Translations under genes and position numbers: made by a program
NCBI RefSeq assembly: GCF_025263685.1
Contig: NZ_CP092109.1
Location: forward strand, 930,001 to 994,000
Origin: Geoalkalibacter halelectricus
GTDB taxonomy: Bacteria > Desulfobacterota > Desulfuromonadia > Desulfuromonadales > Geoalkalibacteraceae
Length of the DNA stretch: 64,000 nt
Reading direction: 5' to 3'
Notes under the pieces: generated by a model
Told to the model about the DNA's origin: nothing
The model's input: only the letters and a program-made list of their open reading frames with translations
The model's database searches: none
Shown here: piece by piece, positions 1 through 64,000 of the stretch
Layout of the letters: each line of letters starts with the position of its first letter
Position numbering within the stretch: the stretch's first letter is position 1

Positions 1-325
1 GCAGGGCCACTCCCGGAACCGGCCCGACGGAATTGCCGACCAGCATCAGGCGCGGCAGCAGCGCTCCGGGATGCCGCCAGGCCACATGCGTGGTTGCGCT
101 CTGGGGAACGTAGCCGCAGGTGGCGAGGGTCTCGCGCAAGGCTGCGGTATCGCGCACCAACAGGTGGTCGACCCAATCGAGCAAGCGACCGCTGGTGTGC
201 GTGCGGATTCTCTCCGCCAGACGCGTCAGGGTCGTGTTGTCCCGCATGTATTGCGCCAACAGATCGAGGCACAGCTTCTCCGCGGCGGCCTGCCGCTCCC
301 AGTAAAACTCCTGCGCGTTGGTCAT
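1..325 (-). CDS. Hypothetical protein, 3' end beyond window edge
   Basis: The first 108 codons of a minus-strand gene are visible. It starts with ATG at 323-325, is open to the window edge and begins MTNAQEFYWERQAAAEKL. It lies 32 bases downstream of the lysine aminotransferase gene on the same strand, so it probably belongs to the lysine-catabolic operon. I do not recognise the fold from this N-terminal piece. A 2-oxoadipate-processing enzyme would fit the pathway, but that is only positional inference. There is no signal peptide or membrane segment in the visible part. Confidence 0.6.
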   Translation of the reverse strand, partial: MTNAQEFYWERQAAAEKLCLDLLAQYMRDNTTLTRLAERIRTHTSGRLLDWVDHLLVRDTAALRETLATCGYVPQSATTHVAWRHPGALLPRLMLVGNSVGPVPGVAL

Positions 326-357
326 GGTGACTCCTCTCTTCCCCCCCGTCCCCCTTC

Positions 358-1725
358 TCATGGCCCCACCAGCAGGCAGGGATCCTGGAAGACCTCCAGA
401 TGCACATAGCGGCCCTCCTCCAGAACCTGGCGGATGATGGCCAGCCCCTGCCGGATTTCCTCGGCGGTCACGATCAGATGCGGGCGAAAACGTATGCCGC
501 GCCGACCGCAGCCGACCATGAGCAGCTTGTTCTGATAGAAAGCCTTGATCAATTGGTCGCGGGTGCGCCCGTCGGGCGCGTCGAAGGCGCACATCAGCCC
601 GCGGCCGCGGGGATTGCCGACCACCTCGGGAAAATCCGCCGCCAGCTTCTCCAACTCCGCCAGCAGCAATTCCCCCTGGCGGCGGGCGTTGTCCACCAGT
701 TGCTCTTCCTCGATAATGCGCAGAATCTCGGCGCAGCGCACCATGTCGATGAGATTGCCGCCGAAGGTCGAATTGATGCGGCTGCGCTCGGCGAACACAT
801 GGCAGCCGACCTCTTCGATGCGGCGCGACACCAGGATGCCGCACACCTGGGTCTTTTTGCCGAACACCAGGATGTCGGGCCGCACCCCGAAGTGTTCATA
901 GGCCCAGAAGCGCCCGGTGAGGCCGACGCCGGTCTGCACCTCGTCAAAAATCAGCAGGATGTCGTGAGCGTCGCACAGCCGCCGCAGGGCCTGAAAGAAT
1001 TCGGCGCGAAAGTGGTTGTCGCCCCCTTCTCCCTGGATGGGCTCGATGATCAGGGCGGCCAACTCCTCCCCCTGCTGGGCGATAAGCTTTTCCAACTGCC
1101 GCAAGGCCTGGGTCTCGACGGCCTGCACCGCACTGAGTCCCGCGGCGCTCAAAGGAAAGCTCAGTTTCGGGTTGGGCAGGCGCGGCCAGGCGAATTTAGG
1201 GAAGTATTTGGTCTTGCGTTCGTCGGCGGTGTTGGTCAGGGACAGGGTGTAGCCGCTGCGGCCGTGAAAGGCCTGGCGAAAGTGCACCACCTGGCTGCCC
1301 ACCTCCCCCGTGCGGCCGCGAGCGAGATTCTTGCGCACCTTCCAGTCGAAGGCGGTCTTGAGGGCGTTTTCCACGGCGAGCGCCCCGCCTTCGATGAAAA
1401 ACATATGAGGCAGTTCCGCCGGGACAGCGATCCGCGAGAAAGTCTCGACAAATTCAGCCATAGCCTGGGTGTAGACATCGGAATTGGCGGGTTTGTTCAC
1501 CGCCAGTCGGCCCAGTTCCGGGCTCTTGGCCCGCAGGCGCGGATGGTTGTAGCCCACCGCCATGGAGGCGTACATGGAGAAAAAATCCAGGTAGTGCTCG
1601 CCGTTGCGCTGATCGACGAACCAACTGCCTGCGGAGCGCTCGAGGTCGAGAATGATATCGAAACCTTCCGTGAGCAGATGGCGGGACAGACATTGCTTGA
1701 CATCTTGGGGGGCGATGGATGGCAC
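358..1725 (-). CDS. lat: L-lysine 6-transaminase (lysine epsilon-aminotransferase)
   Basis: Class III PLP-dependent aminotransferase of 455 residues. Family members move the epsilon-amino group of lysine to 2-oxoglutarate, giving 2-aminoadipate 6-semialdehyde. The N-terminal segment (LSRHLLTEGFDIILDLERS) closely resembles actinobacterial Lat. The motif FIEGGALAVENALK, the acidic IFDEVQTGVG stretch and the PLP lysine in LVFGKKTQ are all visible. The start is GTG at 1725, preceded by AAGGAG. It lies 22 bases after the semialdehyde dehydrogenase gene, which would use its product directly, so the two make a coherent lysine-degradation operon. Alternative: another class III omega-aminotransferase, which I consider less likely. 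Confidence 0.9.
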   Translation of the reverse strand: MPSIAPQDVKQCLSRHLLTEGFDIILDLERSAGSWFVDQRNGEHYLDFFSMYASMAVGYNHPRLRAKSPELGRLAVNKPANSDVYTQAMAEFVETFSRIAVPAELPHMFFIEGGALAVENALKTAFDWKVRKNLARGRTGEVGSQVVHFRQAFHGRSGYTLSLTNTADERKTKYFPKFAWPRLPNPKLSFPLSAAGLSAVQAVETQALRQLEKLIAQQGEELAALIIEPIQGEGGDNHFRAEFFQALRRLCDAHDILLIFDEVQTGVGLTGRFWAYEHFGVRPDILVFGKKTQVCGILVSRRIEEVGCHVFAERSRINSTFGGNLIDMVRCAEILRIIEEEQLVDNARRQGELLLAELEKLAADFPEVVGNPRGRGLMCAFDAPDGRTRDQLIKAFYQNKLLMVGCGRRGIRFRPHLIVTAEEIRQGLAIIRQVLEEGRYVHLEVFQDPCLLVGP

Positions 1726-1747
1726 GGTCGTGAACTCCTTGAAGAAA

Positions 1748-3298
1748 TCACTCCTCGATGCGAAAGCTGATGCCCTGGGCCAGAGGCAGGGCGCTGCCGT
1801 AATTGATGGTCACCGTCTGGCGGCGCATATAGGCTTTCCAGACGTCGGAGCCTGCTTCGCGCCCGCCGCCCGTGTCCTTTTCGCCGCCGAAAGCGCCGCC
1901 GATTTCGGCCCCCGAGGTGCCGATGTTGACGTTGGCGATGCCGCAGTCCGATCCCGCCGTGCCGAGGAAGGTTTCAGCCTCGCGCAGGTCGGTGGTGAAA
2001 ATTGCCGAGGACAAGCCCTGGGGCACCTCATTCTGGATGGCTACGGCCTGGGACAATTCGCCGGTGTAAGGAATCAAATAGAGCAGCGGGCCGAAGGTTT
2101 CCTGTTGGATGATGGGCAGATAGGGCGGCGCTTCGACCAGGGCGGGCACCACGTAGCACCCCGATTCGTAGCCCTGCCCCTCCAGCACCTCGCCGCCGTA
2201 AATGAGGGTCGCGCCCTGCTCCCGGGCCCTGGCCAGGGCGGCGCGAAAGGCGGCAACGGCGGCGCGGTCGATGAGGGGTCCGACGTGATTGCCTTCATCG
2301 AGGGGATGGCCGATGCGCAGTTTGTGGTAGGCATCCATGAGCGCTTTCTTCACCTTGTCATACAGCGCCTCATGCACGATGAGGCGTCGCGTGGTGGTGC
2401 AACGCTGCCCGGCGGTGCCCACCGCGCCGAACACCACGGCCGGCAGCGCCAGCTTGAGATCGGCATGTTCGGTGAGAATGATGGCGTTGTTGCCGCTCAG
2501 CTCCAGGATGGTTTTGCCCAGGCGCCGCGCCACCACCTCGGCCACGTGCCGGCCGGTGGGAACCGAGCCGGTAAAGGAAACCAACGGCAGGCGCCGATCT
2601 TGAATCAGTGCCTCGCCCACCTCTTGCCCCGATCCGATGAGCAGGTTGAAAATGCCTTCGGGCAGATCATTGTCCCGCAAGACTTCGGCGCAGATCTTCT
2701 GCACGGCAATGGCCGACAGGGGCACCTTGGAGGAGGGCTTCCAGATCATGACGTCGCCGCACACCGCGGCGAGCATGGCGTTCCACGACCAGACCGCCAC
2801 GGGAAAGTTGAAGGCGGTGAAAATGCCGACGATTCCCAGGGGATGATACTGCTCGTACATGCGGTGGCGCTCGCGCTCGGAGTGCATGCTCAGGCCGTAG
2901 AGCATGCGCGACTGTCCCACGGCGAAATCGCAGATGTCGATCATCTCCTGCACCTCGCCCAGTCCCTCCTGCAGGGATTTGCCCATCTCGTAAGACACCA
3001 GGGTGCCCAGGGCCTGCTTGCGCTCGCGCAACCGCAAGCCGATTTGACGCACGACCTCGCCGCGCTGTGGCGCCGGCACCGCGCGCCACTGGGTGAAGGC
3101 CTGCTGAGCCGCCTGCACGATCTGGTCGCAATCGGCGGCGGACGCTTGACGAACCTTGGCAATCACCTGGCCGTCTGCTGGTGAAATGCTCTCCAGCAGG
3201 CCGGCGGATGTCGAGGTCGGCCATTGCCGACCCGACGAGGCCCCGGGATTCAGTGCCGCGATTCCCAATTCTTCGAGAAACTCTCTTCCGGTGGTCAT
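1748..3298 (-). CDS. amaB: Aldehyde dehydrogenase, ALDH7 type (aminoadipate-semialdehyde dehydrogenase)
   Basis: NAD-dependent aldehyde dehydrogenase of 516 residues, inferred to oxidise 2-aminoadipate semialdehyde to 2-aminoadipate. The ALDH signatures are present: ILELSGNNAI with the catalytic Glu, and GTAGQRCTTTRRL with the catalytic Cys; the latter string is typical of the ALDH7/antiquitin family. The frame is open upstream, but a start at 3298 (MTTGREFLEELGI) is preferred. It has an AAAGGGG ribosome site, and a longer version would run antisense into msrB. It is the first gene of the minus-strand lysine operon and shares its upstream region with the divergent msrB gene. Confidence 0.88.
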   Translation of the reverse strand: MTTGREFLEELGIAALNPGASSGRQWPTSTSAGLLESISPADGQVIAKVRQASAADCDQIVQAAQQAFTQWRAVPAPQRGEVVRQIGLRLRERKQALGTLVSYEMGKSLQEGLGEVQEMIDICDFAVGQSRMLYGLSMHSERERHRMYEQYHPLGIVGIFTAFNFPVAVWSWNAMLAAVCGDVMIWKPSSKVPLSAIAVQKICAEVLRDNDLPEGIFNLLIGSGQEVGEALIQDRRLPLVSFTGSVPTGRHVAEVVARRLGKTILELSGNNAIILTEHADLKLALPAVVFGAVGTAGQRCTTTRRLIVHEALYDKVKKALMDAYHKLRIGHPLDEGNHVGPLIDRAAVAAFRAALARAREQGATLIYGGEVLEGQGYESGCYVVPALVEAPPYLPIIQQETFGPLLYLIPYTGELSQAVAIQNEVPQGLSSAIFTTDLREAETFLGTAGSDCGIANVNIGTSGAEIGGAFGGEKDTGGGREAGSDVWKAYMRRQTVTINYGSALPLAQGISFRIEE

Positions 3299-3457
3299 GG
3301 CCTGCCCCTTTAGCAAGTAAATGTTTTTTTCCAGAACCCGTGCCGTCGATCTGTTGAGTCTATCAAGCCTGCCCAGCGGAGCAACACCCGCTGCAACTCG
3401 TGCTATGATTCTGAATAAGGTCTGTTTTGCGGCCAGGGAAAATAAGGAGGCGGGCCG

Positions 3458-3985
3458 ATGAAAACTCACCACTTGCTGTGGATTTTGCTGCTGAGCCTGC
3501 CGGTTTTGGCCGGCTTGGCCGGCTCGGTCGCCACGGCCGCCGAATCGATTCGCGTCTATTCCGTCGCAGAGGAGCGCTACGTCATGAGCGAAAAAGTTGA
3601 AAAAAGCCCGGATCAATGGCAGAGCCAACTTACTCCCGAACAGTTTCGCGTGCTGCGCCAGAAGGGTACGGAGCGCGCCTTTTCCGGCAAATACTGGGAC
3701 CATCACGAAGATGGCACCTATCGTTGCGCCGGCTGCGGCCTGGACCTGTTCGCTTCAGCCGCCAAATACGACTCGGGCACCGGCTGGCCGAGTTTCTCCG
3801 CCCCGGTCGCCGCGGAAAATATTGCGACCGCCGAGGATCGCAGTCTGTTCATGCGCCGCACCGAGGTGCTTTGCGCCCGCTGCGGCGGTCATCTCGGCCA
3901 TGTCTTTCCCGATGGCCCGAAACCAACGGGTCGACGCTACTGCATCAACTCCGCCGCCCTGGAATTCACCGCCAAGGATGATTGA
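3458..3985 (+). CDS. msrB: Peptide-methionine (R)-S-oxide reductase MsrB, exported
   Basis: MsrB reduces methionine-R-sulfoxide in proteins. After a hydrophobic N-terminal segment ([20 protein letters not shown], cleavage plausible after ATAA) comes a complete MsrB domain. It has two zinc CxxC pairs (CAGC, CARC), the HLGHVF motif and the catalytic Cys in [10 protein letters not shown]. The signal segment suggests a periplasmic enzyme repairing oxidised envelope proteins. AAGGAGG precedes the ATG. It is followed after 24 bases by msrA on the same strand, and the pair very likely forms an operon. Confidence 0.93.
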
Positions 3986-4009
3986 CGCATACATTTCGGG
4001 AGACAAGCA

Positions 4010-4570
4010 ATGGAACCCACGGGAGATAAAATCCAAAAGGCTATTTTCGCCGGGGGCTGCTTCTGGTGCATGGAGCCCCCTTTCCGAAAACTGCCGGGAG
4101 TGATCGCGGTGGTTTCGGGTTACACGGGCGGCACCACCCCCGACCCGACCTACCAGGAGGTCTGTTCCGGCACCACCGGCCATGCCGAAGCGGTGGAAAT
4201 CACTTTCGACCCACAAACTCTGAGCTACGCGCAACTCCTCGAGGTTTTCTGGAAGAATATCGACCCCACGGATGAGGGCGGCCAGTTCGTCGATCGCGGC
4301 AGCCAATACCGCAGCGCCATTTTCTATCTCGACGAGGAACAACAGCGGTTGGCCGAAGACTCGCGCCGACAGTTGGAGCAATCGGGGCGCTTTCAGGAGC
4401 CGATCAAAACTGAAATCGTGCCGGCGACCACCTTTTATCCCGCCGAGCCCTATCACCAGGATTATTGCAATCTCAACCCGGTGCGCTACCAGATTTATCG
4501 CCAGGGATCGGGGCGGGATCGATTTCTGCGCAAGGTGTGGGAGGACGACAAAGGAGTGAAGCATCCTTGA
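4010..4570 (+). CDS. msrA: Peptide-methionine (S)-S-oxide reductase MsrA
   Basis: MsrA of 186 residues reduces methionine-S-sulfoxide. The active-site motif GGCFWCME is at about residues 16-23; it has CFWC where many family members have CFWG or CFWS. The conserved GYTGG, GHAEAVE and YHQDYC segments follow. There is no clear signal peptide, unlike its msrB neighbour, so the two may work in different compartments, or the export signal may be weak. It is cotranscribed with msrB by position. Confidence 0.93.
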   Translation: MEPTGDKIQKAIFAGGCFWCMEPPFRKLPGVIAVVSGYTGGTTPDPTYQEVCSGTTGHAEAVEITFDPQTLSYAQLLEVFWKNIDPTDEGGQFVDRGSQYRSAIFYLDEEQQRLAEDSRRQLEQSGRFQEPIKTEIVPATTFYPAEPYHQDYCNLNPVRYQIYRQGSGRDRFLRKVWEDDKGVKHP

Positions 4571-4600
4571 AAAGCCCGGCCATCAGGTATAATAAGACCT

Positions 4601-6697
4601 ATGAAATCAATCAGATTCGCGCTATTGATGATGGCCGTCGGCTTGGCATTTGCTTTTTTTTGGCAGCCTGTGGCCGAAGCGGCGGACGACCCGATTGTCC
4701 GCCATGATCTGACGGTGGAGTTGTTTCCCGCGCAAGGGCGCCTGGAGGCCGTCAGTCTACTGACCCTGCCACGTGCGGGCGCTTCGGCGCGGCTGTTTTT
4801 GTCACCCCAGGCACGGGTGAGCGAGGTTACACTCAACGGCGCATCCCTGCCCTACAACTTCATCCGCGGCATCCTCAACGTCAGGTTGCCCGCCGAGGAG
4901 CGCGGCCAGTCGGTCACCTTGGAGATCCATTACGCGGGCCGCTTTGCCGACCAACCACCGCAGGATCCCATCATGACCGAGGATCCGAGTTTCGGCGTCG
5001 CGGCGGCCATCACCGAGCAAGGAACCTTTCTCTCCGGAGGCAGCGGCTGGTATCCCGACCCGCGTCTGGGCAATGCCACCTGGCGCCTGAACCTGACGGC
5101 GCCGCCGGGATACCTGGCGGTCACCGCCGGGCGCCTCGTCGAGCAGACCACCACGGCCGAATACAGCCGCTCGGTGTGGGAAGAGCACATTCCCCTGGCC
5201 AACCTGACCGTCTCCGCCGGCCCCTACGAAGTGCAATCCATTCAGGTCGGCGAAATTCCCGTCAGCACCTATTTCTACCCGCACAGCCAGGACCTGGCGC
5301 AAACCTACCTTGATGCCACCCGCGAGTATCTGGAACTCTTCCAAGATCTGTTCGGTCCTTACCCTTTTGAAAAATTCGCGGTGGTGGAAAATTTCTTCCC
5401 GACGGGCTACGGCTTTCCCTCCTGGACGCTGCTCGGCAGCACGGTGATCCGTCTGCCCTTCATCCTTGAAACCAGCCTAGGTCATGAAATCGCCCATTCC
5501 TGGTGGGGCACCGGGGTGCGTGTCGATACCTCCCAGGGCAACTGGTCGGAAGGCCTCACCACCTATGTGGCCGATTATCTGTTTCTCGAACGCCGCTCCG
5601 CGGAGCAAGCCCGCGATTATCGGCTAAGAATCCTGCGCGATTATGCCGCCCTGGTAACCCCGGAACGTGACTTCCCCCTGACCCGTTTTCTGCGGCGCAC
5701 CGACCGGCCGACCCAAGCGGTGGGTTACGGCAAGGCGGCCATGGTCTTTCACATGCTGCGCCACAAAGTCGGCGAGGACGTTTTCTGGGGTGGTCTGCGC
5801 GAGATGGCCGAAACGCGCATGTTCGACCGGGTCAGTTGGGGTGACTTCGCCGGCCTCTATTCCCGGTTGAGCGACACCGACCTGACCCCCTTTTTCGACC
5901 AGTGGGTGCGACGCGCGGGCGCCCCGATCCTCGCCCTGGAGGATGTCGAGGCACGGCGCGACGGGGATCAATGGCACCTCAGCGGACGACTGACGCAACA
6001 GGCGCGGCCCTTTGTGCTGCAACTGCCCTTGACTCTGGAAACCGAGGGTGAACCAACGGTTCAGTGGATTTCCCTGGATGGTCGCGACACCCGCTTCACA
6101 ATGACCGTGGCCGATGCGCCCAAGCGGCTGCTGGTCGACCCGGACGCCCAGGTTTTTCGCCGGCTGCATCCCGCCGAGATCCCCGCCTCGGTCAACAGCA
6201 TTCGGGGTTCCGAAAGACTGCTGGCGGTTCTCGCCGAGGATTTGCCGGCCTCCACCGCCGAAGCGGCACGCCTGATTCTTCAGGCTTTACGGCAGCAAGA
6301 TGTGCGACTCCTGGAGGAAGACCAAGTTCGCCCCGAGCAGTTGCGCGACCACGACGTGCTTTTTCTTGGTTTGCCGCGCCGCTTCGCCGCACCTCTGCTC
6401 GACGGCACGGGCCTGAGCGTTGACCAGCAGGGTTTCGCCTTTGCGGGCGAACGTTTCGACGGGCCCCAGGCCGCGCTTTTCGCCGCGGTCACGCCTCAGG
6501 ACGCACCCGATGCCCGCTGGGCCTATTTCATTCCCAATTCACCCGAGTCCGCCCGCGATGCCGCACGGCGCATCCCTCACTACGGGCGCGACAGCTACCT
6601 GATCTTCGACCAGGGTGAGAACCGCGCGCGCGGCACCTGGGAAATCCAGAATTCGCCGCTCATCCACAACTTTAACCTTTCGGAGTCAAACCCATGA
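4601..6697 (+). CDS. M1-like zinc metallopeptidase, exported
   Basis: A 698-residue gluzincin-type peptidase with an N-terminal signal peptide (MKSIRFALLMMAVGLAFAFF). The zinc motif HEIAH is at residues 295-299 and the third ligand Glu at 317 in NWSEG. The spacing between the last His and the Glu is 17 residues rather than the usual 18 of M1 aminopeptidases, and the canonical GxMEN substrate motif is not obvious; YGFPSW occupies that region. The protein is therefore better called M1-like. The last ~170 residues look like a separate domain without a recognised motif. There is no Shine-Dalgarno sequence: a TATAAT at 4588-4593 lies 7 bases before the ATG, so translation may be leaderless. It overlaps the next gene by four bases. 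Confidence 0.8.
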   Translation: MKSIRFALLMMAVGLAFAFFWQPVAEAADDPIVRHDLTVELFPAQGRLEAVSLLTLPRAGASARLFLSPQARVSEVTLNGASLPYNFIRGILNVRLPAEERGQSVTLEIHYAGRFADQPPQDPIMTEDPSFGVAAAITEQGTFLSGGSGWYPDPRLGNATWRLNLTAPPGYLAVTAGRLVEQTTTAEYSRSVWEEHIPLANLTVSAGPYEVQSIQVGEIPVSTYFYPHSQDLAQTYLDATREYLELFQDLFGPYPFEKFAVVENFFPTGYGFPSWTLLGSTVIRLPFILETSLGHEIAHSWWGTGVRVDTSQGNWSEGLTTYVADYLFLERRSAEQARDYRLRILRDYAALVTPERDFPLTRFLRRTDRPTQAVGYGKAAMVFHMLRHKVGEDVFWGGLREMAETRMFDRVSWGDFAGLYSRLSDTDLTPFFDQWVRRAGAPILALEDVEARRDGDQWHLSGRLTQQARPFVLQLPLTLETEGEPTVQWISLDGRDTRFTMTVADAPKRLLVDPDAQVFRRLHPAEIPASVNSIRGSERLLAVLAEDLPASTAEAARLILQALRQQDVRLLEEDQVRPEQLRDHDVLFLGLPRRFAAPLLDGTGLSVDQQGFAFAGERFDGPQAALFAAVTPQDAPDARWAYFIPNSPESARDAARRIPHYGRDSYLIFDQGENRARGTWEIQNSPLIHNFNLSESNP

Positions 6698-7569
6698 AAA
6701 TCCGTGGTTTTATTACTGCGCTGACGATTGCTTTCATGCTTTGCGCCGGCAGTGCCTGGGCGCACCCTCATATCTACGATCTGTCCACCAACCAGGAAAT
6801 CGCCTTTGAAGACCTCATCACCGACCTTGCGAGCGCACAGGTCGTTTTCATCGGTGAATTGCATGATCATGAAGGTCATCACCGCATGCAGCTTGAAATC
6901 ATCCGCGCCCTGCACGAACGCGGCCGCCCCATTGCCATCGGCCTGGAAATGTTTCAAATGGACTACCAGGGCGCCTTGGACAGGTGGGTCGCGGGAGAAA
7001 TACCCGAAAACAACTTCTTGCTGATTTATCATCAGAATTGGAGCCTGTGGCCCCTGTATCGGCCCATCTTCCTGTACGCCCGCGACGAGGGCATTCCCAT
7101 GGTGGGACTCAATATCCCGCGCGAAATCACCCGGCAGGTCGCACGTCACGGCTTTGAAAGTCTAGAATCGGAACAGTTGCGCGATCTGGACCTTACGGGA
7201 TTCGCCTGCATCGTGGATCCGGCCTATGAGCAGTTCATCCGCCGCGCCCTGGGTATGCACAACCATGGCGACAACCGCAGCTTCACCCGTTTCTGCGAAG
7301 CGCAACTTCTCTGGGACAGGGCCATGGCCAACAATACCCTGGCCTTTCTGGAAGAGCATCCCGACCACACGGTGGTAGTCCTGGCCGGCAGCGGCCATTC
7401 CTGGAAATACGGCATCCCCACCCAGCTCGACAATCTGGCCGAGATCGATTATCGGGTGGTGTTGCCGGAAGTCCCGGGGCGCATCGACCGCCTCAGTGCG
7501 TCCAGCGACGACACCGACTACCTGTGGCTTGATTTCGGATCCGACGGCTGGCACGTCTGGAACGAATAA
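6694..7569 (+). CDS. ChaN-family (Tiki-like, DUF399) exported protein
   Basis: A 291-residue protein with a signal peptide (cleavage likely near SAWA-HPH). It contains the ChaN/DUF399 pattern: FIGELHDHEGHH near residues 52-63, an IGLEMF strand, and a late VVLAGSGHSWKYG with another conserved His. Members bind heme or are remote relatives of Tiki proteases. Its start overlaps the stop of the M1-like peptidase by four bases (ATGA), so the two are translationally coupled. A shared envelope role in peptide or heme handling is possible but unproven. Confidence 0.8.
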   Translation: MKIRGFITALTIAFMLCAGSAWAHPHIYDLSTNQEIAFEDLITDLASAQVVFIGELHDHEGHHRMQLEIIRALHERGRPIAIGLEMFQMDYQGALDRWVAGEIPENNFLLIYHQNWSLWPLYRPIFLYARDEGIPMVGLNIPREITRQVARHGFESLESEQLRDLDLTGFACIVDPAYEQFIRRALGMHNHGDNRSFTRFCEAQLLWDRAMANNTLAFLEEHPDHTVVVLAGSGHSWKYGIPTQLDNLAEIDYRVVLPEVPGRIDRLSASSDDTDYLWLDFGSDGWHVWNE

Positions 7570-7593
7570 TTGAAGCGCCGAAAAGGAGGCATC

Positions 7594-9693
7594 ATGAAAG
7601 TCTGGCCTGGAAATCCTTACCCTTTGGGCTCAACCTATGACGGCGCCGGAACCAATTTCTCCCTGTTCTCCGAAATCGCCGAACGGGTGGAGTTGTGCCT
7701 CTTCGATCAGGAGGGACGCGAGACCCACATCGACATGCCGGAAGTCACCGGCTATTGTTGGCACGCCTACCTGCCCGGCGTCGAACCCGGGCAGCGTTAC
7801 GGCTACCGCGTCCACGGACCCTGGAAACCCGAGGAGGGCCATCGCTGCAACCCGGCCAAGTTGCTTCTCGATCCCTACGCCAAAGCCATCGAGGGGCAGA
7901 TCGAATGGGATGAAGCGGTGTTTCCCTATCGCTTCGACGAAGGTCCCGATTCCCTAAGCGATTTGGACAGTGCGCCTTTCGTGCCGCGCAGCGTTGTCCA
8001 TCAACCTCATTTCGACTGGAATGGCGATCGGCGCCTGCAGCGCCCCTGGCACGAAACCATCATCTACGAAACCCACGTCAAGGGCTTTACCGCCCGCCAT
8101 CCCGACATCCCCGAGGAGATTCGCGGCACCTACGCGGGCCTGGCACATCCCACCGCGATCAATTATTTGAAGGATCTGGGCATCACGGCGGTCGAACTGC
8201 TGCCGGTGCATCAATTCATCCATGACAAGCACCTTATCGACAAGGGTCTGCACAACTACTGGGGCTACAACAGCATCGGCTATTTCGCCCCGCACAACGA
8301 ATATGCCGCCGACCAGCGCCCGGCGGCGGTCGTTGCCGAATTCAAGCAGATGGTCAAGGCGCTGCATCAGGCCGGCATCGAAGTGATTCTCGACGTGGTC
8401 TACAACCACACCGGCGAAGGCAACCACCAGGGTCCCATGTTGTCGTTCAAGGGGATCGACAACGCCTATTATTACCGCACCGTCGATGACGACCGGCGCT
8501 ATTACATGGATTACACCGGCACCGGCAACAGCCTGCACATGCGCCACCCCCACGTGCTGCAACTGCTCATGGATTCGCTGCGCTATTGGGTCCTGGAGAT
8601 GCACGTCGATGGCTTTCGCTTCGATCTCGCCTCGACCCTGGCGCGCGAGCTGCACGACGTCGATCGCCTCTCGGCGTTTTTTGATCTGATTCAGCAGGAT
8701 CCGGTCATCAGCCAGGTCAAGCTCATCGCCGAACCCTGGGATGTGGGCGAAGGCGGTTATCAGGTAGGCAACTTCCCGCCCGTATGGTCGGAATGGAACG
8801 GCAAATACCGTGACTGCGCGCGTGACTTCTGGGCCGGGCGCGATGAGACCCTCGGCGAGTTCGCGGCCCGCTTCACCGGCAGCTCCGATCTCTACGAAAA
8901 CACCACCCGCCTGCCCTTTGCCAGCATCAACTTCATCACCGCCCATGACGGCTTCACCCTCAACGACCTGGTCTCCTACGACCATAAGCACAACGAAGCC
9001 AACGGCGAGGACAACCGCGACGGCAGCGACCATGACGGTTCCTGGAACTGCGGGGCAGAAGGCCCCACCGACGACCCAGAAATCCTGGCCTTACGCGCCC
9101 GTCAGCAGCGCAACTTCATTACGACGCTGCTGCTTTCCCAGGGTGTCCCCATGCTGCTCGGCGGCGACGAGCTCGGCCGCACCCAGCAGGGCAACAACAA
9201 CGCCTACTGCCAGGATAACGAAATCTCCTGGTTCGACTGGGAAAATGCCGACCAGGATTTGCTCGCTTTTACGCGCAAGCTTATTCGCTACTTTCACGAC
9301 CATCCGGTGTTCCGCCGTCGCCGCTGGTTCCAGGGGCGCGAAATCCACGGCAAGGAAATCACCGATATCGCCTGGTTCACCATGGAAGGCACCCAGATGG
9401 GAGAAGAGCACTGGGGAGAGAGCTTCGCCAAATCCCTCGGCGTCTATCTCAACGGCAAAGCCATTCCCAATCCCAACCCCAAGGGCGATCCGGTCACCGA
9501 CGACAGCTTCTACATCATCTTTAATGCCCACTACGAACCTTTATCCTTCAATTTACCCGACGAGGTTTGGGGTGAGCGTTGGAGAAAAGAGCTCGACACC
9601 GCCCGAGGTTGGATGGAAGAAGACGATATAATCCCGGCGGGAGGCAGCATCGAAGTCGAAGCGCGCTCCCTGGTGGTGCTGCGCCAGGGGTGA
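7594..9693 (+). CDS. glgX: Glycogen debranching enzyme (isoamylase type)
   Basis: A GH13 enzyme of 699 residues that hydrolyses alpha-1,6 branches in glycogen or limit dextrins. An N-terminal CBM48-like region (residues 1-~110) leads into the catalytic barrel. The motifs DVVYNHTGEG, VDGFRFDLAS (nucleophile Asp) and LIAEPWD (acid Glu) are all visible, as is the late ITAHDGFTL. ATG at 7594 is preferred over an upstream TTG because AAAAGGAGG lies at the right distance. It is followed almost directly by the phospholipase D-like gene. Confidence 0.93.
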   Translation: MKVWPGNPYPLGSTYDGAGTNFSLFSEIAERVELCLFDQEGRETHIDMPEVTGYCWHAYLPGVEPGQRYGYRVHGPWKPEEGHRCNPAKLLLDPYAKAIEGQIEWDEAVFPYRFDEGPDSLSDLDSAPFVPRSVVHQPHFDWNGDRRLQRPWHETIIYETHVKGFTARHPDIPEEIRGTYAGLAHPTAINYLKDLGITAVELLPVHQFIHDKHLIDKGLHNYWGYNSIGYFAPHNEYAADQRPAAVVAEFKQMVKALHQAGIEVILDVVYNHTGEGNHQGPMLSFKGIDNAYYYRTVDDDRRYYMDYTGTGNSLHMRHPHVLQLLMDSLRYWVLEMHVDGFRFDLASTLARELHDVDRLSAFFDLIQQDPVISQVKLIAEPWDVGEGGYQVGNFPPVWSEWNGKYRDCARDFWAGRDETLGEFAARFTGSSDLYENTTRLPFASINFITAHDGFTLNDLVSYDHKHNEANGEDNRDGSDHDGSWNCGAEGPTDDPEILALRARQQRNFITTLLLSQGVPMLLGGDELGRTQQGNNNAYCQDNEISWFDWENADQDLLAFTRKLIRYFHDHPVFRRRRWFQGREIHGKEITDIAWFTMEGTQMGEEHWGESFAKSLGVYLNGKAIPNPNPKGDPVTDDSFYIIFNAHYEPLSFNLPDEVWGERWRKELDTARGWMEEDDIIPAGGSIEVEARSLVVLRQG

Positions 9694-9698
9694 CCGGC

Positions 9699-11879
9699 GT
9701 GACGGACACAAAGGACAAGCCGAGGGATACCGGCGATTCCTCAAGCCTCTTTCGACCGGGGCACAATTGCAGCGGCCTGGCCCGCGCGCGGCGGGTGACC
9801 TTTCTTATCGACGGCGCGGATTATTTTGCCGCCTTCCGCAAGGCGGCCGCGCAGGCCAAATCCTCGATCTACATCGTCGGCTGGGATATCCACAGCAGCA
9901 TTCCCCTGGTTCCCGAGGAGGACCCCGAAGACGGCTTTCCGCGCGATCTGGGCGATTTCCTCAACGCGCTGGTCAAGCGCAACAAGGATCTCGAAGTCCA
10001 TGTCCTGGCGTGGGACTTCGCCATGATCTATGCCTTGGACCGTGAATTCTTGCCCCTTTACCGTCCCGCCTGGTCATCCCATCGTCGCGTGCACTTCAAG
10101 CTCGACGCCAACCATCCTACCGGCGGATCGCACCACCAGAAAATCGTGGTCATCGACGACGCCCTGGCCTTCGTCGGCGGCCTCGATCTGACCACCAAGC
10201 GCTGGGACACCTCCGAGCATCGCCCCGACGATCCACGCCGCGTCACGCCCCAGGGTGAGCCCTACTGCCCCTTTCACGACCTGGAGATGATGGTCGACGG
10301 CGAAGCGGCGGCCGCCCTGGGTGAACTCGTGCGCGAACGCTGGCGCAAAAGCGGCGCCAAGGTGCCCAAGCCGCCCCGGCGGGTGAATTCCACCTCCCCC
10401 TGGCCATCCGATATCGAACATCAGGCCCAGGAGGTCGACATCGCCATCGCCCGCACCGAGCCGGGCGACAATCAGAACGCGCCGGTGCAGGAAATCAAGC
10501 ATCTCTATCTGGATGCCATCGCAGCGGCCGAGCGCTTCATCTACATCGAAAACCAATATCTGACCGCCACGGAAATCGTCGAAGCCCTCGCCGATCGCCT
10601 GCGTCGGCCCAAGGGCCCGGAAATCGTTATTCTTTCGCGGGCCGGCGGGGGCGGCTGGATGGAACAAATGACCATGGGAGTGCTGCGGGCACGCTTGCTC
10701 AAGCATTTGCGCGCGGCCGATGAACACCAGCGCCTCGGTGTTTTCTATCCCCACCATAAGGGATTGAATTCCAAGGAAAAGATCGACCTGCACAGCAAAC
10801 TGCTGATTGTCGATGATCGCGTGGTGCGCATCGGCTCGGCCAACCTCGCCAACCGCTCCATGGGCTACGACACGGAATGCGATCTGGCCTTCGAGGCCCA
10901 AAACGATGCCCAGCACAACGCTATACGCACATTGCGACAACGCCTGTTGAGCGAGCACTTGGGAACCAGTATCGAAGAGTTGGATGCCGAGGAGACTAAA
11001 CAGTCATCTCTGCTTGCTACCATCGCTCGTTTCGGCACCGGCGAGCGCACCCTGGAGCGGCTTTCCGACGAAATCGACGAGGATGTCGATGATCTGGTGC
11101 CGGAGGCCGATCTCATCGATCCGGAAGAGCCCATCGATCCCGATCGGTTCGCAGCGCAAATGATGCCACCCGACCATCGCCGTTCCGGCGCCTCACGGCT
11201 GGCGCTGGTCGCCACGTTTCTGATCGCCGTCGCCGCGCTGGTCATGCTGTGGCGCTGGTCGCCCCTGGGCGGGTGGTTTCACCTTGAAAAACTGGCCGAA
11301 GCCGCCGAAGCCATCCGTGCAAGCGGCATGGCTCCCCTGGTGGTTCTAGGCGCCTACCTGGGGGCGGCGGTCGGACTCATCCCGGTCATCCTGTTGGTGG
11401 TATTGACCATTGCCATCTTTGGACCTTTGCTGGGATTTGCCTACGCCTGGAGTGGTCTGCTGCTCGGGGCGATGCTGGGGCTTTGGGTCGGACGACACCT
11501 GTCGCGCGATCTGGTTCGCCGGGTGGCGGGGAAACGCCTGAACAACGTCAGTCGGCGTTTGGCGCAAGGTGGCATTCGCGCCATTCTGGCAGTGCGGTTG
11601 ATCCCGGTGGCGGCCTTTCCGGTGGTCAACCTGGTGGCGGGCGCTTCGCGAGTACGCACCCGCCACTTTTTCCTCGGCACCCTGATGGGCACCTTGCCGG
11701 GTCTTGTCGCCCTCACCCTGATCGGCGATCGCATCAGGGCCGTTGTTTATGATGCCGATCCGTGGAATGTTTTTTTGCTGGGCGCAGCCGTGCTGCTGGT
11801 CCTGGGAGGGACGCTGGGCATCCTGCGGATACTCAAACGGTTGGATCTTTTAGAGAAAAAAGGCGGCGTACCCAACTAA
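9699..11879 (+). CDS. Phospholipase D-like protein fused to a VTT (TVP38/DedA-like) membrane domain
   Basis: A protein of 726 residues. The N-terminal two-thirds is a PLD-superfamily enzyme with two HKD motifs (HHQKIVVIDD and HSKLLIVDD), each followed by the usual GxxN/GG segment. After an acidic linker the C-terminal ~220 residues are hydrophobic with several membrane spans. They carry the VTT-type pattern PVILLVVLTIAIFGPLLGF and RLIPVAAFPVVNLVAG. The family suggests a membrane phospholipid-modifying or cardiolipin-synthase-like enzyme. The start is GTG 9699 (AGGGG seven bases upstream) or GTG 9690. Its stop overlaps that of the convergent gene at 11876 by four bases. Confidence 0.85.
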   Translation: MTDTKDKPRDTGDSSSLFRPGHNCSGLARARRVTFLIDGADYFAAFRKAAAQAKSSIYIVGWDIHSSIPLVPEEDPEDGFPRDLGDFLNALVKRNKDLEVHVLAWDFAMIYALDREFLPLYRPAWSSHRRVHFKLDANHPTGGSHHQKIVVIDDALAFVGGLDLTTKRWDTSEHRPDDPRRVTPQGEPYCPFHDLEMMVDGEAAAALGELVRERWRKSGAKVPKPPRRVNSTSPWPSDIEHQAQEVDIAIARTEPGDNQNAPVQEIKHLYLDAIAAAERFIYIENQYLTATEIVEALADRLRRPKGPEIVILSRAGGGGWMEQMTMGVLRARLLKHLRAADEHQRLGVFYPHHKGLNSKEKIDLHSKLLIVDDRVVRIGSANLANRSMGYDTECDLAFEAQNDAQHNAIRTLRQRLLSEHLGTSIEELDAEETKQSSLLATIARFGTGERTLERLSDEIDEDVDDLVPEADLIDPEEPIDPDRFAAQMMPPDHRRSGASRLALVATFLIAVAALVMLWRWSPLGGWFHLEKLAEAAEAIRASGMAPLVVLGAYLGAAVGLIPVILLVVLTIAIFGPLLGFAYAWSGLLLGAMLGLWVGRHLSRDLVRRVAGKRLNNVSRRLAQGGIRAILAVRLIPVAAFPVVNLVAGASRVRTRHFFLGTLMGTLPGLVALTLIGDRIRAVVYDADPWNVFLLGAAVLLVLGGTLGILRILKRLDLLEKKGGVPN

Positions 11880-12292
11880 TCGCGGCCGATGCGGCAGGAG
11901 CCCGAATCGCACTTACTCTTGCGTTTGGGTAGAAAAGGGCGAATCCGGGCGAAGCCCTGGTAGCCGAGACGGGCCAGGGGGTTGATGAGGGGCAGGTTGA
12001 TGAGGGTGCCGAGAAAGCCAAACAGGGTCGAACCGGGAAAGGCCTGCCAGATCGCCCAGAAAGACTCGACGCCCCGATAAACCCGCCCTTGGGCGTCGAT
12101 GGCGTGCAACTCGTACATGAAATCCTTCAAGGGGATGGAGTACGGCGTCGGATCAAAATCCGCGGCGCTGATATCGATGCCGATCAGGCGCTCCTGACGA
12201 TCCCTGCGCAGATAATGCTCAACCTCGCGCGCGCACACCGAGCAGGCGCCGTCGTAAAAAATGCGCAGGGGAAATACAGGTTTTTCAGGCAT
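11876..12292 (-). CDS. DCC-family thiol-disulfide oxidoreductase (DUF393)
   Basis: A 138-residue protein with the family signature FYDGACSVCAREV, i.e. a thioredoxin-like CxxC at about residues 17-20, followed by the DUF393 core. Members are predicted thiol-disulfide oxidoreductases of unknown partner. The start at 12292 (MPEKPVF) is chosen because GGGGAGGATCGG lies directly upstream. It is probably cotranscribed with the exonuclease III gene, whose stop lies 12 bases before this start. Confidence 0.85.
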   Translation of the reverse strand: MPEKPVFPLRIFYDGACSVCAREVEHYLRRDRQERLIGIDISAADFDPTPYSIPLKDFMYELHAIDAQGRVYRGVESFWAIWQAFPGSTLFGFLGTLINLPLINPLARLGYQGFARIRPFLPKRKSKCDSGSCRIGRD

Positions 12293-12303
12293 CCGATCCT
12301 CCC

Positions 12304-13122
12304 CTATTCCAGAGCAACCTCCGCCCATACCGGACAATGATCCGAGGGTTTTTCCATGGCGCGGATGTCATAGTCGATCCCGGCCTTTGAACAGCCCTTG
12401 AACACCGGCGAAGTCATGAGGATGTGATCGATGCGCAAACCGCGCTTGGGGTCATCCTCAAAGCCCCGACTGCGGTAATCAAACCAGCTGAAGCGATCGG
12501 CGATGTCCGGATACAACTCGCGAAAACTGTCGCGAAGCCCCCATTCCTGCAATTCGGCGAACCATTCGCGCTCCTCGGGAAGAAAACTGGTCTTGCCGGT
12601 ACGCAGCCAGCGTTTGGCGTTTTCGGGACCGATGCCGATATCTCCATCCACGGGCGCGATATTGAAATCGCCCATGACTACCAAAGGCTGCTCGGGGTTG
12701 CACTGCTCCTTGAGATACGCCAGCAGTTCAGCGTAAAAGCGCCGCTTGGCCGGAAACTTGACCGGATGCTCACGGTTCTCGCCCTGGGGAAAATAGCCGT
12801 TGATGACCCGCAGCGTCTGGCCCGAGGGCAGAATGAAATCTCCACTGATAAAACGCTTCTGCGCCTCCTCGCCATCGTCGGGCAGCCCGAACTGTACCCG
12901 CGTCGGCTCATGGCGAGACAAAAGGGCGACACCGTAGTGGGTCTTCTGTCCGTGGAAGGCGACGTGATAACCCAAGTCCTGCACGGCCTGCACGGGAAAA
13001 TCGGCATCCTGCACCTTGGTTTCCTGCAAGCCGAGGATCTCGGGTTCATACTTGTCGATAACCGCTTTAAGCTGATGCAGGCGCGAGCGCAGCCCGTTGA
13101 CGTTGAAACAAACTAATTTCAT
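12304..13122 (-). CDS. xthA: Exodeoxyribonuclease III / AP endonuclease
   Basis: An EEP-fold nuclease of 272 residues that cleaves at abasic sites and removes 3' blocks in base excision repair. The Xth landmarks are present: N-terminal LVCFNVNGLRSR, the metal Glu in LGLQETK, GDFNIAP, and the late RIDHIL and SDHCPV motifs with the catalytic Asp-His. The start at 13122 (MKLVCFN) is the family-typical N-terminus. It lies 15 bases downstream of the DUF3617 gene. Confidence 0.95.
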   Translation of the reverse strand: MKLVCFNVNGLRSRLHQLKAVIDKYEPEILGLQETKVQDADFPVQAVQDLGYHVAFHGQKTHYGVALLSRHEPTRVQFGLPDDGEEAQKRFISGDFILPSGQTLRVINGYFPQGENREHPVKFPAKRRFYAELLAYLKEQCNPEQPLVVMGDFNIAPVDGDIGIGPENAKRWLRTGKTSFLPEEREWFAELQEWGLRDSFRELYPDIADRFSWFDYRSRGFEDDPKRGLRIDHILMTSPVFKGCSKAGIDYDIRAMEKPSDHCPVWAEVALE

Positions 13123-13137
13123 CGACCGCCCCAAGAA

Positions 13138-13686
13138 TCACTGGCCCAGCGGGCGAAGATTGCCGCAATCGGAGGAAAGCCAGCGCGCCGTCTGCCTTAC
13201 ATTAATGGTCTCGGGGCTGCCGTCCACGTCCGTTTTGATCACGGCACGCCCGGTATATTCCCGGCTGCTCACGATGGTCACTTCACCCTCGCCGTGGGAG
13301 GGCGGATCATCATCGCAGGCAAAGCGCACGCGCAGGGTGTTTCCGCTGCGCTCGAGAATTTCCTGGGTGCAGTTCTCGTCGGCCAGGTGAAGTTGGTCGC
13401 GGGCGGCATCTTCTTCACTGATGCACACCCGAAAAGTGCTCTCATCCTCCCCGATACTCACTCCTTGCGCCGCCATCATCTGTTCCATCATCTGGCGCTG
13501 CTCGGGCGGCAGGGCGTCCAATTGGCGCCGCGCCTCCCGCATCATCTCTTCCATCTGCCCGCTCTGACTGGACATACGCACGGTATGTTCCCATAATCCG
13601 GGCTCGATCTTCAGATTTTGCCCCCATACCTGAGAGCCAATCAGCAGCGCCGCACAAACAGCCAATATCGACAACGTGTGTTTCAT
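13138..13686 (-). CDS. DUF3617 family exported protein
   Basis: A 182-residue protein with a signal peptide (MKHTLSILAVCAALLIG, cleavage likely after QVWG). The mature part starts with the DUF3617 hallmark LKIEPGLWEHTVRM. A methionine- and glutamine-rich stretch (about residues 40-70) follows, then a small cysteine-containing beta domain (FRVCI, ENCTQ, RFACDD). The function of the family is not established. The second of two ATGs is taken as the start because GGAGG is spaced correctly for it. Confidence 0.75.
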   Translation of the reverse strand: MKHTLSILAVCAALLIGSQVWGQNLKIEPGLWEHTVRMSSQSGQMEEMMREARRQLDALPPEQRQMMEQMMAAQGVSIGEDESTFRVCISEEDAARDQLHLADENCTQEILERSGNTLRVRFACDDDPPSHGEGEVTIVSSREYTGRAVIKTDVDGSPETINVRQTARWLSSDCGNLRPLGQ

Positions 13687-13951
13687 TCCAGGCATCCTCC
13701 TGAAAAATCCTTGTAAGGATTCAACTACTGGGTTGGCGAATGCCGTGTCCAAAGAGTTTAGTCGGTGCCGCCGAAGCTGCCGAGGCTGCCAAGGACCATT
13801 TCCTAACACGGCTGAATTTATACAAAGTTTGGACATTCTACCCGACCGCAGCGTAATTTACACCCCAGCGGCAAAGAAAACCGCCCGGCCGTAGGCTGCA
13901 TTCTGCAAAAATAATCCGCGTACAGCGGTCTTTTACTGCATGCAAATACAT

Positions 13952-14614
13952 TCAGAATCCCCGCTTCTGCTTGCGCACGCGGTACAGGCGCTCGGTAAAG
14001 CCGCCTTTGCTTTCAAACTCCTCGGCGAGCCGCGCAACCTGGCGGTCGAGAAGAGCGCAGGCCACGGCGAGCAAAACCAGAACGGCGTTGGCGGCAATCC
14101 CAGGGTAGATCTTGGTGGTCAAGGTGGACTTAGTGGACGCCGGGGACAGAGTATCGTCAACCTCGCTTTGTCCACCCTGTCCCCAATGTCCACCAAGTCC
14201 ACCTGCAACTTCCCGCTTGCCCACTTCCGCCACCCAGCGCGCCACATCGTCGGCACTCTGACAGCGGCGGTCCACCAGCTCCTGCCGCAGCGGGTTCTCC
14301 CGCTGCCATTGCGCCAGGCCGCGCTGGCGCAGAAAATCCTCGTAGTCGAGCTTCAACTCTTCCAAGCTGGCGCGGGCCACCTGGGTCAGTTTCAGTTCAG
14401 TCTTCTTGGATGTCGCCGAGGTTTGTGAGCCTTCGGCGATATTCTGCACCCCCGACCGCGCCGCCTGTACCATCTGGTCGCGGGTGCGGCTGAAGCGATC
14501 AATGTAGGCCTCGACAAAACGCACCGTCACGTCGTACACCAATTGCGCAACCTGAAAGCTCTTCAGTTTGCGGTAGCCGCCGTGCAGCGGAATCAAGGGT
14601 TCGCTGCCGCTCAT
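13952..14614 (-). CDS. Four-helix-bundle suffix-domain protein with palindromic insert
   Basis: A 220-residue protein. Residues ~15-110 form the four-helix-bundle domain related to the S23/IVS-protein family, with QMVQAARSGVQNIAEGS as the clear signature. Residues ~138-164 are low complexity and glycine-rich, encoded by an inverted repeat in the DNA (see 14123-14203). The C-terminal ~55 residues carry a hydrophobic helix (AANAVLVLLAVACALL) typical of the suffix variant. Such genes are often found inside type I restriction loci, and here it overlaps by four bases an HsdM-like fragment. The function is unknown. Confidence 0.75.
   Translation of the reverse strand: MSGSEPLIPLHGGYRKLKSFQVAQLVYDVTVRFVEAYIDRFSRTRDQMVQAARSGVQNIAEGSQTSATSKKTELKLTQVARASLEELKLDYEDFLRQRGLAQWQRENPLRQELVDRRCQSADDVARWVAEVGKREVAGGLGGHWGQGGQSEVDDTLSPASTKSTLTTKIYPGIAANAVLVLLAVACALLDRQVARLAEEFESKGGFTERLYRVRKQKRGF
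14123..14203. repeat. 30-bp imperfect inverted repeat inside a coding sequence
   Basis: Two arms, 14123-14152 and 14174-14203, match as reverse complements at about 25 of 30 positions and flank a 21-base loop. The arms are built of GTGGAC/GGGGACA-type units. The repeat is in frame with the four-helix-bundle gene and encodes its glycine-rich segment, so it looks like a palindromic insertion tolerated within the protein. Confidence 0.75.
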
Positions 14615-14775
14615 GCCCTGGGCACCAGCGCATCATCAATTAACCGGCCGATGCCGCGCATCTCGTAGATCTCGGTTTTGCCGTTCTTGATTTCGATCTT
14701 GGTACCGGGTGGCAGCTTGTCGGCGGCGTTCCAGAGTTTCTTTTCGAGTTCTTGCAGGAATTTTTGCTCGGACAT
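14611..14775 (-). pseudogene. Short ORF with HsdM-like N-terminus (possible restriction-modification remnant)
   Basis: A 54-codon frame starting MSEQKFLQELEKKLWNAADKL. That opening is nearly the consensus N-terminus of type I DNA methyltransferase subunits (HsdM), which normally continue for ~500 residues. Here the similarity stops after ~21 residues and an unrelated tail follows (IEIKNGKTEIYEMRGIG). No downstream methyltransferase motifs (DPPY/NPPF) exist in the region. I read it as the fused remains of a deleted hsdM, though it might still be translated. It overlaps the four-helix-bundle gene by four bases. Confidence 0.5.
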
Positions 14776-14981
14776 GAACGCTCCGCTCGTCGTTGGATTT
14801 TTCGTGATGGCCGCTCCACCCAACCCCAGGGCGTGCAACGCCAACGAATTAACCTAACAAATTCGAGCGCCTCTGCCTATCAGGAAAAACCTGAAAATGA
14901 GGGTCGTTTTTGCTTAGAGACTTTGCGGAATTATTTAGGAAAGGGTGATTTGCAGGATTTTACACTTTGAGCTGAAGACAA

Positions 14982-15010
14982 AAATAGCCCGACCTCAGGG
15001 CCGGGCTATT
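14982..15010 (-). terminator. Terminator hairpin downstream of tRNA-Gly
   Basis: Read on the minus strand, an AATAGCCCGGCC arm and a GGTCGGGCTATT arm enclose a CTGA loop, and a short T run follows. It lies 10 bases beyond the 3' end of the tRNA. Confidence 0.8.
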
Positions 15011-15019
15011 CGAATTTTC

Positions 15020-15094
<75 letters not shown>

Positions 15095-15125
15095 TTGATG
15101 TGGTGTTTCCCGTCAAGCGCGGTAA

Positions 15126-15154
15126 TAAATATCAAACGATTCCAGGCAAGTCAA
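15126..15154 (-). promoter_or_regulatory. Sigma-70-type promoter of tRNA-Gly
   Basis: On the minus strand TTGACT (15149-15154) and TATTTA (15126-15131) are separated by 17 bases. They lie about 30 bases upstream of the tRNA 5' end. Confidence 0.7.
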
Positions 15155-15171
15155 TAAAAAATTTTCCGCGC

Positions 15172-15729
15172 TCAGCGATACTGGCTAAGGTACTGCTTGA
15201 CCCGCGTGACATAGGTGCGGGTTTCCGGATAAGGAGGGATTCCGCCAAAGCGCACCACCGTATTGGGTCCGGCGTTGTAGGCGGCGAGGGCCAACTCGAG
15301 GTCGCCCTCGAACTGGTCGAGCAGCATGCGCAGATAGCGGGTGCCGCCGCGAATGTTCTGTTCGGGGTCGCGGGGGTTGTCGATGTTGAGGTAGGCCGCC
15401 GTGGCGGGCATGAGCTGCATCAGCCCGATGGCACCCTTGTGGGAAACGACCTGGGGATTGAAGTTGCTCTCGGCGCGAATGACGGCGCGCACCAGCGCTT
15501 CTTCCAGATTGAACAATTCGGCGTAGCGCCGCACGTAGTCATCGATGGTGGTCGGTTCGAGAGTTTCCTTGCGAAAAAAGTGAAAATTCGAGGATGTCGG
15601 GCGGTTGGTGAAGTGGACGACACCATTTTCGTCGACATAGCGATAAATATCGGCGCGCACCTCACTCGCCAGGGAAAAGTGGGCCGTCACAACGAAAATC
15701 AGGGTCATGCATCGCGTCAACATCGTCAT
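15172..15729 (-). CDS. Lytic transglycosylase (SLT) with DUF4124-like N-terminus
   Basis: An exported peptidoglycan lytic transglycosylase of 185 residues. A signal peptide is followed by a short DUF4124-like segment (IYRYVDENGVVHFTN). The SLT domain follows with the catalytic Glu in RAESNFNPQ, the GAIGLMQLMP motif and the AYNAGP motif near the C-terminus. It cleaves glycan strands to form anhydromuropeptides, acting in the periplasm. An ATG two codons inside the given start is also possible. Confidence 0.93.
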   Translation of the reverse strand: MTMLTRCMTLIFVVTAHFSLASEVRADIYRYVDENGVVHFTNRPTSSNFHFFRKETLEPTTIDDYVRRYAELFNLEEALVRAVIRAESNFNPQVVSHKGAIGLMQLMPATAAYLNIDNPRDPEQNIRGGTRYLRMLLDQFEGDLELALAAYNAGPNTVVRFGGIPPYPETRTYVTRVKQYLSQYR

Positions 15730-15802
15730 CGAACCACCTCGCCGAGGCTCAATCTAGTCAAAAACACAAAAAAATTCAACCTGTTTAGTGCCGTCAAAAG
15801 GC

Positions 15803-15832
15803 TTGACAACCCCTCTCGGCCCTTCTCATAAT
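15803..15832 (+). promoter_or_regulatory. Candidate sigma-70 promoter for nadB
   Basis: TTGACA at 15803-15808 and CATAAT at 15827-15832 have an 18-base spacer. They lie about 125 bases upstream of the nadB start. I see no recognisable riboswitch in the leader. Confidence 0.6.
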
Positions 15833-15958
15833 GGCCCGTCTGGGTGCAGTTGCGTCGCCTTGAATCCGGTCTGAACAATCCGGCGCGAACTTTTCCTTGC
15901 ACAATGCGCGCCACTTCATTGGAAAACCACAACCTTTTCGGGAAGGGAGCCCCGCCCG

Positions 15959-17557
15959 ATGAAAATCACCGCGGATTTCCTCATCATCGGCAGCGGTATC
16001 GCCGGTCTTTCTTACGCCCTCAAAGTCGCCGATCAGGGCAGCGTCGCCATCGTCACCAAGCGTGAATTGGCCGATTCGGCCACCAACATGGCGCAAGGCG
16101 GCATCGCCTCCGTTTTTACCCCTGATGACAGCTTCGCCAAGCATGTCGAGGACACCATGGTCGCCGGCGTGCACCTCTCGCACCCCGAAGTGGTGCGCAT
16201 GGTCATCGAAAGCGGCCCCAAGGCCATCGAGGATCTTATCACCTGGGGGGTGGAATTCACCCGCAAGGCCGACCAGAGCTACGATCTGCATCGCGAGGGC
16301 GGTCACAGTGAACGACGCATTTTCCACGTGCAGGACGTCACCGGCCGCGAGATTGAGCGCGCCCTGATCGCGGCCGTGCGCGCTCATCCCAACATCGAAA
16401 TCTACGAGCACCACATCGCGGTGGATCTGATCACCGAAGCCAAGGCACTGCACCGCCGCGTCAGCCCCAACCGCTGCCTGGGCGCCTATATTCTCGACAT
16501 CGCCGGCAATGAGGTTCTGACCTTCGGCGCCCGTTTCACCATCCTTGCCACGGGCGGCTGCGGCAAGGTCTATCGCTACACCTGCAATCCCGACGTGGCC
16601 ACCGGTGACGGCGTGGCCATGGCCTACCGGGCCGGCGCCGCGGTGGCCAATATGGAATTCATGCAGTTTCATCCCACCACCCTCTACCATCCCCACGCCA
16701 AATCCTTTCTGATTTCCGAAGCGGTACGCGGCGAAGGGGCGATCCTGCGGCGCGCTGACGGCACCGCGTTCATGGAAATCTATCATCCGCTCAAGGATCT
16801 GGCCCCGCGGGATATCGTGGCGCGCGCCATCGACAACGAAATGAAGGTGCACGGTGATGATTGCGTGTTTCTTGACATCACCCACAAAGGCAGCGATTTC
16901 ATCCGCAGCCACTTTCCCAACATTTCCGAGACCTGCCTGTCCTTCGGCATCGACATGACCAAGGAGCCCATACCCGTGGTGCCCGCCGCCCACTATCTGT
17001 GCGGCGGGGTGCAAACCGACATGTGGGGCGAAACCTGCATCACCAATCTGTTCGCCATCGGCGAGGTCGCTTGCACCGGCCTGCATGGGGCCAATCGCCT
17101 GGCCAGCAACAGTCTGCTCGAAGGCGTGGTCTACGCCGATCGTTCCGCCAAGGTCTGCCTGGAGCGCCTTGCCGAACCGGCCCGGCCCTTCCCCACCGTC
17201 GCCCCCTGGGATAGCGGCAGCGCCCGCGACAGCGACGAGGAGGTGGTGGTCGCCCACAACTGGGATGAAATCCGGCTGTCCATGTGGAACTACGTGGGTA
17301 TCGTACGCTCCACCAAGCGCCTGGTGCGCGCCCACCGGCGCATCCAAATGATTCAGGAAGAAATCTCGGATTACTACTGGGATTTCTACATCACCTCCGA
17401 CCTGATCGAGTTGCGCAACATCGCCACAGTGGCCGAACTCATCATCCGCTGTGCCCTGGAGCGCAAGGAAAGCCGCGGCCTGCACTACACCATCGACTAC
17501 CCCGAGCGCGACGACATCCACTGGAACAAGGATACGGTCATCAAAAAACGCTATTGA
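15959..17557 (+). CDS. nadB: L-aspartate oxidase
   Basis: A flavoprotein of 532 residues that oxidises L-aspartate to iminoaspartate, the first step of de novo NAD synthesis. The N-terminal FAD motif (IIGSGIAGLSYALK), the NMAQGGIA motif, the HREGGHS segment and the late GANRLASNSLLEG motif mark the succinate-dehydrogenase/aspartate-oxidase family. The length and the C-terminal helical domain fit NadB rather than SdhA. GGGAAGGGAG precedes the ATG. Chorismate mutase follows after 41 bases. Confidence 0.95.
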   Translation: MKITADFLIIGSGIAGLSYALKVADQGSVAIVTKRELADSATNMAQGGIASVFTPDDSFAKHVEDTMVAGVHLSHPEVVRMVIESGPKAIEDLITWGVEFTRKADQSYDLHREGGHSERRIFHVQDVTGREIERALIAAVRAHPNIEIYEHHIAVDLITEAKALHRRVSPNRCLGAYILDIAGNEVLTFGARFTILATGGCGKVYRYTCNPDVATGDGVAMAYRAGAAVANMEFMQFHPTTLYHPHAKSFLISEAVRGEGAILRRADGTAFMEIYHPLKDLAPRDIVARAIDNEMKVHGDDCVFLDITHKGSDFIRSHFPNISETCLSFGIDMTKEPIPVVPAAHYLCGGVQTDMWGETCITNLFAIGEVACTGLHGANRLASNSLLEGVVYADRSAKVCLERLAEPARPFPTVAPWDSGSARDSDEEVVVAHNWDEIRLSMWNYVGIVRSTKRLVRAHRRIQMIQEEISDYYWDFYITSDLIELRNIATVAELIIRCALERKESRGLHYTIDYPERDDIHWNKDTVIKKRY

Positions 17558-17598
17558 TCGGCCGTTTTCAAGCCGAGCCAACGGATTGGGAGAAGTTC

Positions 17599-17871
17599 AT
17601 GGACATCAGCGACATCCGCAAGCATATCGACGCCCTCGACGACGAATTGCTGAAGATCTTCAATCAGCGCGCGCAACTGGCCCTCGACATCGGCCACCAT
17701 AAAAAAAGGCTCGGTCTGGCGGTGTACGATCCGGAGCGGGAGAGAAAGATTTTCGAACGCATGAAGGCCGCCAACCCCGGCCCCCTGGATGATGGCGCCA
17801 TCGTGCGTCTTTTTGAACGCGTCATCGACGAATCACGCCGCCTGGAGCGCATCAAGACGAAAGGGATCTGA
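17599..17871 (+). CDS. Chorismate mutase, AroQ class
   Basis: A 90-residue free-standing AroQ-type chorismate mutase converting chorismate to prephenate. It shows the helix 1 pattern IRKHIDALDDELLKIFNQRAQ, the IGHHKKRLGLAVYDPERE segment, and the final helix with RVIDESRRLE. The start at 17599 gives a family-typical N-terminus. A small gene two bases downstream encodes a DAHP-synthase regulatory domain, so this looks like an aromatic-pathway pair. Confidence 0.9.
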   Translation: MDISDIRKHIDALDDELLKIFNQRAQLALDIGHHKKRLGLAVYDPERERKIFERMKAANPGPLDDGAIVRLFERVIDESRRLERIKTKGI

Positions 17872-17873
17872 AC

Positions 17874-18083
17874 ATGCTGGTTGTGATGAAAAAAAGCGCC
17901 ACCGAGGCGGATATGCGTGGCGTCAAACAATTTCTGGTGGAACGCGATTTCGACTTTCACCAATCCACGGGGGCCAACCGCACCATCATCGGAGTCATCG
18001 GCGAAACGCATACGATTGATCGCGAGGAATTGAAAAAGCTGCCTGGTGTTCTGGAGGTGTTTAAGATTCCGGAGGAAGAATAA
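17874..18083 (+). CDS. Stand-alone FXD (ferredoxin-like) domain of DAHP synthase
   Basis: A 69-residue protein starting MLVVMKKSATEADMRGVKQFL and including ANRTIIGVIGETHTID and LPGVLEVFKI. It matches the N-terminal ferredoxin-like regulatory domain normally fused to type Ib DAHP synthases, where it mediates feedback inhibition by aromatic amino acids. The catalytic barrel is absent here. It starts two bases after the chorismate mutase stop and is followed by a terminator. A role as a detached regulator of chorismate mutase or of DAHP synthase in trans is inference. Confidence 0.75.
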   Translation: MLVVMKKSATEADMRGVKQFLVERDFDFHQSTGANRTIIGVIGETHTIDREELKKLPGVLEVFKIPEEE

Positions 18084-18113
18084 AAGGGCTGCCCCGCTGG
18101 GGCAGCCCTTTGT
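18083..18113 (+). terminator. Rho-independent terminator after the FXD gene
   Basis: A GGGCTGCCCC arm and a GGGGCAGCCC arm around GCT are flanked by AAA and TTT. The hairpin can work in both directions and separates this operon from the convergent pyrE. Confidence 0.85.
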
Positions 18114-18147
18114 CATTGGTCACTGGTCATTTGTCCTTGGTAAAGAG

Positions 18148-18705
18148 CTACCCCACCACCTGGGTGCGGGTTAGTACGGCGCGTAGCTTCTGACCCTGCC
18201 CTTCGATGTTTTCGCGGGCACCCTCCTCGCGATCCACCAGGGTCACGATCCCTACCACTTCCAAGCCTTCTTCCTGGGCGCGCTCCACGGCTTTCATGGA
18301 GGAACCGCCGGTGGTGGTCACGTCCTCGACGATGACCACGCGCGATCCGGGCGGCAGGTTCTTGCGCCCTTCGAGCCACTGACCGGTGCCGTGGCCCTTG
18401 GGCTCCTTGCGGATGATGAAGGCGTGAACGTTCTGGCCTTCAAGACATGCAGCGATGGAGGTCGCCGTGGCGATGGGGTCGGCTCCCAGGGTCAAGCCAC
18501 CCACGCCGTGAATGGGGCCCTCGAACTGCTTGACCTCCTGCCAGAAGGCCTTGCCCACCAGCAGACCGCCGCGGGCGTGCAGGGTGGTCTGTTTGCCGTC
18601 GAAGTAGAAATTGCTCTTGCGGCCCGAGGCCAGGGTCACTTCGCGCTGCTCGTAAGAGAGTTCGCGAATGATTTCAATCAACTCGTTGCGTTCTTCCTGT
18701 GTCAT
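18148..18705 (-). CDS. pyrE: Orotate phosphoribosyltransferase
   Basis: A 185-residue PRTase that converts orotate and PRPP to OMP in pyrimidine synthesis. The PRPP-binding motif VVIVEDVTTTGGSS lies at about residues 116-129. The N-terminal SGRKSNFYFDGKQ segment and the flexible loop (FIIRKEPKGHG) are typical. It is downstream of purF on the same strand, 128 bases away with a palindromic repeat between, so cotranscription is uncertain. Confidence 0.95.
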   Translation of the reverse strand: MTQEERNELIEIIRELSYEQREVTLASGRKSNFYFDGKQTTLHARGGLLVGKAFWQEVKQFEGPIHGVGGLTLGADPIATATSIAACLEGQNVHAFIIRKEPKGHGTGQWLEGRKNLPPGSRVVIVEDVTTTGGSSMKAVERAQEEGLEVVGIVTLVDREEGARENIEGQGQKLRAVLTRTQVVG

Positions 18706-18730
18706 GAAAATCCTCCTGATATTTAATTAT

Positions 18731-18822
18731 ACTCACCGCAGAGGGCGCCGAGAGCGCTGAGAGAATCCATTGAAAGATTCATTCAATTCGATTTTCTCGG
18801 CGATCTCTGTGTACTCAGCGGT
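18731..18822. repeat. Palindromic intergenic repeat (pyrE-purF)
   Basis: The ends are imperfect inverted copies of an ACCGCAGAG...CGCCGAGAG pattern, spanning about 92 bases between two same-strand genes. It resembles the widespread ACCGCAGAG-type intergenic palindromes of many bacterial genomes. It may act as an RNA hairpin or processing site. Confidence 0.6.
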
Positions 18823-18833
18823 AAAAAATTGCC

Positions 18834-20243
18834 TTAAAACAATCCCAACTGGCTGTCCGCCTTCAAACGCGGGAATTTCACCGGGTAGAATCCGCTGAAG
18901 CAGGCGTCGCAGAAATGTCCGCCCTTGGTGCCGCCGGGCTCGCCGACCGCGTTGCGCATTCCCTCGCGCGAAAGATACCCGAGGGTGTCGGAGGTGATGT
19001 AGCGGTTGATTTCCTCAACCGTATGCGAGGAGGAGATCAACTCTTTGCGCGTCGGCGTGTCGATGCCGTAGTAGCAGGGAAAGCTGGTCGGCGGACTGGA
19101 GATGCGCATATGGATCTCCCTGGCACCCGCCGCGCGAATCATCTTGATGATCTTGCGCGCCGTGGTGCCGCGCACGATGGAATCGTCGATGACCACGACC
19201 CGTTTTCCCTCGATCACCTCGCGCACCGGGTTGAGCTTGATCTTGACGCCGAAATGGCGAATGGACTGTTGCGGCTCGATGAAGGTGCGGCCCACGTAAT
19301 GGTTGCGGATCAGGCCCAATTGAAACGGCAGGCCCGATTCCTCGGCATAGCCGATGGCGGCAGGCACGCCCGAATCGGGAATGGGAATCACGACATCGGC
19401 ATCCACTGCATACTCGCGGGCCAGCATGCGGCCGAATTCCTTACGCACGCCGTAAACCTGTCGCCCGAAGACGATGCTGTCGGGACGCGCGAAATAGATG
19501 TGCTCGAAAATACAGGGCGTGGGATTGACCTTGCCAAAGACATGGTAGCTTTTCATGCCGTCCTTATCGACGACGATCATCTCCCCGGGCTCGATCTCAC
19601 GGATGAATTCCGCCTCGATCAGGTCAAAGGCGCAGGATTCCGACGCCACCACGTAGGCACCGTCCAACCGACCGAGCACCAAGGGGCGAAAGCCGTTGGG
19701 GTCGCGCACCGCCACCAGGCGTGTCTCGGTGAGAAACACCAGGCTGTAGGCACCCCTGACCATCTGCAGAACCTCGCTGACCCGATCAGGAAGCGAATCG
19801 GATTGAGCCCGGGCGAGCAGATGCACGATGACTTCGGTGTCGGAGGTGGTGGAAAAAATCGACCCGGCCAACTCCAGTTCGTTGCGAATTTCCTGAGCGT
19901 TGACCAGGTTGCCGTTATGGGCCACGGCGATGCTGCCGCGCAGATAATCGACCATGATCGGCTGCACGTTCTTGAAATCCTTGCCGCCCGCCGTGGAATA
20001 GCGCACATGGCCGATGGCGCTGCGACCGGGCAGACGATTGAAGATTTCCTCGTCGCGAAAGACATCGGCCACCAGCCCCATGCCGCGATGGGCATGCAGG
20101 CGCGAACCGTCCGAGGAAACAATGCCGCACCCTTCCTGACCGCGGTGCTGCAAGGCGTAGAGTCCGAGATAACCGAGATTGGAAGCTTCCGGGTGGCCGA
20201 AGATGCCGAAGACGCCGCACTCTTCATGCAACTTATCAAACAT
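18834..20243 (-). CDS. purF: Amidophosphoribosyltransferase
   Basis: An enzyme of 469 residues catalysing the first committed step of purine synthesis. A short propeptide (MFDKLHEE) precedes the Ntn-hydrolase catalytic Cys in ECGVFGIFG. The PRTase motif [13 protein letters not shown] is present. Cysteines near the C-terminus ([16 protein letters not shown]) fit the Fe-S-containing class of PurF. It is the last purine gene of the purB-purL-purQ-purF series. Confidence 0.96.
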
Positions 20244-20352
20244 AGGGTCGCAATTCCTTGCTTTTTAATGTGTTTTTGTAAGAAAGTTGGTCACTGTCAC
20301 CAAGCGGAAACTACTCTACCACAGGCACCCTGAAGAAAGATACCCGATCAGG

Positions 20353-21183
20353 TCATAATAAGTGGTCGCGGATAAAGCGCACAGCATTTTGATAAAGCCA
20401 CAGGCCCATGCCCTCCTCGGGCAGATCCGCCTCGCGGGTCCAGCGGGGATGATGGGTGCGGTGCACATAAGCCTCGGGGTGAGGCATCAGGCCGAACAAG
20501 CGGCCACTGGGATCGCAGACCCCGGCGATGGCGGCGATGGAGCCGTTGGGATTGAGGGGATAATCGAAAGCCGGCCCCTCAAAGGCGGGGTCTGAATACT
20601 TCAACACGCACAGATTGCGCTGCTCCATGGCGCTGAGCACTTCGTCGGAGGCGGGCACGAATTTCCCCTCGCCGTGGCGCACCGGCAGGTAAACTCCGGT
20701 GAGCCCCCGGGTAAAAACGCAAGGCGAAGCGGGATCGACCTTGAGGTAAGCCCAGCGATCCTCGAAACGGCCGCCGTCATTGAAGGTCAGGGTCGCGCTC
20801 TGCGCCTGATAATCGCCGTCCACGGCCGGCAGCAAGCCCATTTTGACCATGAGCTGAAAGCCGTTGCAGACGCCCATGATCAGCTTGCCGTCGGCGATGA
20901 AGCGGCGCAACTGATCGCTCAGATGCTCTTCACTGCCCTGAATACGGGCGTGCAGAAGACGGTTGGCGCCCGCCTTGGCGCTGCCGAGATCGTCGCCGTC
21001 GAGAAACCCGCCGGCCAGGTTGAGAAAGTGGTAATCATCCAGCCGCGCGCGCCCGGCGAGGAGTTCGGCGATATGGATCACGTCGGCGACGTCGCAACCG
21101 GCCATGCGGCAAGCAGCGGCGACCTCGCGCTCGCAATTGGTGCCGTTGCCGGCAATGACCACGGCTCGAACAGTCTTTGCCAT
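20353..21183 (-). CDS. purQ: FGAM synthase glutaminase subunit
   Basis: A class I glutamine amidotransferase of 276 residues that supplies ammonia to PurL. The nucleophile Cys is in LIMGVCNGFQL and the catalytic His/Glu in MPHPEAYVH. It is longer than typical ~225-residue PurQ proteins. The ribosome-binding site overlaps the end of purL and only four bases separate the genes, so the pair is coupled. Confidence 0.93.
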   Translation of the reverse strand: MAKTVRAVVIAGNGTNCEREVAAACRMAGCDVADVIHIAELLAGRARLDDYHFLNLAGGFLDGDDLGSAKAGANRLLHARIQGSEEHLSDQLRRFIADGKLIMGVCNGFQLMVKMGLLPAVDGDYQAQSATLTFNDGGRFEDRWAYLKVDPASPCVFTRGLTGVYLPVRHGEGKFVPASDEVLSAMEQRNLCVLKYSDPAFEGPAFDYPLNPNGSIAAIAGVCDPSGRLFGLMPHPEAYVHRTHHPRWTREADLPEEGMGLWLYQNAVRFIRDHLL

Positions 21184-21187
21184 CTTC

Positions 21188-24178
21188 TTACATCTCCTTC
21201 AGGGGCGCCTGCCAGGCCGCCTTGAGTTCGTCAATGTTGCAACGCATGAGTACCTCGCCCTGCATACCGGTGATGCGCAGTTCGGGCTCGGAGCATACCC
21301 TGCCCAGGGCCGACACGTGGACATCCGCGAAGATCTCCTCGAATTGGGCCTGGTGCTGCGCAGGGACCGTCACCACAAAGCGGCTCGGGGTTTCGCTGAA
21401 GAGCAGTTGATCGGCGCGCAAGGCTCCCTCGGATTTGACTTGGCGCAGATCGACCTTCAGACCCAACCCGCCGGCAAAGGCGGTTTCCGCCAGGGCCACG
21501 CCGAGACCGCCATCGGAGAGATCGTGACAGGAGGCCAGCACCCCTTGTTTCTGAGCGCGGTTGACGACCTGAAACAGCTTGAGCGCATAAGGCGCATCGA
21601 CCCGCGGCACGTTGCAGCCTATCGCACCCCGCAGAGCATAATATTCAGAGGCCCCAAGCTCATCGCGGGTAATGCCGAGCAGGTACACCAGATCGCCGGG
21701 ACGTTTGACGTCCATGGTGACCGCGCGACGCACATCGTCCATCCGCCCCATGACGGAGAACAGCACGGTCGGAGGAATGGAAATTTTGCGATCCCCGATC
21801 ATGTAGTCGTTCTTCATGGAGTCCTTGCCGGAGATCAGCGGCACGCCGAAGGCCACGCAGTAATCGCGCAACGCCTTATTGGCGCGCACCAGCTGCGCTG
21901 CCTTATAGGCGCCGTCGGGGGTTTTCTCGCTCTCCACCGGGTCGCACCAGCAGAAATTATCCAGCCCCGCCACATGAGCGATGTCGCCGCCGACCGCCAC
22001 ATAATTGCGCAGCGCCTCGTCGATAGCGCAGGCCATCATGTGGTAGGTGTCGATATCGCTGTAACGCGGACAAATGCCGTGGGAAACCACAATGCCCTCG
22101 AAGCTCTCGCTCAGGGGGCGCACCACGGCGGCATCCGAAGGACCGTCATCGACCACTCCGGTCAGGGGCTTGACCACCGTGCCCGCCTGAACCTCGTGGT
22201 CGTAGCGGCGCACCACGCTCTCCTTGGAGCAGATATTGAGGCGCTGCAACAGGCTCTTGAGGGTTGCGCCCAGATCCCGAGGCTCGGCGAGGACCGGCTC
22301 CTTGAGGCCACGGGCCTGGGGAGCCTGCCAGCGGGCGGGCAGCACCAATTGCGGCACGCCCTTGTGCACAAAATTCATATCCAGGTAGGTAACAGTGCGC
22401 CCCTGATAAAGGCAGTGGAAATAACCGGAGGAGGTGAATTGGCCCAGATCGCTGGCCTCGACGTCCATTTCGGCGGCAAGCTGCAAAAATGCCTGGATTT
22501 TGTCCGGCGGCACCGCCAAGGTCATGCGCTCCTGGGCTTCGGAAATGAGAATCTCCCAGGGCTGAAGGCCGGCGTATTTGAGCGGCGCGCGATCCAGGTG
22601 CAACTCAAAACCGCCCGTATCCTCGGACATTTCGCCGACGGACGACGAGAGGCCGCCGGCGCCGTTGTCGGTGATGGAATTGTAGAGACCGCGATCCCGT
22701 GCCACCAGCAAAAAGTCGAACATGCGGCGCTGGGTGATAGGGTCGCCGATCTGCACCGCCGTCGCCGGAGATCCTTCGTGCAGTTCCTCGGAGGAGAAGG
22801 TGGCGCCGTGAATGCCGTCCTTGCCGATGCGCCCGCCGACCATGACGATGCGGTCGCCGACCAGGGCCTTTTTCTCGTGGCAGGGCTTGCCATGCAGGGT
22901 GGCCGGCATGATCGAGCCGGTGCCGCAGTACACCAGGGGCTTGCCGGCAAAGCGCTCGTCGAAGACGATGGAGCCGTTGACGGTGGGAATACCGCTTTTG
23001 TTGCCGCCGTGCTCGACCCCTTCGACCACGCCCTCGAAAATCCGCCGCGGATGCAGCAGGCGCGGCGGCAGGGGTTGGTCGTAAAAGGGCGAGGCAAAAC
23101 AGAACACATCGGTGTTGAAAAGCAGACGGGCGCCCATACCGGTGCCGAAGGCGTCGCGATTGACGCCGACGATGCCGGTCAGCGCCCCGCCGTAGGGATC
23201 CAGGGCGCTGGGCGAATTGTGGGTTTCGACCTTAAAGGCGATGCTCCAGTCGTCGTTGAAGCGGATCACGCCGGCATTGTCCTTGAATACCGACAAGCAG
23301 AAATCCTGGTCGCCGAGGTTCTCCCGCACCTCGCGGGTCGTCTCGGCGATGAAGTTGCGAAACAGCGAATCGATGGTTTCGCGCCCCCCCTCGCCGTCCT
23401 CGTATTCGATGCGGGCCGCGAAAATCTTATGCTTGCAGTGCTCGCTCCAGGTCTGGGCCAGGGCCTCGAGTTCGGCATCGGTGAGCTTGTCGCCAAGTCC
23501 GACTTGCGCACGGCGGGCTCTCACCTCGGGGTCGGCCACATAGGCTTGAATGGCCTTCATCTCCTCAAGGTTGAGGGCCAGCATGCCGTCCTTGCTGATC
23601 CGCAGCAGCTCCTCATCGCTGACATTGAGATCGATTTCGCGCACCTCGGGGTGTGCAGTGCTGACCACCTTGGGCACCGTCACCGGCACGCCGCGCCGCG
23701 GATCGAATTCGTCCCGCGACAAAATGGTCCAGCGCTGGATCAGGGCATTGCCGAGAAAATCGTGCGCGATGCGCTCGGCGGCGACCTTGTCGATGGACCC
23801 TTTGAGCAGATATTGCACCGAGGTGTAGACCCCCTCGCCCTCGGCGAACTTGCGCCCGGTCAGGTATTGAATCGCCTCGCGGGCGGTACGACCGACGTTG
23901 TCCGTGACGCCGGGCCGAAAACCCACCTCGATGAGCATGTCGAAATCATGCGCCAGCGGCCGGTTGACGGCGACCTCCTGAATCACCGGATCGCAAAAAG
24001 GGCCCCTGGCGGCGGCTTCTACCTCCGCGTCGCTCAATTGGGCATCGACGGTGTAGACGTCGATGGTACGCACGCTTTCCAGCTCGATCTGCAAATGCCG
24101 GCTGATCTCACGCCGCACCCGCTCGCCGCGGGCGTCGCGGACGCCGTCTTTCAACCCGACAATGATTCTCCAGGGCAT
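21188..24178 (-). CDS. purL: FGAM synthase with PurS-like N-terminal domain (PurSL fusion)
   Basis: A protein of 996 residues. The first ~80 residues (MPWRIIVGLKDGVRDARGE) resemble the small PurS subunit that is separate in Bacillus-type systems. The remainder is the PurL synthetase with ETHNSPSALDPYGGALTG, the SWIAFK-like substrate site, and a second AIR-synthase-like half (SDGGLGVALAE). This layout is between the small PurL/PurQ/PurS system and the long single-chain enzyme. ATG at 24178 follows AGGAG. PurQ is encoded separately downstream. Confidence 0.93.
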   Translation of the reverse strand: MPWRIIVGLKDGVRDARGERVRREISRHLQIELESVRTIDVYTVDAQLSDAEVEAAARGPFCDPVIQEVAVNRPLAHDFDMLIEVGFRPGVTDNVGRTAREAIQYLTGRKFAEGEGVYTSVQYLLKGSIDKVAAERIAHDFLGNALIQRWTILSRDEFDPRRGVPVTVPKVVSTAHPEVREIDLNVSDEELLRISKDGMLALNLEEMKAIQAYVADPEVRARRAQVGLGDKLTDAELEALAQTWSEHCKHKIFAARIEYEDGEGGRETIDSLFRNFIAETTREVRENLGDQDFCLSVFKDNAGVIRFNDDWSIAFKVETHNSPSALDPYGGALTGIVGVNRDAFGTGMGARLLFNTDVFCFASPFYDQPLPPRLLHPRRIFEGVVEGVEHGGNKSGIPTVNGSIVFDERFAGKPLVYCGTGSIMPATLHGKPCHEKKALVGDRIVMVGGRIGKDGIHGATFSSEELHEGSPATAVQIGDPITQRRMFDFLLVARDRGLYNSITDNGAGGLSSSVGEMSEDTGGFELHLDRAPLKYAGLQPWEILISEAQERMTLAVPPDKIQAFLQLAAEMDVEASDLGQFTSSGYFHCLYQGRTVTYLDMNFVHKGVPQLVLPARWQAPQARGLKEPVLAEPRDLGATLKSLLQRLNICSKESVVRRYDHEVQAGTVVKPLTGVVDDGPSDAAVVRPLSESFEGIVVSHGICPRYSDIDTYHMMACAIDEALRNYVAVGGDIAHVAGLDNFCWCDPVESEKTPDGAYKAAQLVRANKALRDYCVAFGVPLISGKDSMKNDYMIGDRKISIPPTVLFSVMGRMDDVRRAVTMDVKRPGDLVYLLGITRDELGASEYYALRGAIGCNVPRVDAPYALKLFQVVNRAQKQGVLASCHDLSDGGLGVALAETAFAGGLGLKVDLRQVKSEGALRADQLLFSETPSRFVVTVPAQHQAQFEEIFADVHVSALGRVCSEPELRITGMQGEVLMRCNIDELKAAWQAPLKEM

Positions 24179-24205
24179 GAAGTCTCCTGTATAATTCCGA
24201 TTGAT

Positions 24206-24280
24206 GTAGGGGCGCACCGATGTGCGCCCCAGGTTTATCAGCGCACCGCCGTGCGCCCGAGGGGACGGTGCCGCCCCTAC
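24206..24280. repeat. Nested palindromes between purB and purL
   Basis: The outer arms GTAGGGGCG and CGCCCCTAC (24206-24214, 24272-24280) enclose further short hairpins (GGGGCGCAC with GTGCGCCCC, then GCGCAC with GTGCGC). The repeat reaches into the purB stop codon. It may be an insertion-prone intergenic palindrome or an mRNA-processing structure. Confidence 0.65.
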
Positions 24281-25572
24281 CCCTCGAACACGCGCTGGAA
24301 AATGGTGTCGACGTGCTTGAGGTGGTAGCTCAAATCAAAGGATTCGCGGATCTTGGCCTCTCCCAGCGCCCCGACCACTTCCGGGTCGGCAAGCAACTCT
24401 TCCTGAAAATCCTTGCCCTGCTCCCAGACCTTCATGGCGTTGTGCTGCACCAGGCGATAGGCATCCTCGCGTGATACGCCGGCCTGGGTCAGGTCGAGCA
24501 GAATCTTCTGAGAAAAGACCAAGCCCTTCATCTGGTTGAGGTTTTTGAGCATATTCGCCGGATAGACCACCAGATTCTTGATCAGGCCGTTGAGCCGCCG
24601 CAGGGCGAAATCCAGGGTCACCGTGGCGTCGGGGGCGATATTGCGCTCGACGGAAGAATGAGAGATATCGCGCTCGTGCCACAAAGCGACATTTTCCAGC
24701 GCCGGAATACAGTAGCCGCGCACCAGACGGGCCAGACCGGTGAGATTTTCGCTGAGAATGGGGTTGCGCTTGTGCGGCATGGCCGAGGAGCCCTTTTGAC
24801 CCTTGCTGAAGAATTCCTCGGCCTCCAGCACTTCGGTGCGCTGCAGGTGGCGCACCTCGACGGCGATGCGCTCCAGGGACGAGGCGATGATCGCCAAAGT
24901 GCAGAAATATTCGGCGTGCCGGTCGCGCGGGATAACCTGGGTCGAAACCGGCTCGGGCTTGAGCCCCAGCTGCCGGCAGACATATTCCTCGACCTTCGGA
25001 TTGATATTGGCGAAGGTGCCCACCGCCCCGGAGATGGCGCCGGTGGCAATATTCTCGCGCGCGGCTTCAAGGCGGATGCGGTTGCGCTTCATTTCGGCGT
25101 ACCAGGTCGCCAGTTTGAGGCCGAAAGTCACCGGCTCGGCATGAATACCGTGGGAGCGGCCCATGCACACCGTATCCTTGTGTTCCAGGGCGCGCATGCG
25201 GATGGAATCCAGCACCATGTCCAGATCGGCGAGAAGTTCGTCGGCCGCCTGCACCAGTTGCACCGACAGGCAGGTGTCAAGCACGTCGGAGCTGGTCATG
25301 CCCTGGTGAATGAAGCGCGCCTCGGGGCCCACGTACTCGGCCACAGAAGTCAAAAAGGCGATGACGTCGTGCTTGACCTCGGCCTCGATCTCATCGATGC
25401 GCGCGATATCGAAATTGCCCTTCTCGCGGATAACCTTCACCGCCTCCTTGGGAATGACTCCGAGGTCCGCCTGGGCCTCGCAGGCCAGGGTCTCGATTTC
25501 AAGCCAGATGCGAAAGCGGTTCTCCGGTTCCCAGATGCGGGCCATTTCGGGGCGGGTATAGCGTGGGATCAT
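24277..25572 (-). CDS. purB: Adenylosuccinate lyase
   Basis: A fumarase-superfamily enzyme of 431 residues that acts twice in purine synthesis, on SAICAR and on adenylosuccinate. The signature GSSAMPHKRNPI, the TSSDVLDTC motif and the GRSHGIHAEP segment are all visible. ATG 25572 is preferred to an upstream GTG because AGGAG has the right spacing to it. It heads the purine series on the minus strand. Confidence 0.96.
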   Translation of the reverse strand: MIPRYTRPEMARIWEPENRFRIWLEIETLACEAQADLGVIPKEAVKVIREKGNFDIARIDEIEAEVKHDVIAFLTSVAEYVGPEARFIHQGMTSSDVLDTCLSVQLVQAADELLADLDMVLDSIRMRALEHKDTVCMGRSHGIHAEPVTFGLKLATWYAEMKRNRIRLEAARENIATGAISGAVGTFANINPKVEEYVCRQLGLKPEPVSTQVIPRDRHAEYFCTLAIIASSLERIAVEVRHLQRTEVLEAEEFFSKGQKGSSAMPHKRNPILSENLTGLARLVRGYCIPALENVALWHERDISHSSVERNIAPDATVTLDFALRRLNGLIKNLVVYPANMLKNLNQMKGLVFSQKILLDLTQAGVSREDAYRLVQHNAMKVWEQGKDFQEELLADPEVVGALGEAKIRESFDLSYHLKHVDTIFQRVFEG

Positions 25573-25609
25573 TGATTGCACTCCTGATGTTTTAATTCAA
25601 AAAAAACTT

Positions 25610-25742
25610 GGGACACGGATCAAATCTGATCAAATCGGATAAAACCAGGAGCATAGTTCCTGAATCCGTGAGATCCGACATGGTTGATAAAAGGCCTTTG
25701 CTTTAGCCTTGATCCGCCTTGATCAGATTTGATCCGTGTCCC
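25610..25742. repeat. Perfect 24-bp inverted repeat upstream of purB
   Basis: The arms at 25610-25633 and 25719-25742 are exact reverse complements beginning GGGACACGGATCAAA. They are separated by 85 bases that contain partial GATCAAAT-type copies. It lies in the gap between the metallo-hydrolase and purB genes. Its length suggests a mobile palindromic element or a large hairpin rather than an operator. Confidence 0.75.
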
Positions 25743-25778
25743 CAAAAGTCTTAGGTGTCCCCAATTGGATCTTTGCCT

Positions 25779-26552
25779 TCAAGTCAGCGCCACGCACAGA
25801 CTCGGCGCATCCTGACGACCGACGATCAACTGGGGATGACAGATAGTCTGGCCGTCGAGCACCCTTTGCGCCGCGCTCAAGGCCAGTTCCGCGCGATTGT
25901 TGGTTTCGCTCAGATGGGCAAGGAACACCGCCTCCAGGCCCTCCCACAAAAGTTCGCCCAGCAGTTCGGCACAGGCGCTGTTGGACAGATGTCCGTGGTT
26001 GCCGCGAATGCGCTGCTTGAGATGCCAGGGATAGGGGCCGTCGCGCAGCAGCGTTTCATCGTGATTGGCTTCGAGAATCAGCACTCGGCAGCCGCGCAGA
26101 CGTTCGCGCACCAGGCGCGTGGCGATTCCCAGATCCGTGGCGATCCCGACCTTGCCCGCGCGCGATTCGATCACATAACCGACGGGTTGAACGGCATCAT
26201 GGGTCAGGGGGAAGGACTCGACCCGCAGATCCCGGCAGGAAAATATCTCACCGGCATCGAACTCTTGGAGATGGGGCAGAATACCGAGGGCGGGGCTCGC
26301 CCGGCAGGTTTGGGGGCAGATATGGACCGGCAGGCCATGGCGGCGTGACAAGGGTCCGACCCCGCGCACGTGATCGCCGTGCTCATGAGAAACCAGGATA
26401 GCGTCCAGATCCGCACCTTCGACGCCGATCAGCGCCAGGCGTCGGGTCAATTCACGGGCGGAAAGGCCGGCATCGATCAGAATCCGGCTTTCCCGGCTCT
26501 CCAGATAGACGGCGTTTCCCTTGCTGCCGCTGGCAATCAGACAGACCCGCAA
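25779..26552 (-). CDS. MBL-fold metallo-hydrolase (YycJ/WalJ-like)
   Basis: A metallo-beta-lactamase-fold protein of 257 residues. The metal motif SHEHGDH is at residues 55-61 and further ligands appear in LTHDAV and GNHGHLS. The opening VCLIASGSKGNAVYLES is typical of the YycJ/WalJ subgroup, which in Firmicutes is linked to cell-wall regulation and DNA repair; the role here is unknown. A TTG start at 26552 is preferred, with GGAGA just upstream; a longer ATG version begins with an atypical tail. Confidence 0.82.
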   Translation of the reverse strand: MRVCLIASGSKGNAVYLESRESRILIDAGLSARELTRRLALIGVEGADLDAILVSHEHGDHVRGVGPLSRRHGLPVHICPQTCRASPALGILPHLQEFDAGEIFSCRDLRVESFPLTHDAVQPVGYVIESRAGKVGIATDLGIATRLVRERLRGCRVLILEANHDETLLRDGPYPWHLKQRIRGNHGHLSNSACAELLGELLWEGLEAVFLAHLSETNNRAELALSAAQRVLDGQTICHPQLIVGRQDAPSLCVALT

Positions 26553-27870
<1,318 letters not shown>

Positions 27871-27890
27871 CGCTTTCGGTCATCCTGTGC

Positions 27891-27925
27891 GAAGGGGTGG
27901 GTCGCAAACGCCGACCCGCCCCTTC
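27891..27925 (+). promoter_or_regulatory. Strong hairpin between gap and pgk
   Basis: GAAGGGG, GGGTCG, a CAAACGC loop, CGACCC and CCCCTTC form a 14-pair stem with one mismatch. There is no proper T tract after it, so partial termination, mRNA stabilisation or processing is more likely than full termination. Confidence 0.6.
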
Positions 27926-27959
27926 TTGCGTCCCATTCCAGCCTTGGAGAAGTCTTGCC

Positions 27960-29150
27960 ATGTTACGCAAAATGACCATCGAGGATGTCGATTTTCGCGG
28001 CAAACGGGTATTTTGCCGCGTCGATTTCAATGTGCCCCTCAACGACCAACGTCAGATCGAGGACGATACCCGCATCACCGCGGCCCTGCCGACCCTGCGC
28101 TACATCCTCGACCACGGCGGCCGCCTGATTCTGGCCTCCCACCTCGGACGCCCGAAGGGCAAGCCCGAAGAAAAATACAGCCTGGCGCCCGTCGCCCCGC
28201 ATCTCGCCCGGTTGCTGGGCCGGCCGGTGGCCATGGCCAAGGATTGCGTCGGTCCGAACGTCGCCGCCCTCACCCGGGAAATGAACGACGGTGACGTCTT
28301 GTTGCTCGAGAACGTGCGCTTTCACGCCGGGGAGGAGAAAAACGATCCGGATTTCTGCAAGCAGCTCGCCGAGTTGGCCGACATCTACGTCAACGACGCC
28401 TTCGGCACCGCCCATCGCGCCCACGCCTCCACCGAAGGGGTGGCGCGCCTGCTGCAGCCGGCCGTCGCCGGATTTCTCATGGGCAAGGAGCTTGAGTATC
28501 TCAGCGGCGCCCTGGCCGATCCCAAACGACCCTTTGTCGCCATCATCGGCGGTGCCAAGGTGAGCGACAAGATTTCGGTCATCGAAAATCTGCTCAACAA
28601 GGTCGACACCCTGATCATCGGCGGCGGCATGGCTTATACCTTCCTTAAGGCGCAAGGCCTCGAAGTCGGAAAATCCCTGGTGGAGGAAGATCGTCTGGAA
28701 TTGGCCCGCTCCCTCATGGCCCAGGCCAAGGACAAGGGCGTGACCCTGCTGTTGCCCGAGGATCACGTCATCGCCCGCGAGTTCAAGGCCGACGCAGAGC
28801 ATAAAATCTGTGACAATACCGATTTCGAGCCCGGCTGGATGGCCCTGGACATCGGTCCCGCGACCATCAGCGGCTATGAAAGCGCCCTGCGCAACGCGGG
28901 CACCGTGGTCTGGAACGGTCCCATGGGCGTGTTCGAGTTCGACGCCTTCTCCAAGGGCACCTTTGCCGTGGCCCGCGCCCTGGCCGCTTCCCAGGCCACC
29001 ACCATCATCGGCGGCGGCGACTCGGTATCAGCGGTCAAGAAAGCGGAACTTGAGGACCAAATGAGCCACATATCCACCGGTGGGGGTGCGTCCCTGGAGT
29101 TGCTCGAAGGCAAGGTGCTGCCCGGCGTGGCGGCGTTGACGGATAAGTAA
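27960..29150 (+). CDS. pgk: Phosphoglycerate kinase
   Basis: A 396-residue monomeric kinase of lower glycolysis. The [10 protein letters not shown] motif, the [10 protein letters not shown] segment, [10 protein letters not shown], and the nucleotide-binding GGGDS near the C-terminus are all present. It starts at ATG 27960, which gives the family-typical N-terminus [16 protein letters not shown]. The second gene of the gap-pgk-tpiA group. Confidence 0.97.
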
Positions 29151-29165
29151 GGGAGACCAAACGAC

Positions 29166-29924
29166 ATGCGCAAACCTGTTATTGCCGGCAACTGGAAGCT
29201 GCACAAGACCATTCCTGAGGCGCTCGAACTGATCGAGGCCCTGAAAAAGGATCTGGCGGATAAAACCGACATCGACATTGTGGTGGCCCCCGTTTTCACC
29301 GCCCTGGCGCCGACCGCCCAGTCCCTCAAGGGCTCTCCTATCGCCCTGGCCGCCCAGAACTGCTATTTCGAAAACAGCGGGGCGTTCACGGGGGAGGTTT
29401 CCCCCGCGCTGCTCAAGGATGCCGGCTGCTCCCATGTGATCGTCGGCCACTCGGAGCGCCGCCAACTGTTCGGCGAAACCGACGAACTGATCAATCACAA
29501 AATCAAGGCTGTTCTCGCCGAGGGACTGACTCCCATTTTCTGCATCGGAGAAACCCTTGAGGAACGCGAAAGCGACGCAATGATGGATGTCCTCAAGCGC
29601 CAGGTCACCGTCGGGCTCAACGGCCTCAACGAAGCTCAGATGCTCAATGTCGTCGTCGCCTACGAGCCGGTTTGGGCTATCGGCACCGGGAAGGTCGCAA
29701 GCACCGACCAGGCCCAGGAGGCCCATGCCTTTATCCGCGGCCTGCTTGCCGGCCTGTTCAGCACCTCCATCGCCGAGCAGGTACGCATCCTTTACGGCGG
29801 CAGCGTCAAGCCCGACAACGTCGACGGCCTCATGGCCCAGACCGATATCGACGGCACCCTGGTCGGGGGAGCCAGTCTCAAGGCCGCCGATTTCATCCGC
29901 ATCGCCCGATTTGAAAAAATTTGA
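29166..29924 (+). CDS. tpiA: Triosephosphate isomerase
   Basis: A 252-residue TIM barrel interconverting DHAP and GAP. The N-terminal GNWKLHK lysine, the GHSERR histidine, the catalytic Glu in AYEPVWAIGTG and the phosphate-binding LYGGSVKPDN are all intact. It lies 15 bases after pgk, in an operon with pgk and likely secG. Confidence 0.97.
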   Translation: MRKPVIAGNWKLHKTIPEALELIEALKKDLADKTDIDIVVAPVFTALAPTAQSLKGSPIALAAQNCYFENSGAFTGEVSPALLKDAGCSHVIVGHSERRQLFGETDELINHKIKAVLAEGLTPIFCIGETLEERESDAMMDVLKRQVTVGLNGLNEAQMLNVVVAYEPVWAIGTGKVASTDQAQEAHAFIRGLLAGLFSTSIAEQVRILYGGSVKPDNVDGLMAQTDIDGTLVGGASLKAADFIRIARFEKI

Positions 29925-30004
29925 TTTTCCCCTTTTCTCCCCATGCGTTCTGTGATAATTTTGCCCGGTTCAATGCCAAACTTCGATGGGAGAAAGTTTT
30001 TCCG

Positions 30005-30373
30005 ATGACCACGTTTCTGGTTTTTCTGCACATTCTCGTATGTTTTGCCCTGATCGTCATTGTCCTGCTGCAACCCGGCAAAGGCGCCAGCATCGGGGCC
30101 TCCTTCGGGGCCGGGGGCGCCAACACCGTTTTCGGTGCCGCCGGCGCGGGGAGCTTTCTCGGCAAAATGACCGGTGCGGCCGCAGTTATCTTCATGTTGA
30201 CCAGCCTGACCCTGTCCTACTTTTCGGGGCGCCCCGACACCACAACCATCATGCCTGAAGTTGTGGCTCCGACCCAGCAGGTGATTCCGACCCCTGATCA
30301 ACCCCTGCCGCCGGGCACGGTACCGACCCAGGATCTTCCCCCCGCCGAACCACCTGCTCCGGTGCAGAATTAA
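30005..30373 (+). CDS. secG: Preprotein translocase subunit SecG
   Basis: A 122-residue membrane protein with two hydrophobic segments (residues ~3-22 and ~52-72), the cytosolic loop QPGKGASIGASFGAGG, and GAAGAGSFLGKMT, as in SecG. A proline-rich acidic tail (PPGTVPTQDLPPAEPP) follows. It assists SecYE in protein export. The tpiA-secG order is common in bacteria, and a tRNA-Leu follows directly. Confidence 0.95.
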   Translation: MTTFLVFLHILVCFALIVIVLLQPGKGASIGASFGAGGANTVFGAAGAGSFLGKMTGAAAVIFMLTSLTLSYFSGRPDTTTIMPEVVAPTQQVIPTPDQPLPPGTVPTQDLPPAEPPAPVQN

Positions 30374-30386
30374 TACGGAATTTCTG

Positions 30387-30415
30387 TTGACAAGGGCAAG
30401 CTGAATCAGTATAAA
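30387..30415 (+). promoter_or_regulatory. Sigma-70-type promoter of tRNA-Leu
   Basis: TTGACA at 30387-30392 and TATAAA at 30410-30415 with exactly 17 bases between, 12 bases upstream of the tRNA. Confidence 0.8.
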
Positions 30416-30427
30416 GACAATCCGTTC

Positions 30428-30514
30428 GCCGAAGTGGTGGAACTGGTAGACACGCCATCTTGAGGGGGTGGTGACCAATTGGTCGTGCGAGTTCGAGTCT
30501 CGCCTTCGGCACCA
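30428..30514 (+). tRNA. tRNA-Leu (GAG)
   Basis: A class II tRNA with a long variable arm. The acceptor GCCGAAG pairs with CTTCGGC, the anticodon loop contains TTGAGG (anticodon GAG), the T loop is GTTCGAGTC, and CCA is encoded. It is flanked by its own promoter and terminator. Confidence 0.97.
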
Positions 30515-30523
30515 GCGAACAGA

Positions 30524-30560
30524 AAAAGCCCGGCACGTCCCGTTGGACGGCCGGGCTTTT
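30524..30560 (+). terminator. Terminator after tRNA-Leu
   Basis: AAAAGCCCGGC and GCCGGGCTTTT form the stem, with a 15-base loop between. It is a bidirectional-type rho-independent terminator. Confidence 0.85.
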
Positions 30561-30698
30561 AGATTTTAAGCCAATTAGATTGTCCCTGGTCGGCTTTTTC
30601 AGCAATTTTTTGGGAAAAAGCCGCGCTTTGTTATACTTCTCCATGAGACGGGCGCGATGGCGCCGATGGCTTGCGAACTATGGATTGGGAGTGTCGGC

Positions 30699-30896
30699 AT
30701 GTACGTTGCCAGGGACAAGAACAACGATCTCTATCTCTTCAATGAACTCCCCCGCCGGGGAGCCGAGTGCTGGTGGGCCGAGAGCGGCCTGGACGGCACC
30801 TACCTCAAACTCGACAAAGCCCTTTATCCGGAAGTGACCTGGGATTCGGAACCGCTAAAGGTCCGCCTGAGCGTGGCAACGGACGGGGAGCCCTAG
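30699..30896 (+). CDS. Small hypothetical protein
   Basis: A 65-residue acidic protein starting MYVARDKNNDLYLFNELP and containing WWAESGLDGTYLKLD. GGGAG is correctly placed for ATG 30699; two in-frame ATGs lie 30-42 bases further upstream. It has no signal peptide and no recognised domain. The last bases of its stop codon are also the first bases of a foldback element, so the element appears to have inserted at or just after the stop. Confidence 0.55.
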   Translation: MYVARDKNNDLYLFNELPRRGAECWWAESGLDGTYLKLDKALYPEVTWDSEPLKVRLSVATDGEP

Positions 30897-31060
30897 GAGG
30901 CTGTCGGACTATCCGGGCCGAAGCGAAAATTTGGATGTTTGAGTCCGGATTTTGGCTCCTTTGAGAGTGCATAGCCGTAGCTACGTGCCGAAAAGGAGCC
31001 GGAATCCGGGCCAAACAGCCGGATTTGCAGCCGGCTCATGGATAGTCCGACAGCCTCCTA
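30894..31060. mobile_element. 167-bp foldback (MITE-like) element with TA ends
   Basis: A perfect 21-bp terminal inverted repeat (TAGGAGGCTGTCGGAC...) bounds the element at 30894-30914 and 31040-31060. Further inside, GGATTTTGGCTCCTTT pairs with AAAAGGAGCCGGAATCC, so nearly the whole element can fold back on itself around GTAGCTAC. TA at each end would fit a Tc1/mariner/IS630-type target duplication. It encodes no protein. It fills almost exactly the space between the stop codon of the small hypothetical gene and that of map. Confidence 0.8.
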
Positions 31061-31064
31061 CCCC

Positions 31065-31847
31065 CTAGCCCATCCCCCAGCCTTCGCCGTCGGGCCCGCA
31101 GGTCAATACCATCGGCCCGTCTTCCGTCAGGGCCACGGTATGCTCGAAATGGGCACTGGGTTTGCCGTCGCGCGTGGCCACGGTCCAATGATCGGGGCGC
31201 AGGACCACCTCCTTGCTGCCCAAATTGACCATCGGTTCGATGGCCAGGACCAAACCGGGGCGCAACTTGAAATCAGGCATCTTGCGGGTAAAAAAATTGG
31301 GCACCTGGGGCGGTTCCCACATTTCGCGGCCGATGGCATGCCCGACCAACTCCTCCACCACGGAAAAGCCCTCCCCCTCGGCGAGCTTCTGCATTTTCAG
31401 GGCGATCTTGCTCCAGCGCACCCCGGGCCGCAGGGCCGCGATGGCCCGCGCCAGGCATTCTTCGGTTACGCGCAGCAAACGCCGCTTCTCCGTCCCGATT
31501 TCCCCGACGCCGTAAGTCACCGCGGCATCCGCGCACCAACCGTTGAGCCTGACCCCGATATCAAGGCTCACCAGATCGCCCTCACGCAGCGTGCGCTGGG
31601 AGGGGATGCCGTGGACCACCTCTTCGTTGAGGGAAATACAGGTGGCCGCGGGAAACGGCACCTTGCCTGGGACGCCCTTGAACAGCGGAATCCCGCCCCC
31701 CGCGATCAAGGTCTCTTCCACGGCCCGGTCGATATCAGCGGTCAGGGTTCCCGTGGCAATCATTTTGGCGGCGACCTGATGGGCCTGCCACAACAGCAGG
31801 CCGGCTCGGCGCATTTGCGCGATGTCTTCAGGACTTTTCAGCTTCAA
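31065..31847 (-). CDS. map: Methionine aminopeptidase, type I
   Basis: A 260-residue cobalt/manganese peptidase removing N-terminal methionine. The metal ligands are visible in DIGVRLNGWCADAA (Asp pair), GHAIGREMWEPPQVPN (His), AIEPM (Glu) and HFEHTVALTEDG (Glu region). The TTG start at 31847 (LKLKSPEDIAQM) is preferred. It gives the family-typical N-terminus and has AGGGAGA upstream; an ATG at 31877 lacks a ribosome site and abuts a repeat element. Unusually, map is not next to secY or adk here. Confidence 0.92.
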   Translation of the reverse strand: MKLKSPEDIAQMRRAGLLLWQAHQVAAKMIATGTLTADIDRAVEETLIAGGGIPLFKGVPGKVPFPAATCISLNEEVVHGIPSQRTLREGDLVSLDIGVRLNGWCADAAVTYGVGEIGTEKRRLLRVTEECLARAIAALRPGVRWSKIALKMQKLAEGEGFSVVEELVGHAIGREMWEPPQVPNFFTRKMPDFKLRPGLVLAIEPMVNLGSKEVVLRPDHWTVATRDGKPSAHFEHTVALTEDGPMVLTCGPDGEGWGMG

Positions 31848-31880
31848 AGGATTCTCCCTGGAAAATTTTTCGGGCATTTA

Positions 31881-32017
31881 AGCCTGGATTATTCATGAAG
31901 GCTTCTGCTGCAACCGTCCATTGCCCGCCATCTCAAACCGTGCTCGCTCGTTGCGCTTGGCTTGATCTGACAAGCACTGGCCGGTTTCGCGACCAAGCCT
32001 CATAAATAACCCAGGCT
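31881..32017. mobile_element. MITE-like repeat, copy A (short form, 137 bp)
   Basis: The ends AGCCTGGATTATTCATGAAG and AGCCTGGGTTATTTATGAGG (on the other strand) form an imperfect terminal inverted repeat. The inside matches copies B and C (GCTGCAACCG, GCGCTTGGCTTGATCTGAC) but lacks their central GACGTACT palindrome. It lies between the map start and the 3' end of the REC/GGDEF/EAL gene. Confidence 0.75.
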
Positions 32018-32049
32018 AGCAAGGTCGGTCGAGGCGGTCAAAAAATAAA

Positions 32050-35000
32050 TTAGGTGCGCGGTTGAATCATGGCGTCATGAAAGCGGAAAGCCTCGCGGAT
32101 GTGCGCGCAAAGTTGTGCATCGTCCCAGGGTTTGCCGAGGAATTTGAACAATACACCTTCATTGACGGAATCCAGGATCGTTTCAAAATCGGCGTGGCCG
32201 GAAAGAATGATGCGTACGGTGTCCGGATACATGGATTTGACACGGCGGAGAAACTCGGTGCCGTTCATGTGCGGCATGCGTTGATCGGTAAGAATCACCT
32301 GAACGGGGTTTTTTGCGAGAATTTGGAGGCCTTCCAATGGATTCGCGGCGAGCAGGATGCGATACCCCTCATCGGCCAGGGTGCGCTGCAAAGCCTTGAG
32401 GGTGTTGGGTTCATCATCGACGATCAACAGGGTACGGAATTGATCCTTGTCCAAGGCGCAAATATTTGTCACCCCGTTGTTTTCGCGCAGAAACCGAGCG
32501 AAGTCCCCCGCCGCCAGCGGGCGGCTGACCAGATAACCCTGCATCTCGTCACATCCGTTTTTGCGCAAATAACCCAGTTGCGCCTCGGTTTCCACCCCCT
32601 CGGCCACGGTCCTGAGCCCCATGCGCTGCGCCAGGGCGATAATCGAGGTGGCGATGGTGGCTGAATTGGAATCCGTCACGATGTCGTTGACAAAGGAGCG
32701 GTCGATCTTGAGCTGATCGAAGGGATAACGGCTCAGGTAGGCGAGGCTCGAATAACCGGTGCCGAAATCATCCAGGGACAGGCCCACACCGAAGGTTTTG
32801 AGCGTCTCCATCACTGAAACCGCTCCAAGGGGATTTGTCATCAAAATGCTCTCCGTCAATTCAAGCATCAGCAGGCGCGGATCAATGCCCGATTCCTGGA
32901 TGACTTCCCGCACCAGCTGGGGCAGATCTCCCTTGCGGAACTGCCGCGCCGAGATGTTGACCGCGATGCTCACCGGCGGCAACCCCTCGCTTACCCAAGC
33001 CCTTGTTTGCCGACAGGCTTCCTTGAGCGCCCAGGCGCCAATGGGCACGATCAGGCCCGTCTCCTCGGCCAGGGGGATGAATTCCGCGGGCGCAACCAGG
33101 CCGCGCTGAGGATGACGCCAGCGCAGCAGTGCCTCGCAGCCGACAATGCGACCGCTGGTCAAGTCGACCTTGGGCTGGTAATGCAGACAGAACTCATGGC
33201 GTTCAACCGCCAGGCGCAGCGCCCCCTCCAGTTCGAGAGTCTCAAGAACCCTCTCGTTCATGACCGGTTTGTAGAAGGAAAAACCGCTCCCGCCCTCGCA
33301 CTTGGCGCGATACATGGCAATATCGGCGTTGCGAACCAGGGTTGCGCCCTCATCGCTGTCGCGCGGGTATAAGCTGATGCCGAGGCTCGCGGTCAGGGAA
33401 ATCTCGCGTCCTGCGAGCAGATGGGGGTCGGCCAGTCGGCCCAGGATTTTCTCCGCAATCCGCCCCACGTCGTCGACATCCACAACCTCGGAAAGCAAAA
33501 CGACGAATTCATCGCCCCCCAACCTGGCCACCGTATCGGTTTCGCGAACCGAATCCTGCAGGCGCCGCGCAACATTTCGCAAAAGCTCATCGCCGGTCCC
33601 ATGGCCGAGACTGTCGTTGATGACCTTGAAACGGTCGATATCGAGAAGCAGCACGGCCACCAGGCGTTTGGAGCGCCGGGCAAAGTGAATGCACTGGTTC
33701 AGGCGGTCATGGAGCAAGGTCCGGTTCGCCAGTCCGGTCAGCTCATCATGGCTGGCCAGGTACTGCAGGCGATCCTCATAGTGCCTGCGCTCGCTGATGT
33801 CCTCGGCGAAAGCACAGACGAATTCCTGCTCGCCCATGCGCAAATAAACCGACTTGATCTGCTTGGGTATGCGCCGGCCGTCCTTGGCAAAGTGATCGGA
33901 TTCAAACGGCGGCAAATCCTGGGCCTTGAGCTTTTCAACATGAGCCTGGAAAACCGGCCCGAATACGGGATCGATACCGGGAATCCCGACGGCCAGCAGC
34001 TCCTCGACGGTGTATCCGAGGCTGGCAGCGGCTGTCTGGTTCACGTAAAACAAGCTGCCGTCGGGACGAATCAGATAAACTTCCTGGCCCGCATTCTCGA
34101 CGATGAACTTAAAGCGCCGCAACTCCTGCTCCGCACGCTTGCGCTCGGTGATATCCTTGGCGAAGCTGTAGGAAAAGGATCTTCCCTCATAGTCCAGGTA
34201 GTTGACCGTGACTTCGACGGGAAAAATCGACCCGTCCCGGCGGCGATGAAGCGTTTCAATGGTCCCGGAGCCCTTGGCACGCATGGCCTTGCGATGCTTC
34301 CGCCACCCCTCGCGACTGAAATCCGCATCAATATCGAAGACCGTCATGGCGCACAGCTCCCGGCGACTGTATCCAAGGCTTTTGGCCGCCTGATGGTTGG
34401 CTTCGACGATGCGACCATCCTCTTCGATGCGAAGGATCGCCACCGCCGCATGGTCAATGCAAAAACGCGCCAGGTGCAGATCCTGCTCAGCCAACAAGCG
34501 GTCGGTGATATCGTTGATGATGGAATAGAGCAGCTGTTGTCCGGAAAACTCAATGGGGCCGATGACGACTTCGACATCGCGCACCCGGCCGTCGGCCAGG
34601 CGGTGGCGAAGCCAAAACTGGTTGCGCTTCATGGCCTGAGCAAGGCGCATGTCGTGCTGCGTTTCCCGCAGGCTTCGCAGGTTGATCTCCGTGATCGGCA
34701 TCCCCCGCAGAACTTCCGGGGCATATCCATAAAAGGCGCAGGCGGCGGGGTTGGCGTCGACGATGCGGCCATGGTCCGGATCAATGAGCAGCATCACCGC
34801 GTAATTGTTGTCGAACAGGCTGTGATAGCGTGCTTCGCTACGGCGCAACTCGACCTGCTTCTGGGCTTTTTCCAGGATGGCGGGCAGTTGAAACAGATAC
34901 CCCTCGCGCTTGATCAGATACTCATCAACCCCCAGGTGAAGCGCCTGGGTGGCCACCTCTTCACTGCCATGCCCGGTGACCAGGACGATGGGGATATCCA

Positions 35001-35646
35001 GGCCTCGCTCGACACGCAGAATCTTGACCACCTCAAGGGCGTCAAGCCCCGGAAGACGGTAGTCAAGCAGCACCACGTCAAAGATTTCATCCGGCAAGGA
35101 CAAACGCTCGAGCACCTGATTGCCGTTGCCGACGGTCTCCAGATGGATGTGCGGGGCGTTCTGGACAAAGTAACGCGCGGTCAGATCCCGATCAAAAGGA
35201 CTGGGTTCGGCATAAAGAACCCGCAGGGGCTTGGCGCGATAGGCGCGACGATCCCGAAACCGGGCCAGGGCCGCCTGCAGCACCCCGGGGAGTTGCCCAA
35301 GGTAATCGTTTTTTTTCGGCACATAATCGTCGGCCCCTGCCTTGAGGACGTGAAACGGGGCCTTCTGATCTCCTGAACCGGTCAGAATCACCACGGCCAG
35401 GGACAGGTCGCGGCGACGAATCTCGCCGAGCAGTTCCAGCCCGCTGCCGTCAGGAAGATTCAGATCGGAAAGCACCAGGTCGTAGAGCGGATTCGCGCCG
35501 GCCAGCTTGCCCCGGGCCTCGGCAAGCGTGGAGACGATGTCGAGGGAAAGCCGGGGTGCCGAACGTTCGAGCACGGAGCGCGCCAACTCGGCATCGGCGC
35601 GATTGTCCTCGACATAAAGAATGCGCGATTCGAAATCCGAAGGCAT
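32050..35646 (-). CDS. REC-REC-PAS-PAS-PAS-GGDEF-EAL-REC signalling protein
   Basis: A 1198-residue cytoplasmic c-di-GMP protein. Two receiver domains (about 8-130 and 142-265; acceptor Asp in VLSDLNLPDG and VLLDYRLPG) precede three PAS domains (about 275-640). A GGDEF domain follows with intact RLGGDEFV, then EAL with EALLRWRHP and DDFGTGYSSL. Last comes a third receiver (from about 1072; LTDQRMPHMNG) that resembles those of RpfG-type proteins. Both enzymatic motifs look intact, so it could make or break c-di-GMP. A receiver domain C-terminal to EAL is unusual. The histidine kinase upstream on the same strand is a natural phosphodonor. Confidence 0.9.
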   Translation of the reverse strand: MPSDFESRILYVEDNRADAELARSVLERSAPRLSLDIVSTLAEARGKLAGANPLYDLVLSDLNLPDGSGLELLGEIRRRDLSLAVVILTGSGDQKAPFHVLKAGADDYVPKKNDYLGQLPGVLQAALARFRDRRAYRAKPLRVLYAEPSPFDRDLTARYFVQNAPHIHLETVGNGNQVLERLSLPDEIFDVVLLDYRLPGLDALEVVKILRVERGLDIPIVLVTGHGSEEVATQALHLGVDEYLIKREGYLFQLPAILEKAQKQVELRRSEARYHSLFDNNYAVMLLIDPDHGRIVDANPAACAFYGYAPEVLRGMPITEINLRSLRETQHDMRLAQAMKRNQFWLRHRLADGRVRDVEVVIGPIEFSGQQLLYSIINDITDRLLAEQDLHLARFCIDHAAVAILRIEEDGRIVEANHQAAKSLGYSRRELCAMTVFDIDADFSREGWRKHRKAMRAKGSGTIETLHRRRDGSIFPVEVTVNYLDYEGRSFSYSFAKDITERKRAEQELRRFKFIVENAGQEVYLIRPDGSLFYVNQTAAASLGYTVEELLAVGIPGIDPVFGPVFQAHVEKLKAQDLPPFESDHFAKDGRRIPKQIKSVYLRMGEQEFVCAFAEDISERRHYEDRLQYLASHDELTGLANRTLLHDRLNQCIHFARRSKRLVAVLLLDIDRFKVINDSLGHGTGDELLRNVARRLQDSVRETDTVARLGGDEFVVLLSEVVDVDDVGRIAEKILGRLADPHLLAGREISLTASLGISLYPRDSDEGATLVRNADIAMYRAKCEGGSGFSFYKPVMNERVLETLELEGALRLAVERHEFCLHYQPKVDLTSGRIVGCEALLRWRHPQRGLVAPAEFIPLAEETGLIVPIGAWALKEACRQTRAWVSEGLPPVSIAVNISARQFRKGDLPQLVREVIQESGIDPRLLMLELTESILMTNPLGAVSVMETLKTFGVGLSLDDFGTGYSSLAYLSRYPFDQLKIDRSFVNDIVTDSNSATIATSIIALAQRMGLRTVAEGVETEAQLGYLRKNGCDEMQGYLVSRPLAAGDFARFLRENNGVTNICALDKDQFRTLLIVDDEPNTLKALQRTLADEGYRILLAANPLEGLQILAKNPVQVILTDQRMPHMNGTEFLRRVKSMYPDTVRIILSGHADFETILDSVNEGVLFKFLGKPWDDAQLCAHIREAFRFHDAMIQPRT

Positions 35647-35724
35647 CGGAATATATCCTTTTACAAAGCGGCCCTAATTAGTAGCGTGAATTTTGAGATG
35701 GTCTTCTCACATAACCCCCTCAAT

Positions 35725-35743
35725 CCCCCTTTAGCAAAGGGGG
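35725..35743. repeat. Short perfect palindrome between kinase and GGDEF/EAL genes
   Basis: CCCCCTTT and AAAGGGGG around AGC form a stable hairpin with no T tract. The surrounding CCCCTCAATCCCCC pattern is a common dispersed repeat in many genomes. Confidence 0.55.
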
Positions 35744-35796
35744 AGGCATGGCAAAATAATTGAGCAAATAAGAGTTGCTTATCCGGACAGACCGGT

Positions 35797-36789
35797 TCAG
35801 GCGGCGGGCAGCTCCAGATAGAATACCGCCCCGACGCCCTCGGCGGCCTCCGCCCAAACCCGCCCGCCCATGCGCTGCATGGCGCGACGCACCAGGGCCA
35901 GGCCGATCCCCGTGCCCGGATAGTCCTCGGCAAGGTGAAGGCGCTGGAAGATATCAAAGATGCGATCCCTGAATTTGGCGTCGAAACCGATCCCATTGTC
36001 GCGAATCCAGAGCAGGGCCTTTTCCCCTTCAATCCGTCCACCGACCTCGATTCGCACCGGCCGATTCTCATCGGAAAACTTCAGGGCATTGTCCAGGAGG
36101 TTGCGCAGCACGATGGCGAGCCCTTCATGGTCGGCGCGCGCCCGAATGCCGCAAACTTCGATACACAATTGGCCTCCGCGGAGCGCAACCTGCTTTTCGC
36201 GGTCCGCCGCCACCTCGCGCACCAGAGCCTCCACATCGATCGCGGCGGCGTGCAACATGCGTTGCTCCATGTGCGCATAGGCGAGCAAATCCTCGATAAG
36301 CCGATCCATCCGCGAAACACCTTCACGGATGTTGGCCACAAAGCGTCTCCCTTCGGAACTCAGCCGGTCAGGGCACTCTTCCTCCAGAAGGCGGCTGTAG
36401 CCTTCGATACCACGCAATGGTGCCTTGAGATCGTGGGACACCGAATAGGAAAAGGCCTTGAGTTCCTGGTTGGCGGCTTGCAACTGCGCGGTGCGCTCCG
36501 CGACACGCTGCTCAAGTTCCTCGTTGAGGCGACGAACTTGCCGGTGCGCGAGATAGGCATCCCGTAGGGCACCCCGAACCAAAAAAAAGATCAGCGCTCC
36601 GCTCAACAGCACAAATCCCCAACCTTTGGCGGTTTGCCACAAGGTCAGCCGCGCCAGGTCATCAAACAGAAGGGCCAGGATGCGATCGCTGAAATAAATC
36701 CATAGAGCTGAGAGTGCCAGGTAAATGAAAGCGATGCGCAAGGCGATACGGGCGGGTTGCGCTGATGCGTTCCGGGTACCCTCAGACAC
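35797..36789 (-). CDS. Membrane sensor histidine kinase
   Basis: A kinase of about 330 residues. Two N-terminal membrane segments (IAFIYLALSALWIYF and WGFVLLSGALIFFLV) lack a large periplasmic domain. A coiled coil leads into the H box SVSHDLKAPLRGIEGY, the N box NLLDNALKFS and the G boxes IRDNGIGFD and GTGIGLALV. The subgroup resembles phytochrome-type kinases in its catalytic core. GTG 36789, with GAGGTG upstream, is preferred to a longer ATG form. It is 150 bases upstream of the multi-receiver c-di-GMP protein, its likely partner. Confidence 0.88.
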   Translation of the reverse strand: MSEGTRNASAQPARIALRIAFIYLALSALWIYFSDRILALLFDDLARLTLWQTAKGWGFVLLSGALIFFLVRGALRDAYLAHRQVRRLNEELEQRVAERTAQLQAANQELKAFSYSVSHDLKAPLRGIEGYSRLLEEECPDRLSSEGRRFVANIREGVSRMDRLIEDLLAYAHMEQRMLHAAAIDVEALVREVAADREKQVALRGGQLCIEVCGIRARADHEGLAIVLRNLLDNALKFSDENRPVRIEVGGRIEGEKALLWIRDNGIGFDAKFRDRIFDIFQRLHLAEDYPGTGIGLALVRRAMQRMGGRVWAEAAEGVGAVFYLELPAA

Positions 36790-36973
36790 GATATTCACCT
36801 CGTCACCCGCACATTGCTTGCTGGATCCCCTCGGAGGATATTCGGACAAAACAGAGAAAAAAACCTTAAAAATTATAAACCCACTTTTTCATCCTACAAG
36901 CTTTCGCACCCAATTTACCCTTATCAACAGGGCATTGCCATGAATCCGGCAATTACGTCCCCGTTGGCAGGCC

Positions 36974-37381
36974 TCACTCTTTCATTAAGTACTCCGAATA
37001 CTTCATGTCTTCTTCAAGAATATGATGCAACCACCAGGCCTTGAGAAAGTCGAAGAGTTCCTCGGCGATCTCTTCACCCATCGCCTCGCCCAACCGCGCC
37101 AACCCCGCCATGCGCGCCTTCATCACCCGGTGCAATTCCAGGTGGGCAGGCAGATCGGGATAGCCGTTCTCCAGCAGCAAGCGCTCCTCGAAGGACAAAT
37201 GGGCCTTGGTGTATTGATCCAGCCTTTTCAACAAAGCATCGAGCCTACCCGGCTGATGCCCACGGCGGCGAGCCAGGTACAGCTCATTGATCACCTCGAT
37301 GACAATCCGGTGCTGCCGGTCGATCAGGCTGTGACCGACACTGTAACTCGGCTTCCATTGAATAAAGACCGTTGGCTCCAT
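36974..37381 (-). CDS. Bacteriohemerythrin
   Basis: A 135-residue single-domain hemerythrin binding O2 at a di-iron site. The family motifs are GHSLIDRQHRIV, HLSFEERLL, HLELHRVM and the C-terminal HHILEEDMKYSEYL, which together supply the His/Glu/Asp ligands. It likely buffers or delivers oxygen in an anaerobe. ATG 37381 has AGGGTG upstream. It is upstream of the histidine kinase on the same strand, so an O2-related input to that kinase is conceivable. Confidence 0.9.
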   Translation of the reverse strand: MEPTVFIQWKPSYSVGHSLIDRQHRIVIEVINELYLARRRGHQPGRLDALLKRLDQYTKAHLSFEERLLLENGYPDLPAHLELHRVMKARMAGLARLGEAMGEEIAEELFDFLKAWWLHHILEEDMKYSEYLMKE

Positions 37382-37511
37382 AGCAAACACCCTGGTAAGT
37401 TTTTATTAGTAAAATCTCGCCAACCTTTTTAGCAATCCCCTAGCACCGCCGTCAAGTAGACTTGTGCCGAGAACCAAATTTCCCTGCGGACAAGTAGGAA
37501 AGATGTGCCGG

Positions 37512-37540
37512 TTGACAGTATCCGTTCAGGCGGATATATT
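37512..37540 (+). promoter_or_regulatory. Consensus sigma-70 promoter of the ArsR-type gene
   Basis: TTGACA at 37512-37517 and TATATT at 37535-37540 with a 17-base spacer. The ATG follows only seven bases after the -10 box, so the transcript would be leaderless or nearly so. Confidence 0.75.
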
Positions 37541-37547
37541 CTTGCCC

Positions 37548-37895
37548 ATGAAGGAAACCGCTCGCATCTTCAAAGCCTTGGCTGATGAAACCCGTCTGCG
37601 CATCCTCGCCCTTCTGACCCGCGGCGAACTCTGCGTCTGCGATCTCATGTCCATTCTCGATTTACCCCAATCAACGGTTTCACGTCACCTTGCCTACCTG
37701 CGCAATGCCGGTTTGGTCAACGATCGCCGCCAGGGCGTATGGATGTATTACGCCCTGGCGACCACTCAAAATACTTTGCATGCGGACTTGCAGCGCCTTC
37801 TGAGGCAACGCTTGATCGAGCACCCCCAGGCGCGAGAGGATCTGGCCGGCCTGGACAATTATGTCAAATGCAAAAGCAGCTCGGCTTGCCCCTGA
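37548..37895 (+). CDS. ArsR/SmtB-family metalloregulator
   Basis: A 115-residue winged-helix repressor. Residues ~5-85 form the ArsR HTH with ADETRLRILALL and PQSTVSRHLAYLRNAGLV. The ELCVCDLM sequence places a CxC pair in the helix that binds As(III)/Sb(III) in classical ArsR, and a further CKSSSACP lies at the C-terminus. No arsenic-resistance gene is adjacent in this window, so its target is unclear. No ribosome-binding site is visible, in keeping with the promoter position. An imperfect inverted repeat (ACTTGT...ACAAGT) lies upstream and may be an operator. Confidence 0.88.
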   Translation: MKETARIFKALADETRLRILALLTRGELCVCDLMSILDLPQSTVSRHLAYLRNAGLVNDRRQGVWMYYALATTQNTLHADLQRLLRQRLIEHPQAREDLAGLDNYVKCKSSSACP

Positions 37896-37995
37896 TTTCT
37901 TTCCCCAACAAACATATCGACTTAGCTAAACTTCAGACATCAAGAATCCTGGCAATTAAAGCGGACGCCATTCGCCGCACCTTCAAGGAGCCCCG

Positions 37996-38505
37996 ATGAT
38001 TCCACCCGTTGTCTCAATTGTCGCCAAAAGCGGCACCGGAAAAACCACCCTGGTGGAAAAACTGATCGCCGAAATGAAACAGCGCGGGTACCGAGTCGGC
38101 GCGGTCAAACATGATGCGCACAACTTCGAGATCGACCATGCAGGCAAGGATTCCTGGCGGCTCACCCAAGCTGGCGCGGACACCATGCTTATTACCTCGC
38201 CGGCAAAAATCGCCATGGTCAAAAAAAATCCCCAGGCACAAGAACCGCCCATCGCCGAAACCATTCAAACCTATTTCGGCGATGTCGATATCGTGCTTAC
38301 GGAAGGCTTCAAGCGCAGCACCATGCCCAAAATCGAGGTTCATCGCCGTGAGCGAAGCGCCGAACTGCTGTGCCGGAGCGAAATACACGACCCGACCCTA
38401 ATTGCGGTAGCCTCCGATGAACCCTTGGATATAGATGTGCCGGTTTACGACATCAATGACGCCCAGGGCTTGTGTGATTTAATCGTGGCGCGTTTTCTTG
38501 CGTGA
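37996..38505 (+). CDS. mobB: Molybdopterin-guanine dinucleotide biosynthesis protein MobB
   Basis: A 169-residue P-loop GTPase assisting attachment of GMP to molybdopterin. The Walker A motif KSGTGKTTLVEKL is at residues ~10-22 and the VLTEGFKR motif further on. The N-terminal IPPVVSIVAKSG is family-typical. AAGGAG precedes the ATG. It stands alone, without mobA or moa genes nearby, and is convergent with the cytochrome gene. Confidence 0.92.
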   Translation: MIPPVVSIVAKSGTGKTTLVEKLIAEMKQRGYRVGAVKHDAHNFEIDHAGKDSWRLTQAGADTMLITSPAKIAMVKKNPQAQEPPIAETIQTYFGDVDIVLTEGFKRSTMPKIEVHRRERSAELLCRSEIHDPTLIAVASDEPLDIDVPVYDINDAQGLCDLIVARFLA

Positions 38506-38579
38506 ATCGCTTTCAGGAATTTTAAGCTCCTGGTATGTTTCCCATGCAGTTTGAATGGCCCCCCCGTAAAAACAACAAC

Positions 38580-38601
38580 GGGTCGGCATTAATGCCGACC
38601 C
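38580..38601 (-). terminator. Terminator of the split-Soret cytochrome gene
   Basis: A perfect GGGTCGGCAT/ATGCCGACCC stem. On the minus strand it is followed by a T-rich stretch (GTTGTTGTTTTT), which assigns it to the cytochrome gene. Confidence 0.8.
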
Positions 38602-38643
38602 GAAGCGAGGATTGCTTTAAAAAATTTATCTTAAACTGAGCAG

Positions 38644-39483
38644 TTAGAGTTTAATCGGCGGCTTCTCGTAGATGTTGGGTTTGAGTTCATCATGCCCGCT
38701 GTGGCAGGTCAGGCAGTTCATCTTGCCGCGGGTGTTTTCCATGGCGCCGCCCATATCGTGGCAGGCCCGGCAGGCCACCACTTCTTCGGGGATGGGGAAA
38801 TCGGCCTTGAAGCTGCCCGCGAGCTGAGCATTGAGAGCCTCGACGGTTTTTTTCGTCAAATTGGCGGCAAGCTGGGCGCAGCGCTCGACGCGCTCCTTGG
38901 AAAAGGTTTTGGCCCCGGAAACCTTGGTCCAGTGCGAAATCGACACGTGGCAAAGGGTCGAATCCGCCTGGGAGGGCTTGATGTCCATGGCCGCATTGGG
39001 CGGCCTGAGGTCGGGCAGCATGGTGTACTGGTAGTAATTGAGCACCTCGTCGATGATCGGGGTCGGATTGGGCGAAACCAGATAGATGGCCATGGCCGCG
39101 CCCTGCACCGACCCGCAGGTGGCACCCCAACCGACGATGCCGCCGGCACCGAAGCGCGTCACCGAGGTCGGATAGGTCAGGTAGGCGCCGCCGACTTTAT
39201 CAGCGAGCATTTCGACGACGGTAGCGAACACCCCGTACATGCAGTCGCCGATCAATTTATTGCTGTATGAAAGCTTAAGGGCCTCATCCGGATCCAGCGC
39301 CACATAGGGCAGCACTTCATGCAGCACCTTGCCCTTGTCGTCAAGCTTCACCGGCGGCCGTGCCTTGAGTTCGTCCTTCTTGTCTTCCTGGGCGCCGACT
39401 AGGCGAAAAGCGCCGGTGCCGAGAACCCCGGCCGCCGCCATGCATCCCGCCATACCCAAGACTTTTCTGCGATCCTTGTCCAT
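38644..39483 (-). CDS. Split-Soret-type cytochrome c, exported
   Basis: A 279-residue protein. The N-terminus DKDRRKVLGMAGCMAAAGVLG resembles a Tat signal. The middle contains the C_GCAxxG_C_C-type pattern (GDCMYGVFATVVEML, GWGATCGSVQGAAMA) of split-Soret cytochromes. Two c-heme motifs lie near the C-terminus: CRACH (238-242) and CLTCH (257-261). Family members are dimeric periplasmic dihemes of unclear electron partner. The gene has its own sigma-54 promoter and terminator and lies just downstream of an NtrC-type regulator gene, which is the likely activator. Confidence 0.88.
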   Translation of the reverse strand: MDKDRRKVLGMAGCMAAAGVLGTGAFRLVGAQEDKKDELKARPPVKLDDKGKVLHEVLPYVALDPDEALKLSYSNKLIGDCMYGVFATVVEMLADKVGGAYLTYPTSVTRFGAGGIVGWGATCGSVQGAAMAIYLVSPNPTPIIDEVLNYYQYTMLPDLRPPNAAMDIKPSQADSTLCHVSISHWTKVSGAKTFSKERVERCAQLAANLTKKTVEALNAQLAGSFKADFPIPEEVVACRACHDMGGAMENTRGKMNCLTCHSGHDELKPNIYEKPPIKL

Positions 39484-39572
39484 TTTTTACGCCTCCCCTT
39501 TCAATGGTTGCGGTTATTGACCCGAGATGGCGGCTCCCTCAGCCGGCCCTTTCTCTTTGTGGTCATTTATAC

Positions 39573-39588
39573 AGCAACGGGTATGCCA
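39573..39588 (-). promoter_or_regulatory. Sigma-54 (-24/-12) promoter for the split-Soret cytochrome
   Basis: On the minus strand TGGCATACCCGTTGCT matches the sigma-54 consensus TGGCAYRN4TTGCW at every defined position. It lies about 90 bases upstream of the ATG. Confidence 0.85.
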
Positions 39589-39604
39589 AAAAAGGATCGC
39601 ATTT

Positions 39605-39660
39605 TTGAAGGGTTTGCCCTCAACCCTAATTTCATTCTGAAGTTTTGTTTCAAATTGAAA
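39605..39660. promoter_or_regulatory. Candidate enhancer sites for the sigma-54 regulator
   Basis: Two palindromes lie upstream of the sigma-54 promoter: TTGAAGGGTTTGCCCTCAA (39605-39623) and TTTCAAATTGAAA (39648-39660). Both have TTGA/TCAA half-sites. This is where an NtrC-type activator would bind, although spacing to the promoter is rather short. Confidence 0.55.
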
Positions 39661-39699
39661 GAAATGGATGGAGTGGAATTTTAATGTAGAGATCTGGGG

Positions 39700-41043
39700 T
39701 CAGGCTTCGTACTTCTTGATTTTTCGCCATAGAGACACCGGACTGATGCCGAGTATGTCGGCGGTTCGCCCACGATTGCCGCCGGTATGTTCAAGTGTTT
39801 TCAATATCAGGCGTTTTTCCATCTCTTCCAGGGAAACGAGCCCGTCTTGATCAGACATCTTATCTTCATCGGGCGCAGCAGTTTGCGGCAAATGAACTTC
39901 CTTGAGTTCACTATTTTCCGCCATGATCACCGCGCGCTCGATGACGTTCTCCAACTCGCGCACGTTACCCGGCCAGGAATAACCGCGCAGGCGTTCCAGA
40001 GCCCGGGCGCCTACGGTCTGTACGCTCTTTGCGTATTTCGCACCGTACTTGGCGAGAAAATGATGAACCAACAATGCGATGTCCTCGCGCCGCTCGCGCA
40101 GCGGAGCAATTTCCACGGGCACGACGTTGAGGCGATAGAAAAGATCGCTGCGAAAACGCCCCGCCTCGACTTCCTTTTGTAGAGGTACGTTGCCGGCGGC
40201 GATGATTCGCACATCGACTTTCTGCGGGTCGCGCCCCCCGACTTTCAAATAGGCGCCCTCCTGCAGAACCCGCAGCAACTTGACCTGAAAAGCCGGCGAG
40301 ATGGAATTGATTTCATCGAGAAACAGCGTGCCCTTGTCCACTGTTTCGAACAGCCCCTTCTTGTCGCGGTCGGCCCCGGTGAATGCGCCGCGCACATGAC
40401 CGAAAAGCTCGGATTCAAGCAGGGACTCGGGCAAGGCGCCGCAGTTGATGGGCAGAAAGGTCCGGTCGCGCCTGGCGCTCCACTGGTGGATGAGCCGCGC
40501 CACCAGTTCCTTGCCGGTGCCGGTCTCGCCCTGAATGAGAACCGTGGTGTCGAAAGGGGCGATTTTAGCGAGGAAATTTTTCAAATCCACCATTTGCCGG
40601 CTGGTTCCGATCAGCTCTTCGCTATGCATTTCCTCTACCTGACGCCGCAGCGCGCGGTTTTCGTGGAGCAAACGCACATGCTCCTGGGCACGGCGCACGA
40701 TAAGGACCAGGGCGTCGGGCTCAAAAGGCTTCTGCACATAGTCGTAGGCGCCTTTGCGAATAGCTTCCACCGCCGACTCGATGGTGCCGTAGCCGGTAAT
40801 GAGGATAACCGCGCAATCGGGGTTGTTACCGCGGGCCCGCTCAAGAATTTCCATGCCGCCGACCTGCGGCATCATGAGATCGGTGATGACGATGTCGACC
40901 TTTTGCGCATCCAGAATCCGCAAGGCCTCCCGACTGTCCTCGCAGGCTTCGGATAAAAGCCCCTCGGCGGCCAGGGTGTCGCGCAGCAACTGGCGCATGC
41001 GCAGATCATCCTCGACAATCAAAATGGATAGAGACGCATCCAC
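39700..41043 (-). CDS. NtrC-family sigma-54 response regulator
   Basis: A 447-residue protein with an N-terminal receiver (acceptor Asp in VITDLMMPQVGG). A central AAA+ domain has Walker A GETGTGKE, the sigma-54-contact motif GAFTGA and Walker B GTLFLDEI. A C-terminal Fis-type HTH (GNRGRTADILGISPVSLWRKI) ends the protein. It activates sigma-54 promoters when phosphorylated. It starts three bases after the stop of the histidine kinase gene and lies directly upstream of a sigma-54-dependent cytochrome gene, its probable target. Confidence 0.95.
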   Translation of the reverse strand: MDASLSILIVEDDLRMRQLLRDTLAAEGLLSEACEDSREALRILDAQKVDIVITDLMMPQVGGMEILERARGNNPDCAVILITGYGTIESAVEAIRKGAYDYVQKPFEPDALVLIVRRAQEHVRLLHENRALRRQVEEMHSEELIGTSRQMVDLKNFLAKIAPFDTTVLIQGETGTGKELVARLIHQWSARRDRTFLPINCGALPESLLESELFGHVRGAFTGADRDKKGLFETVDKGTLFLDEINSISPAFQVKLLRVLQEGAYLKVGGRDPQKVDVRIIAAGNVPLQKEVEAGRFRSDLFYRLNVVPVEIAPLRERREDIALLVHHFLAKYGAKYAKSVQTVGARALERLRGYSWPGNVRELENVIERAVIMAENSELKEVHLPQTAAPDEDKMSDQDGLVSLEEMEKRLILKTLEHTGGNRGRTADILGISPVSLWRKIKKYEA

Positions 41044-41046
41044 GAT

Positions 41047-42444
41047 CTACTCCCGCCCTGCACCCATCCGGCGTGCAGCTTGTCTTGAGTCGGATTTGCC
41101 GAGTTCCGCGCTCGCCTCGGTCGCGGCAGGCAAGGACAAAATAAAGGTCGCTCCTTGACCCTCGACGCTGGTGACATCGAGCGTACCGCCGAGGTCGCTG
41201 ACGATGCCGGAGCAAATGGACAGGCCCAGCCCCGTCCCCTCCCCCAAGGGCTTGGTGGTATAGAAGGGGTCGAAAATACGCGAGCGGATCTGCTCCGCAA
41301 TACCCGGACCGTTATCTTCAACTTTCATCACCACGCGCGAGCCCGCGTGACGGGTTGTTATCCGTACACGCCCCTTGGTGCCGATGGCTTGCAGAGCGTT
41401 CATGGTCAGGTTGAGCACCACCTGCTCCAACTCGCGCGGGTCGCCGATAATCGGCGGCAGAGGTTGGAGATCGGTTTCAAGCTCGATCTTGCGCTTGGCC
41501 ATTTCCGTGGCGAGCAGGGGCAAGGTCAGCTTGATGATCTCGTTGATCCGGCACTGCTCCAGACAGCGCCGCGCGGGATTGGACTGACGGGCAAAACGCA
41601 ATAATCCCTGGATGATTCCGCTGCTTTTTTTTACCTGCTCGGCGATGATCTCCGCCCAGGCTCGCTGGGCGGGGCTCAGGGTCTTGTCCTTGAGCAGCAG
41701 CCGGGCATACCCGAGCACGCTGCCCAGAGGCGTATTGAGTTCATGAGCCACTCCGGCCGAAAGTTGCCCGATGGCCGCTAGCTTCTCCGTGCGGTGAAAA
41801 AGTTCGGTGCGCCTTTTCTCTTCCGTGCTGTCGCGAAAGGTCACCACCCGCCCCGCGGCACGGCCCTCACTGTCACGCAGCCGCGTCACATTGGCCGAAA
41901 GCAGCCGGTCCGCGCCCTGTCGGCTGCGAAACGTGAGTTCGAAACTCTGCAAATCGCAAGCATTTTTCCGCAGCACCGCTTCCATCTCAGGAAATAGCGC
42001 TTCAAGCGTTTTCCCCAAGCTGTCGGTGGCCAGCCATTGGGTGATCTCGTCGGCCGCACGATTGCATGAGACAACCCGGTTTTGTTCATCTAGCACCAAA
42101 AGGCCCTCGGAGAGGCTTTCGATGAGCGTGGCCAGTTTCATCTTTTCGGTAAGATAGAACTCCCGCAGCTCCCTTTCCCCGGCTTTGGCCTCCTGCAATT
42201 CCTCGATGGTCTGATTGAGATGGGCGAGGATCTGTTGAAAAGATTGGGCGACGATCCCGATGGGATCCATTTCGATCAGGGCCTCTTCATCCAACTCCTC
42301 AGACTCAAGCGCCCTGGTGCCCATGACCTCGAGCAACTGGTTGGTCTTCTCCCTGATGTAACGCACATAGGCCTGGTTGGCGGCCTCAAGTTCGGCGAGG
42401 CGCACAGCAAGAAGACTCGGCGGATTCTCATCGGGTTGGCTCAA
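41047..42444 (-). CDS. Soluble PAS histidine kinase
   Basis: A 465-residue kinase without membrane spans. An N-terminal coiled-coil region (residues 1-~110) leads to a PAS domain (about 115-235; LVLDEQNRVVSCNRAADEI). The H box GVAHELNTPLGSVLGY follows, then the NALQAIGTKG, VEDNGPGI and GTGLGLSIC boxes. It partners the NtrC-type regulator encoded next. Its ATG overlaps the stop of the TusA-like gene by four bases, tying it to the sulfur-carrier operon. PAS makes a redox or small-ligand signal plausible. Confidence 0.92.
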   Translation of the reverse strand: MSQPDENPPSLLAVRLAELEAANQAYVRYIREKTNQLLEVMGTRALESEELDEEALIEMDPIGIVAQSFQQILAHLNQTIEELQEAKAGERELREFYLTEKMKLATLIESLSEGLLVLDEQNRVVSCNRAADEITQWLATDSLGKTLEALFPEMEAVLRKNACDLQSFELTFRSRQGADRLLSANVTRLRDSEGRAAGRVVTFRDSTEEKRRTELFHRTEKLAAIGQLSAGVAHELNTPLGSVLGYARLLLKDKTLSPAQRAWAEIIAEQVKKSSGIIQGLLRFARQSNPARRCLEQCRINEIIKLTLPLLATEMAKRKIELETDLQPLPPIIGDPRELEQVVLNLTMNALQAIGTKGRVRITTRHAGSRVVMKVEDNGPGIAEQIRSRIFDPFYTTKPLGEGTGLGLSICSGIVSDLGGTLDVTSVEGQGATFILSLPAATEASAELGKSDSRQAARRMGAGRE

Positions 42445-42698
42445 TGTTTCCTCCCGATGGATATCTCGTAATAGGTGTCGACTTTTTTCACCTGCGCTTC
42501 ATAGCCCATCTTGCGCGCCGACTCAGGGACCGTGCGGGTGCTGTCGCGATGGTCGGTGCGCACCACGAGGCGGGTTTTGCCGCTGCGCAGGCGCTCTTGA
42601 TGATCGTTGAGCGCCTTGAGCACGACCAGCAGGCAAGCCGGGCACACCTGGCCGAGAATATTCAGATCGATGACTTCAACGATTTCTCTGGAGTCCAT
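42441..42698 (-). CDS. TusA/SirA-like sulfur carrier protein
   Basis: An 85-residue protein of the TusA fold with the DLNILGQVCPACLLVVLKAL segment, giving Cys19 as the persulfide site in a CPAC rather than the common CPxP motif. The extra Cys22 is unusual. TusA-like proteins carry sulfane sulfur. It is eight bases downstream of a YedE-type transporter, a common TusA partner, and upstream of the kinase gene with overlap. Confidence 0.85.
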   Translation of the reverse strand: MDSREIVEVIDLNILGQVCPACLLVVLKALNDHQERLRSGKTRLVVRTDHRDSTRTVPESARKMGYEAQVKKVDTYYEISIGRKH

Positions 42699-42705
42699 TG
42701 CGTTC

Positions 42706-43773
42706 TTACCTCAAAACGATACGGGGCAATAACCAGGAACCAACCCAGACCCCCAGCAGCAAGCCTGGCACAAAGAGCATTGACTGCGTGGAAAAAAGGG
42801 CCAGCCCACCAAGCAGATGTTTGTAGTTGCACCCCTGAGCCATCCGCGCCCCCAGGGCGATCAATATTCCTCCTGCAAAGGCCGCGCCTCCCTGACGCCA
42901 GGGTGGCAGGCCATAGAGCCGGAACTCTCGAAGCACCAGCGCATTGAATAAAGCCCCGGTCACAATACCGGCCATCAGAATCATCTCGGTATAGCCCCGC
43001 AATTCGGGGACCCCGAAATTATTGCTGCGTCGAAAATACTCCAGGGCGGCGATATGCTCCGGCGCGACCAAAGACGCCGCCATCCCACCCACCTGGGCAT
43101 AGGCGGACGAGATTCCCAAGGGCATGCCGCTGGTCAGGTAAATGATCAGATTGCACAACGCCAGAACGATTGCGACCTTCCAGGGTTGAATATAGCCCTC
43201 GGCCCCTGCCGCTAAACGCCATGCCCCGCACCGGCGCCACCAAACAATCACCGCCAGGGAGCCCCCGACCAGCAGCCATGCCAGAATCCGCGCCGCCTGC
43301 GGTCGCAACTCAAACAGGCTTGCGGGAATTTCAAGCGCCAAACGGATCTCAAAGGCCCTGATTTGAGGAAAGAATTCAGCATAGAGCAAACTGCCGACGA
43401 TTATGCCTACAAAAGCCAGAACATAGGTCAGGTTGCCGGAGGCCATTTTATACAAGGTGCTCATGACACAGCCCCCGGCCAGCACCATGCCGAAACCGAA
43501 CACCAGGCCGCCCCCAAACCCCAACAGCGATACGCTCTCGAATCCCGTGAGTTGATCCGAAACGCTCAAGCCGAGTTCGCGCACCAGGAGAAAGAGAAAA
43601 AATGTCAGGATAAATGCAAGATAGAGGTGGCGCAGGCGCACGCCGTCCCTGAAAAGGAAAACATCCCTCACCATGGAAGCCATGCAGAAGTCGCTGCGGT
43701 ACAACACTGTTCCGAGGAGCAGGCCAAGCCCGAAATACAGAAAAAACCACCACACGGGAGCGTCCATCAGCAT
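42706..43773 (-). CDS. YeeE/YedE-family membrane transporter
   Basis: A protein of about 355 residues with roughly nine hydrophobic segments. The family signature GTVLYRSDFCMASMVRDVFLF is near the N-terminus, and conserved glycine/cysteine motifs GMVLAGGCVMSTLYK and GARMAQGCNYKHLLGG appear later. YeeE/YedE proteins move thiosulfate or other sulfur or selenium species across the membrane. The start MLMDAPVWW at 43773 avoids overlap with the preceding gene. The chain transporter, TusA carrier and SufBC-like proteins suggests delivery of imported sulfur to cluster assembly. Confidence 0.88.
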   Translation of the reverse strand: MLMDAPVWWFFLYFGLGLLLGTVLYRSDFCMASMVRDVFLFRDGVRLRHLYLAFILTFFLFLLVRELGLSVSDQLTGFESVSLLGFGGGLVFGFGMVLAGGCVMSTLYKMASGNLTYVLAFVGIIVGSLLYAEFFPQIRAFEIRLALEIPASLFELRPQAARILAWLLVGGSLAVIVWWRRCGAWRLAAGAEGYIQPWKVAIVLALCNLIIYLTSGMPLGISSAYAQVGGMAASLVAPEHIAALEYFRRSNNFGVPELRGYTEMILMAGIVTGALFNALVLREFRLYGLPPWRQGGAAFAGGILIALGARMAQGCNYKHLLGGLALFSTQSMLFVPGLLLGVWVGSWLLPRIVLR

Positions 43774-43789
43774 GAGGAAGGTATCTCTT

Positions 43790-44725
43790 TCATCGCAAAA
43801 CCCCACGCACAATCACATCCACCGCTTCTTCCGGTGACAGCCCATGGGCCAGAAGGGTTTCGAGCTGGCGCTGATCGACGCTGCCGATGGCCGCCTCGTG
43901 GGTCACTTTGGCCTGGGGATGAGTCACGTTGACGATGGGCACGGCGCGCGCCACCGCGCGATCCCGAACCAGTTCCATGCAATCCACGTGGCCGCGTGCT
44001 CCGGCGGCGTTGCCCTCGGTCAGGCCGGTGACCTCGGCGCTGGCTTGATCCTGCAAGGCAATGCGGGTCTTGATCAACCCCCGGGCGTTTTCACCGTTCA
44101 GAGCAATCGCCTCGCGAATCTTGATTTGATCGCTGCCGCGACCAAATACACGGGCAACGAGTTCCGTCACCGATCCGGCCTCGGCAGCCACGCTATAATC
44201 GATGTCCAAAGTCCCGACCCGACCGCTGGTGAGGGTAAATTCACTGGTAAATCGCCCTTGCCTGCCGACACGAATCTCGGCGTGGGGCACCACCTCGACC
44301 CCGCCATGAGGGCCGTGCAGATGGGTTTCCCCGTAATGAAAATGGGCCCCCTCGCCGATATCCACCTGGGCTTTCATCAGATGGCGCACCTGCTCGGCGT
44401 TGGGGAACAGGCAATGGGCGAGAAAATGCGCCGCCGCTCCCGCTTCCAGGCGCACATCCATTTCGATCTGCTGCAATCCACGCGGATGGACCACCCCGAA
44501 ACACAGATGCACCGGATGGGCGATGCGCACCCCCGCAGCGACCCTGACTTTGGCCGCGATGCCTTGGGCGGTTTGGCGGATTTCCACCTCAAGGCCCTCG
44601 ACCTGGCGCGCACTGAGAATCTGATGACCGACCGCCAGCAGGTGGGCGGTTTGCGGATCGTCAAACACCTTGCGATCAGCGCCGACCACGCTCAAGGCCT
44701 CAAGCAACTCTTCAGGTTCGTTCAT
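43790..44725 (-). CDS. SufB/SufD-family Fe-S assembly scaffold (SMS-type minimal system)
   Basis: A 311-residue SufBD-family protein, much shorter than the ~430-490-residue SufB and SufD of full SUF operons. The C-terminal core is typical: TGLTEGNAAGARGHVDCMELV, VTHPQAKVTHEAAIGSVD and LETLLAHGLSPEEAVDVIVRG. Together with the SufC-like ATPase it resembles two-gene minimal SUF-like systems of archaea and anaerobes. It overlaps the ATPase gene by 14 bases. No SufS, SufE or SufU is encoded nearby, so the sulfur source may be the adjacent YedE/TusA pair. Confidence 0.87.
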   Translation of the reverse strand: MNEPEELLEALSVVGADRKVFDDPQTAHLLAVGHQILSARQVEGLEVEIRQTAQGIAAKVRVAAGVRIAHPVHLCFGVVHPRGLQQIEMDVRLEAGAAAHFLAHCLFPNAEQVRHLMKAQVDIGEGAHFHYGETHLHGPHGGVEVVPHAEIRVGRQGRFTSEFTLTSGRVGTLDIDYSVAAEAGSVTELVARVFGRGSDQIKIREAIALNGENARGLIKTRIALQDQASAEVTGLTEGNAAGARGHVDCMELVRDRAVARAVPIVNVTHPQAKVTHEAAIGSVDQRQLETLLAHGLSPEEAVDVIVRGVLR

Positions 44726-45434
44726 AGCCGCACTCCAGTCCGTCGCACAGCAGACATTTGCGGTTTTTGTAATGGGCGGCCACGGTGGCCGGAGAGCCCG
44801 TGCATACGATGCGCCCGTCGCAGATCTGCGAGGCGCGATCCGCGGTGGCGGCAATCTCCTCGCGGTGGGTAATCAGCAGCACCGCACTGCCCTGGCGACG
44901 AAAAGCCTGGATCACTTCAATGAGACCCTGCGTCGAGAGCATGTCGATACCCGAATCGGGCTCATCCAGAATCGCCAACCGCGGTTTGAGGCCCAGCACC
45001 GAGGCCAACTCGATGCGCTTGCGTTCGCCCCCACTCAGGGTTTTATCCACCATGCGCTTGAGGTAAAGGTCGGGTTCCAGGCCGACCTCTCTCAACAGCG
45101 CCGAGGCATCCGCCTGCCGAGCACCCAGGGTGAGATACTCCTGAATCAGCAGCCCCTCAAAACGTGCCGGCTCCTGCCACGCCATGCTGATGCCGAGGCG
45201 GGCGCGCTGGTGAATTTCTAGGGAATCAAGCCTTTGAGAGTCAAACAGAATCTGCCCGGAGGTGGGACGAAACCCGGCACAGCCCATGACCAAGGCGGCA
45301 AGGGTGCTTTTCCCAGTGCCATTGGTTCCGATCAAGGCATGCACCTGCTCTGCCTCGACACGCAAAAAAAGCCCATCCAGGATCACGCGCTCACTTGCCC
45401 GATAGACAAGGTTGTCGACCTCCAGAAGAGCCAT
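44712..45434 (-). CDS. SufC-like ABC ATPase with C-terminal cysteine motif
   Basis: A 240-residue ATPase with Walker A GTNGTGKST, signature LSGGERKR, and Walker B with LAILDEPDSGID, which is the SufC-type D-loop. The last ~15 residues (KCLLCDGLECGYERT) hold three cysteines in CxxCx4C spacing. I do not know this extension from classical SufC; it could bind metal or contact the scaffold. It works with the SufBD-like protein encoded next. Confidence 0.87.
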   Translation of the reverse strand: MALLEVDNLVYRASERVILDGLFLRVEAEQVHALIGTNGTGKSTLAALVMGCAGFRPTSGQILFDSQRLDSLEIHQRARLGISMAWQEPARFEGLLIQEYLTLGARQADASALLREVGLEPDLYLKRMVDKTLSGGERKRIELASVLGLKPRLAILDEPDSGIDMLSTQGLIEVIQAFRRQGSAVLLITHREEIAATADRASQICDGRIVCTGSPATVAAHYKNRKCLLCDGLECGYERT

Positions 45435-45475
45435 CGCTTAGTCACTCACCCCAGACGCGGTGCAAGCCGCATCTA

Positions 45476-45709
45476 TTATTGCGGCCATGCGGTCACCAAC
45501 GGTTCACAGACCGCCTCCGCCTGCTTGGCCGGTCGCCCGCAGGCGCCGCAGACAAACGGCAACCGCTCGCGCATGCTCTCGCACAAGGTTCCGCGCTCTG
45601 GTGCCGAGCCGCAATATTGTTGCTTGTCGGTGCGCTCCAGAGGTTCACACAACTGTTCACTGATTTCAGCGACGACGCCACATTTGCTGCACTCAAAAAG
45701 CCCTTTCAT
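45476..45709 (-). CDS. Small cysteine-rich zinc-ribbon protein
   Basis: A 77-residue protein (MKGLFECSKCGVVAEI) with two CxxC pairs (CSKC at 7-10, CGAC near residue 54) and further cysteines in the middle (YCGSAPERGTLCE) and C-terminal part. A rubredoxin- or zinc-ribbon-like metal site is likely. AAGGGAG precedes the ATG. It is the first gene of the minus-strand SufC-SufBD-YedE-TusA operon, 41 bases upstream of the ATPase gene. Confidence 0.75.
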   Translation of the reverse strand: MKGLFECSKCGVVAEISEQLCEPLERTDKQQYCGSAPERGTLCESMRERLPFVCGACGRPAKQAEAVCEPLVTAWPQ

Positions 45710-45897
45710 CGGCGGCTCCCTTCAGTGCTTGTATTTATCACGGAAACTCGGACCCACAGCCCCCGTACTGCGTGGCTTATGCTTGCTGGGTGAATTATCC
45801 GTCATATGGGTTCCCAATCACCTAAATTGTAGCACGCCGATAATTCAGAAGGCGATGGACACCCCATGCAGAGCCATATTTTTTTTGCCCCGTCTGA

Positions 45898-46080
45898 TTA
45901 ACCCGAATTATCCCTGAAGACTTTTGCTGCAACCGCCCATTGCACGCCATCTCAAGCCCTGCTCGCTCCTTGCGCTTCGACGTACTGCAAGTACGTCTGT
46001 AGGGCAACTCACTGCGCTTGGCTTGATCTGACACGCACTGGTCGGTCTCGCGACAAAGCCTCAGGAATAATCCAGGTTAA
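45898..46080. mobile_element. MITE-like repeat, copy B (183 bp)
   Basis: The termini TTAACCCGAATTATCCCTGA and TTAACCTGGATTATTCCTGA (other strand) form an imperfect inverted repeat beginning with TTAACC. The inside has the family's GCTGCAACCGCCCATTGC block and a perfect small palindrome GACGTACTGCAAGTACGTC. It lies between the divergent zinc-ribbon and chemoreceptor genes, and apart from it this 487-base gap shows no gene. Confidence 0.8.
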
Positions 46081-46196
46081 GTTTTTCTTTGCATTCCTGT
46101 GAAAATTCCCTTAAGGTTAGCGCACGCCAATTTCTGACCAGAAAAATCTCTCTAACCGTCTGTTTTATCGGTAATTTTTTACCACTGAGGGGAACC

Positions 46197-48353
46197 ATGA
46201 CATCCAAGCTCAACAGCATTCAGGCAAAGGTGGGCGGCTTTCTGGCAGTCGTCCTGATCGTGGCCTTCGGCCTCAGCACGGCCATCAACACCATGCAGAA
46301 CAAGAGCCTCCTCAATCACACTGGCGAAGAAGCCCTGGAGGCTCTGCGGCAATCAGCCTTTGATCAGGCCCGCAGCGTGTTCATCAGCCTGGAGGTAGGC
46401 ACCGCGGGATCGGTGCAACGCGGCGAAATGGATCGGTTCATCGAACTCATCCATGGGCTGAGCGAGGTGCCAGGAGTCCTGGAGGTCGGCCTGACCGACC
46501 CGCGGGGGCGCATCGAACATTCCAGCCGCGTGGCAAACCAGGGCCAGATGTTCGACCTGCCCCCCGTGACCTCTTCCGGCAGCCAACCCCTTCAAGAGAC
46601 CGAGGGGCATGAAGCAATCACTCTCAGCCGGGCTATGCTCATGAGCGCTGATTGCCTGGAATGCCATTTTGATCGCACTGAAAACAGCGTTGCCGGTGCC
46701 CTGTATGTGCGCTTTAGCCTGGATAACCTGCGCGCCGCCGAAGCCGACATGGCTCAAGATCTGATCGAGGCGGAAAGCAAAAGCGTGATGACGGGATTGC
46801 TGACCGGGGGCGGCGGATTGCTGGTCGCGGCCCTGAGCGTGATCATTCTTCTGGGACGCATGGTGTGCGCGCCTCTCAAGCGCCTGGTCACCATGATGGA
46901 AGAACTGGGACGCGGTCACCTCGGCATGCGTCTGGGAATTGAAAAAAACGATGAAATCGGCCGCATGGCCAAGGCCATCGACAGTTTCGCCGACACCCTG
47001 GAAAAAGACATCGTCGCGAACATGAAAAAGCTCGCTGCGGGGGATCTGGACTTTACGGTGGTTCCCTACGATGCCCAGGATGAGATTCGCCACTCCCTGC
47101 GCAAGGTCAGCGACGACCTCAACAAAATCATGGGCGAGATCCAGACCTCCGGCGACCAGATCTCTCGCGGCGCCGATCAGGTGGCCGACACCAGCCAGTC
47201 TCTGTCCCAGGGCGCTACCGAGCAGGCCAGCTCGCTCGAAGAGATTTCCGCGTCCATCAATCAGATGGCCGCGCAGATCAAGCAAAGCGCCGAGCATGCC
47301 GGACAGGCCTCCGGCCTCTCAAGCCATGCCAGCCAGTCGGCAGCCCAGGGTCAGCAGCAGATGCAGGCCATGATTCAGGCCATGGGTGAAATCAATCGCG
47401 CCGGCGGCGATATCTCCAAGATCATCAAGGTCATCGACGAAATCGCCTTCCAGACCAATCTCCTGGCTTTGAACGCGGCGGTCGAAGCGGCCCGCGCCGG
47501 CCAACACGGTAAAGGCTTCGCTGTAGTGGCCGAGGAAGTGCGCAACCTGGCCGCGCGCAGCGCCAAAGCCGCCAAGGAGACGGCGGAACTGATCGAAGTG
47601 GCCGTCAACAAGGCCCGGAATGGAGGGGAAATCGCCGACCAGACGGCGGCGGCCCTGGATGAAATCGTCAGCGGCGTCGCCAAGGTTTCAGATTTGATCG
47701 GCGAGATCTCCGCGGCCGCCAACGAACAGGCCGAGGGCATCGGCCAGATCAATCAAGGGCTATCGCAGATTGATCAGGTGACCCAGCAAAATACCGCCAA
47801 CGCCGAGGAATCCGCCGCTGCCGCCGAGGAACTTTCGGGCCAGGTTCGTCAGATGCACCAGATGCTGCAGCGTTTCCACCTCAGGGCAGCATCCGGGGGG
47901 ATCCAGGCCCTGCCTGCTCCTTCAAGCCACCAGCAAAATGGTGAACAGGTGCTGATGCGCTGGAGTGATGATTTAAGCGTCGGCATCGAGCACATCGACC
48001 GCCAGCATCAGAAGCTGGTGGCATTGGTCAACCAGATGTTCGCCGCCATGAAGAACGGGCAAGGCGACCGGGTTCTTCAAGACATTCTCGCGCAGCTCGT
48101 CGATTACACCCAGAAACACTTCTTCGAGGAAGAGCGCATGATGAAATCCCATGGCTATCCGCATTTCGAGGAGCACCAGGCCGCCCACGCCCACCTGGTC
48201 GGCCAGGTCGCGGACTTCCAGAAAAAATTCAGCGCCGGCAAAGTATCCGTATCCAGCGACCTGTTCAACTTCCTCAAGGGTTGGTTGATCAATCATATTC
48301 AGGGAACGGACAAGAAATACGGTCCCTATTTCAACGAGCGTGGTGTTCGTTGA
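46197..48353 (+). CDS. Chemoreceptor with c-heme sensor and C-terminal hemerythrin domain
   Basis: A 718-residue methyl-accepting chemotaxis protein. A transmembrane helix (residues ~12-30) is followed by a periplasmic sensor region with a c-heme motif CLECH at 153-157. A second membrane helix (about 200-222), a HAMP domain and the signalling hairpin follow, the last with [23 protein letters not shown] tip residues. From about 584 on, a hemerythrin domain ([38 protein letters not shown]) forms the C-terminus. Heme outside and di-iron inside suggest dual redox/O2 sensing. GAGGGGAACC precedes the ATG. Confidence 0.92.
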
Positions 48354-48492
48354 CAGGCTAAACGATGGCTGATCTAGCTGGTAATGCCGGACATGAAATC
48401 GCCACCAATGAACCCGTCCGGGTTGAGTACAGACGAATACGAGGGAAGGGAGAAAACTCGATCAACAGGAGGAGACCCTATTTGGCACTCGC

Positions 48493-50034
48493 CTACGACT
48501 CAGGCGCCCAAAACCCATGAAATCCGAAGGGAGCTTGATGCTCCAAATGAATTGTGGCAACTGGTCCCTCGGTCAGATTTTGGGCATTCATGACTGCAAG
48601 AAAACTCTTTCGTGCTTCTCCGTCATAACACTGAGTCAAAACCCAACCGAGATCATCATTTTTCTTTGTACCGGGCTTGGCAACAAAGATCGGTTCGCTA
48701 CAAAAAACATCCGACCCGAAATCAAATGTCTCTGATCGTCCAGTTTCAAAATCGAAACGAGTAATTCCGGAAAAAAAGTCGCTATCCCTTACAATTCGAG
48801 CAAAATAACCGAAACGATGTCGATGGCAAACACTTGATGGATTCAGGGTTGGAAACTCAAAATTACCGCCATCCAGGGTTTCCTCGCGCAATGCTTTCAA
48901 ATTTAAATCAATATGATATCGCCTCAATTCACCAGGGTAGCGGTAGTGGCCGAGACGTCCTTCCATGATGGCAAAAAGCGCAGGATCGTCTCCCAAAAAG
49001 TGATCAGGATTGCGGTAACCAACAAAATCGGCCTTGATCGATCCTCGACCATCATCAAAGGCGTTGAGGCTATGCCACATCCAAGCCGATTCCGCTTCCA
49101 GAATCACCGGCTGAGCCCGGCCGTCGCGAGGAAAGACAAGAATCATATTGCCCTTTTCCGGCGCCCATCGCATGGCACCCGTCATGCTGCGCCGCCCCAG
49201 GAGAAAGCCCCATAAATTTATATCGATGGGATGGAGATTAAGAATAATATAACGTTCAGTCGCAAAAAAATCGTGGATATAGGCAAAGCGCGGAAGTTCA
49301 TAATGTTGATGATTCTTCAAGGCTCCGTCGGCACCGAGGACGGTGAGGTGCACCGTGGTTTTTCGCCCAAATTCCAGTCCGTAAAATATCCAATCGCCAT
49401 TATGCGCATCGATTTTGGAATGAGCGGAAATTACGGTACTTTCAGGGGTTAGGCCCAACCAAGACTCGCCAAGTGTTTCAAGGGTTTCCGGATTTACCTC
49501 ATAGGGAGGATGGAATTCGTCAAAAGCAAAGAGGCGACCATTTCTTACCACAACGCTTATGCCCGCTTGGTTGGAAAAATTCCCTCCGCCTAAGTTTGTG
49601 AATAGACCGCCGGGGGCCTGTGTTGACCAGGTTGAATAACGATACTTCCCGGCTGCCGATTCTTCGATATACTTAGCGGTGCGAACAAATCGATTGCGAA
49701 AACGAACACTGTGCCCGTCAAAGAAAAATCCTTGCACCATGCCGTCGCCATCAAGCAAGCAACGTTTACGCAGGCCGTCTCGTTCATATAAACCAGGGCC
49801 GTTTCTATAGAGCGTTCCCCTTAGATCCTGAGGAAGCTTGCCCTCAATACGGGCAAGGTAATCTTTTTCTTCGCTGAAAGAGGTAGCTAATCCTAAAACC
49901 GGCAGGTTCTGATAATCGGCCTCGGTAAAGAGGATGTCGGACAAAGGACCCTGCTTGCTGGTGCAGCCCGGAAAAACCAGACCACACCCGGCCATCCCGG
50001 CCAAGTATAAAAATTTTCGTCGGATAGGATCCAT
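48493..50034 (-). CDS. Carotenoid-oxygenase-family lipoprotein
   Basis: A 513-residue protein of the carotenoid/stilbene cleavage dioxygenase family. The four iron-binding histidines are placed as expected: DAH, YIHDFF, WMWHSL and a final FGFHG. RNGPG near residue 75 and an LDGDGM motif are typical. The N-terminus has RRKFL and a lipobox-like LVFPGC, so a Tat-exported lipoprotein is likely, which is unusual for the family. The base composition is visibly AT-richer than its neighbours, suggesting transfer. ATG 50034 is chosen, with GAGGTG upstream. Its substrate is unknown; a polyene or stilbenoid is possible. Confidence 0.85.
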   Translation of the reverse strand: MDPIRRKFLYLAGMAGCGLVFPGCTSKQGPLSDILFTEADYQNLPVLGLATSFSEEKDYLARIEGKLPQDLRGTLYRNGPGLYERDGLRKRCLLDGDGMVQGFFFDGHSVRFRNRFVRTAKYIEESAAGKYRYSTWSTQAPGGLFTNLGGGNFSNQAGISVVVRNGRLFAFDEFHPPYEVNPETLETLGESWLGLTPESTVISAHSKIDAHNGDWIFYGLEFGRKTTVHLTVLGADGALKNHQHYELPRFAYIHDFFATERYIILNLHPIDINLWGFLLGRRSMTGAMRWAPEKGNMILVFPRDGRAQPVILEAESAWMWHSLNAFDDGRGSIKADFVGYRNPDHFLGDDPALFAIMEGRLGHYRYPGELRRYHIDLNLKALREETLDGGNFEFPTLNPSSVCHRHRFGYFARIVRDSDFFSGITRFDFETGRSETFDFGSDVFCSEPIFVAKPGTKKNDDLGWVLTQCYDGEARKSFLAVMNAQNLTEGPVATIHLEHQAPFGFHGFWAPES

Positions 50035-50076
50035 AAGGCCACACCTCATCATTTTAGTGTCGGGAGAATCGCAATT

Positions 50077-50967
50077 TTGAAAAAAAATAATATACCATAC
50101 CGTCTTCGACTTTCTATTTTTTTTGTGATATTCACTCTTTTGCCTTTTATCATTTCGGGGTGCGGATTCGGTACTCGCTATATCTTCAATGCAAACAAAG
50201 ATATCTTGGCTACACCCGACCAGGTCAATCTGAGGTTTCAGGAAGTATGGTTTCCTGCGGCAGATGGAACAATGCTACACGGCTGGTTTGTGCCTAGTGA
50301 TCCCGACTCGCCGCTGGTCGTTTTTTTTCACGGTAATGCAGCGAATATTACACATCGGGTCGACAACCTCCTTCATCTTAATAATCTAGGCCTATCGGTT
50401 TTTATCTTCGATTATCGTGGATATGGTGCAAGCGAAGGAAGGCCGCTCCATGAAAAAGATCTCTACCTGGATGCTCAGGGGGCCTTGTCATGGCTTACGC
50501 AAGAAGGTTGGGAACTGGACAGGATGATTTTTTATGGTCGATCAATGGGAGCCGCCGTCGCATTGCAAGCCGCCCTGGAAGCCCCACCAGCGGGATTGGT
50601 GCTGGAATGTCCGTTCACGAACCTGTCCGAAATAGCCCGGGCCATGACGCCGGTGACCTATTACCTTTTAGGCTGGTGGAGCATCAATGCCCGCTTTGAC
50701 AATCTCACCAAAATCTCCCAGCTTGAGCGCCCGTTGCTGGTGATCCATGGGGAACAGGACAAGGTCGTTCCCTGGGCCATGGGAAAAACCCTCTATGAAC
50801 GAGCCCCCGAACCTAAAAGGTTTCATTCGGTTCCCGAAGCAGGTCATAGCGATGCATTCCTGGTCGGCGGAGAAGCTTATTCACAGGCATGGCTTGATTT
50901 TATCCAGTTGACCCAGCACGAAAAGGCATCCTCTCGCTCCGCTCCGAAAGGCCTCTCAAGTCCTTGA
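50077..50967 (+). CDS. Alpha/beta hydrolase, lipoprotein (BEM46-like)
   Basis: A 296-residue serine hydrolase with a signal ending in a lipobox-like IISGC. The HGNAAN oxyanion motif, nucleophile GRSMGAA, Asp in IHGEQDKVVP and His in AGHSDAF make a complete triad. It begins with TTG and has GGGAGA upstream. It is divergent from the carotenoid-oxygenase gene across only 42 bases and shares its AT-rich composition at the 5' end. The substrate is unknown; family members are broad esterases or lipases. Confidence 0.85.
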   Translation: MKKNNIPYRLRLSIFFVIFTLLPFIISGCGFGTRYIFNANKDILATPDQVNLRFQEVWFPAADGTMLHGWFVPSDPDSPLVVFFHGNAANITHRVDNLLHLNNLGLSVFIFDYRGYGASEGRPLHEKDLYLDAQGALSWLTQEGWELDRMIFYGRSMGAAVALQAALEAPPAGLVLECPFTNLSEIARAMTPVTYYLLGWWSINARFDNLTKISQLERPLLVIHGEQDKVVPWAMGKTLYERAPEPKRFHSVPEAGHSDAFLVGGEAYSQAWLDFIQLTQHEKASSRSAPKGLSSP

Positions 50968-51132
50968 CTTTCTGTTAGTCTCTGAAAAAAGTGGAATGGT
51001 CCGGGGTTGATTAAAAAAATTTACACACTATGGGAAATATGTTTAATATGCGTGCGTGAAATCGCCCATTTATCCTTTCGGTTTATACGACAGGCATTTA
51101 AACATTCTCGTTCCCCTTGAATCCCCGATATC

Positions 51133-52428
51133 ATGCAGATACTTCTCGTTAACCCGCCCAACTGTGGACGTAGCATTCCGGAAGAGCAGTACGGCATTAC
51201 ATCGCTCAAGCAGATTTTCCGTGGGGAACCCCTGGCCCTGGAGACACTGGCCGGAAACCTGCACGGTCATGATGTGGCCATTGCCGATCTCAAAACCGAT
51301 CCGCAATGCCTGCAACGGGCGCTGGAGGATTTGCGTCCCGATGTGGTCGGCTTCACGGCGGTAACCTGCGAAGCCAACACGGTATTGCGGCTTGCCGGGC
51401 AGGCCAAGGAAACCTGCGGCGCTTTGACCGTGGCAGGAGGAAGCCATGCCTCCAACGACCCCGAATTCTTTAATCATCCAGCCATGGATTTTGTGGTAAT
51501 CGGGTTGGGTAAGAAAAGTTTTCGTGAATTGGTCGATGCTCTGGATTCAGGAAATCTCCAGCCCGAGATACCGGGAATCGCCAAGACAACGCCGCACGCA
51601 CCGATGTTCTGGACGCCCCGCGTGTTCACCCAGGCAGATCTCGTTGAGGAACATCCCCCGCGCTACGATTTGGTCGCTCCCCATCGCGCGCACTACACGC
51701 TAAAATCGCTCGGACTTGAGTTAGGATTTGTCGCCTCCGCCCATGGCTGCCCTTTTGATTGCGACTTTTGCTGCATCGCGCCGATCACCGGAGGCCGATA
51801 CCTCACGCAAAGCATTGATGCGGTCATTCGCGACATCGGCCTGCTGGGGGACATTCCCGTCATCCGCCTGGTTGACGCCAATACCTTCGGCAATCCGGAA
51901 CATGCAGCAAAGTTGGCCCAGGCCATCCAGGATGCCGGCATTCGCAAGCATTTCCTGGCTGACGTCCGCTCCGATACGGTTGTCCAGCACCCCAATTTGC
52001 TGCGCAAATGGAAAGAAATCGGGCTGCGAGCGGTCATCATCGGCTTTGAAGAAATCAGTGACCAGGCGCTCGCAACGATGAACAAGTCGAATTGCGCCGA
52101 GATGAATCGAGAAGCCGTTGCCATTTTGCATGAAATCGGCATCACCATCGTCGGCGATTATATCGTCTCGCCCGATTACGATGAGCGCGATTTTGATCAG
52201 CTTGAGCGCTATTTATCCGACAATCCCGTTGATTTACCAATTTTTACCGTTTTGACGCCTCTTCCGGGCACGCCTCTTCATGCCAGGATGAAAGAACGCA
52301 TCACCATTCACGATCTCGATTACTACACGCTGACCAATGCTGTCGTTCCAACGCGGTTAAAGGAAAAAATATTTTATGAGCGCTATGCCGGCCTGATTCA
52401 GGCGGGCCATGCCAATGCACGTCTCTGA
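51133..52428 (+). CDS. B12-binding-type radical SAM protein
   Basis: A 431-residue protein with an N-terminal cobalamin-binding-like Rossmann domain (MQILLVNPPN, DVVGFTAV). A radical SAM core follows with the [4Fe-4S] motif CPFDCDFC (GCPFDCDFCCI), and a C-terminal part has LTPLPGTPLHARMK. Related enzymes methylate unactivated carbons or modify lipids. It is 15 bases upstream of a KAS III gene, so the two probably cooperate on an acyl-ACP-bound or released intermediate. Confidence 0.87.
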   Translation: MQILLVNPPNCGRSIPEEQYGITSLKQIFRGEPLALETLAGNLHGHDVAIADLKTDPQCLQRALEDLRPDVVGFTAVTCEANTVLRLAGQAKETCGALTVAGGSHASNDPEFFNHPAMDFVVIGLGKKSFRELVDALDSGNLQPEIPGIAKTTPHAPMFWTPRVFTQADLVEEHPPRYDLVAPHRAHYTLKSLGLELGFVASAHGCPFDCDFCCIAPITGGRYLTQSIDAVIRDIGLLGDIPVIRLVDANTFGNPEHAAKLAQAIQDAGIRKHFLADVRSDTVVQHPNLLRKWKEIGLRAVIIGFEEISDQALATMNKSNCAEMNREAVAILHEIGITIVGDYIVSPDYDERDFDQLERYLSDNPVDLPIFTVLTPLPGTPLHARMKERITIHDLDYYTLTNAVVPTRLKEKIFYERYAGLIQAGHANARL

Positions 52429-52443
52429 AAGGCGATTTCAATC

Positions 52444-53592
52444 ATGAGGGTCTACATTAACGACATTGCTTCATTCCTGCCCAACGAGCCCATTAATAAT
52501 GACCAAATGGAAGATATACTGGGGCTGGTGAACCAGGTACCGTCCCGTACCCGGCGCATCATCCTGCGCAACAACAAAATCGCCACGCGCCACTATGCCA
52601 TCGACCCCGCAACCGGACTGACAACCCACAGCAACGCACAACTGACAGCCGAGGCTGTTCGACGTCTTGATCCCTATCCTGGTTTTTCCATGGCCGATAT
52701 CGAATGCCTGGCTTGCGGAACGTCCTCACCAGACCAGATTATGCCCGGCCATGCCCTGATGGTTCACGGAGAAATCGGCGCTGGGCCGTGCGAGGCAATG
52801 AGCGCCTCGGGTATCTGCATTGCCGGCATGACAGCCATGAAATATGCCTATATGTCGGTGGCTCTGGGCCAGACCCGAAATGCCGTTGCGACCGGCTCGG
52901 AGTTGGCGAGCACCTTTCTTCGGGCCCGGCTCTGTCCGCCAGTCAGTCCAGAAAAAGTAAAAGCCCTCGACAAAACACCTGTTTTATCCTTCGATGCCGA
53001 TTTTCTCCGGTGGATGCTTTCCGATGGCGCCGGAGCCGCTTTTCTGGCACCAGAGCCTCGTACTGATGGGATATCCCTGAGAATCGAATGGATTGATTCC
53101 CTCTCCTTCGCTCACGAACTCGAAACATGCATGTATGCCGGTGCGACCAAAAATCCCGACGGATCGATCACCGGGTGGCGCGAGCATCCCTCCCTTGAGG
53201 CATGCATCCAAAACGAAGCCTTTCTGATCAAGCAGGATGTCAAACTCCTTAACAAGGAAATTATTCCCACCGCCGTGGGGCGAACCCTGACGCGCCTTAT
53301 TAAAAAACACGCTCTTAATGCGAATGAAATTGACTGGTTTCTTCCCCATTATTCCTCAGATTACTTTCGTCAGAGCCTCCATGACCACATGCGGGACATC
53401 GGATTTTTTATTCCTATGGAGCGCTGGTTCACCAACCTGACCAGCAAAGGGAATACCGGGGCCGCGTCGATATACATTATCCTTGAAGAACTTTTCCATT
53501 CCGGAAAACTTCGCAGAAACGAAAAGCTCTTGTGTTTCATTCCGGAAAGCGGCCGGTTCTCAATGTGCTACATGTTGCTGACGGTGGTTTGA
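52444..53592 (+). CDS. KAS III-like 3-oxoacyl-ACP synthase
   Basis: A 382-residue thiolase-fold enzyme. The triad is visible as Cys125 (SASGICIAGM), His302 (LPHYSS, instead of the FabH HQAN) and Asn337 (SKGNTGAAS). The length is above housekeeping FabH (~320) and the His motif differs, which suggests a specialised condensing or acyl-transfer enzyme such as those of secondary lipid pathways. It is coupled to the radical SAM gene upstream and closed by a terminator. Confidence 0.85.
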   Translation: MRVYINDIASFLPNEPINNDQMEDILGLVNQVPSRTRRIILRNNKIATRHYAIDPATGLTTHSNAQLTAEAVRRLDPYPGFSMADIECLACGTSSPDQIMPGHALMVHGEIGAGPCEAMSASGICIAGMTAMKYAYMSVALGQTRNAVATGSELASTFLRARLCPPVSPEKVKALDKTPVLSFDADFLRWMLSDGAGAAFLAPEPRTDGISLRIEWIDSLSFAHELETCMYAGATKNPDGSITGWREHPSLEACIQNEAFLIKQDVKLLNKEIIPTAVGRTLTRLIKKHALNANEIDWFLPHYSSDYFRQSLHDHMRDIGFFIPMERWFTNLTSKGNTGAASIYIILEELFHSGKLRRNEKLLCFIPESGRFSMCYMLLTVV

Positions 53593-53605
53593 TCCACAAA
53601 CAAAA

Positions 53606-53647
53606 AAATGCAGGCCGCTGTCAACTACCAGCGGCCTGCATTTTTTA
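53606..53647 (+). terminator. Bidirectional rho-independent terminator
   Basis: TGCAGGCCGCTG and CAGCGGCCTGCA enclose an eight-base loop, with a run of A before and six T after. It serves the KAS III operon and the convergent lipoprotein gene. Confidence 0.92.
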
Positions 53648-53664
53648 TGCGGATGTGTATTTTT

Positions 53665-54183
53665 TTACAATTGTTTAATTTTTTCGGTCACCGCCTCAAG
53701 CATCTTTTCGTTCAATTTCGCCACGACAAAAATCCAGTCACGGCTTGATCCTACGCCATCATCGGCCACCAGCACAGGCTCAGGGCCTTGTGCAAACAAC
53801 TGATAGTGGGTATCCATGGAAACCGCTCCGGCACCAAAGCCGACAAGGATGCGAGCAGCCTTGTTTCCAGGATTGTATCTTTTTACCTTAACGGACAGCA
53901 GATATTTACCGGGCCCTGGAGTGAATTGATCTTTGTTCTCGATCAAGGTTGCAGCATAGCCGGATTTATGGGAAAGCCCCAAGAAATGTTTTTCCATAAA
54001 ATCTCCAACCTGGTTGAGCTGTTCGACCTCCTGGTTTGACATATCCGGTTGAATGCCCCGGTCAGCCAAAAGATAAATGGCAACCTGACCGCCGTCCGCA
54101 GTTTTTGGCGCCTTGATTTTGCTACCACACCCTGCCAGCAAAACCAACGCAGACAAAGCCAACAAAAAACCAATTTTACGCAT
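53665..54183 (-). CDS. DUF4410-like lipoprotein
   Basis: A 172-residue protein with a lipoprotein signal (MRKIGFLLALSALVLLAGC). The body, with LSVKVKRYNPGNKAARILVGFGAGA, resembles DUF4410 proteins, whose function is unknown. GGAGGG is well placed for ATG 54183. It lies downstream of the acyl carrier protein gene on the same strand, with a truncated repeat between. Confidence 0.7.
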   Translation of the reverse strand: MRKIGFLLALSALVLLAGCGSKIKAPKTADGGQVAIYLLADRGIQPDMSNQEVEQLNQVGDFMEKHFLGLSHKSGYAATLIENKDQFTPGPGKYLLSVKVKRYNPGNKAARILVGFGAGAVSMDTHYQLFAQGPEPVLVADDGVGSSRDWIFVVAKLNEKMLEAVTEKIKQL

Positions 54184-54267
54184 GAAATACCCTCCATCCA
54201 AAAAGATTTGAAAACCCTAATTTCAGGAGATTACACAAAACTAATATTCGAGTCAACAAAAATCTTT

Positions 54268-54330
54268 ATCCCGGATTATTTCATGAGGTTGTGTCGCGAA
54301 ACCGACCAGTGGCGTCGGATCAAGCCAAGC
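54268..54330. mobile_element. MITE-like repeat, copy D (truncated)
   Basis: ATCCCGGATTATTTCATGAG followed by GTTGTGTCGCGAAACCGACC and GATCAAGCCAAGCGC matches one half of copies B and C, then the similarity stops near the acyl carrier protein stop codon. The other end is missing. Confidence 0.7.
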
Positions 54331-54339
54331 GCTGTGATC

Positions 54340-54609
54340 TCAATTTGTGCGCTTTCCGTCAATAAACTCGGCCAACGTGCGCAAATTCCGAAGAACCTCA
54401 CGGCTGCTATCTTCGCCGCCGATGCGGACGTCATATTTTTTTTGCACGGCAACCACCACCTCAACGGCATCGAGGGAATCAAGGCCCAAGGATGAATCAG
54501 GACCGATCAGAGGGGCATCGGGATCAACCGTATCGGGCGCGTCCGGTACGTTGCACGCATCGATAATCAATTCCTGAAGTTCACCATGCAAAATGGCCAA
54601 ATTGTCCAT
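54340..54609 (-). CDS. Acyl carrier protein
   Basis: An 89-residue ACP with the phosphopantetheine serine in LGLDSLDAVEVV at about residue 45. Alanine- and aspartate-rich helix 1 sequences are typical. The C-terminus FIDGKRTN is close to that of the second ACP at 61326 (FIDSKRTA), suggesting duplication within the cluster. AGGAG precedes the ATG. It is separated from the ABC permease gene by a full repeat element. Confidence 0.92.
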   Translation of the reverse strand: MDNLAILHGELQELIIDACNVPDAPDTVDPDAPLIGPDSSLGLDSLDAVEVVVAVQKKYDVRIGGEDSSREVLRNLRTLAEFIDGKRTN

Positions 54610-54638
54610 GAGAAACGACTCCTGAAGATTTTTTCGGC

Positions 54639-54825
54639 CGATTAACCCAGATTATTCATGCGGCTGTGTCGTGAAACCGACCAGTGCGAGTCAGATCAAG
54701 CCAGGCGCGGTGAGTTGCCCTAAAGACGTACTTGCAGTACGTAGAAGCGCAAGGAGCGAGCACGACTTGAAATGGCGCGCAATGGCCGGTTGCAGCAGAA
54801 GTCTTCATGAATAATCCCGATTAAC
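54639..54825. mobile_element. MITE-like repeat, copy C (full length, inverted relative to B)
   Basis: The ends CCCAGATTATTCATG and CGGGATTATTCATG (other strand) form the terminal inverted repeat. Both flanks carry the 8-base direct repeat CGATTAAC (54639-54646 and 54818-54825), a possible target duplication. The inside includes GACGTACTTGCAGTACGT and a GGTTGCAGCAG block shared with copies A and B. It reaches the stop codon of the ABC permease gene. Confidence 0.82.
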
Positions 54826-56149
54826 GGCCCAGGCTGTTTGCGCGTTTGAAAAAATAGAGGGAAAGACCGAAACTACCTGCAGCAAAGGCTAGCAGGGATA
54901 AGGCGCGCGGCGCCGCAGCGAACAGATCGCCTCCCCTGACGAATATTTCCAGAAATCCATCCAGCCCCCAGAATAATGGGGAAACAACGCTGATTGACTG
55001 CAAAGCAGGCGGCATGACATATACCGGCACCATGACTCCGCCCAACGCGGCCATGACCACAACCGATACGGCGCCAAACATGGAGGCCTGTTCGTAGCTG
55101 CGCGCTATGGTGCCGATGAGCAGGCCAAACCCGGTCGCCGCCAACGCCGCGCACAAGGCCAGGGCGTAAGCTGAAAGCAGGCGCCCCTGAATGACCAGAT
55201 CAGGGGTGCCAAGCGCAGGGAGCACAATCTTGCCCACCGCAAGGATGAGGGTGAATTGCACCAGGCAAATACAAGCAAAGGCGGCAACCTTCCCGGCAAG
55301 GATAACCTCATAGGAAACCGGCATGGAGCGCAGGCGAACCAATGTTCCTTCCTGGCGCTCGCGAAGCAGGGCTCCCGACAGAGGAACGACAATAAAAAAC
55401 ATGCCGAACAAGGCCCAGGCCGGGACATTTTGCTGAACGGCGCTGGGCAGCGGCCACGAACTCTGCGGCGAAGAAGACTGTTCGGAAATCACCACCAGGT
55501 TTTCTTCTGAAAAAATTCGGCTGATTTCCTCCTCGCCAAACTGCACCCCTGCGCCCATCAAGCCGCCGCCTCGCCCGGCAAGGGCCGTGTTCATGGCGCG
55601 CGTCAATTCCCGAGCTTTTTCCTCGACCTCGATACCAAGTACAACCAAATTCAGGGAATTTGTCACGGCAGTGCGAAAGATGCCCTGAACCATCGGGTCG
55701 AAAAATACATACAGCGGCAAGGATTCCATCGCTTCAGGGGATGGCCGGCGGCTCTCGCCGCGGAGAGTTTCTCGGGCGAGTACTCTGGAACGCTCCTGAA
55801 GTTGGCGGCTTGCCCCTTCAGGAATGACAATGCCGAATTGGTATTCGCCTGAAGCGACCCGCTTGCGGGCATGGGCCGCCGTCAGCGCCTCGTTGTCGAG
55901 AGTTTCCACCAGAACCAGCGACTCGACGTCTCCTAAACGGCTTCGAATATTTTGCGCCAGAAAGCCGCCGTCTTCATCGACGAAAAGCACCCGCATGCCG
56001 GAAGCGCCTGTCGTTTCAAGAACATTATTCTGCACCAGGGACACAATCAACACCAGAACGGCGGGCATGAGAAACAGCACCAAGAGTCCGGCGCGATCGC
56101 GGCGCTGAATCAATAGGTCCTTGCAGAATGTGGCCCAGAACTGTCTCAT
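54821..56149 (-). CDS. ABC-2-type transporter permease
   Basis: A 442-residue permease with an N-terminal membrane helix (AGLLVLFLMPAVLVLIVSLV) and a large extracytoplasmic domain (~residues 45-230). Five or six further helices follow, including the ABC-2 pattern PLSGALLRERQEGTLVRLRSMP. It forms an exporter with the ATPase encoded just upstream. Its place among acyl-chain genes suggests export of the lipid-like product. Confidence 0.9.
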   Translation of the reverse strand: MRQFWATFCKDLLIQRRDRAGLLVLFLMPAVLVLIVSLVQNNVLETTGASGMRVLFVDEDGGFLAQNIRSRLGDVESLVLVETLDNEALTAAHARKRVASGEYQFGIVIPEGASRQLQERSRVLARETLRGESRRPSPEAMESLPLYVFFDPMVQGIFRTAVTNSLNLVVLGIEVEEKARELTRAMNTALAGRGGGLMGAGVQFGEEEISRIFSEENLVVISEQSSSPQSSWPLPSAVQQNVPAWALFGMFFIVVPLSGALLRERQEGTLVRLRSMPVSYEVILAGKVAAFACICLVQFTLILAVGKIVLPALGTPDLVIQGRLLSAYALALCAALAATGFGLLIGTIARSYEQASMFGAVSVVVMAALGGVMVPVYVMPPALQSISVVSPLFWGLDGFLEIFVRGGDLFAAAPRALSLLAFAAGSFGLSLYFFKRANSLGR

Positions 56150-56175
56150 CGAAGAATCGCCGAAATGGTCGCCTC

Positions 56176-56203
56176 GCCCGGATTATTCATGAATATTTCG
56201 GGC
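56176..56203. repeat. 28-bp palindrome: fused ends of the MITE-like family (copy E)
   Basis: GCCCGGATTATTCAT is followed directly by GAATATTTCGGGC. Both halves match the element's terminal repeat, as if the inside had been deleted completely. It lies in the 58-base gap between the ABC permease and ATPase genes. Confidence 0.7.
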
Positions 56204-56207
56204 TCGC

Positions 56208-57008
56208 TTAATCACGCAATTGACGCCCAGTCAGTTGGAAGAAAAGGTCTTCAAGGTTGCGGCAGCCTTCACGGCCTGCGATCAATTGATCCGGACGGCC
56301 TTGAGCGATGACGCGCCCGTTGTCGATAATGGCGATGCGGGTGCAAAGGTGTTGGGCTTCTTCCATATAATGGGTGGTATAGATCAAAGTCATGCCTTCA
56401 TCCTTGAGCCGCGCGAGATTCTCCAGGATGGTATTGCGCGACTGGGGATCGATTCCCACCATCGGTTCGTCGAGAAAAAGCAGCCGAGGTTGATGAAGGA
56501 TTCCAGCCGCCAGATTCGCTCGGCGCTTCATGCCGCCGGAATAGGTATCAAGACGTCGATCGGCCTGCGAGGATAATCCCACCATGGCCAGGCATTGGTC
56601 GATGCGCGCTTCCAGCAACGAGCCGTGCAACCCATGAAGCCTTCCGAAATACCGCAGGTTTTCCCGTGTGCTGAGGCTTGGATACAGGGCAATATCCTGA
56701 GGCACCACGCCGATATGATTTCGAACCTTGCGCGGCTGGGACAACAGATCGATACCGCACACCTGGAGTTGCCCCTTTGAAGGCCGGAGCAAAGAACTCA
56801 GCATCGAGAGAGAAGTTGTCTTGCCGGCACCATTAGGCCCTAGCAACCCAAATATTTCTCCCTCTACCACCTCAAGGGACAGGTCAGCCACGGCGTCCCG
56901 GGAAGATCCCGGGTAACGGTAACCCAGCCCTGAGGCTGCAACGATCAGAGACTGCGGCCTTGGCACGTCAGATTTTTGGTTCACCGTATCGGTCAGGCTC
57001 AAGAGCAT
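56208..57008 (-). CDS. ABC transporter ATP-binding protein
   Basis: A 266-residue ATPase of the DRA/CcmA-like exporter group. Walker A GPNGAGKTTS, the Q loop VVPQDIALYPSL, signature YSGGMKRRA, and Walker B LLFLDEPMVGID are visible. It pairs with the ABC-2 permease. It lies 30 bases downstream of the BtrH-type gene and is probably cotranscribed with the acyl cluster. Confidence 0.92.
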   Translation of the reverse strand: MLLSLTDTVNQKSDVPRPQSLIVAASGLGYRYPGSSRDAVADLSLEVVEGEIFGLLGPNGAGKTTSLSMLSSLLRPSKGQLQVCGIDLLSQPRKVRNHIGVVPQDIALYPSLSTRENLRYFGRLHGLHGSLLEARIDQCLAMVGLSSQADRRLDTYSGGMKRRANLAAGILHQPRLLFLDEPMVGIDPQSRNTILENLARLKDEGMTLIYTTHYMEEAQHLCTRIAIIDNGRVIAQGRPDQLIAGREGCRNLEDLFFQLTGRQLRD

Positions 57009-57037
57009 GATAAATAATCAGTTTGCCGTAGAAAAAA

Positions 57038-58036
57038 CTACCATTCCCTCAGCAGGCCGCGAAACAGCTTTTCCTCGCGATCCGCGCACTCACGCAAAAT
57101 ATCCGCCAATCGAGGCCAACTGGTTTCCGCCTCTCCGCGCCCCTTACAGCGCCGTGCGCCCAACTGCGCAAATTCGCGCCAACGGTCCCCAATTTGCGTC
57201 AATTCGGCGGAATATTCATGAAGTCGAGGCTTGTCGAGCAGATTTGCGGCTTCCTGCAAAAACGCCGCATAAATAAACCGAAAACCACCGCCGCCGGTGC
57301 CGATTTCTTCCTGCATCCGGATAAGATGTCCCAGATATTGCCCGGCCCTTTTAGCGCCAAGTTTTTCGGGCCATTGCTCCAACCTGCCCGCCAGAAACCG
57401 GATTCCCCGCACGCCGATAATCGGCACAGGCGCTTTGACCATGCGCCGTCCGACTTCCTGAATGCCGGAAATCACCGCAGGGCGCAGATCAACCTGTGGG
57501 GGAACATTCTTCAGAAAATACATGGCACCCTTGGGTGCCAAAGCGCCTTCGGCAAACCGTGCCCGCATTAAATCGCTACGGGAACAAAGTACGGCTTTAT
57601 CAATCACCGGGTCGCTGATACGGTAATCCTGGTCGGTACGCCCATAAACGATCAGATTATGAGCGTTAAAGTGAAACCGCAGAGCAGGTGGAAAGTAAGG
57701 CAGCCAGAAAACTCCCGTCTGAAGGCCGACGGGAATCTGCTTTTCCAGAACCTGATCCAATGCGTCCATGGCCTGCTCAGGACGGCGGAATTTCTGTCTG
57801 GCAACCTCCACCCCCAGGCGCTGGGCAACCCGCTTGAATATGGCCCCCGGCGTGCAGCGAAAGGTAACCAAAGGCAACCGATTGATTTTTACGAACGGCA
57901 GATAGCCAAAGAAAAGCCCCGAACCGATGCCGAAAGCCATCGCCTCGGAAATCTCTATGCCGTGATGAAACAAGAGATTTGCGGTAACTCCGCTTTCGCA
58001 ATGGGCCGATTGGCGATGCGCAAAATTTATATCCAC
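57038..58036 (-). CDS. BtrH_N/DUF4872-type acyltransferase-like protein
   Basis: A 332-residue protein. Its N-terminal domain (FAHRQSAHCESGVTANLLFHHGIEISE, ~residues 5-140) matches the BtrH_N family with a likely nucleophilic Cys in SAHCESG. BtrH in butirosin synthesis moves an acyl group from an ACP to its acceptor. A DUF4872-like C-terminal region (GTGGGGFRFIYAAFLQEA) follows. GTG at 58036 is chosen because family members start just before FAHRQS. In this cluster it probably transfers or releases an ACP-bound chain. Confidence 0.8.
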   Translation of the reverse strand: MDINFAHRQSAHCESGVTANLLFHHGIEISEAMAFGIGSGLFFGYLPFVKINRLPLVTFRCTPGAIFKRVAQRLGVEVARQKFRRPEQAMDALDQVLEKQIPVGLQTGVFWLPYFPPALRFHFNAHNLIVYGRTDQDYRISDPVIDKAVLCSRSDLMRARFAEGALAPKGAMYFLKNVPPQVDLRPAVISGIQEVGRRMVKAPVPIIGVRGIRFLAGRLEQWPEKLGAKRAGQYLGHLIRMQEEIGTGGGGFRFIYAAFLQEAANLLDKPRLHEYSAELTQIGDRWREFAQLGARRCKGRGEAETSWPRLADILRECADREEKLFRGLLREW

Positions 58037-58041
58037 GAATA

Positions 58042-58479
58042 TCAGTCCCTGCTTTTCTCGGAAATTTGAACCGGTAATGCCACCTCTGCGGGTACGTAAT
58101 CCAGGGCCTCGGCCTCCATGCCAAAAATACGCGCGTAGCGCAGGCGAATATCCGGTTTGAGCTTGGCATATACTTTGGGCCGCAAGTGCCGTTTCACGCG
58201 CCATGGAGCAATTTGGGCATAGCGGGACAAAAGTGCAGCGTCCATCTGGCAACGCGCCATGTGAAAGGCCAAGGGACTGGCCTCGCCGTCTCGCACGGCT
58301 TGAATCGCGCGCCCCATGTCTTCAGCAATCACTTCCCACGCCTGAATATTGGCGACATTAGCGGGATCCCACCCGACACTGGGCACCAGGACATAGCGCC
58401 CCTGCTCATCCAGGGCATAAAAAACCTCGCGCCAGGGGCCGAGGATACCGGCATCCTGGGGAACCTCTTCTTTCTTCAA
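58042..58479 (-). CDS. Hypothetical protein of the acyl cluster
   Basis: A 145-residue soluble protein beginning LKKEEVPQDAGILGPWREVFYAL with a TTG start (AGGTGG upstream). The middle has VPSVGWDPANVANIQAWEVI and the end a basic helical region (RVKRHLRPKVYAKLKPDI). I do not recognise a domain; the basic part might form a helix-turn-helix. Five bases separate it from the BtrH-type gene, so the two are likely functionally linked. Confidence 0.65.
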   Translation of the reverse strand: MKKEEVPQDAGILGPWREVFYALDEQGRYVLVPSVGWDPANVANIQAWEVIAEDMGRAIQAVRDGEASPLAFHMARCQMDAALLSRYAQIAPWRVKRHLRPKVYAKLKPDIRLRYARIFGMEAEALDYVPAEVALPVQISEKSRD

Positions 58480-58494
58480 CGACAACCACCTGCC

Positions 58495-59085
58495 TTAAAA
58501 AAATCGCCCAAAACTCAGCACCACGGAATTGATACCCCGGTTATCCCTGTGCAAATCCGCATTGGACACATGATGCAGCCTGAATGCGGTAAACCAAACG
58601 CCGTAGCGGTTGGTTTCAATTTCCGTTCCGATCCCGGCTTGGGGATTGAAATTGATTCTGAGACCTTGCCCGTCTACCTGAAAATCGGTATAGATCAGGC
58701 CGATACCCGCTTCGGCATAGGGACGCAACCGGCTGCTGCGCAAGCGGTCCAGAAAATACAGGGCCAGCATATTGCCTGATGCAATGACTCGCATTTTCGG
58801 TGCGGTGGTCAGACCGAGGTTGGCTTCCACCTTGAAACGCAAGGCTTCCGGAGCGCGATGCGGCCAAACGGCGTCATAGTCAAACAGAGCCAATCCGACA
58901 ACCTGCACGAAATCGATCTTTTCGTTCGGATCGTAGACCGAACCCAGATTGCCGCCCAAGCCAAAGCGGGTCGGAACCAACTCCTGCGCAGCCGCGACGG
59001 GCAACGGGCACAGCATGTTTCCAGAAAGAACAAGCAGTGCCAGGATGTAGATCCTAACTCTTTTCCACCCTAATATGTCCGACAC
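58495..59085 (-). CDS. PagL-like lipid A deacylase / acyloxyacyl hydrolase family
   Basis: An outer-membrane beta-barrel of about 196 residues with a signal peptide (YILALLVLSGNMLCPLPVAAA). The C-terminal HHVSNADLHRDNRGINSVVLSFGRFF contains the PagL His-Ser pair and the conserved Asn-Gly-Asn pattern, ending in the aromatic residue typical of barrels. PagL removes the 3-O acyl chain of lipid A. GTG 59085 has GGGAG upstream; GTG 59100 is the alternative. It overlaps the upstream ketosynthase-like gene. In this cluster it may act on a lipid product rather than lipid A. Confidence 0.8.
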   Translation of the reverse strand: MSDILGWKRVRIYILALLVLSGNMLCPLPVAAAQELVPTRFGLGGNLGSVYDPNEKIDFVQVVGLALFDYDAVWPHRAPEALRFKVEANLGLTTAPKMRVIASGNMLALYFLDRLRSSRLRPYAEAGIGLIYTDFQVDGQGLRINFNPQAGIGTEIETNRYGVWFTAFRLHHVSNADLHRDNRGINSVVLSFGRFF

Positions 59086-60130
59086 GCCCTCTCCCGTCAC
59101 ATTTCAAGCAAATCAGCCGATTCCTGTCCAATGCGCCCTGAGCAAGCTGCCAACCGGGGTCGGCTGGTCCTGCAAAACCATTGGCGCCAGGTAACCGCCC
59201 GTCCCGTAGCGCCATAGCTGCAACCGCCAGGTCAAAGGCCTGGCCGACAGGCAGGCTGCCATAATACGGCGTATAAACCGCGACGGATGCCGAGCCGGGC
59301 AGAACCTGACGATAGCCGGTGCTGCAACCGGCGTGGCCATCGAGGTTGAGAAGATACGTCTCGCCGCTTGACAAGGGAGCCTGGATAGATTCCTGCCTGA
59401 TTTGCGAAACGTGGCCGTAGCGGGCCTGCTCATCGCGCGTCAACAGGAAAAAGGCCGCTCCTTCCCCAGGTATAGCCGTTTGCCGATCTAGGGAAAAAGG
59501 ATCGATCATGGATTCACCACCCGGGAAAAAACGGCCCCAGCAGTAACCCAGCACCGAGCAGAGCTCATCCACCGCACCGAACAGAACCTTGTCGACCCGC
59601 CCCTCGGCCAGCCAGAGTTGTGTGGTCATCAATGCCGAACAAACCGACATTTCAAATTGGCTCACCGTTAAGCTCGGACCGCCGGCCTTGAGTTGAATGG
59701 CAACGTGAGCGGCCGCCGCATTATGGACGGAATTGGAAAAATTAGTAGGTGACGCGCAAGCATCACCCCCGTCAAACACGGAATCGAGAAAGGAAAACGT
59801 GGTACGCGTCGGCCCATAGCCGCTAGCGATCACGACCCCTACTCGCTCCATCGAGGATTCCAGTTCACCGGCATCTTCCAGGGCCAGGCAGGCTCCCAAA
59901 AGCGCCATCCGGGAAAAATGATCGATACGGCGCGTCGCCCGCTTGTTGACGAATCGCTCAAGCGGTGCGGAATCGGCCGTGTACGCCGCCATGTTCAATT
60001 CTTGCCCCTCAACGGGGACAATCAACGAGCCGAAGGCGGGTACGCCTTCCATCAGGCGTTTCTCCAAATCACCCAAGCCGCAGCCGAAACCGCCCAAAAC
60101 ACCGACCCCCTGAATGGCAAGCCGGATCAT
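59054..60130 (-). CDS. Chain-length-factor-like ketosynthase, active Cys replaced by Glu
   Basis: A 358-residue thiolase-fold protein of the FabF/CLF type. Aligned by eye with the neighbouring ketosynthase (GPVQTIVNACSS against GPSLTVSQFEMS, no gap), Glu160 takes the place of the active Cys. The histidine motifs are also not recognisable as GTGTPD and KxxxGH. It is thus a non-condensing partner, like chain-length factors that have Gln at this place. It overlaps the active ketosynthase gene by four bases, so a heterodimer is likely. Confidence 0.83.
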   Translation of the reverse strand: MIRLAIQGVGVLGGFGCGLGDLEKRLMEGVPAFGSLIVPVEGQELNMAAYTADSAPLERFVNKRATRRIDHFSRMALLGACLALEDAGELESSMERVGVVIASGYGPTRTTFSFLDSVFDGGDACASPTNFSNSVHNAAAAHVAIQLKAGGPSLTVSQFEMSVCSALMTTQLWLAEGRVDKVLFGAVDELCSVLGYCWGRFFPGGESMIDPFSLDRQTAIPGEGAAFFLLTRDEQARYGHVSQIRQESIQAPLSSGETYLLNLDGHAGCSTGYRQVLPGSASVAVYTPYYGSLPVGQAFDLAVAAMALRDGRLPGANGFAGPADPGWQLAQGALDRNRLICLKCDGRGRVGHIRVEKS

Positions 60131-61329
60131 CGCCTCTCTCCTTTCGCCATCACAATAACCGCATTATTGCCGCCGAAGGCCAATGATTGCGATAGGGCAA
60201 AACGCCCCGCGACGATGGTCTCCACAGCCACGGGGCAAGCAGGCAGATCAGGATCGGGCTCGCTGAAACCGATGTTCGCCGGGATGCGCTCCTGTTCCAG
60301 GCAAACCAGCGTCAAAGCGGCTTCAACTCCGCCTGCGGCGCCAAGGGTGTGGCCGGTAAAGCCTTTCGTGGAAAGAAACGGGATGCCTGGAAAAACGTCA
60401 GCCAAGGTGCGGCTCTCTACGCGGTCATTGTCGGGAGTGCCGGTGCCGTGGGCATTGATGAACGCAATATCCTCCGGCTGGCAGCCTGCCGCATCCAGGG
60501 CTTCGCTCAATGCATGCTTCAGACCCGATCCCTCAGGGTGCGGCGCCGTAAGATGATAGGCATCGCAAGCGCCGCCGTAACCGGCCAACCAGGCGCGCAC
60601 CCTATCTGGCCGCCGCTGGATTAAGGCGTCACTTTCCAGCACCAGCATGCCGGCACCTTCCCCAAGATTCAGCCCTTTGCGCTTAAGATCAAAAGGCCGT
60701 ACCGGTTCAGAATCGGTAATCATCAACGAAATAAAACCATTATAAGTCGTACGGCACAGCTCATCGGCGCCGCCGGCTAGAACCAGATCACACAAGCCCG
60801 CACGAATCCATTGGGCGGCGATCCCCACGGCATCGGTCCCTGAGGAGCAGGCATTAACGATTGTTTGCACCGGCCCCCGGAATCCGAAATAATCGGCAAC
60901 GGCCGCGGCAGGGTTTGCGGCCAGAAAACGGCCGATGGGCTCCATGCCGGGCGAACCGCCATCGCGGTATTCGCGGTAAAACGCTTCATTGTTCATTGCG
61001 CTGCCGACCGTCGTTCCCACAATAACCCCGACCTTGAGCCTTTCCAGGTCAGCCGCCTCCCAACCGGCATCAGCCAGAGCTTCCGCCGATGCGGCCCGCG
61101 CCAGGCGCGCCGTGCGCAACATATCGGGATCAGCGGGCATCGACGCCGGGAAAAAACTCTCCGGCACCTCGAATACCGGATATTTCACCGCATGCCCGGC
61201 GCTGAACAACTCAGGCGGAGCGGGCTTTCTTTGACCTCTGAAAAGCGCTTCCATGCAGGCGGCAAGATCGGGCCCGGCAGCGCACAGGCAACCGGCTCCC
61301 GTTATGGCGACGGGTTGTCGACGTTTCAT
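60127..61329 (-). CDS. Beta-ketoacyl-ACP synthase (FabF-like)
   Basis: A 400-residue condensing enzyme with a complete catalytic set: Cys161 (VNACSSGTDA), His294 (NAHGTGTPDND) and His327 (KGFTGHTLGAAGG). It elongates acyl chains bound to an ACP. Its start overlaps the ACP gene stop (ATGA) and its stop overlaps the chain-length-factor-like gene, giving an ACP-KS-CLF unit as in type II polyketide and aryl-polyene systems. Confidence 0.93.
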   Translation of the reverse strand: MKRRQPVAITGAGCLCAAGPDLAACMEALFRGQRKPAPPELFSAGHAVKYPVFEVPESFFPASMPADPDMLRTARLARAASAEALADAGWEAADLERLKVGVIVGTTVGSAMNNEAFYREYRDGGSPGMEPIGRFLAANPAAAVADYFGFRGPVQTIVNACSSGTDAVGIAAQWIRAGLCDLVLAGGADELCRTTYNGFISLMITDSEPVRPFDLKRKGLNLGEGAGMLVLESDALIQRRPDRVRAWLAGYGGACDAYHLTAPHPEGSGLKHALSEALDAAGCQPEDIAFINAHGTGTPDNDRVESRTLADVFPGIPFLSTKGFTGHTLGAAGGVEAALTLVCLEQERIPANIGFSEPDPDLPACPVAVETIVAGRFALSQSLAFGGNNAVIVMAKGERR

Positions 61330-61580
61330 GCCGTGCGCTTTGAATCAATAAAGGACACAAGGCTATTTACGGACTGCAAAGCCGGGCGGCCTTCCTCCAT
61401 ATCCTTGATTTCAACACCGAAATTTTTCTGGACCAGAACCACCAATTCAACCGCGTCCAGGGAGTCGAGGCCCAGTCCCTCGCCGAAAAGAGGGGCATCG
61501 TCATCGATATCCTCGGGCGTCATATCTTCGAGGTTGAGTTCTTCCACCAACATCTGCTTGAGCTTTTCCTTGGTCGCCAT
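61326..61580 (-). CDS. Acyl carrier protein
   Basis: An 84-residue ACP with the phosphopantetheine serine in GLGLDSLDAVELV. Helix 1 and the linker (EELNLEDMTPEDIDDDAPLF) are very acidic. The C-terminus FIDSKRTA resembles that of the ACP at 54340. It overlaps the ketosynthase gene by four bases and follows the acyltransferase gene by three. Confidence 0.95.
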   Translation of the reverse strand: MATKEKLKQMLVEELNLEDMTPEDIDDDAPLFGEGLGLDSLDAVELVVLVQKNFGVEIKDMEEGRPALQSVNSLVSFIDSKRTA

Positions 61581-61583
61581 ACC

Positions 61584-62555
61584 TTATAACTCCTTTTCAT
61601 CCTGGGAACTTATCCCGTCCGCAGGGGGAAGCTGCGTGTCCCACATGTCGAAAAAATTAAAAAACTGATAAGGATATTGCCGTGCATAGTCTTCCAAAGC
61701 CTCGGAAAACTCCTTTACATAAGGGATAAAAGATTGAGGGCTACGCCGCAGGTTGCCGGGAACCCTGATCACGCGCGCCAGGCTCAGTTCGTATTGATCG
61801 ACGCCGACTTTGGCTGACAACAGAACGCCGATCGGAGCCCCCGTGGCGGATGCCAATTTATAGGCGCTGAACGGAAATCGCGCCGGAGCGCCGAGAAAAT
61901 CAACCGATACGGCGCTGCGGTCACTGCCAAGCAGGCGATCGCCCATGACGGAAAGAATCTCTCCCCGCTTGAGTACTTCCAGCATTTCCAGGGCGCCCCC
62001 CAGGTAGCCACGTGGATCAATAATCCGAAAAGGGCTTTCCCTGCCGCCATGCTCGAAATAATGCCGGTCGATATCGCCCTCTTCCTTCTGCATCAGCAAA
62101 CTGACCGGCTGCTTAAGAAAATCCAGCGCAGCCATGGTTGTCTGCCAGGATCCGACATGAGCGGCAACCAGAATCAATCCTTTTCCCTCGTCCAACAGGG
62201 CAAGCAGTTCATCGCGCCCTTTGAGGGTCACCCCCGTTGACGAGGGGCCTAAAATGCCAACCACGGCCCGGTCAATCAGCGATTTTCCCAACGCCAGGCT
62301 CATGCGGTAGCTGTGCAGCAGTCGTTTTCCGCTTCCGGCCTCGGGAAAACGCCGCCGCAGGTAAAATTCACATTTGCCGCGCTGATCAGGGCGGCACAGC
62401 ACATAATACCAGACAATCAGCGATAATACGGCATAGGCCGGCCGCCGCCCGAACAACCGGACTATTGCGTAAAAAAAACGATGCTGCCAAGCGGCACCGA
62501 TACTGCGGCTGCTCCAGCGTCTGACACCTGGTGCATGTTCATCCCCGTGCGGCAC
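61584..62555 (-). CDS. LpxL/HtrB-like lysophospholipid acyltransferase
   Basis: A 323-residue membrane-associated acyltransferase with an N-terminal hydrophobic stretch (AYAVLSLIVWYYVLC). The catalytic HVGSW motif is at ~residues 132-136, DRLLGSDRSAVSVDFLGAPARFP follows, and the late segment FFNFFDMWD is typical. LpxL-type enzymes move acyl chains from ACP to lipid acceptors. It overlaps the glycosyltransferase gene by 17 bases, supporting an operon that builds and lipidates an acyl product. Confidence 0.87.
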   Translation of the reverse strand: MPHGDEHAPGVRRWSSRSIGAAWQHRFFYAIVRLFGRRPAYAVLSLIVWYYVLCRPDQRGKCEFYLRRRFPEAGSGKRLLHSYRMSLALGKSLIDRAVVGILGPSSTGVTLKGRDELLALLDEGKGLILVAAHVGSWQTTMAALDFLKQPVSLLMQKEEGDIDRHYFEHGGRESPFRIIDPRGYLGGALEMLEVLKRGEILSVMGDRLLGSDRSAVSVDFLGAPARFPFSAYKLASATGAPIGVLLSAKVGVDQYELSLARVIRVPGNLRRSPQSFIPYVKEFSEALEDYARQYPYQFFNFFDMWDTQLPPADGISSQDEKEL

Positions 62556-63708
62556 AGCGTTCCCTCTGCAGCATTCTGGCCATGATATAAATTATGGCGG
62601 CAACCACCAAGGCCAGGGCCGGACCGACAATCAACGATCCCAGCAACCATTCCCAAAGGCGCTGCAATCCCTGATAACCAAGCGTTTCCAGTGAGAATTC
62701 GGTCAAAAACCGGCCATGGCGCATAAAATATCCGACCTGAATGCATAAGGCCGGCACCAATGGCGGCATGCACAATTGACTGGTGCTGACCGCCGCGACT
62801 TTATTGAGCCGAAAAAAACCCGCCGCGAAAAGAATCGCCAGAGTATGGCAGGCGATGAGCGGCGCCGCCCCCAGGATGACGCCCAAAGCGCCCGCTGCGG
62901 CAAGCTGGCCGGGGGTGGCGTTCTCGCTGAGCAAGGTTCGCAACGACTGCATCGGCCGCAACACGCTCAGTTTGTCGTGGGAAGCCGCCTCCGCAACGAT
63001 TTTTCGGTGAGGCCAGGGCGTCACGGACCGCAGGGTCAAACGCGTATTGAGCATGCTGAGACGAAAATTATCCATGAAACCGCGAAAGTGGGAAATTCGC
63101 TCATCTGCCGGGGGATAATAGACCGAAATGGTTACATCCCGTAGAGGAACCCCTGCCCAGGCGGATTTAACCAGAACCTCAACCTCGAAGGAATAATGAA
63201 CTTCGTCGAGCTTGAGCGCCTCCAGAACCCTTAAGGGATAAATCCGAAATCCGCTCTGGGTGTCTTTGAGGGATTGGCCCGTCTGCAACCGCAGCCAGAA
63301 ATTCGAAAACTTGCGCCCGAACCGGCTTGAACCGGGAACATTTTCCGTATCAAAGTTGCGCGCGCCGACCACCACAGCCAGGGGCGTTTCGGCGACAACA
63401 TCCATCAACTTGGGCAAATCAGATGGGTCATGCTGCCCATCGGCGTCAATAGTGGCAATATGCGTCATGCCCAGCTTGCGCGCCTCGCGAGCCGCCGTCA
63501 TAATCGCTGCGCCTTTGCCGCGATTGCGCTCATGCCGCAGGAGGGTCACCGGCAACCCCTCTAACCGTTCGCTGCCCCCGTCGGTGCTCCCGTCATCAAC
63601 AACCAGAACCCGATCATGTACCGCCAGGGTCTTCTCGACCACCTCACGCACGGTCGCGCCATGGTTGTAAAGGGGAATGACTGCCAGCACCTTCACCGCA
63701 TCAGCCAT
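62539..63708 (-). CDS. GT2 glycosyltransferase fused to DUF2062
   Basis: A 389-residue protein. The first ~230 residues are a GT-A glycosyltransferase of the dolichyl-phosphate-mannose-synthase kind: VIPLYNHGATV, VVDDGSTDGG, ATIDADGQHDP and KDTQSGFR. The C-terminal ~150 residues hold a DUF2062 domain with several membrane segments (GVILGAAPLIACHTLAILF). The fusion occurs in aryl-polyene-like clusters, where it is thought to glycosylate a membrane-bound product. ATG 63708 follows AGGAG. Confidence 0.87.
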   Translation of the reverse strand: MADAVKVLAVIPLYNHGATVREVVEKTLAVHDRVLVVDDGSTDGGSERLEGLPVTLLRHERNRGKGAAIMTAAREARKLGMTHIATIDADGQHDPSDLPKLMDVVAETPLAVVVGARNFDTENVPGSSRFGRKFSNFWLRLQTGQSLKDTQSGFRIYPLRVLEALKLDEVHYSFEVEVLVKSAWAGVPLRDVTISVYYPPADERISHFRGFMDNFRLSMLNTRLTLRSVTPWPHRKIVAEAASHDKLSVLRPMQSLRTLLSENATPGQLAAAGALGVILGAAPLIACHTLAILFAAGFFRLNKVAAVSTSQLCMPPLVPALCIQVGYFMRHGRFLTEFSLETLGYQGLQRLWEWLLGSLIVGPALALVVAAIIYIMARMLQRERCAARG

Positions 63709-64000
63709 CGGAACGCTCCTGAGCGATGCGCCGGTTGCTGCGGGCAAAACGCAGGAAATCGCCGAGGTTCAGGGCGAACCGTTTCCAACTGTCAGGCGAT
63801 TGCCACAGCATGGCGGCATAACCGGCTAACACGCGGGGACGCTGGAAATGCCGCTTATAAAATTCGGTAAAGAGTTCCTCAAGCCGCTCGCGGGTCATGC
63901 CATGGGGGACGAAGCGGAACTGCATGCAATCCATCGCTTCCCAATCTTCGTCAAAGGTCCCGAATTCACGTATCTTCTCATAGAGCGGCGAACCGGGAAA
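63701..64000 (-). CDS. Radical SAM protein (B12-binding type), C-terminal part only
   Basis: The last ~99 residues of a gene whose start lies beyond the window. FPGSPLYEKIREFGTF at the edge is the late radical SAM segment typical of B12-dependent members, and the end MTRERLEELFTEFYKRHFQRP resembles HpnJ-like proteins. The Cys motif is not in view, so the class is inferred. It overlaps the GT2 gene by eight bases and shares its operon. Confidence 0.7.
   Translation of the reverse strand, partial: FPGSPLYEKIREFGTFDEDWEAMDCMQFRFVPHGMTRERLEELFTEFYKRHFQRPRVLAGYAAMLWQSPDSWKRFALNLGDFLRFARSNRRIAQERSDG

Follow-up and report, generated by a model that had tools for sequence, protein, structure and literature searches.

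A YedE-TusA signalling module adjoining an SMS iron-sulfur pair in Geoalkalibacter halelectricus as a candidate import-coupled chalcogen sensor

Two separate systems adjoin in the 64,000-nucleotide stretch of the Geoalkalibacter halelectricus genome analysed here (the window): an SmsC/SmsB pair and a YedE-TusA-kinase-NtrC module. Our preferred reading, to which we give a probability of roughly 0.6, is that SmsCB provides accessory SMS-type Fe-S assembly and that YedE-TusA-(NTD-PAS-kinase)-NtrC acts as a chalcogen sensor coupled to import, NTD denoting an N-terminal domain of about 75 residues on the signalling protein. The module would probably let anaerobic bacteria sense sulfur-like compounds and turn on respiratory genes. 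An earlier, sequence-only reading of this DNA had linked seven minus-strand genes; these and the cytochrome gene are all present, and Pfam supports each of the eight except the zinc-ribbon-like one. The features are as follows.

45476..45709, minus strand: small Cys-rich (zinc-ribbon-like) protein, 77 aa; neighbour, outside the conserved module
44712..45434, minus strand: SmsC, ABC ATPase with a C-terminal Cys region (PDB 9h78_A, E=4.2e-64)
43790..44725, minus strand: SmsB scaffold, 311 aa (PDB 9h78_B, MJ0034, E=2.5e-67; SUFBD_core)
42706..43773, minus strand: YedE/TsuA-type membrane transporter with three channel cysteines (PF04143)
42441..42698, minus strand: TusA-like sulfur carrier with a CPAC motif (PF01206)
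41047..42444, minus strand: soluble sensor kinase, NTD + PAS + HisKA + HATPase (Pfam; NTD at 42181-42399)
39700..41043, minus strand: NtrC-type sigma-54 response regulator (Response_reg, Sigma54_activat, HTH_8)
39648..39660, no strand: UAS dyad TTTCAAATTGAAA, presumed NtrC site (sequence pattern)
39573..39588, minus strand: predicted sigma-54 promoter TGGCATACCCGTTGCT (sequence pattern)
38644..39483, minus strand: split-Soret-type dihaem cytochrome, probable output gene (PDB 1h21, E=7.7e-35; PF09719; two CxxCH)

SmsB very probably starts at the ATG at 44725 rather than at 44854, which gives it a 14-base overlap with SmsC, while orthologues place the probable start of YedE at the ATG at 43773, 16 bases past the SmsB stop. 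Gaps of 7 bases between YedE and TusA and of 3 bases between kinase and NtrC, with a TTGA overlap between TusA and kinase, give the genes from YedE to NtrC the appearance of an operon-like string.

Judged by homology, the SmsC/SmsB pair is the published minimal system SMS and thus of a known kind. Both proteins find their best PDB matches in the solved Methanocaldococcus jannaschii complex (E-values above), the next-best chains being weaker (6.8e-20 for a SufBD-type chain and 3.8e-30 for the best SufC chain). The extra Cys tail that had been singled out on the SufC-like ATPase does appear to matter: C205, C227 and C230 align with the cluster ligands C218, C239 and C242 of M. jannaschii SmsC, and a CxxC tail recurs in 78 of the 81 SmsC tails compared (from 86 loci, five of which gave no full SmsC). 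The pair shares with the SMS (SmsC2B2) of M. jannaschii and Thermococcus the SmsC-SmsB pairing, a short SmsB and a three-ligand Cys-rich SmsC tail; SufS, SufE and SufD were likewise not found at the present locus by HMM search of its 8 genes and inspection of neighbouring ORFs by eye. The sequence-only reading was right that the locus encodes a minimal SUF-like pair and no desulfurase, but we reject the idea of a new Fe-S machine, since SMS has been described, with structures, sulfide use and function without a desulfurase, in M. jannaschii (PMC12192291), and as a reported pair in Thermococcus (PMC12442378). Unlike the archaeal systems, the present pair is bacterial, and its genome also carries, elsewhere, a class-V aminotransferase of the IscS/NifS kind beside an IscU-type gene. 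SMS thus gains a bacterial case coexisting with an IscS-kind/IscU-type pair. A further difference, adjacency to YedE-TusA, occurs only in the present genome among those examined.

That adjacency had suggested that YedE and TusA hand sulfur straight to SmsCB, as a minimal Fe-S factory without a cysteine desulfurase, which we regard as very improbable. The arrangement is operon-like here, with 16 bases from SmsB to YedE, and desulfurase-free SMS has a precedent in the ability of the M. jannaschii system to use sulfide (PMC12192291). However, a neighbourhood survey found YedE/TusA in none of 80 SmsB loci (the best 80 of 300 found, with flanks of 3.4-20.9 kb and several on short contigs), nor near SmsB in any of five relatives (16-20 kb inspected; SmsB lies at a contig end in G033, and G022 has only a distant SmsB of 24% identity). 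Two genomes of the same genus, G002 and G003, keep the module from YedE to the cytochrome and have no SmsB match. In G001, SmsCB and the module lie 28 kb apart, SmsCB keeping the window's upstream MCP gene and the module its nearby MobB gene. Moreover, the genome has adjacent IscS-kind and IscU-type genes at another site, so a desulfurase may be the donor, and the partner of YedE-TusA elsewhere is a signalling protein. The outcome that the sequence-only reading had named as refuting it, a lack of co-occurrence of its five sulfur genes elsewhere, was thus obtained in the loci examined, and YedE/TusA is rejected as the SmsCB donor; the supply link is not supported.

Genome comparison connects the transporter to the NTD. 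Among 244 genomes of the class, YedE occurs in 86 (E <= 1e-20) and the NTD in 88, and all 86 YedE genomes carry the NTD on a signalling protein (Fisher p about 1e-64, uncorrected for phylogeny). Adjacency accompanies this co-occurrence, with 84 of 95 NTD places starting on the YedE strand, 297-1170 bp downstream of that gene. The 11 others, all outside the 2.5 kb downstream of YedE, comprise three with the NTD upstream of YedE within 2 kb (G226, G065 and G066) and eight on other contigs, in second copies or in the two genomes that lack the present YedE (G058 and G187). TusA and a PAS/kinase-type gene follow YedE in each of the 30 best class loci, taken from the 86 genomes. Of 13 YedE genomes outside the class, 12 hold the YedE-TusA-NTD triad; in the thirteenth, G434, TusA and the NTD lie together at a site away from YedE. 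Counted by locus, some loci sharing a genome, TusA stands beside the NTD in 27 of 28 cases; L313 shows an NTD with no TusA within the 1.5 kb compared. In a further count by locus, the YedE loci without the NTD are L229 and L238 (both G434), L249 (another YedE type) and L269. As a control, 20 other Sulf_transp loci yielded no NTD, TusA in four, and kinase- or NtrC-type genes within 7-kb stretches of four.

The module resembles the thiosulfate uptake system TsuA-TsuB (YeeE-YeeD) in having a three-cysteine YedE-type channel followed by a TusA-like protein, the YedE cysteines aligning with C22, C91 and C293 of S. thermophila TsuA. It differs in that YedE scores far below the NCBIfam TsuA cut-offs (79.4 of 400 bits and 50.1 of 645), in that TusA lacks CPxP and has CPAC in the window, and in that the third gene encodes an NTD-PAS signalling protein. 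Elsewhere the TusA motif is mostly CPS or CPA plus T, S, C or A, with the first Cys kept in the triad sequences listed. CPAC occurs in NtrC-bearing loci and G386 and others differ, so it was rejected as a defining motif. The conserved cysteines would suit an ordinary importer of sulfur or selenium for assimilation, of the TsuA-TsuB kind, beside a signalling protein that responds to a different signal, for instance redox state. Redox sensing is common among PAS domains, and the window kinase is without the Cys-containing extra PAS of G005, G083 and G075. We nevertheless consider this alternative unlikely: the YedE-NTD linkage is near absolute and unseen at other Sulf_transp loci, in G434 TusA remains beside the NTD although YedE lies at a different site, and the genes behind the switch in G075 and G477, described below, are chalcogen-linked.

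The NTD itself has no Pfam, NCBIfam or PDB match, and a single-sequence AlphaFold model of the region is poor (pLDDT 64, three helices). The output domains behind it vary among HisKA-HATPase, GGDEF-EAL and PAS only. Pfam assignments show NTD-PAS to be constant and the kinase optional, and the reading of the third gene as invariably a histidine kinase was rejected; the extracted set of third genes comprised 41 of 42 (L018 was dropped and L020 is cut at its start). Such variable outputs are more in keeping with a sensor than with a supply line. Sulfur is unlikely to be transferred to the NTD, as none of its cysteines is invariant; docking of TusA on the NTD is an assumption.

An adjacent regulator is absent from most NTD loci. 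Eight of the 41 loci examined with wide flanks have a close NtrC (E <= 1e-180) directly behind the NTD gene, and the window's NtrC has a receiver, a sigma-54 AAA domain with GAFTGA and a Fis HTH. The dyad TTTCANNNTGAAA flanks the module in seven of these eight (six exact, G002 imperfect), whereas 135 other loci, partly overlapping and including some from other phyla, contain 2 exact dyads in their 1.99 Mb. In six of the eight it is accompanied by a sigma-54 match and precedes the output-gene promoter, which is predicted to begin 52-73 bp after the start of the dyad. The window has a second, imperfect UAS copy 19 bp nearer the promoter, which is itself the sole match of the pattern used in the whole 64 kb. 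The genome to which the window belongs holds nine UAS dyads, and a sigma-54-like match falls within 250 bp of just one of them, the split-Soret dyad; the cytochrome's own upstream region with its sigma-54-type promoter is kept in the four genus genomes compared. G083 shows no dyad or good sigma-54 site beside NtrC; in G005 the dyads lie in the region that separates YedE from a divergently oriented split-Soret-like gene, with no promoter found at the threshold used. A more distant NtrC-type gene lies 119 bp behind the NTD gene at L082 (G015) and another before YedE in G481, the dyad being found at neither.

With this conserved dyad and promoter upstream, the earlier suggestion that the split-Soret cytochrome is a regulated output is well supported, and we consider it probable. 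The protein has homology to 1H21, two CxxCH motifs and a C_GCAxxG_C_C domain; scoring 170 of the 400 bits of the NCBIfam split-Soret equivalog NF047622, it is by sequence a relative of split-Soret cytochrome c and not that equivalog, and it is probably exported. To our knowledge, the role of split-Soret cytochromes is unclear. The genes behind the switch include split-Soret in 4 of 4 genus genomes, ExtJ and then a PhsA-like enzyme in G075, and ExtH-ExtI in G477. In G083, a rhodanese and a cytochrome lie nearby. ExtH and ExtI (G477) and ExtJ (G075) exceed the cut-offs of NCBIfam selenite/tellurite operon families, and the PhsA-like gene matches a thiosulfate reductase model below its cut-off; among the NCBIfam matches listed for the window's 8 locus genes, there is no ext model. 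The Ext assignments could mean that selenium or tellurium, rather than sulfur, is sensed and that the module controls oxyanion reduction. The best NCBIfam match of YedE, selen_YedE_FdhT, points the same way though far below cut-off, as does one report, in its accessible part, that loss of extI reduces selenite and tellurite reduction (PMC5877670). We think this improbable, as ext genes, according to the accessible part of another report, serve metal reduction too (PMC6148476), and the PhsA-like gene of G075 and the rhodanese and cytochrome of G083 suit sulfur equally.

Under the preferred sensor reading, a sulfane-sulfur compound (thiosulfate, polysulfide or a selenium analogue) would pass the three YedE cysteines, and the TusA cysteine would take over its sulfur. 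Loaded or unloaded TusA would then dock on the NTD of the soluble kinase, which would phosphorylate NtrC; NtrC may in turn bind the TTTCANNNTGAAA dyads and open the sigma-54 promoter, here for the split-Soret cytochrome. In this scheme the gene order, the co-occurrence and adjacency of YedE and the NTD, the exchange of output domains and the conserved UAS and promoter come from computation, whereas we infer the substrate, the TusA-NTD contact, the sign of the response and NtrC as the dyad binder. More tentatively, at somewhat less than even odds, we propose an as yet unnamed chalcogen-sensing architecture that recurs within a single bacterial phylum, in which the membrane channel YedE would pass its cargo to a dedicated TusA, which would signal through the NTD as a new TusA-reading domain and on to interchangeable outputs (kinase plus NtrC, c-di-GMP enzyme or PAS only), the sensor relay driving respiratory cytochromes and ext-type conduits through the TTTCANNNTGAAA/sigma-54 switch. 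If true, a transport-coupled persulfide relay would serve as a sensor, and the module offers a control point for split-Soret cytochromes and ext genes. Sulfur sensing becomes directly testable in cultured Geoalkalibacter species through a module whose domain of no named family is strictly linked to it, whose outputs can be exchanged and which has a candidate target on the DNA.

No paper on a YedE/YeeE, TusA and kinase/PAS module was found in a search judged by its listings and covering few subscription journals. The YTD cluster of sulfur disproportionators holds YedE and TusA together, and we know of no signalling protein in it. In the accessible parts of the respective reports, two systems come close. 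In the sulfur oxidiser Hyphomicrobium denitrificans, the YeeE-like transporter SoxT1B acts in signalling, with TusA proposed as acceptor (PMC11582611); that source, from 2024, calls the sensing of external sulfur by regulators poorly understood. The regulator there is the repressor SoxR, whereas here kinase, GGDEF-EAL or PAS proteins share a common NTD, with NtrC/sigma-54 output in 8 module loci. NreBC of Bacillus licheniformis likewise has a PAS kinase regulating sulfur genes and clustered with a TusA homologue, but that account, as accessible, mentions no YedE or shared NTD (PMC9918477).

The zinc-ribbon-like gene, which the sequence-only reading had counted as a linked member, was rejected as a part of the module, its family being scattered. 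The protein matches no Pfam family at E <= 0.01 and no NCBIfam family. This small family has homologues in 22 of 58 genomes, its own included, and in G001 and G033, which both have SmsB, the homologue lies on a different contig from SmsB.

What the sequence-only reading took for a single sulfur-to-cluster machine is mostly explained as a known system and its neighbour, and the neighbour, a YedE-TusA-signalling module of which no description was found in the literature searched, is the more interesting part. Gene reading and Pfam bore out the gene set and order first claimed: the eight minus-strand genes of the region include matches to ABC ATPase, SufBD core, Sulf_transp, TusA, PAS-HisKA-HATPase and NtrC-type regulator families, and the cytochrome matches C_GCAxxG_C_C. 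The window's genome is a single contig of 4.13 Mb.

Judged by sequence, the SufBC-like pair is the published minimal Fe-S assembly system (SMS; SmsC and SmsB). The closest solved structures by sequence, MJ0035 for SmsC (4.2e-64) and MJ0034 for SmsB (2.5e-67), together make up the M. jannaschii SMS complex, in which a [4Fe-4S] cluster is reported to be held by three SmsC cysteines; its operon is also reported to rescue E. coli without ISC and SUF when supplied with sulfide (PMC12192291), and a second SMS paper concerns a Thermococcus pair (PMC12442378). The window's SmsC has cysteines at all three positions aligned with the cluster ligands, and 78 of 81 SmsC tails examined (taken from SmsB loci) have a CxxC. 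A minimal machine of this sort, Cys tail included, is therefore of a known kind.

SMS and YedE/TusA can occur apart from each other. SmsB matches occurred in 6/58 genomes, the window's own included; neither YedE nor TusA was near SmsB in any of the five others (16-20 kb inspected), and neither gene lay beside SmsB at any of 80 named loci (the best 80 of 300, from Nitrospirota, Methanoperedens, Geobacteraceae and others) within the 3.4-20.9 kb flanks examined, so that the co-occurrence implied by a direct feed of sulfur from YedE and TusA to the pair was not seen elsewhere in these sets. Two genomes of the window's genus (G002 and G003) carry YedE-TusA-kinase-NtrC-cytochrome with no SmsB match. 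Genome G001 has SmsCB and the YedE module on one contig, separated by 28 kb that include nitrate reductase-like genes, among others (by eye); the MCP gene found upstream of SmsCB in the window is again upstream of it there, and the MobB gene near the window's YedE module is again near that module, so that the SmsB-YedE junction is seen in the window's genome alone. In the latter, a class-V aminotransferase gene adjoins a NifU_N/IscU-type gene (domain matches 147 bp apart), and SmsCB is therefore probably accessory. SmsCB and the sensor may share a transcript, an arrangement that could aid Fe-S cluster building when sulfur compounds are present; no conserved feature supports either suggestion.

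Among 86 SmsB loci clustered for neighbours (L086-L165, L085 and L007-L011; gene identities read by eye), SmsCB lay near ArsR (13), an ACR3-like exporter (13), an ArsP/DUF318 permease (12), an 80-aa thioredoxin-like GCSKC protein (11) and LMW-phosphatase/ArsC (8), and a link of SMS to arsenic or thiol stress is possible. At two Nitrospirota loci (L094 and L124), SMS adjoins another sigma-54 two-component system: a protein of 279-308 aa comes after SmsC-SmsB, and then a larger kinase and an NtrC regulator that matches the window's at E=5e-155 and 1e-83.

YedE was found at E <= 1e-20 in 86 of 244 genomes of the class, and at all 30 of the best class loci it is followed by TusA and then by a PAS/kinase-type gene. 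By Pfam, outputs vary among six of these third genes plus a module kinase (histidine kinase in four, GGDEF-EAL in one and PAS domains alone in two), and the constant part of the third genes is an N-terminal stretch of ~75 residues (NTD; consensus YIRxKTNQLLxVMGTxPLxPEELDDxxLLxLDPIGIVAxSFxQVLEHL). A single kind of input joined to differing outputs is typical of sensors. No Pfam or NCBIfam family matched 17 sample NTDs above chance, and the NTD profile matched no PDB chain. Searched alone, the NTD occurs in 88/244 class genomes, namely all 86 with YedE and two others, and in 84 of 95 places it shares YedE's strand and starts 297-1170 bp downstream of that gene; a phylum sample held it in 28/395 genomes. 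Outside the class, 13 of the genomes examined have YedE, and 12 of them have the triad. The thirteenth, G434, has TusA-NTD without YedE at a separate place (contig C1, 2848068, L312; YedE distant at 3046605, L238), so that TusA-NTD stands out as the most tightly associated pair, and TusA adjoins the NTD in 27/28 NTD loci. As controls, a further 20 Sulf_transp loci from the class all lacked the NTD; TusA occurred in four of them, and kinase-type and NtrC-type genes within 7 kb in two each.

We infer a chain in which a substrate, with thiosulfate, polysulfide and a selenium species as candidates, would be imported via YedE and captured on TusA, whose state would be read by the NTD and relayed through the kinase and NtrC to a sigma-54 promoter. 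In YeeE-YeeD, thiosulfate is proposed to pass to a TusA-like cysteine acting as fourth cysteine (PMC11073785), and the YeeE-like alphaproteobacterial SoxT1B is described as serving signalling, with TusA as likely acceptor (PMC11582611); the same logic may hold for the YedE-TusA module. Because the NTD alignment has no invariant cysteine, docking of TusA is favoured over sulfur transfer.

Wide flanks were read for 42 loci, of which 41 have the NTD. In eight of them the gene directly behind encodes a close NtrC (E <= 1e-180), and at L082 a more distant one (5e-68) follows 119 bp behind. The ntrC-cytochrome gap of four genomes of the genus has in common TGGCATA-N4-TTGCT and two tandem dyads resembling TTTCANNNTGAAA, the presumed NtrC site. 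In G075 and G477, directly behind ntrC, a dyad precedes TGGCACC/TGGCACA-N4-TTGCT by 56-57 bp; in G005 the two dyads lie in the gap that separates YedE from a diverging split-Soret-like gene, where no promoter reaches the threshold used, and G083 has neither dyad nor promoter beside the module. The exact dyad flanks the module in 6/8 loci with a close NtrC, whereas 135 other loci, 1.99 Mb in all, contain 2 dyads.

Genes behind the presumed sigma-54 switch
Window's genus: split-Soret cytochrome
G075: ExtJ, then a PhsA-like molybdoenzyme
G477: ExtH, ExtI

YedE-TusA-kinase-NtrC lies among or beside ext selenite/tellurite genes in G075 (L071; ExtI, ExtKL, ExtJ) and G477 (L237; ExtH, ExtI). ExtI of Geobacter sulfurreducens has been tied to selenite/tellurite reduction, in a report whose passages on the ext cluster, as far as covered here, show no YedE, TusA or kinase in it (PMC5877670); a link of the module to ext genes is likewise absent from the portions of the ext literature searched.

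Within the window, 45476-45709 encodes a Cys-rich 77-aa protein of an unnamed family, found in 22/58 genomes at up to 4 copies per genome. By eye, 48493-50052 encodes a carotenoid-oxygenase-like protein with a lipoprotein/Tat-type start, and 52444-64000 holds acyl-carrier and ketosynthase-like genes, mostly on the minus strand, with an ABC exporter, a set resembling a lipid or aryl-polyene-type cluster.
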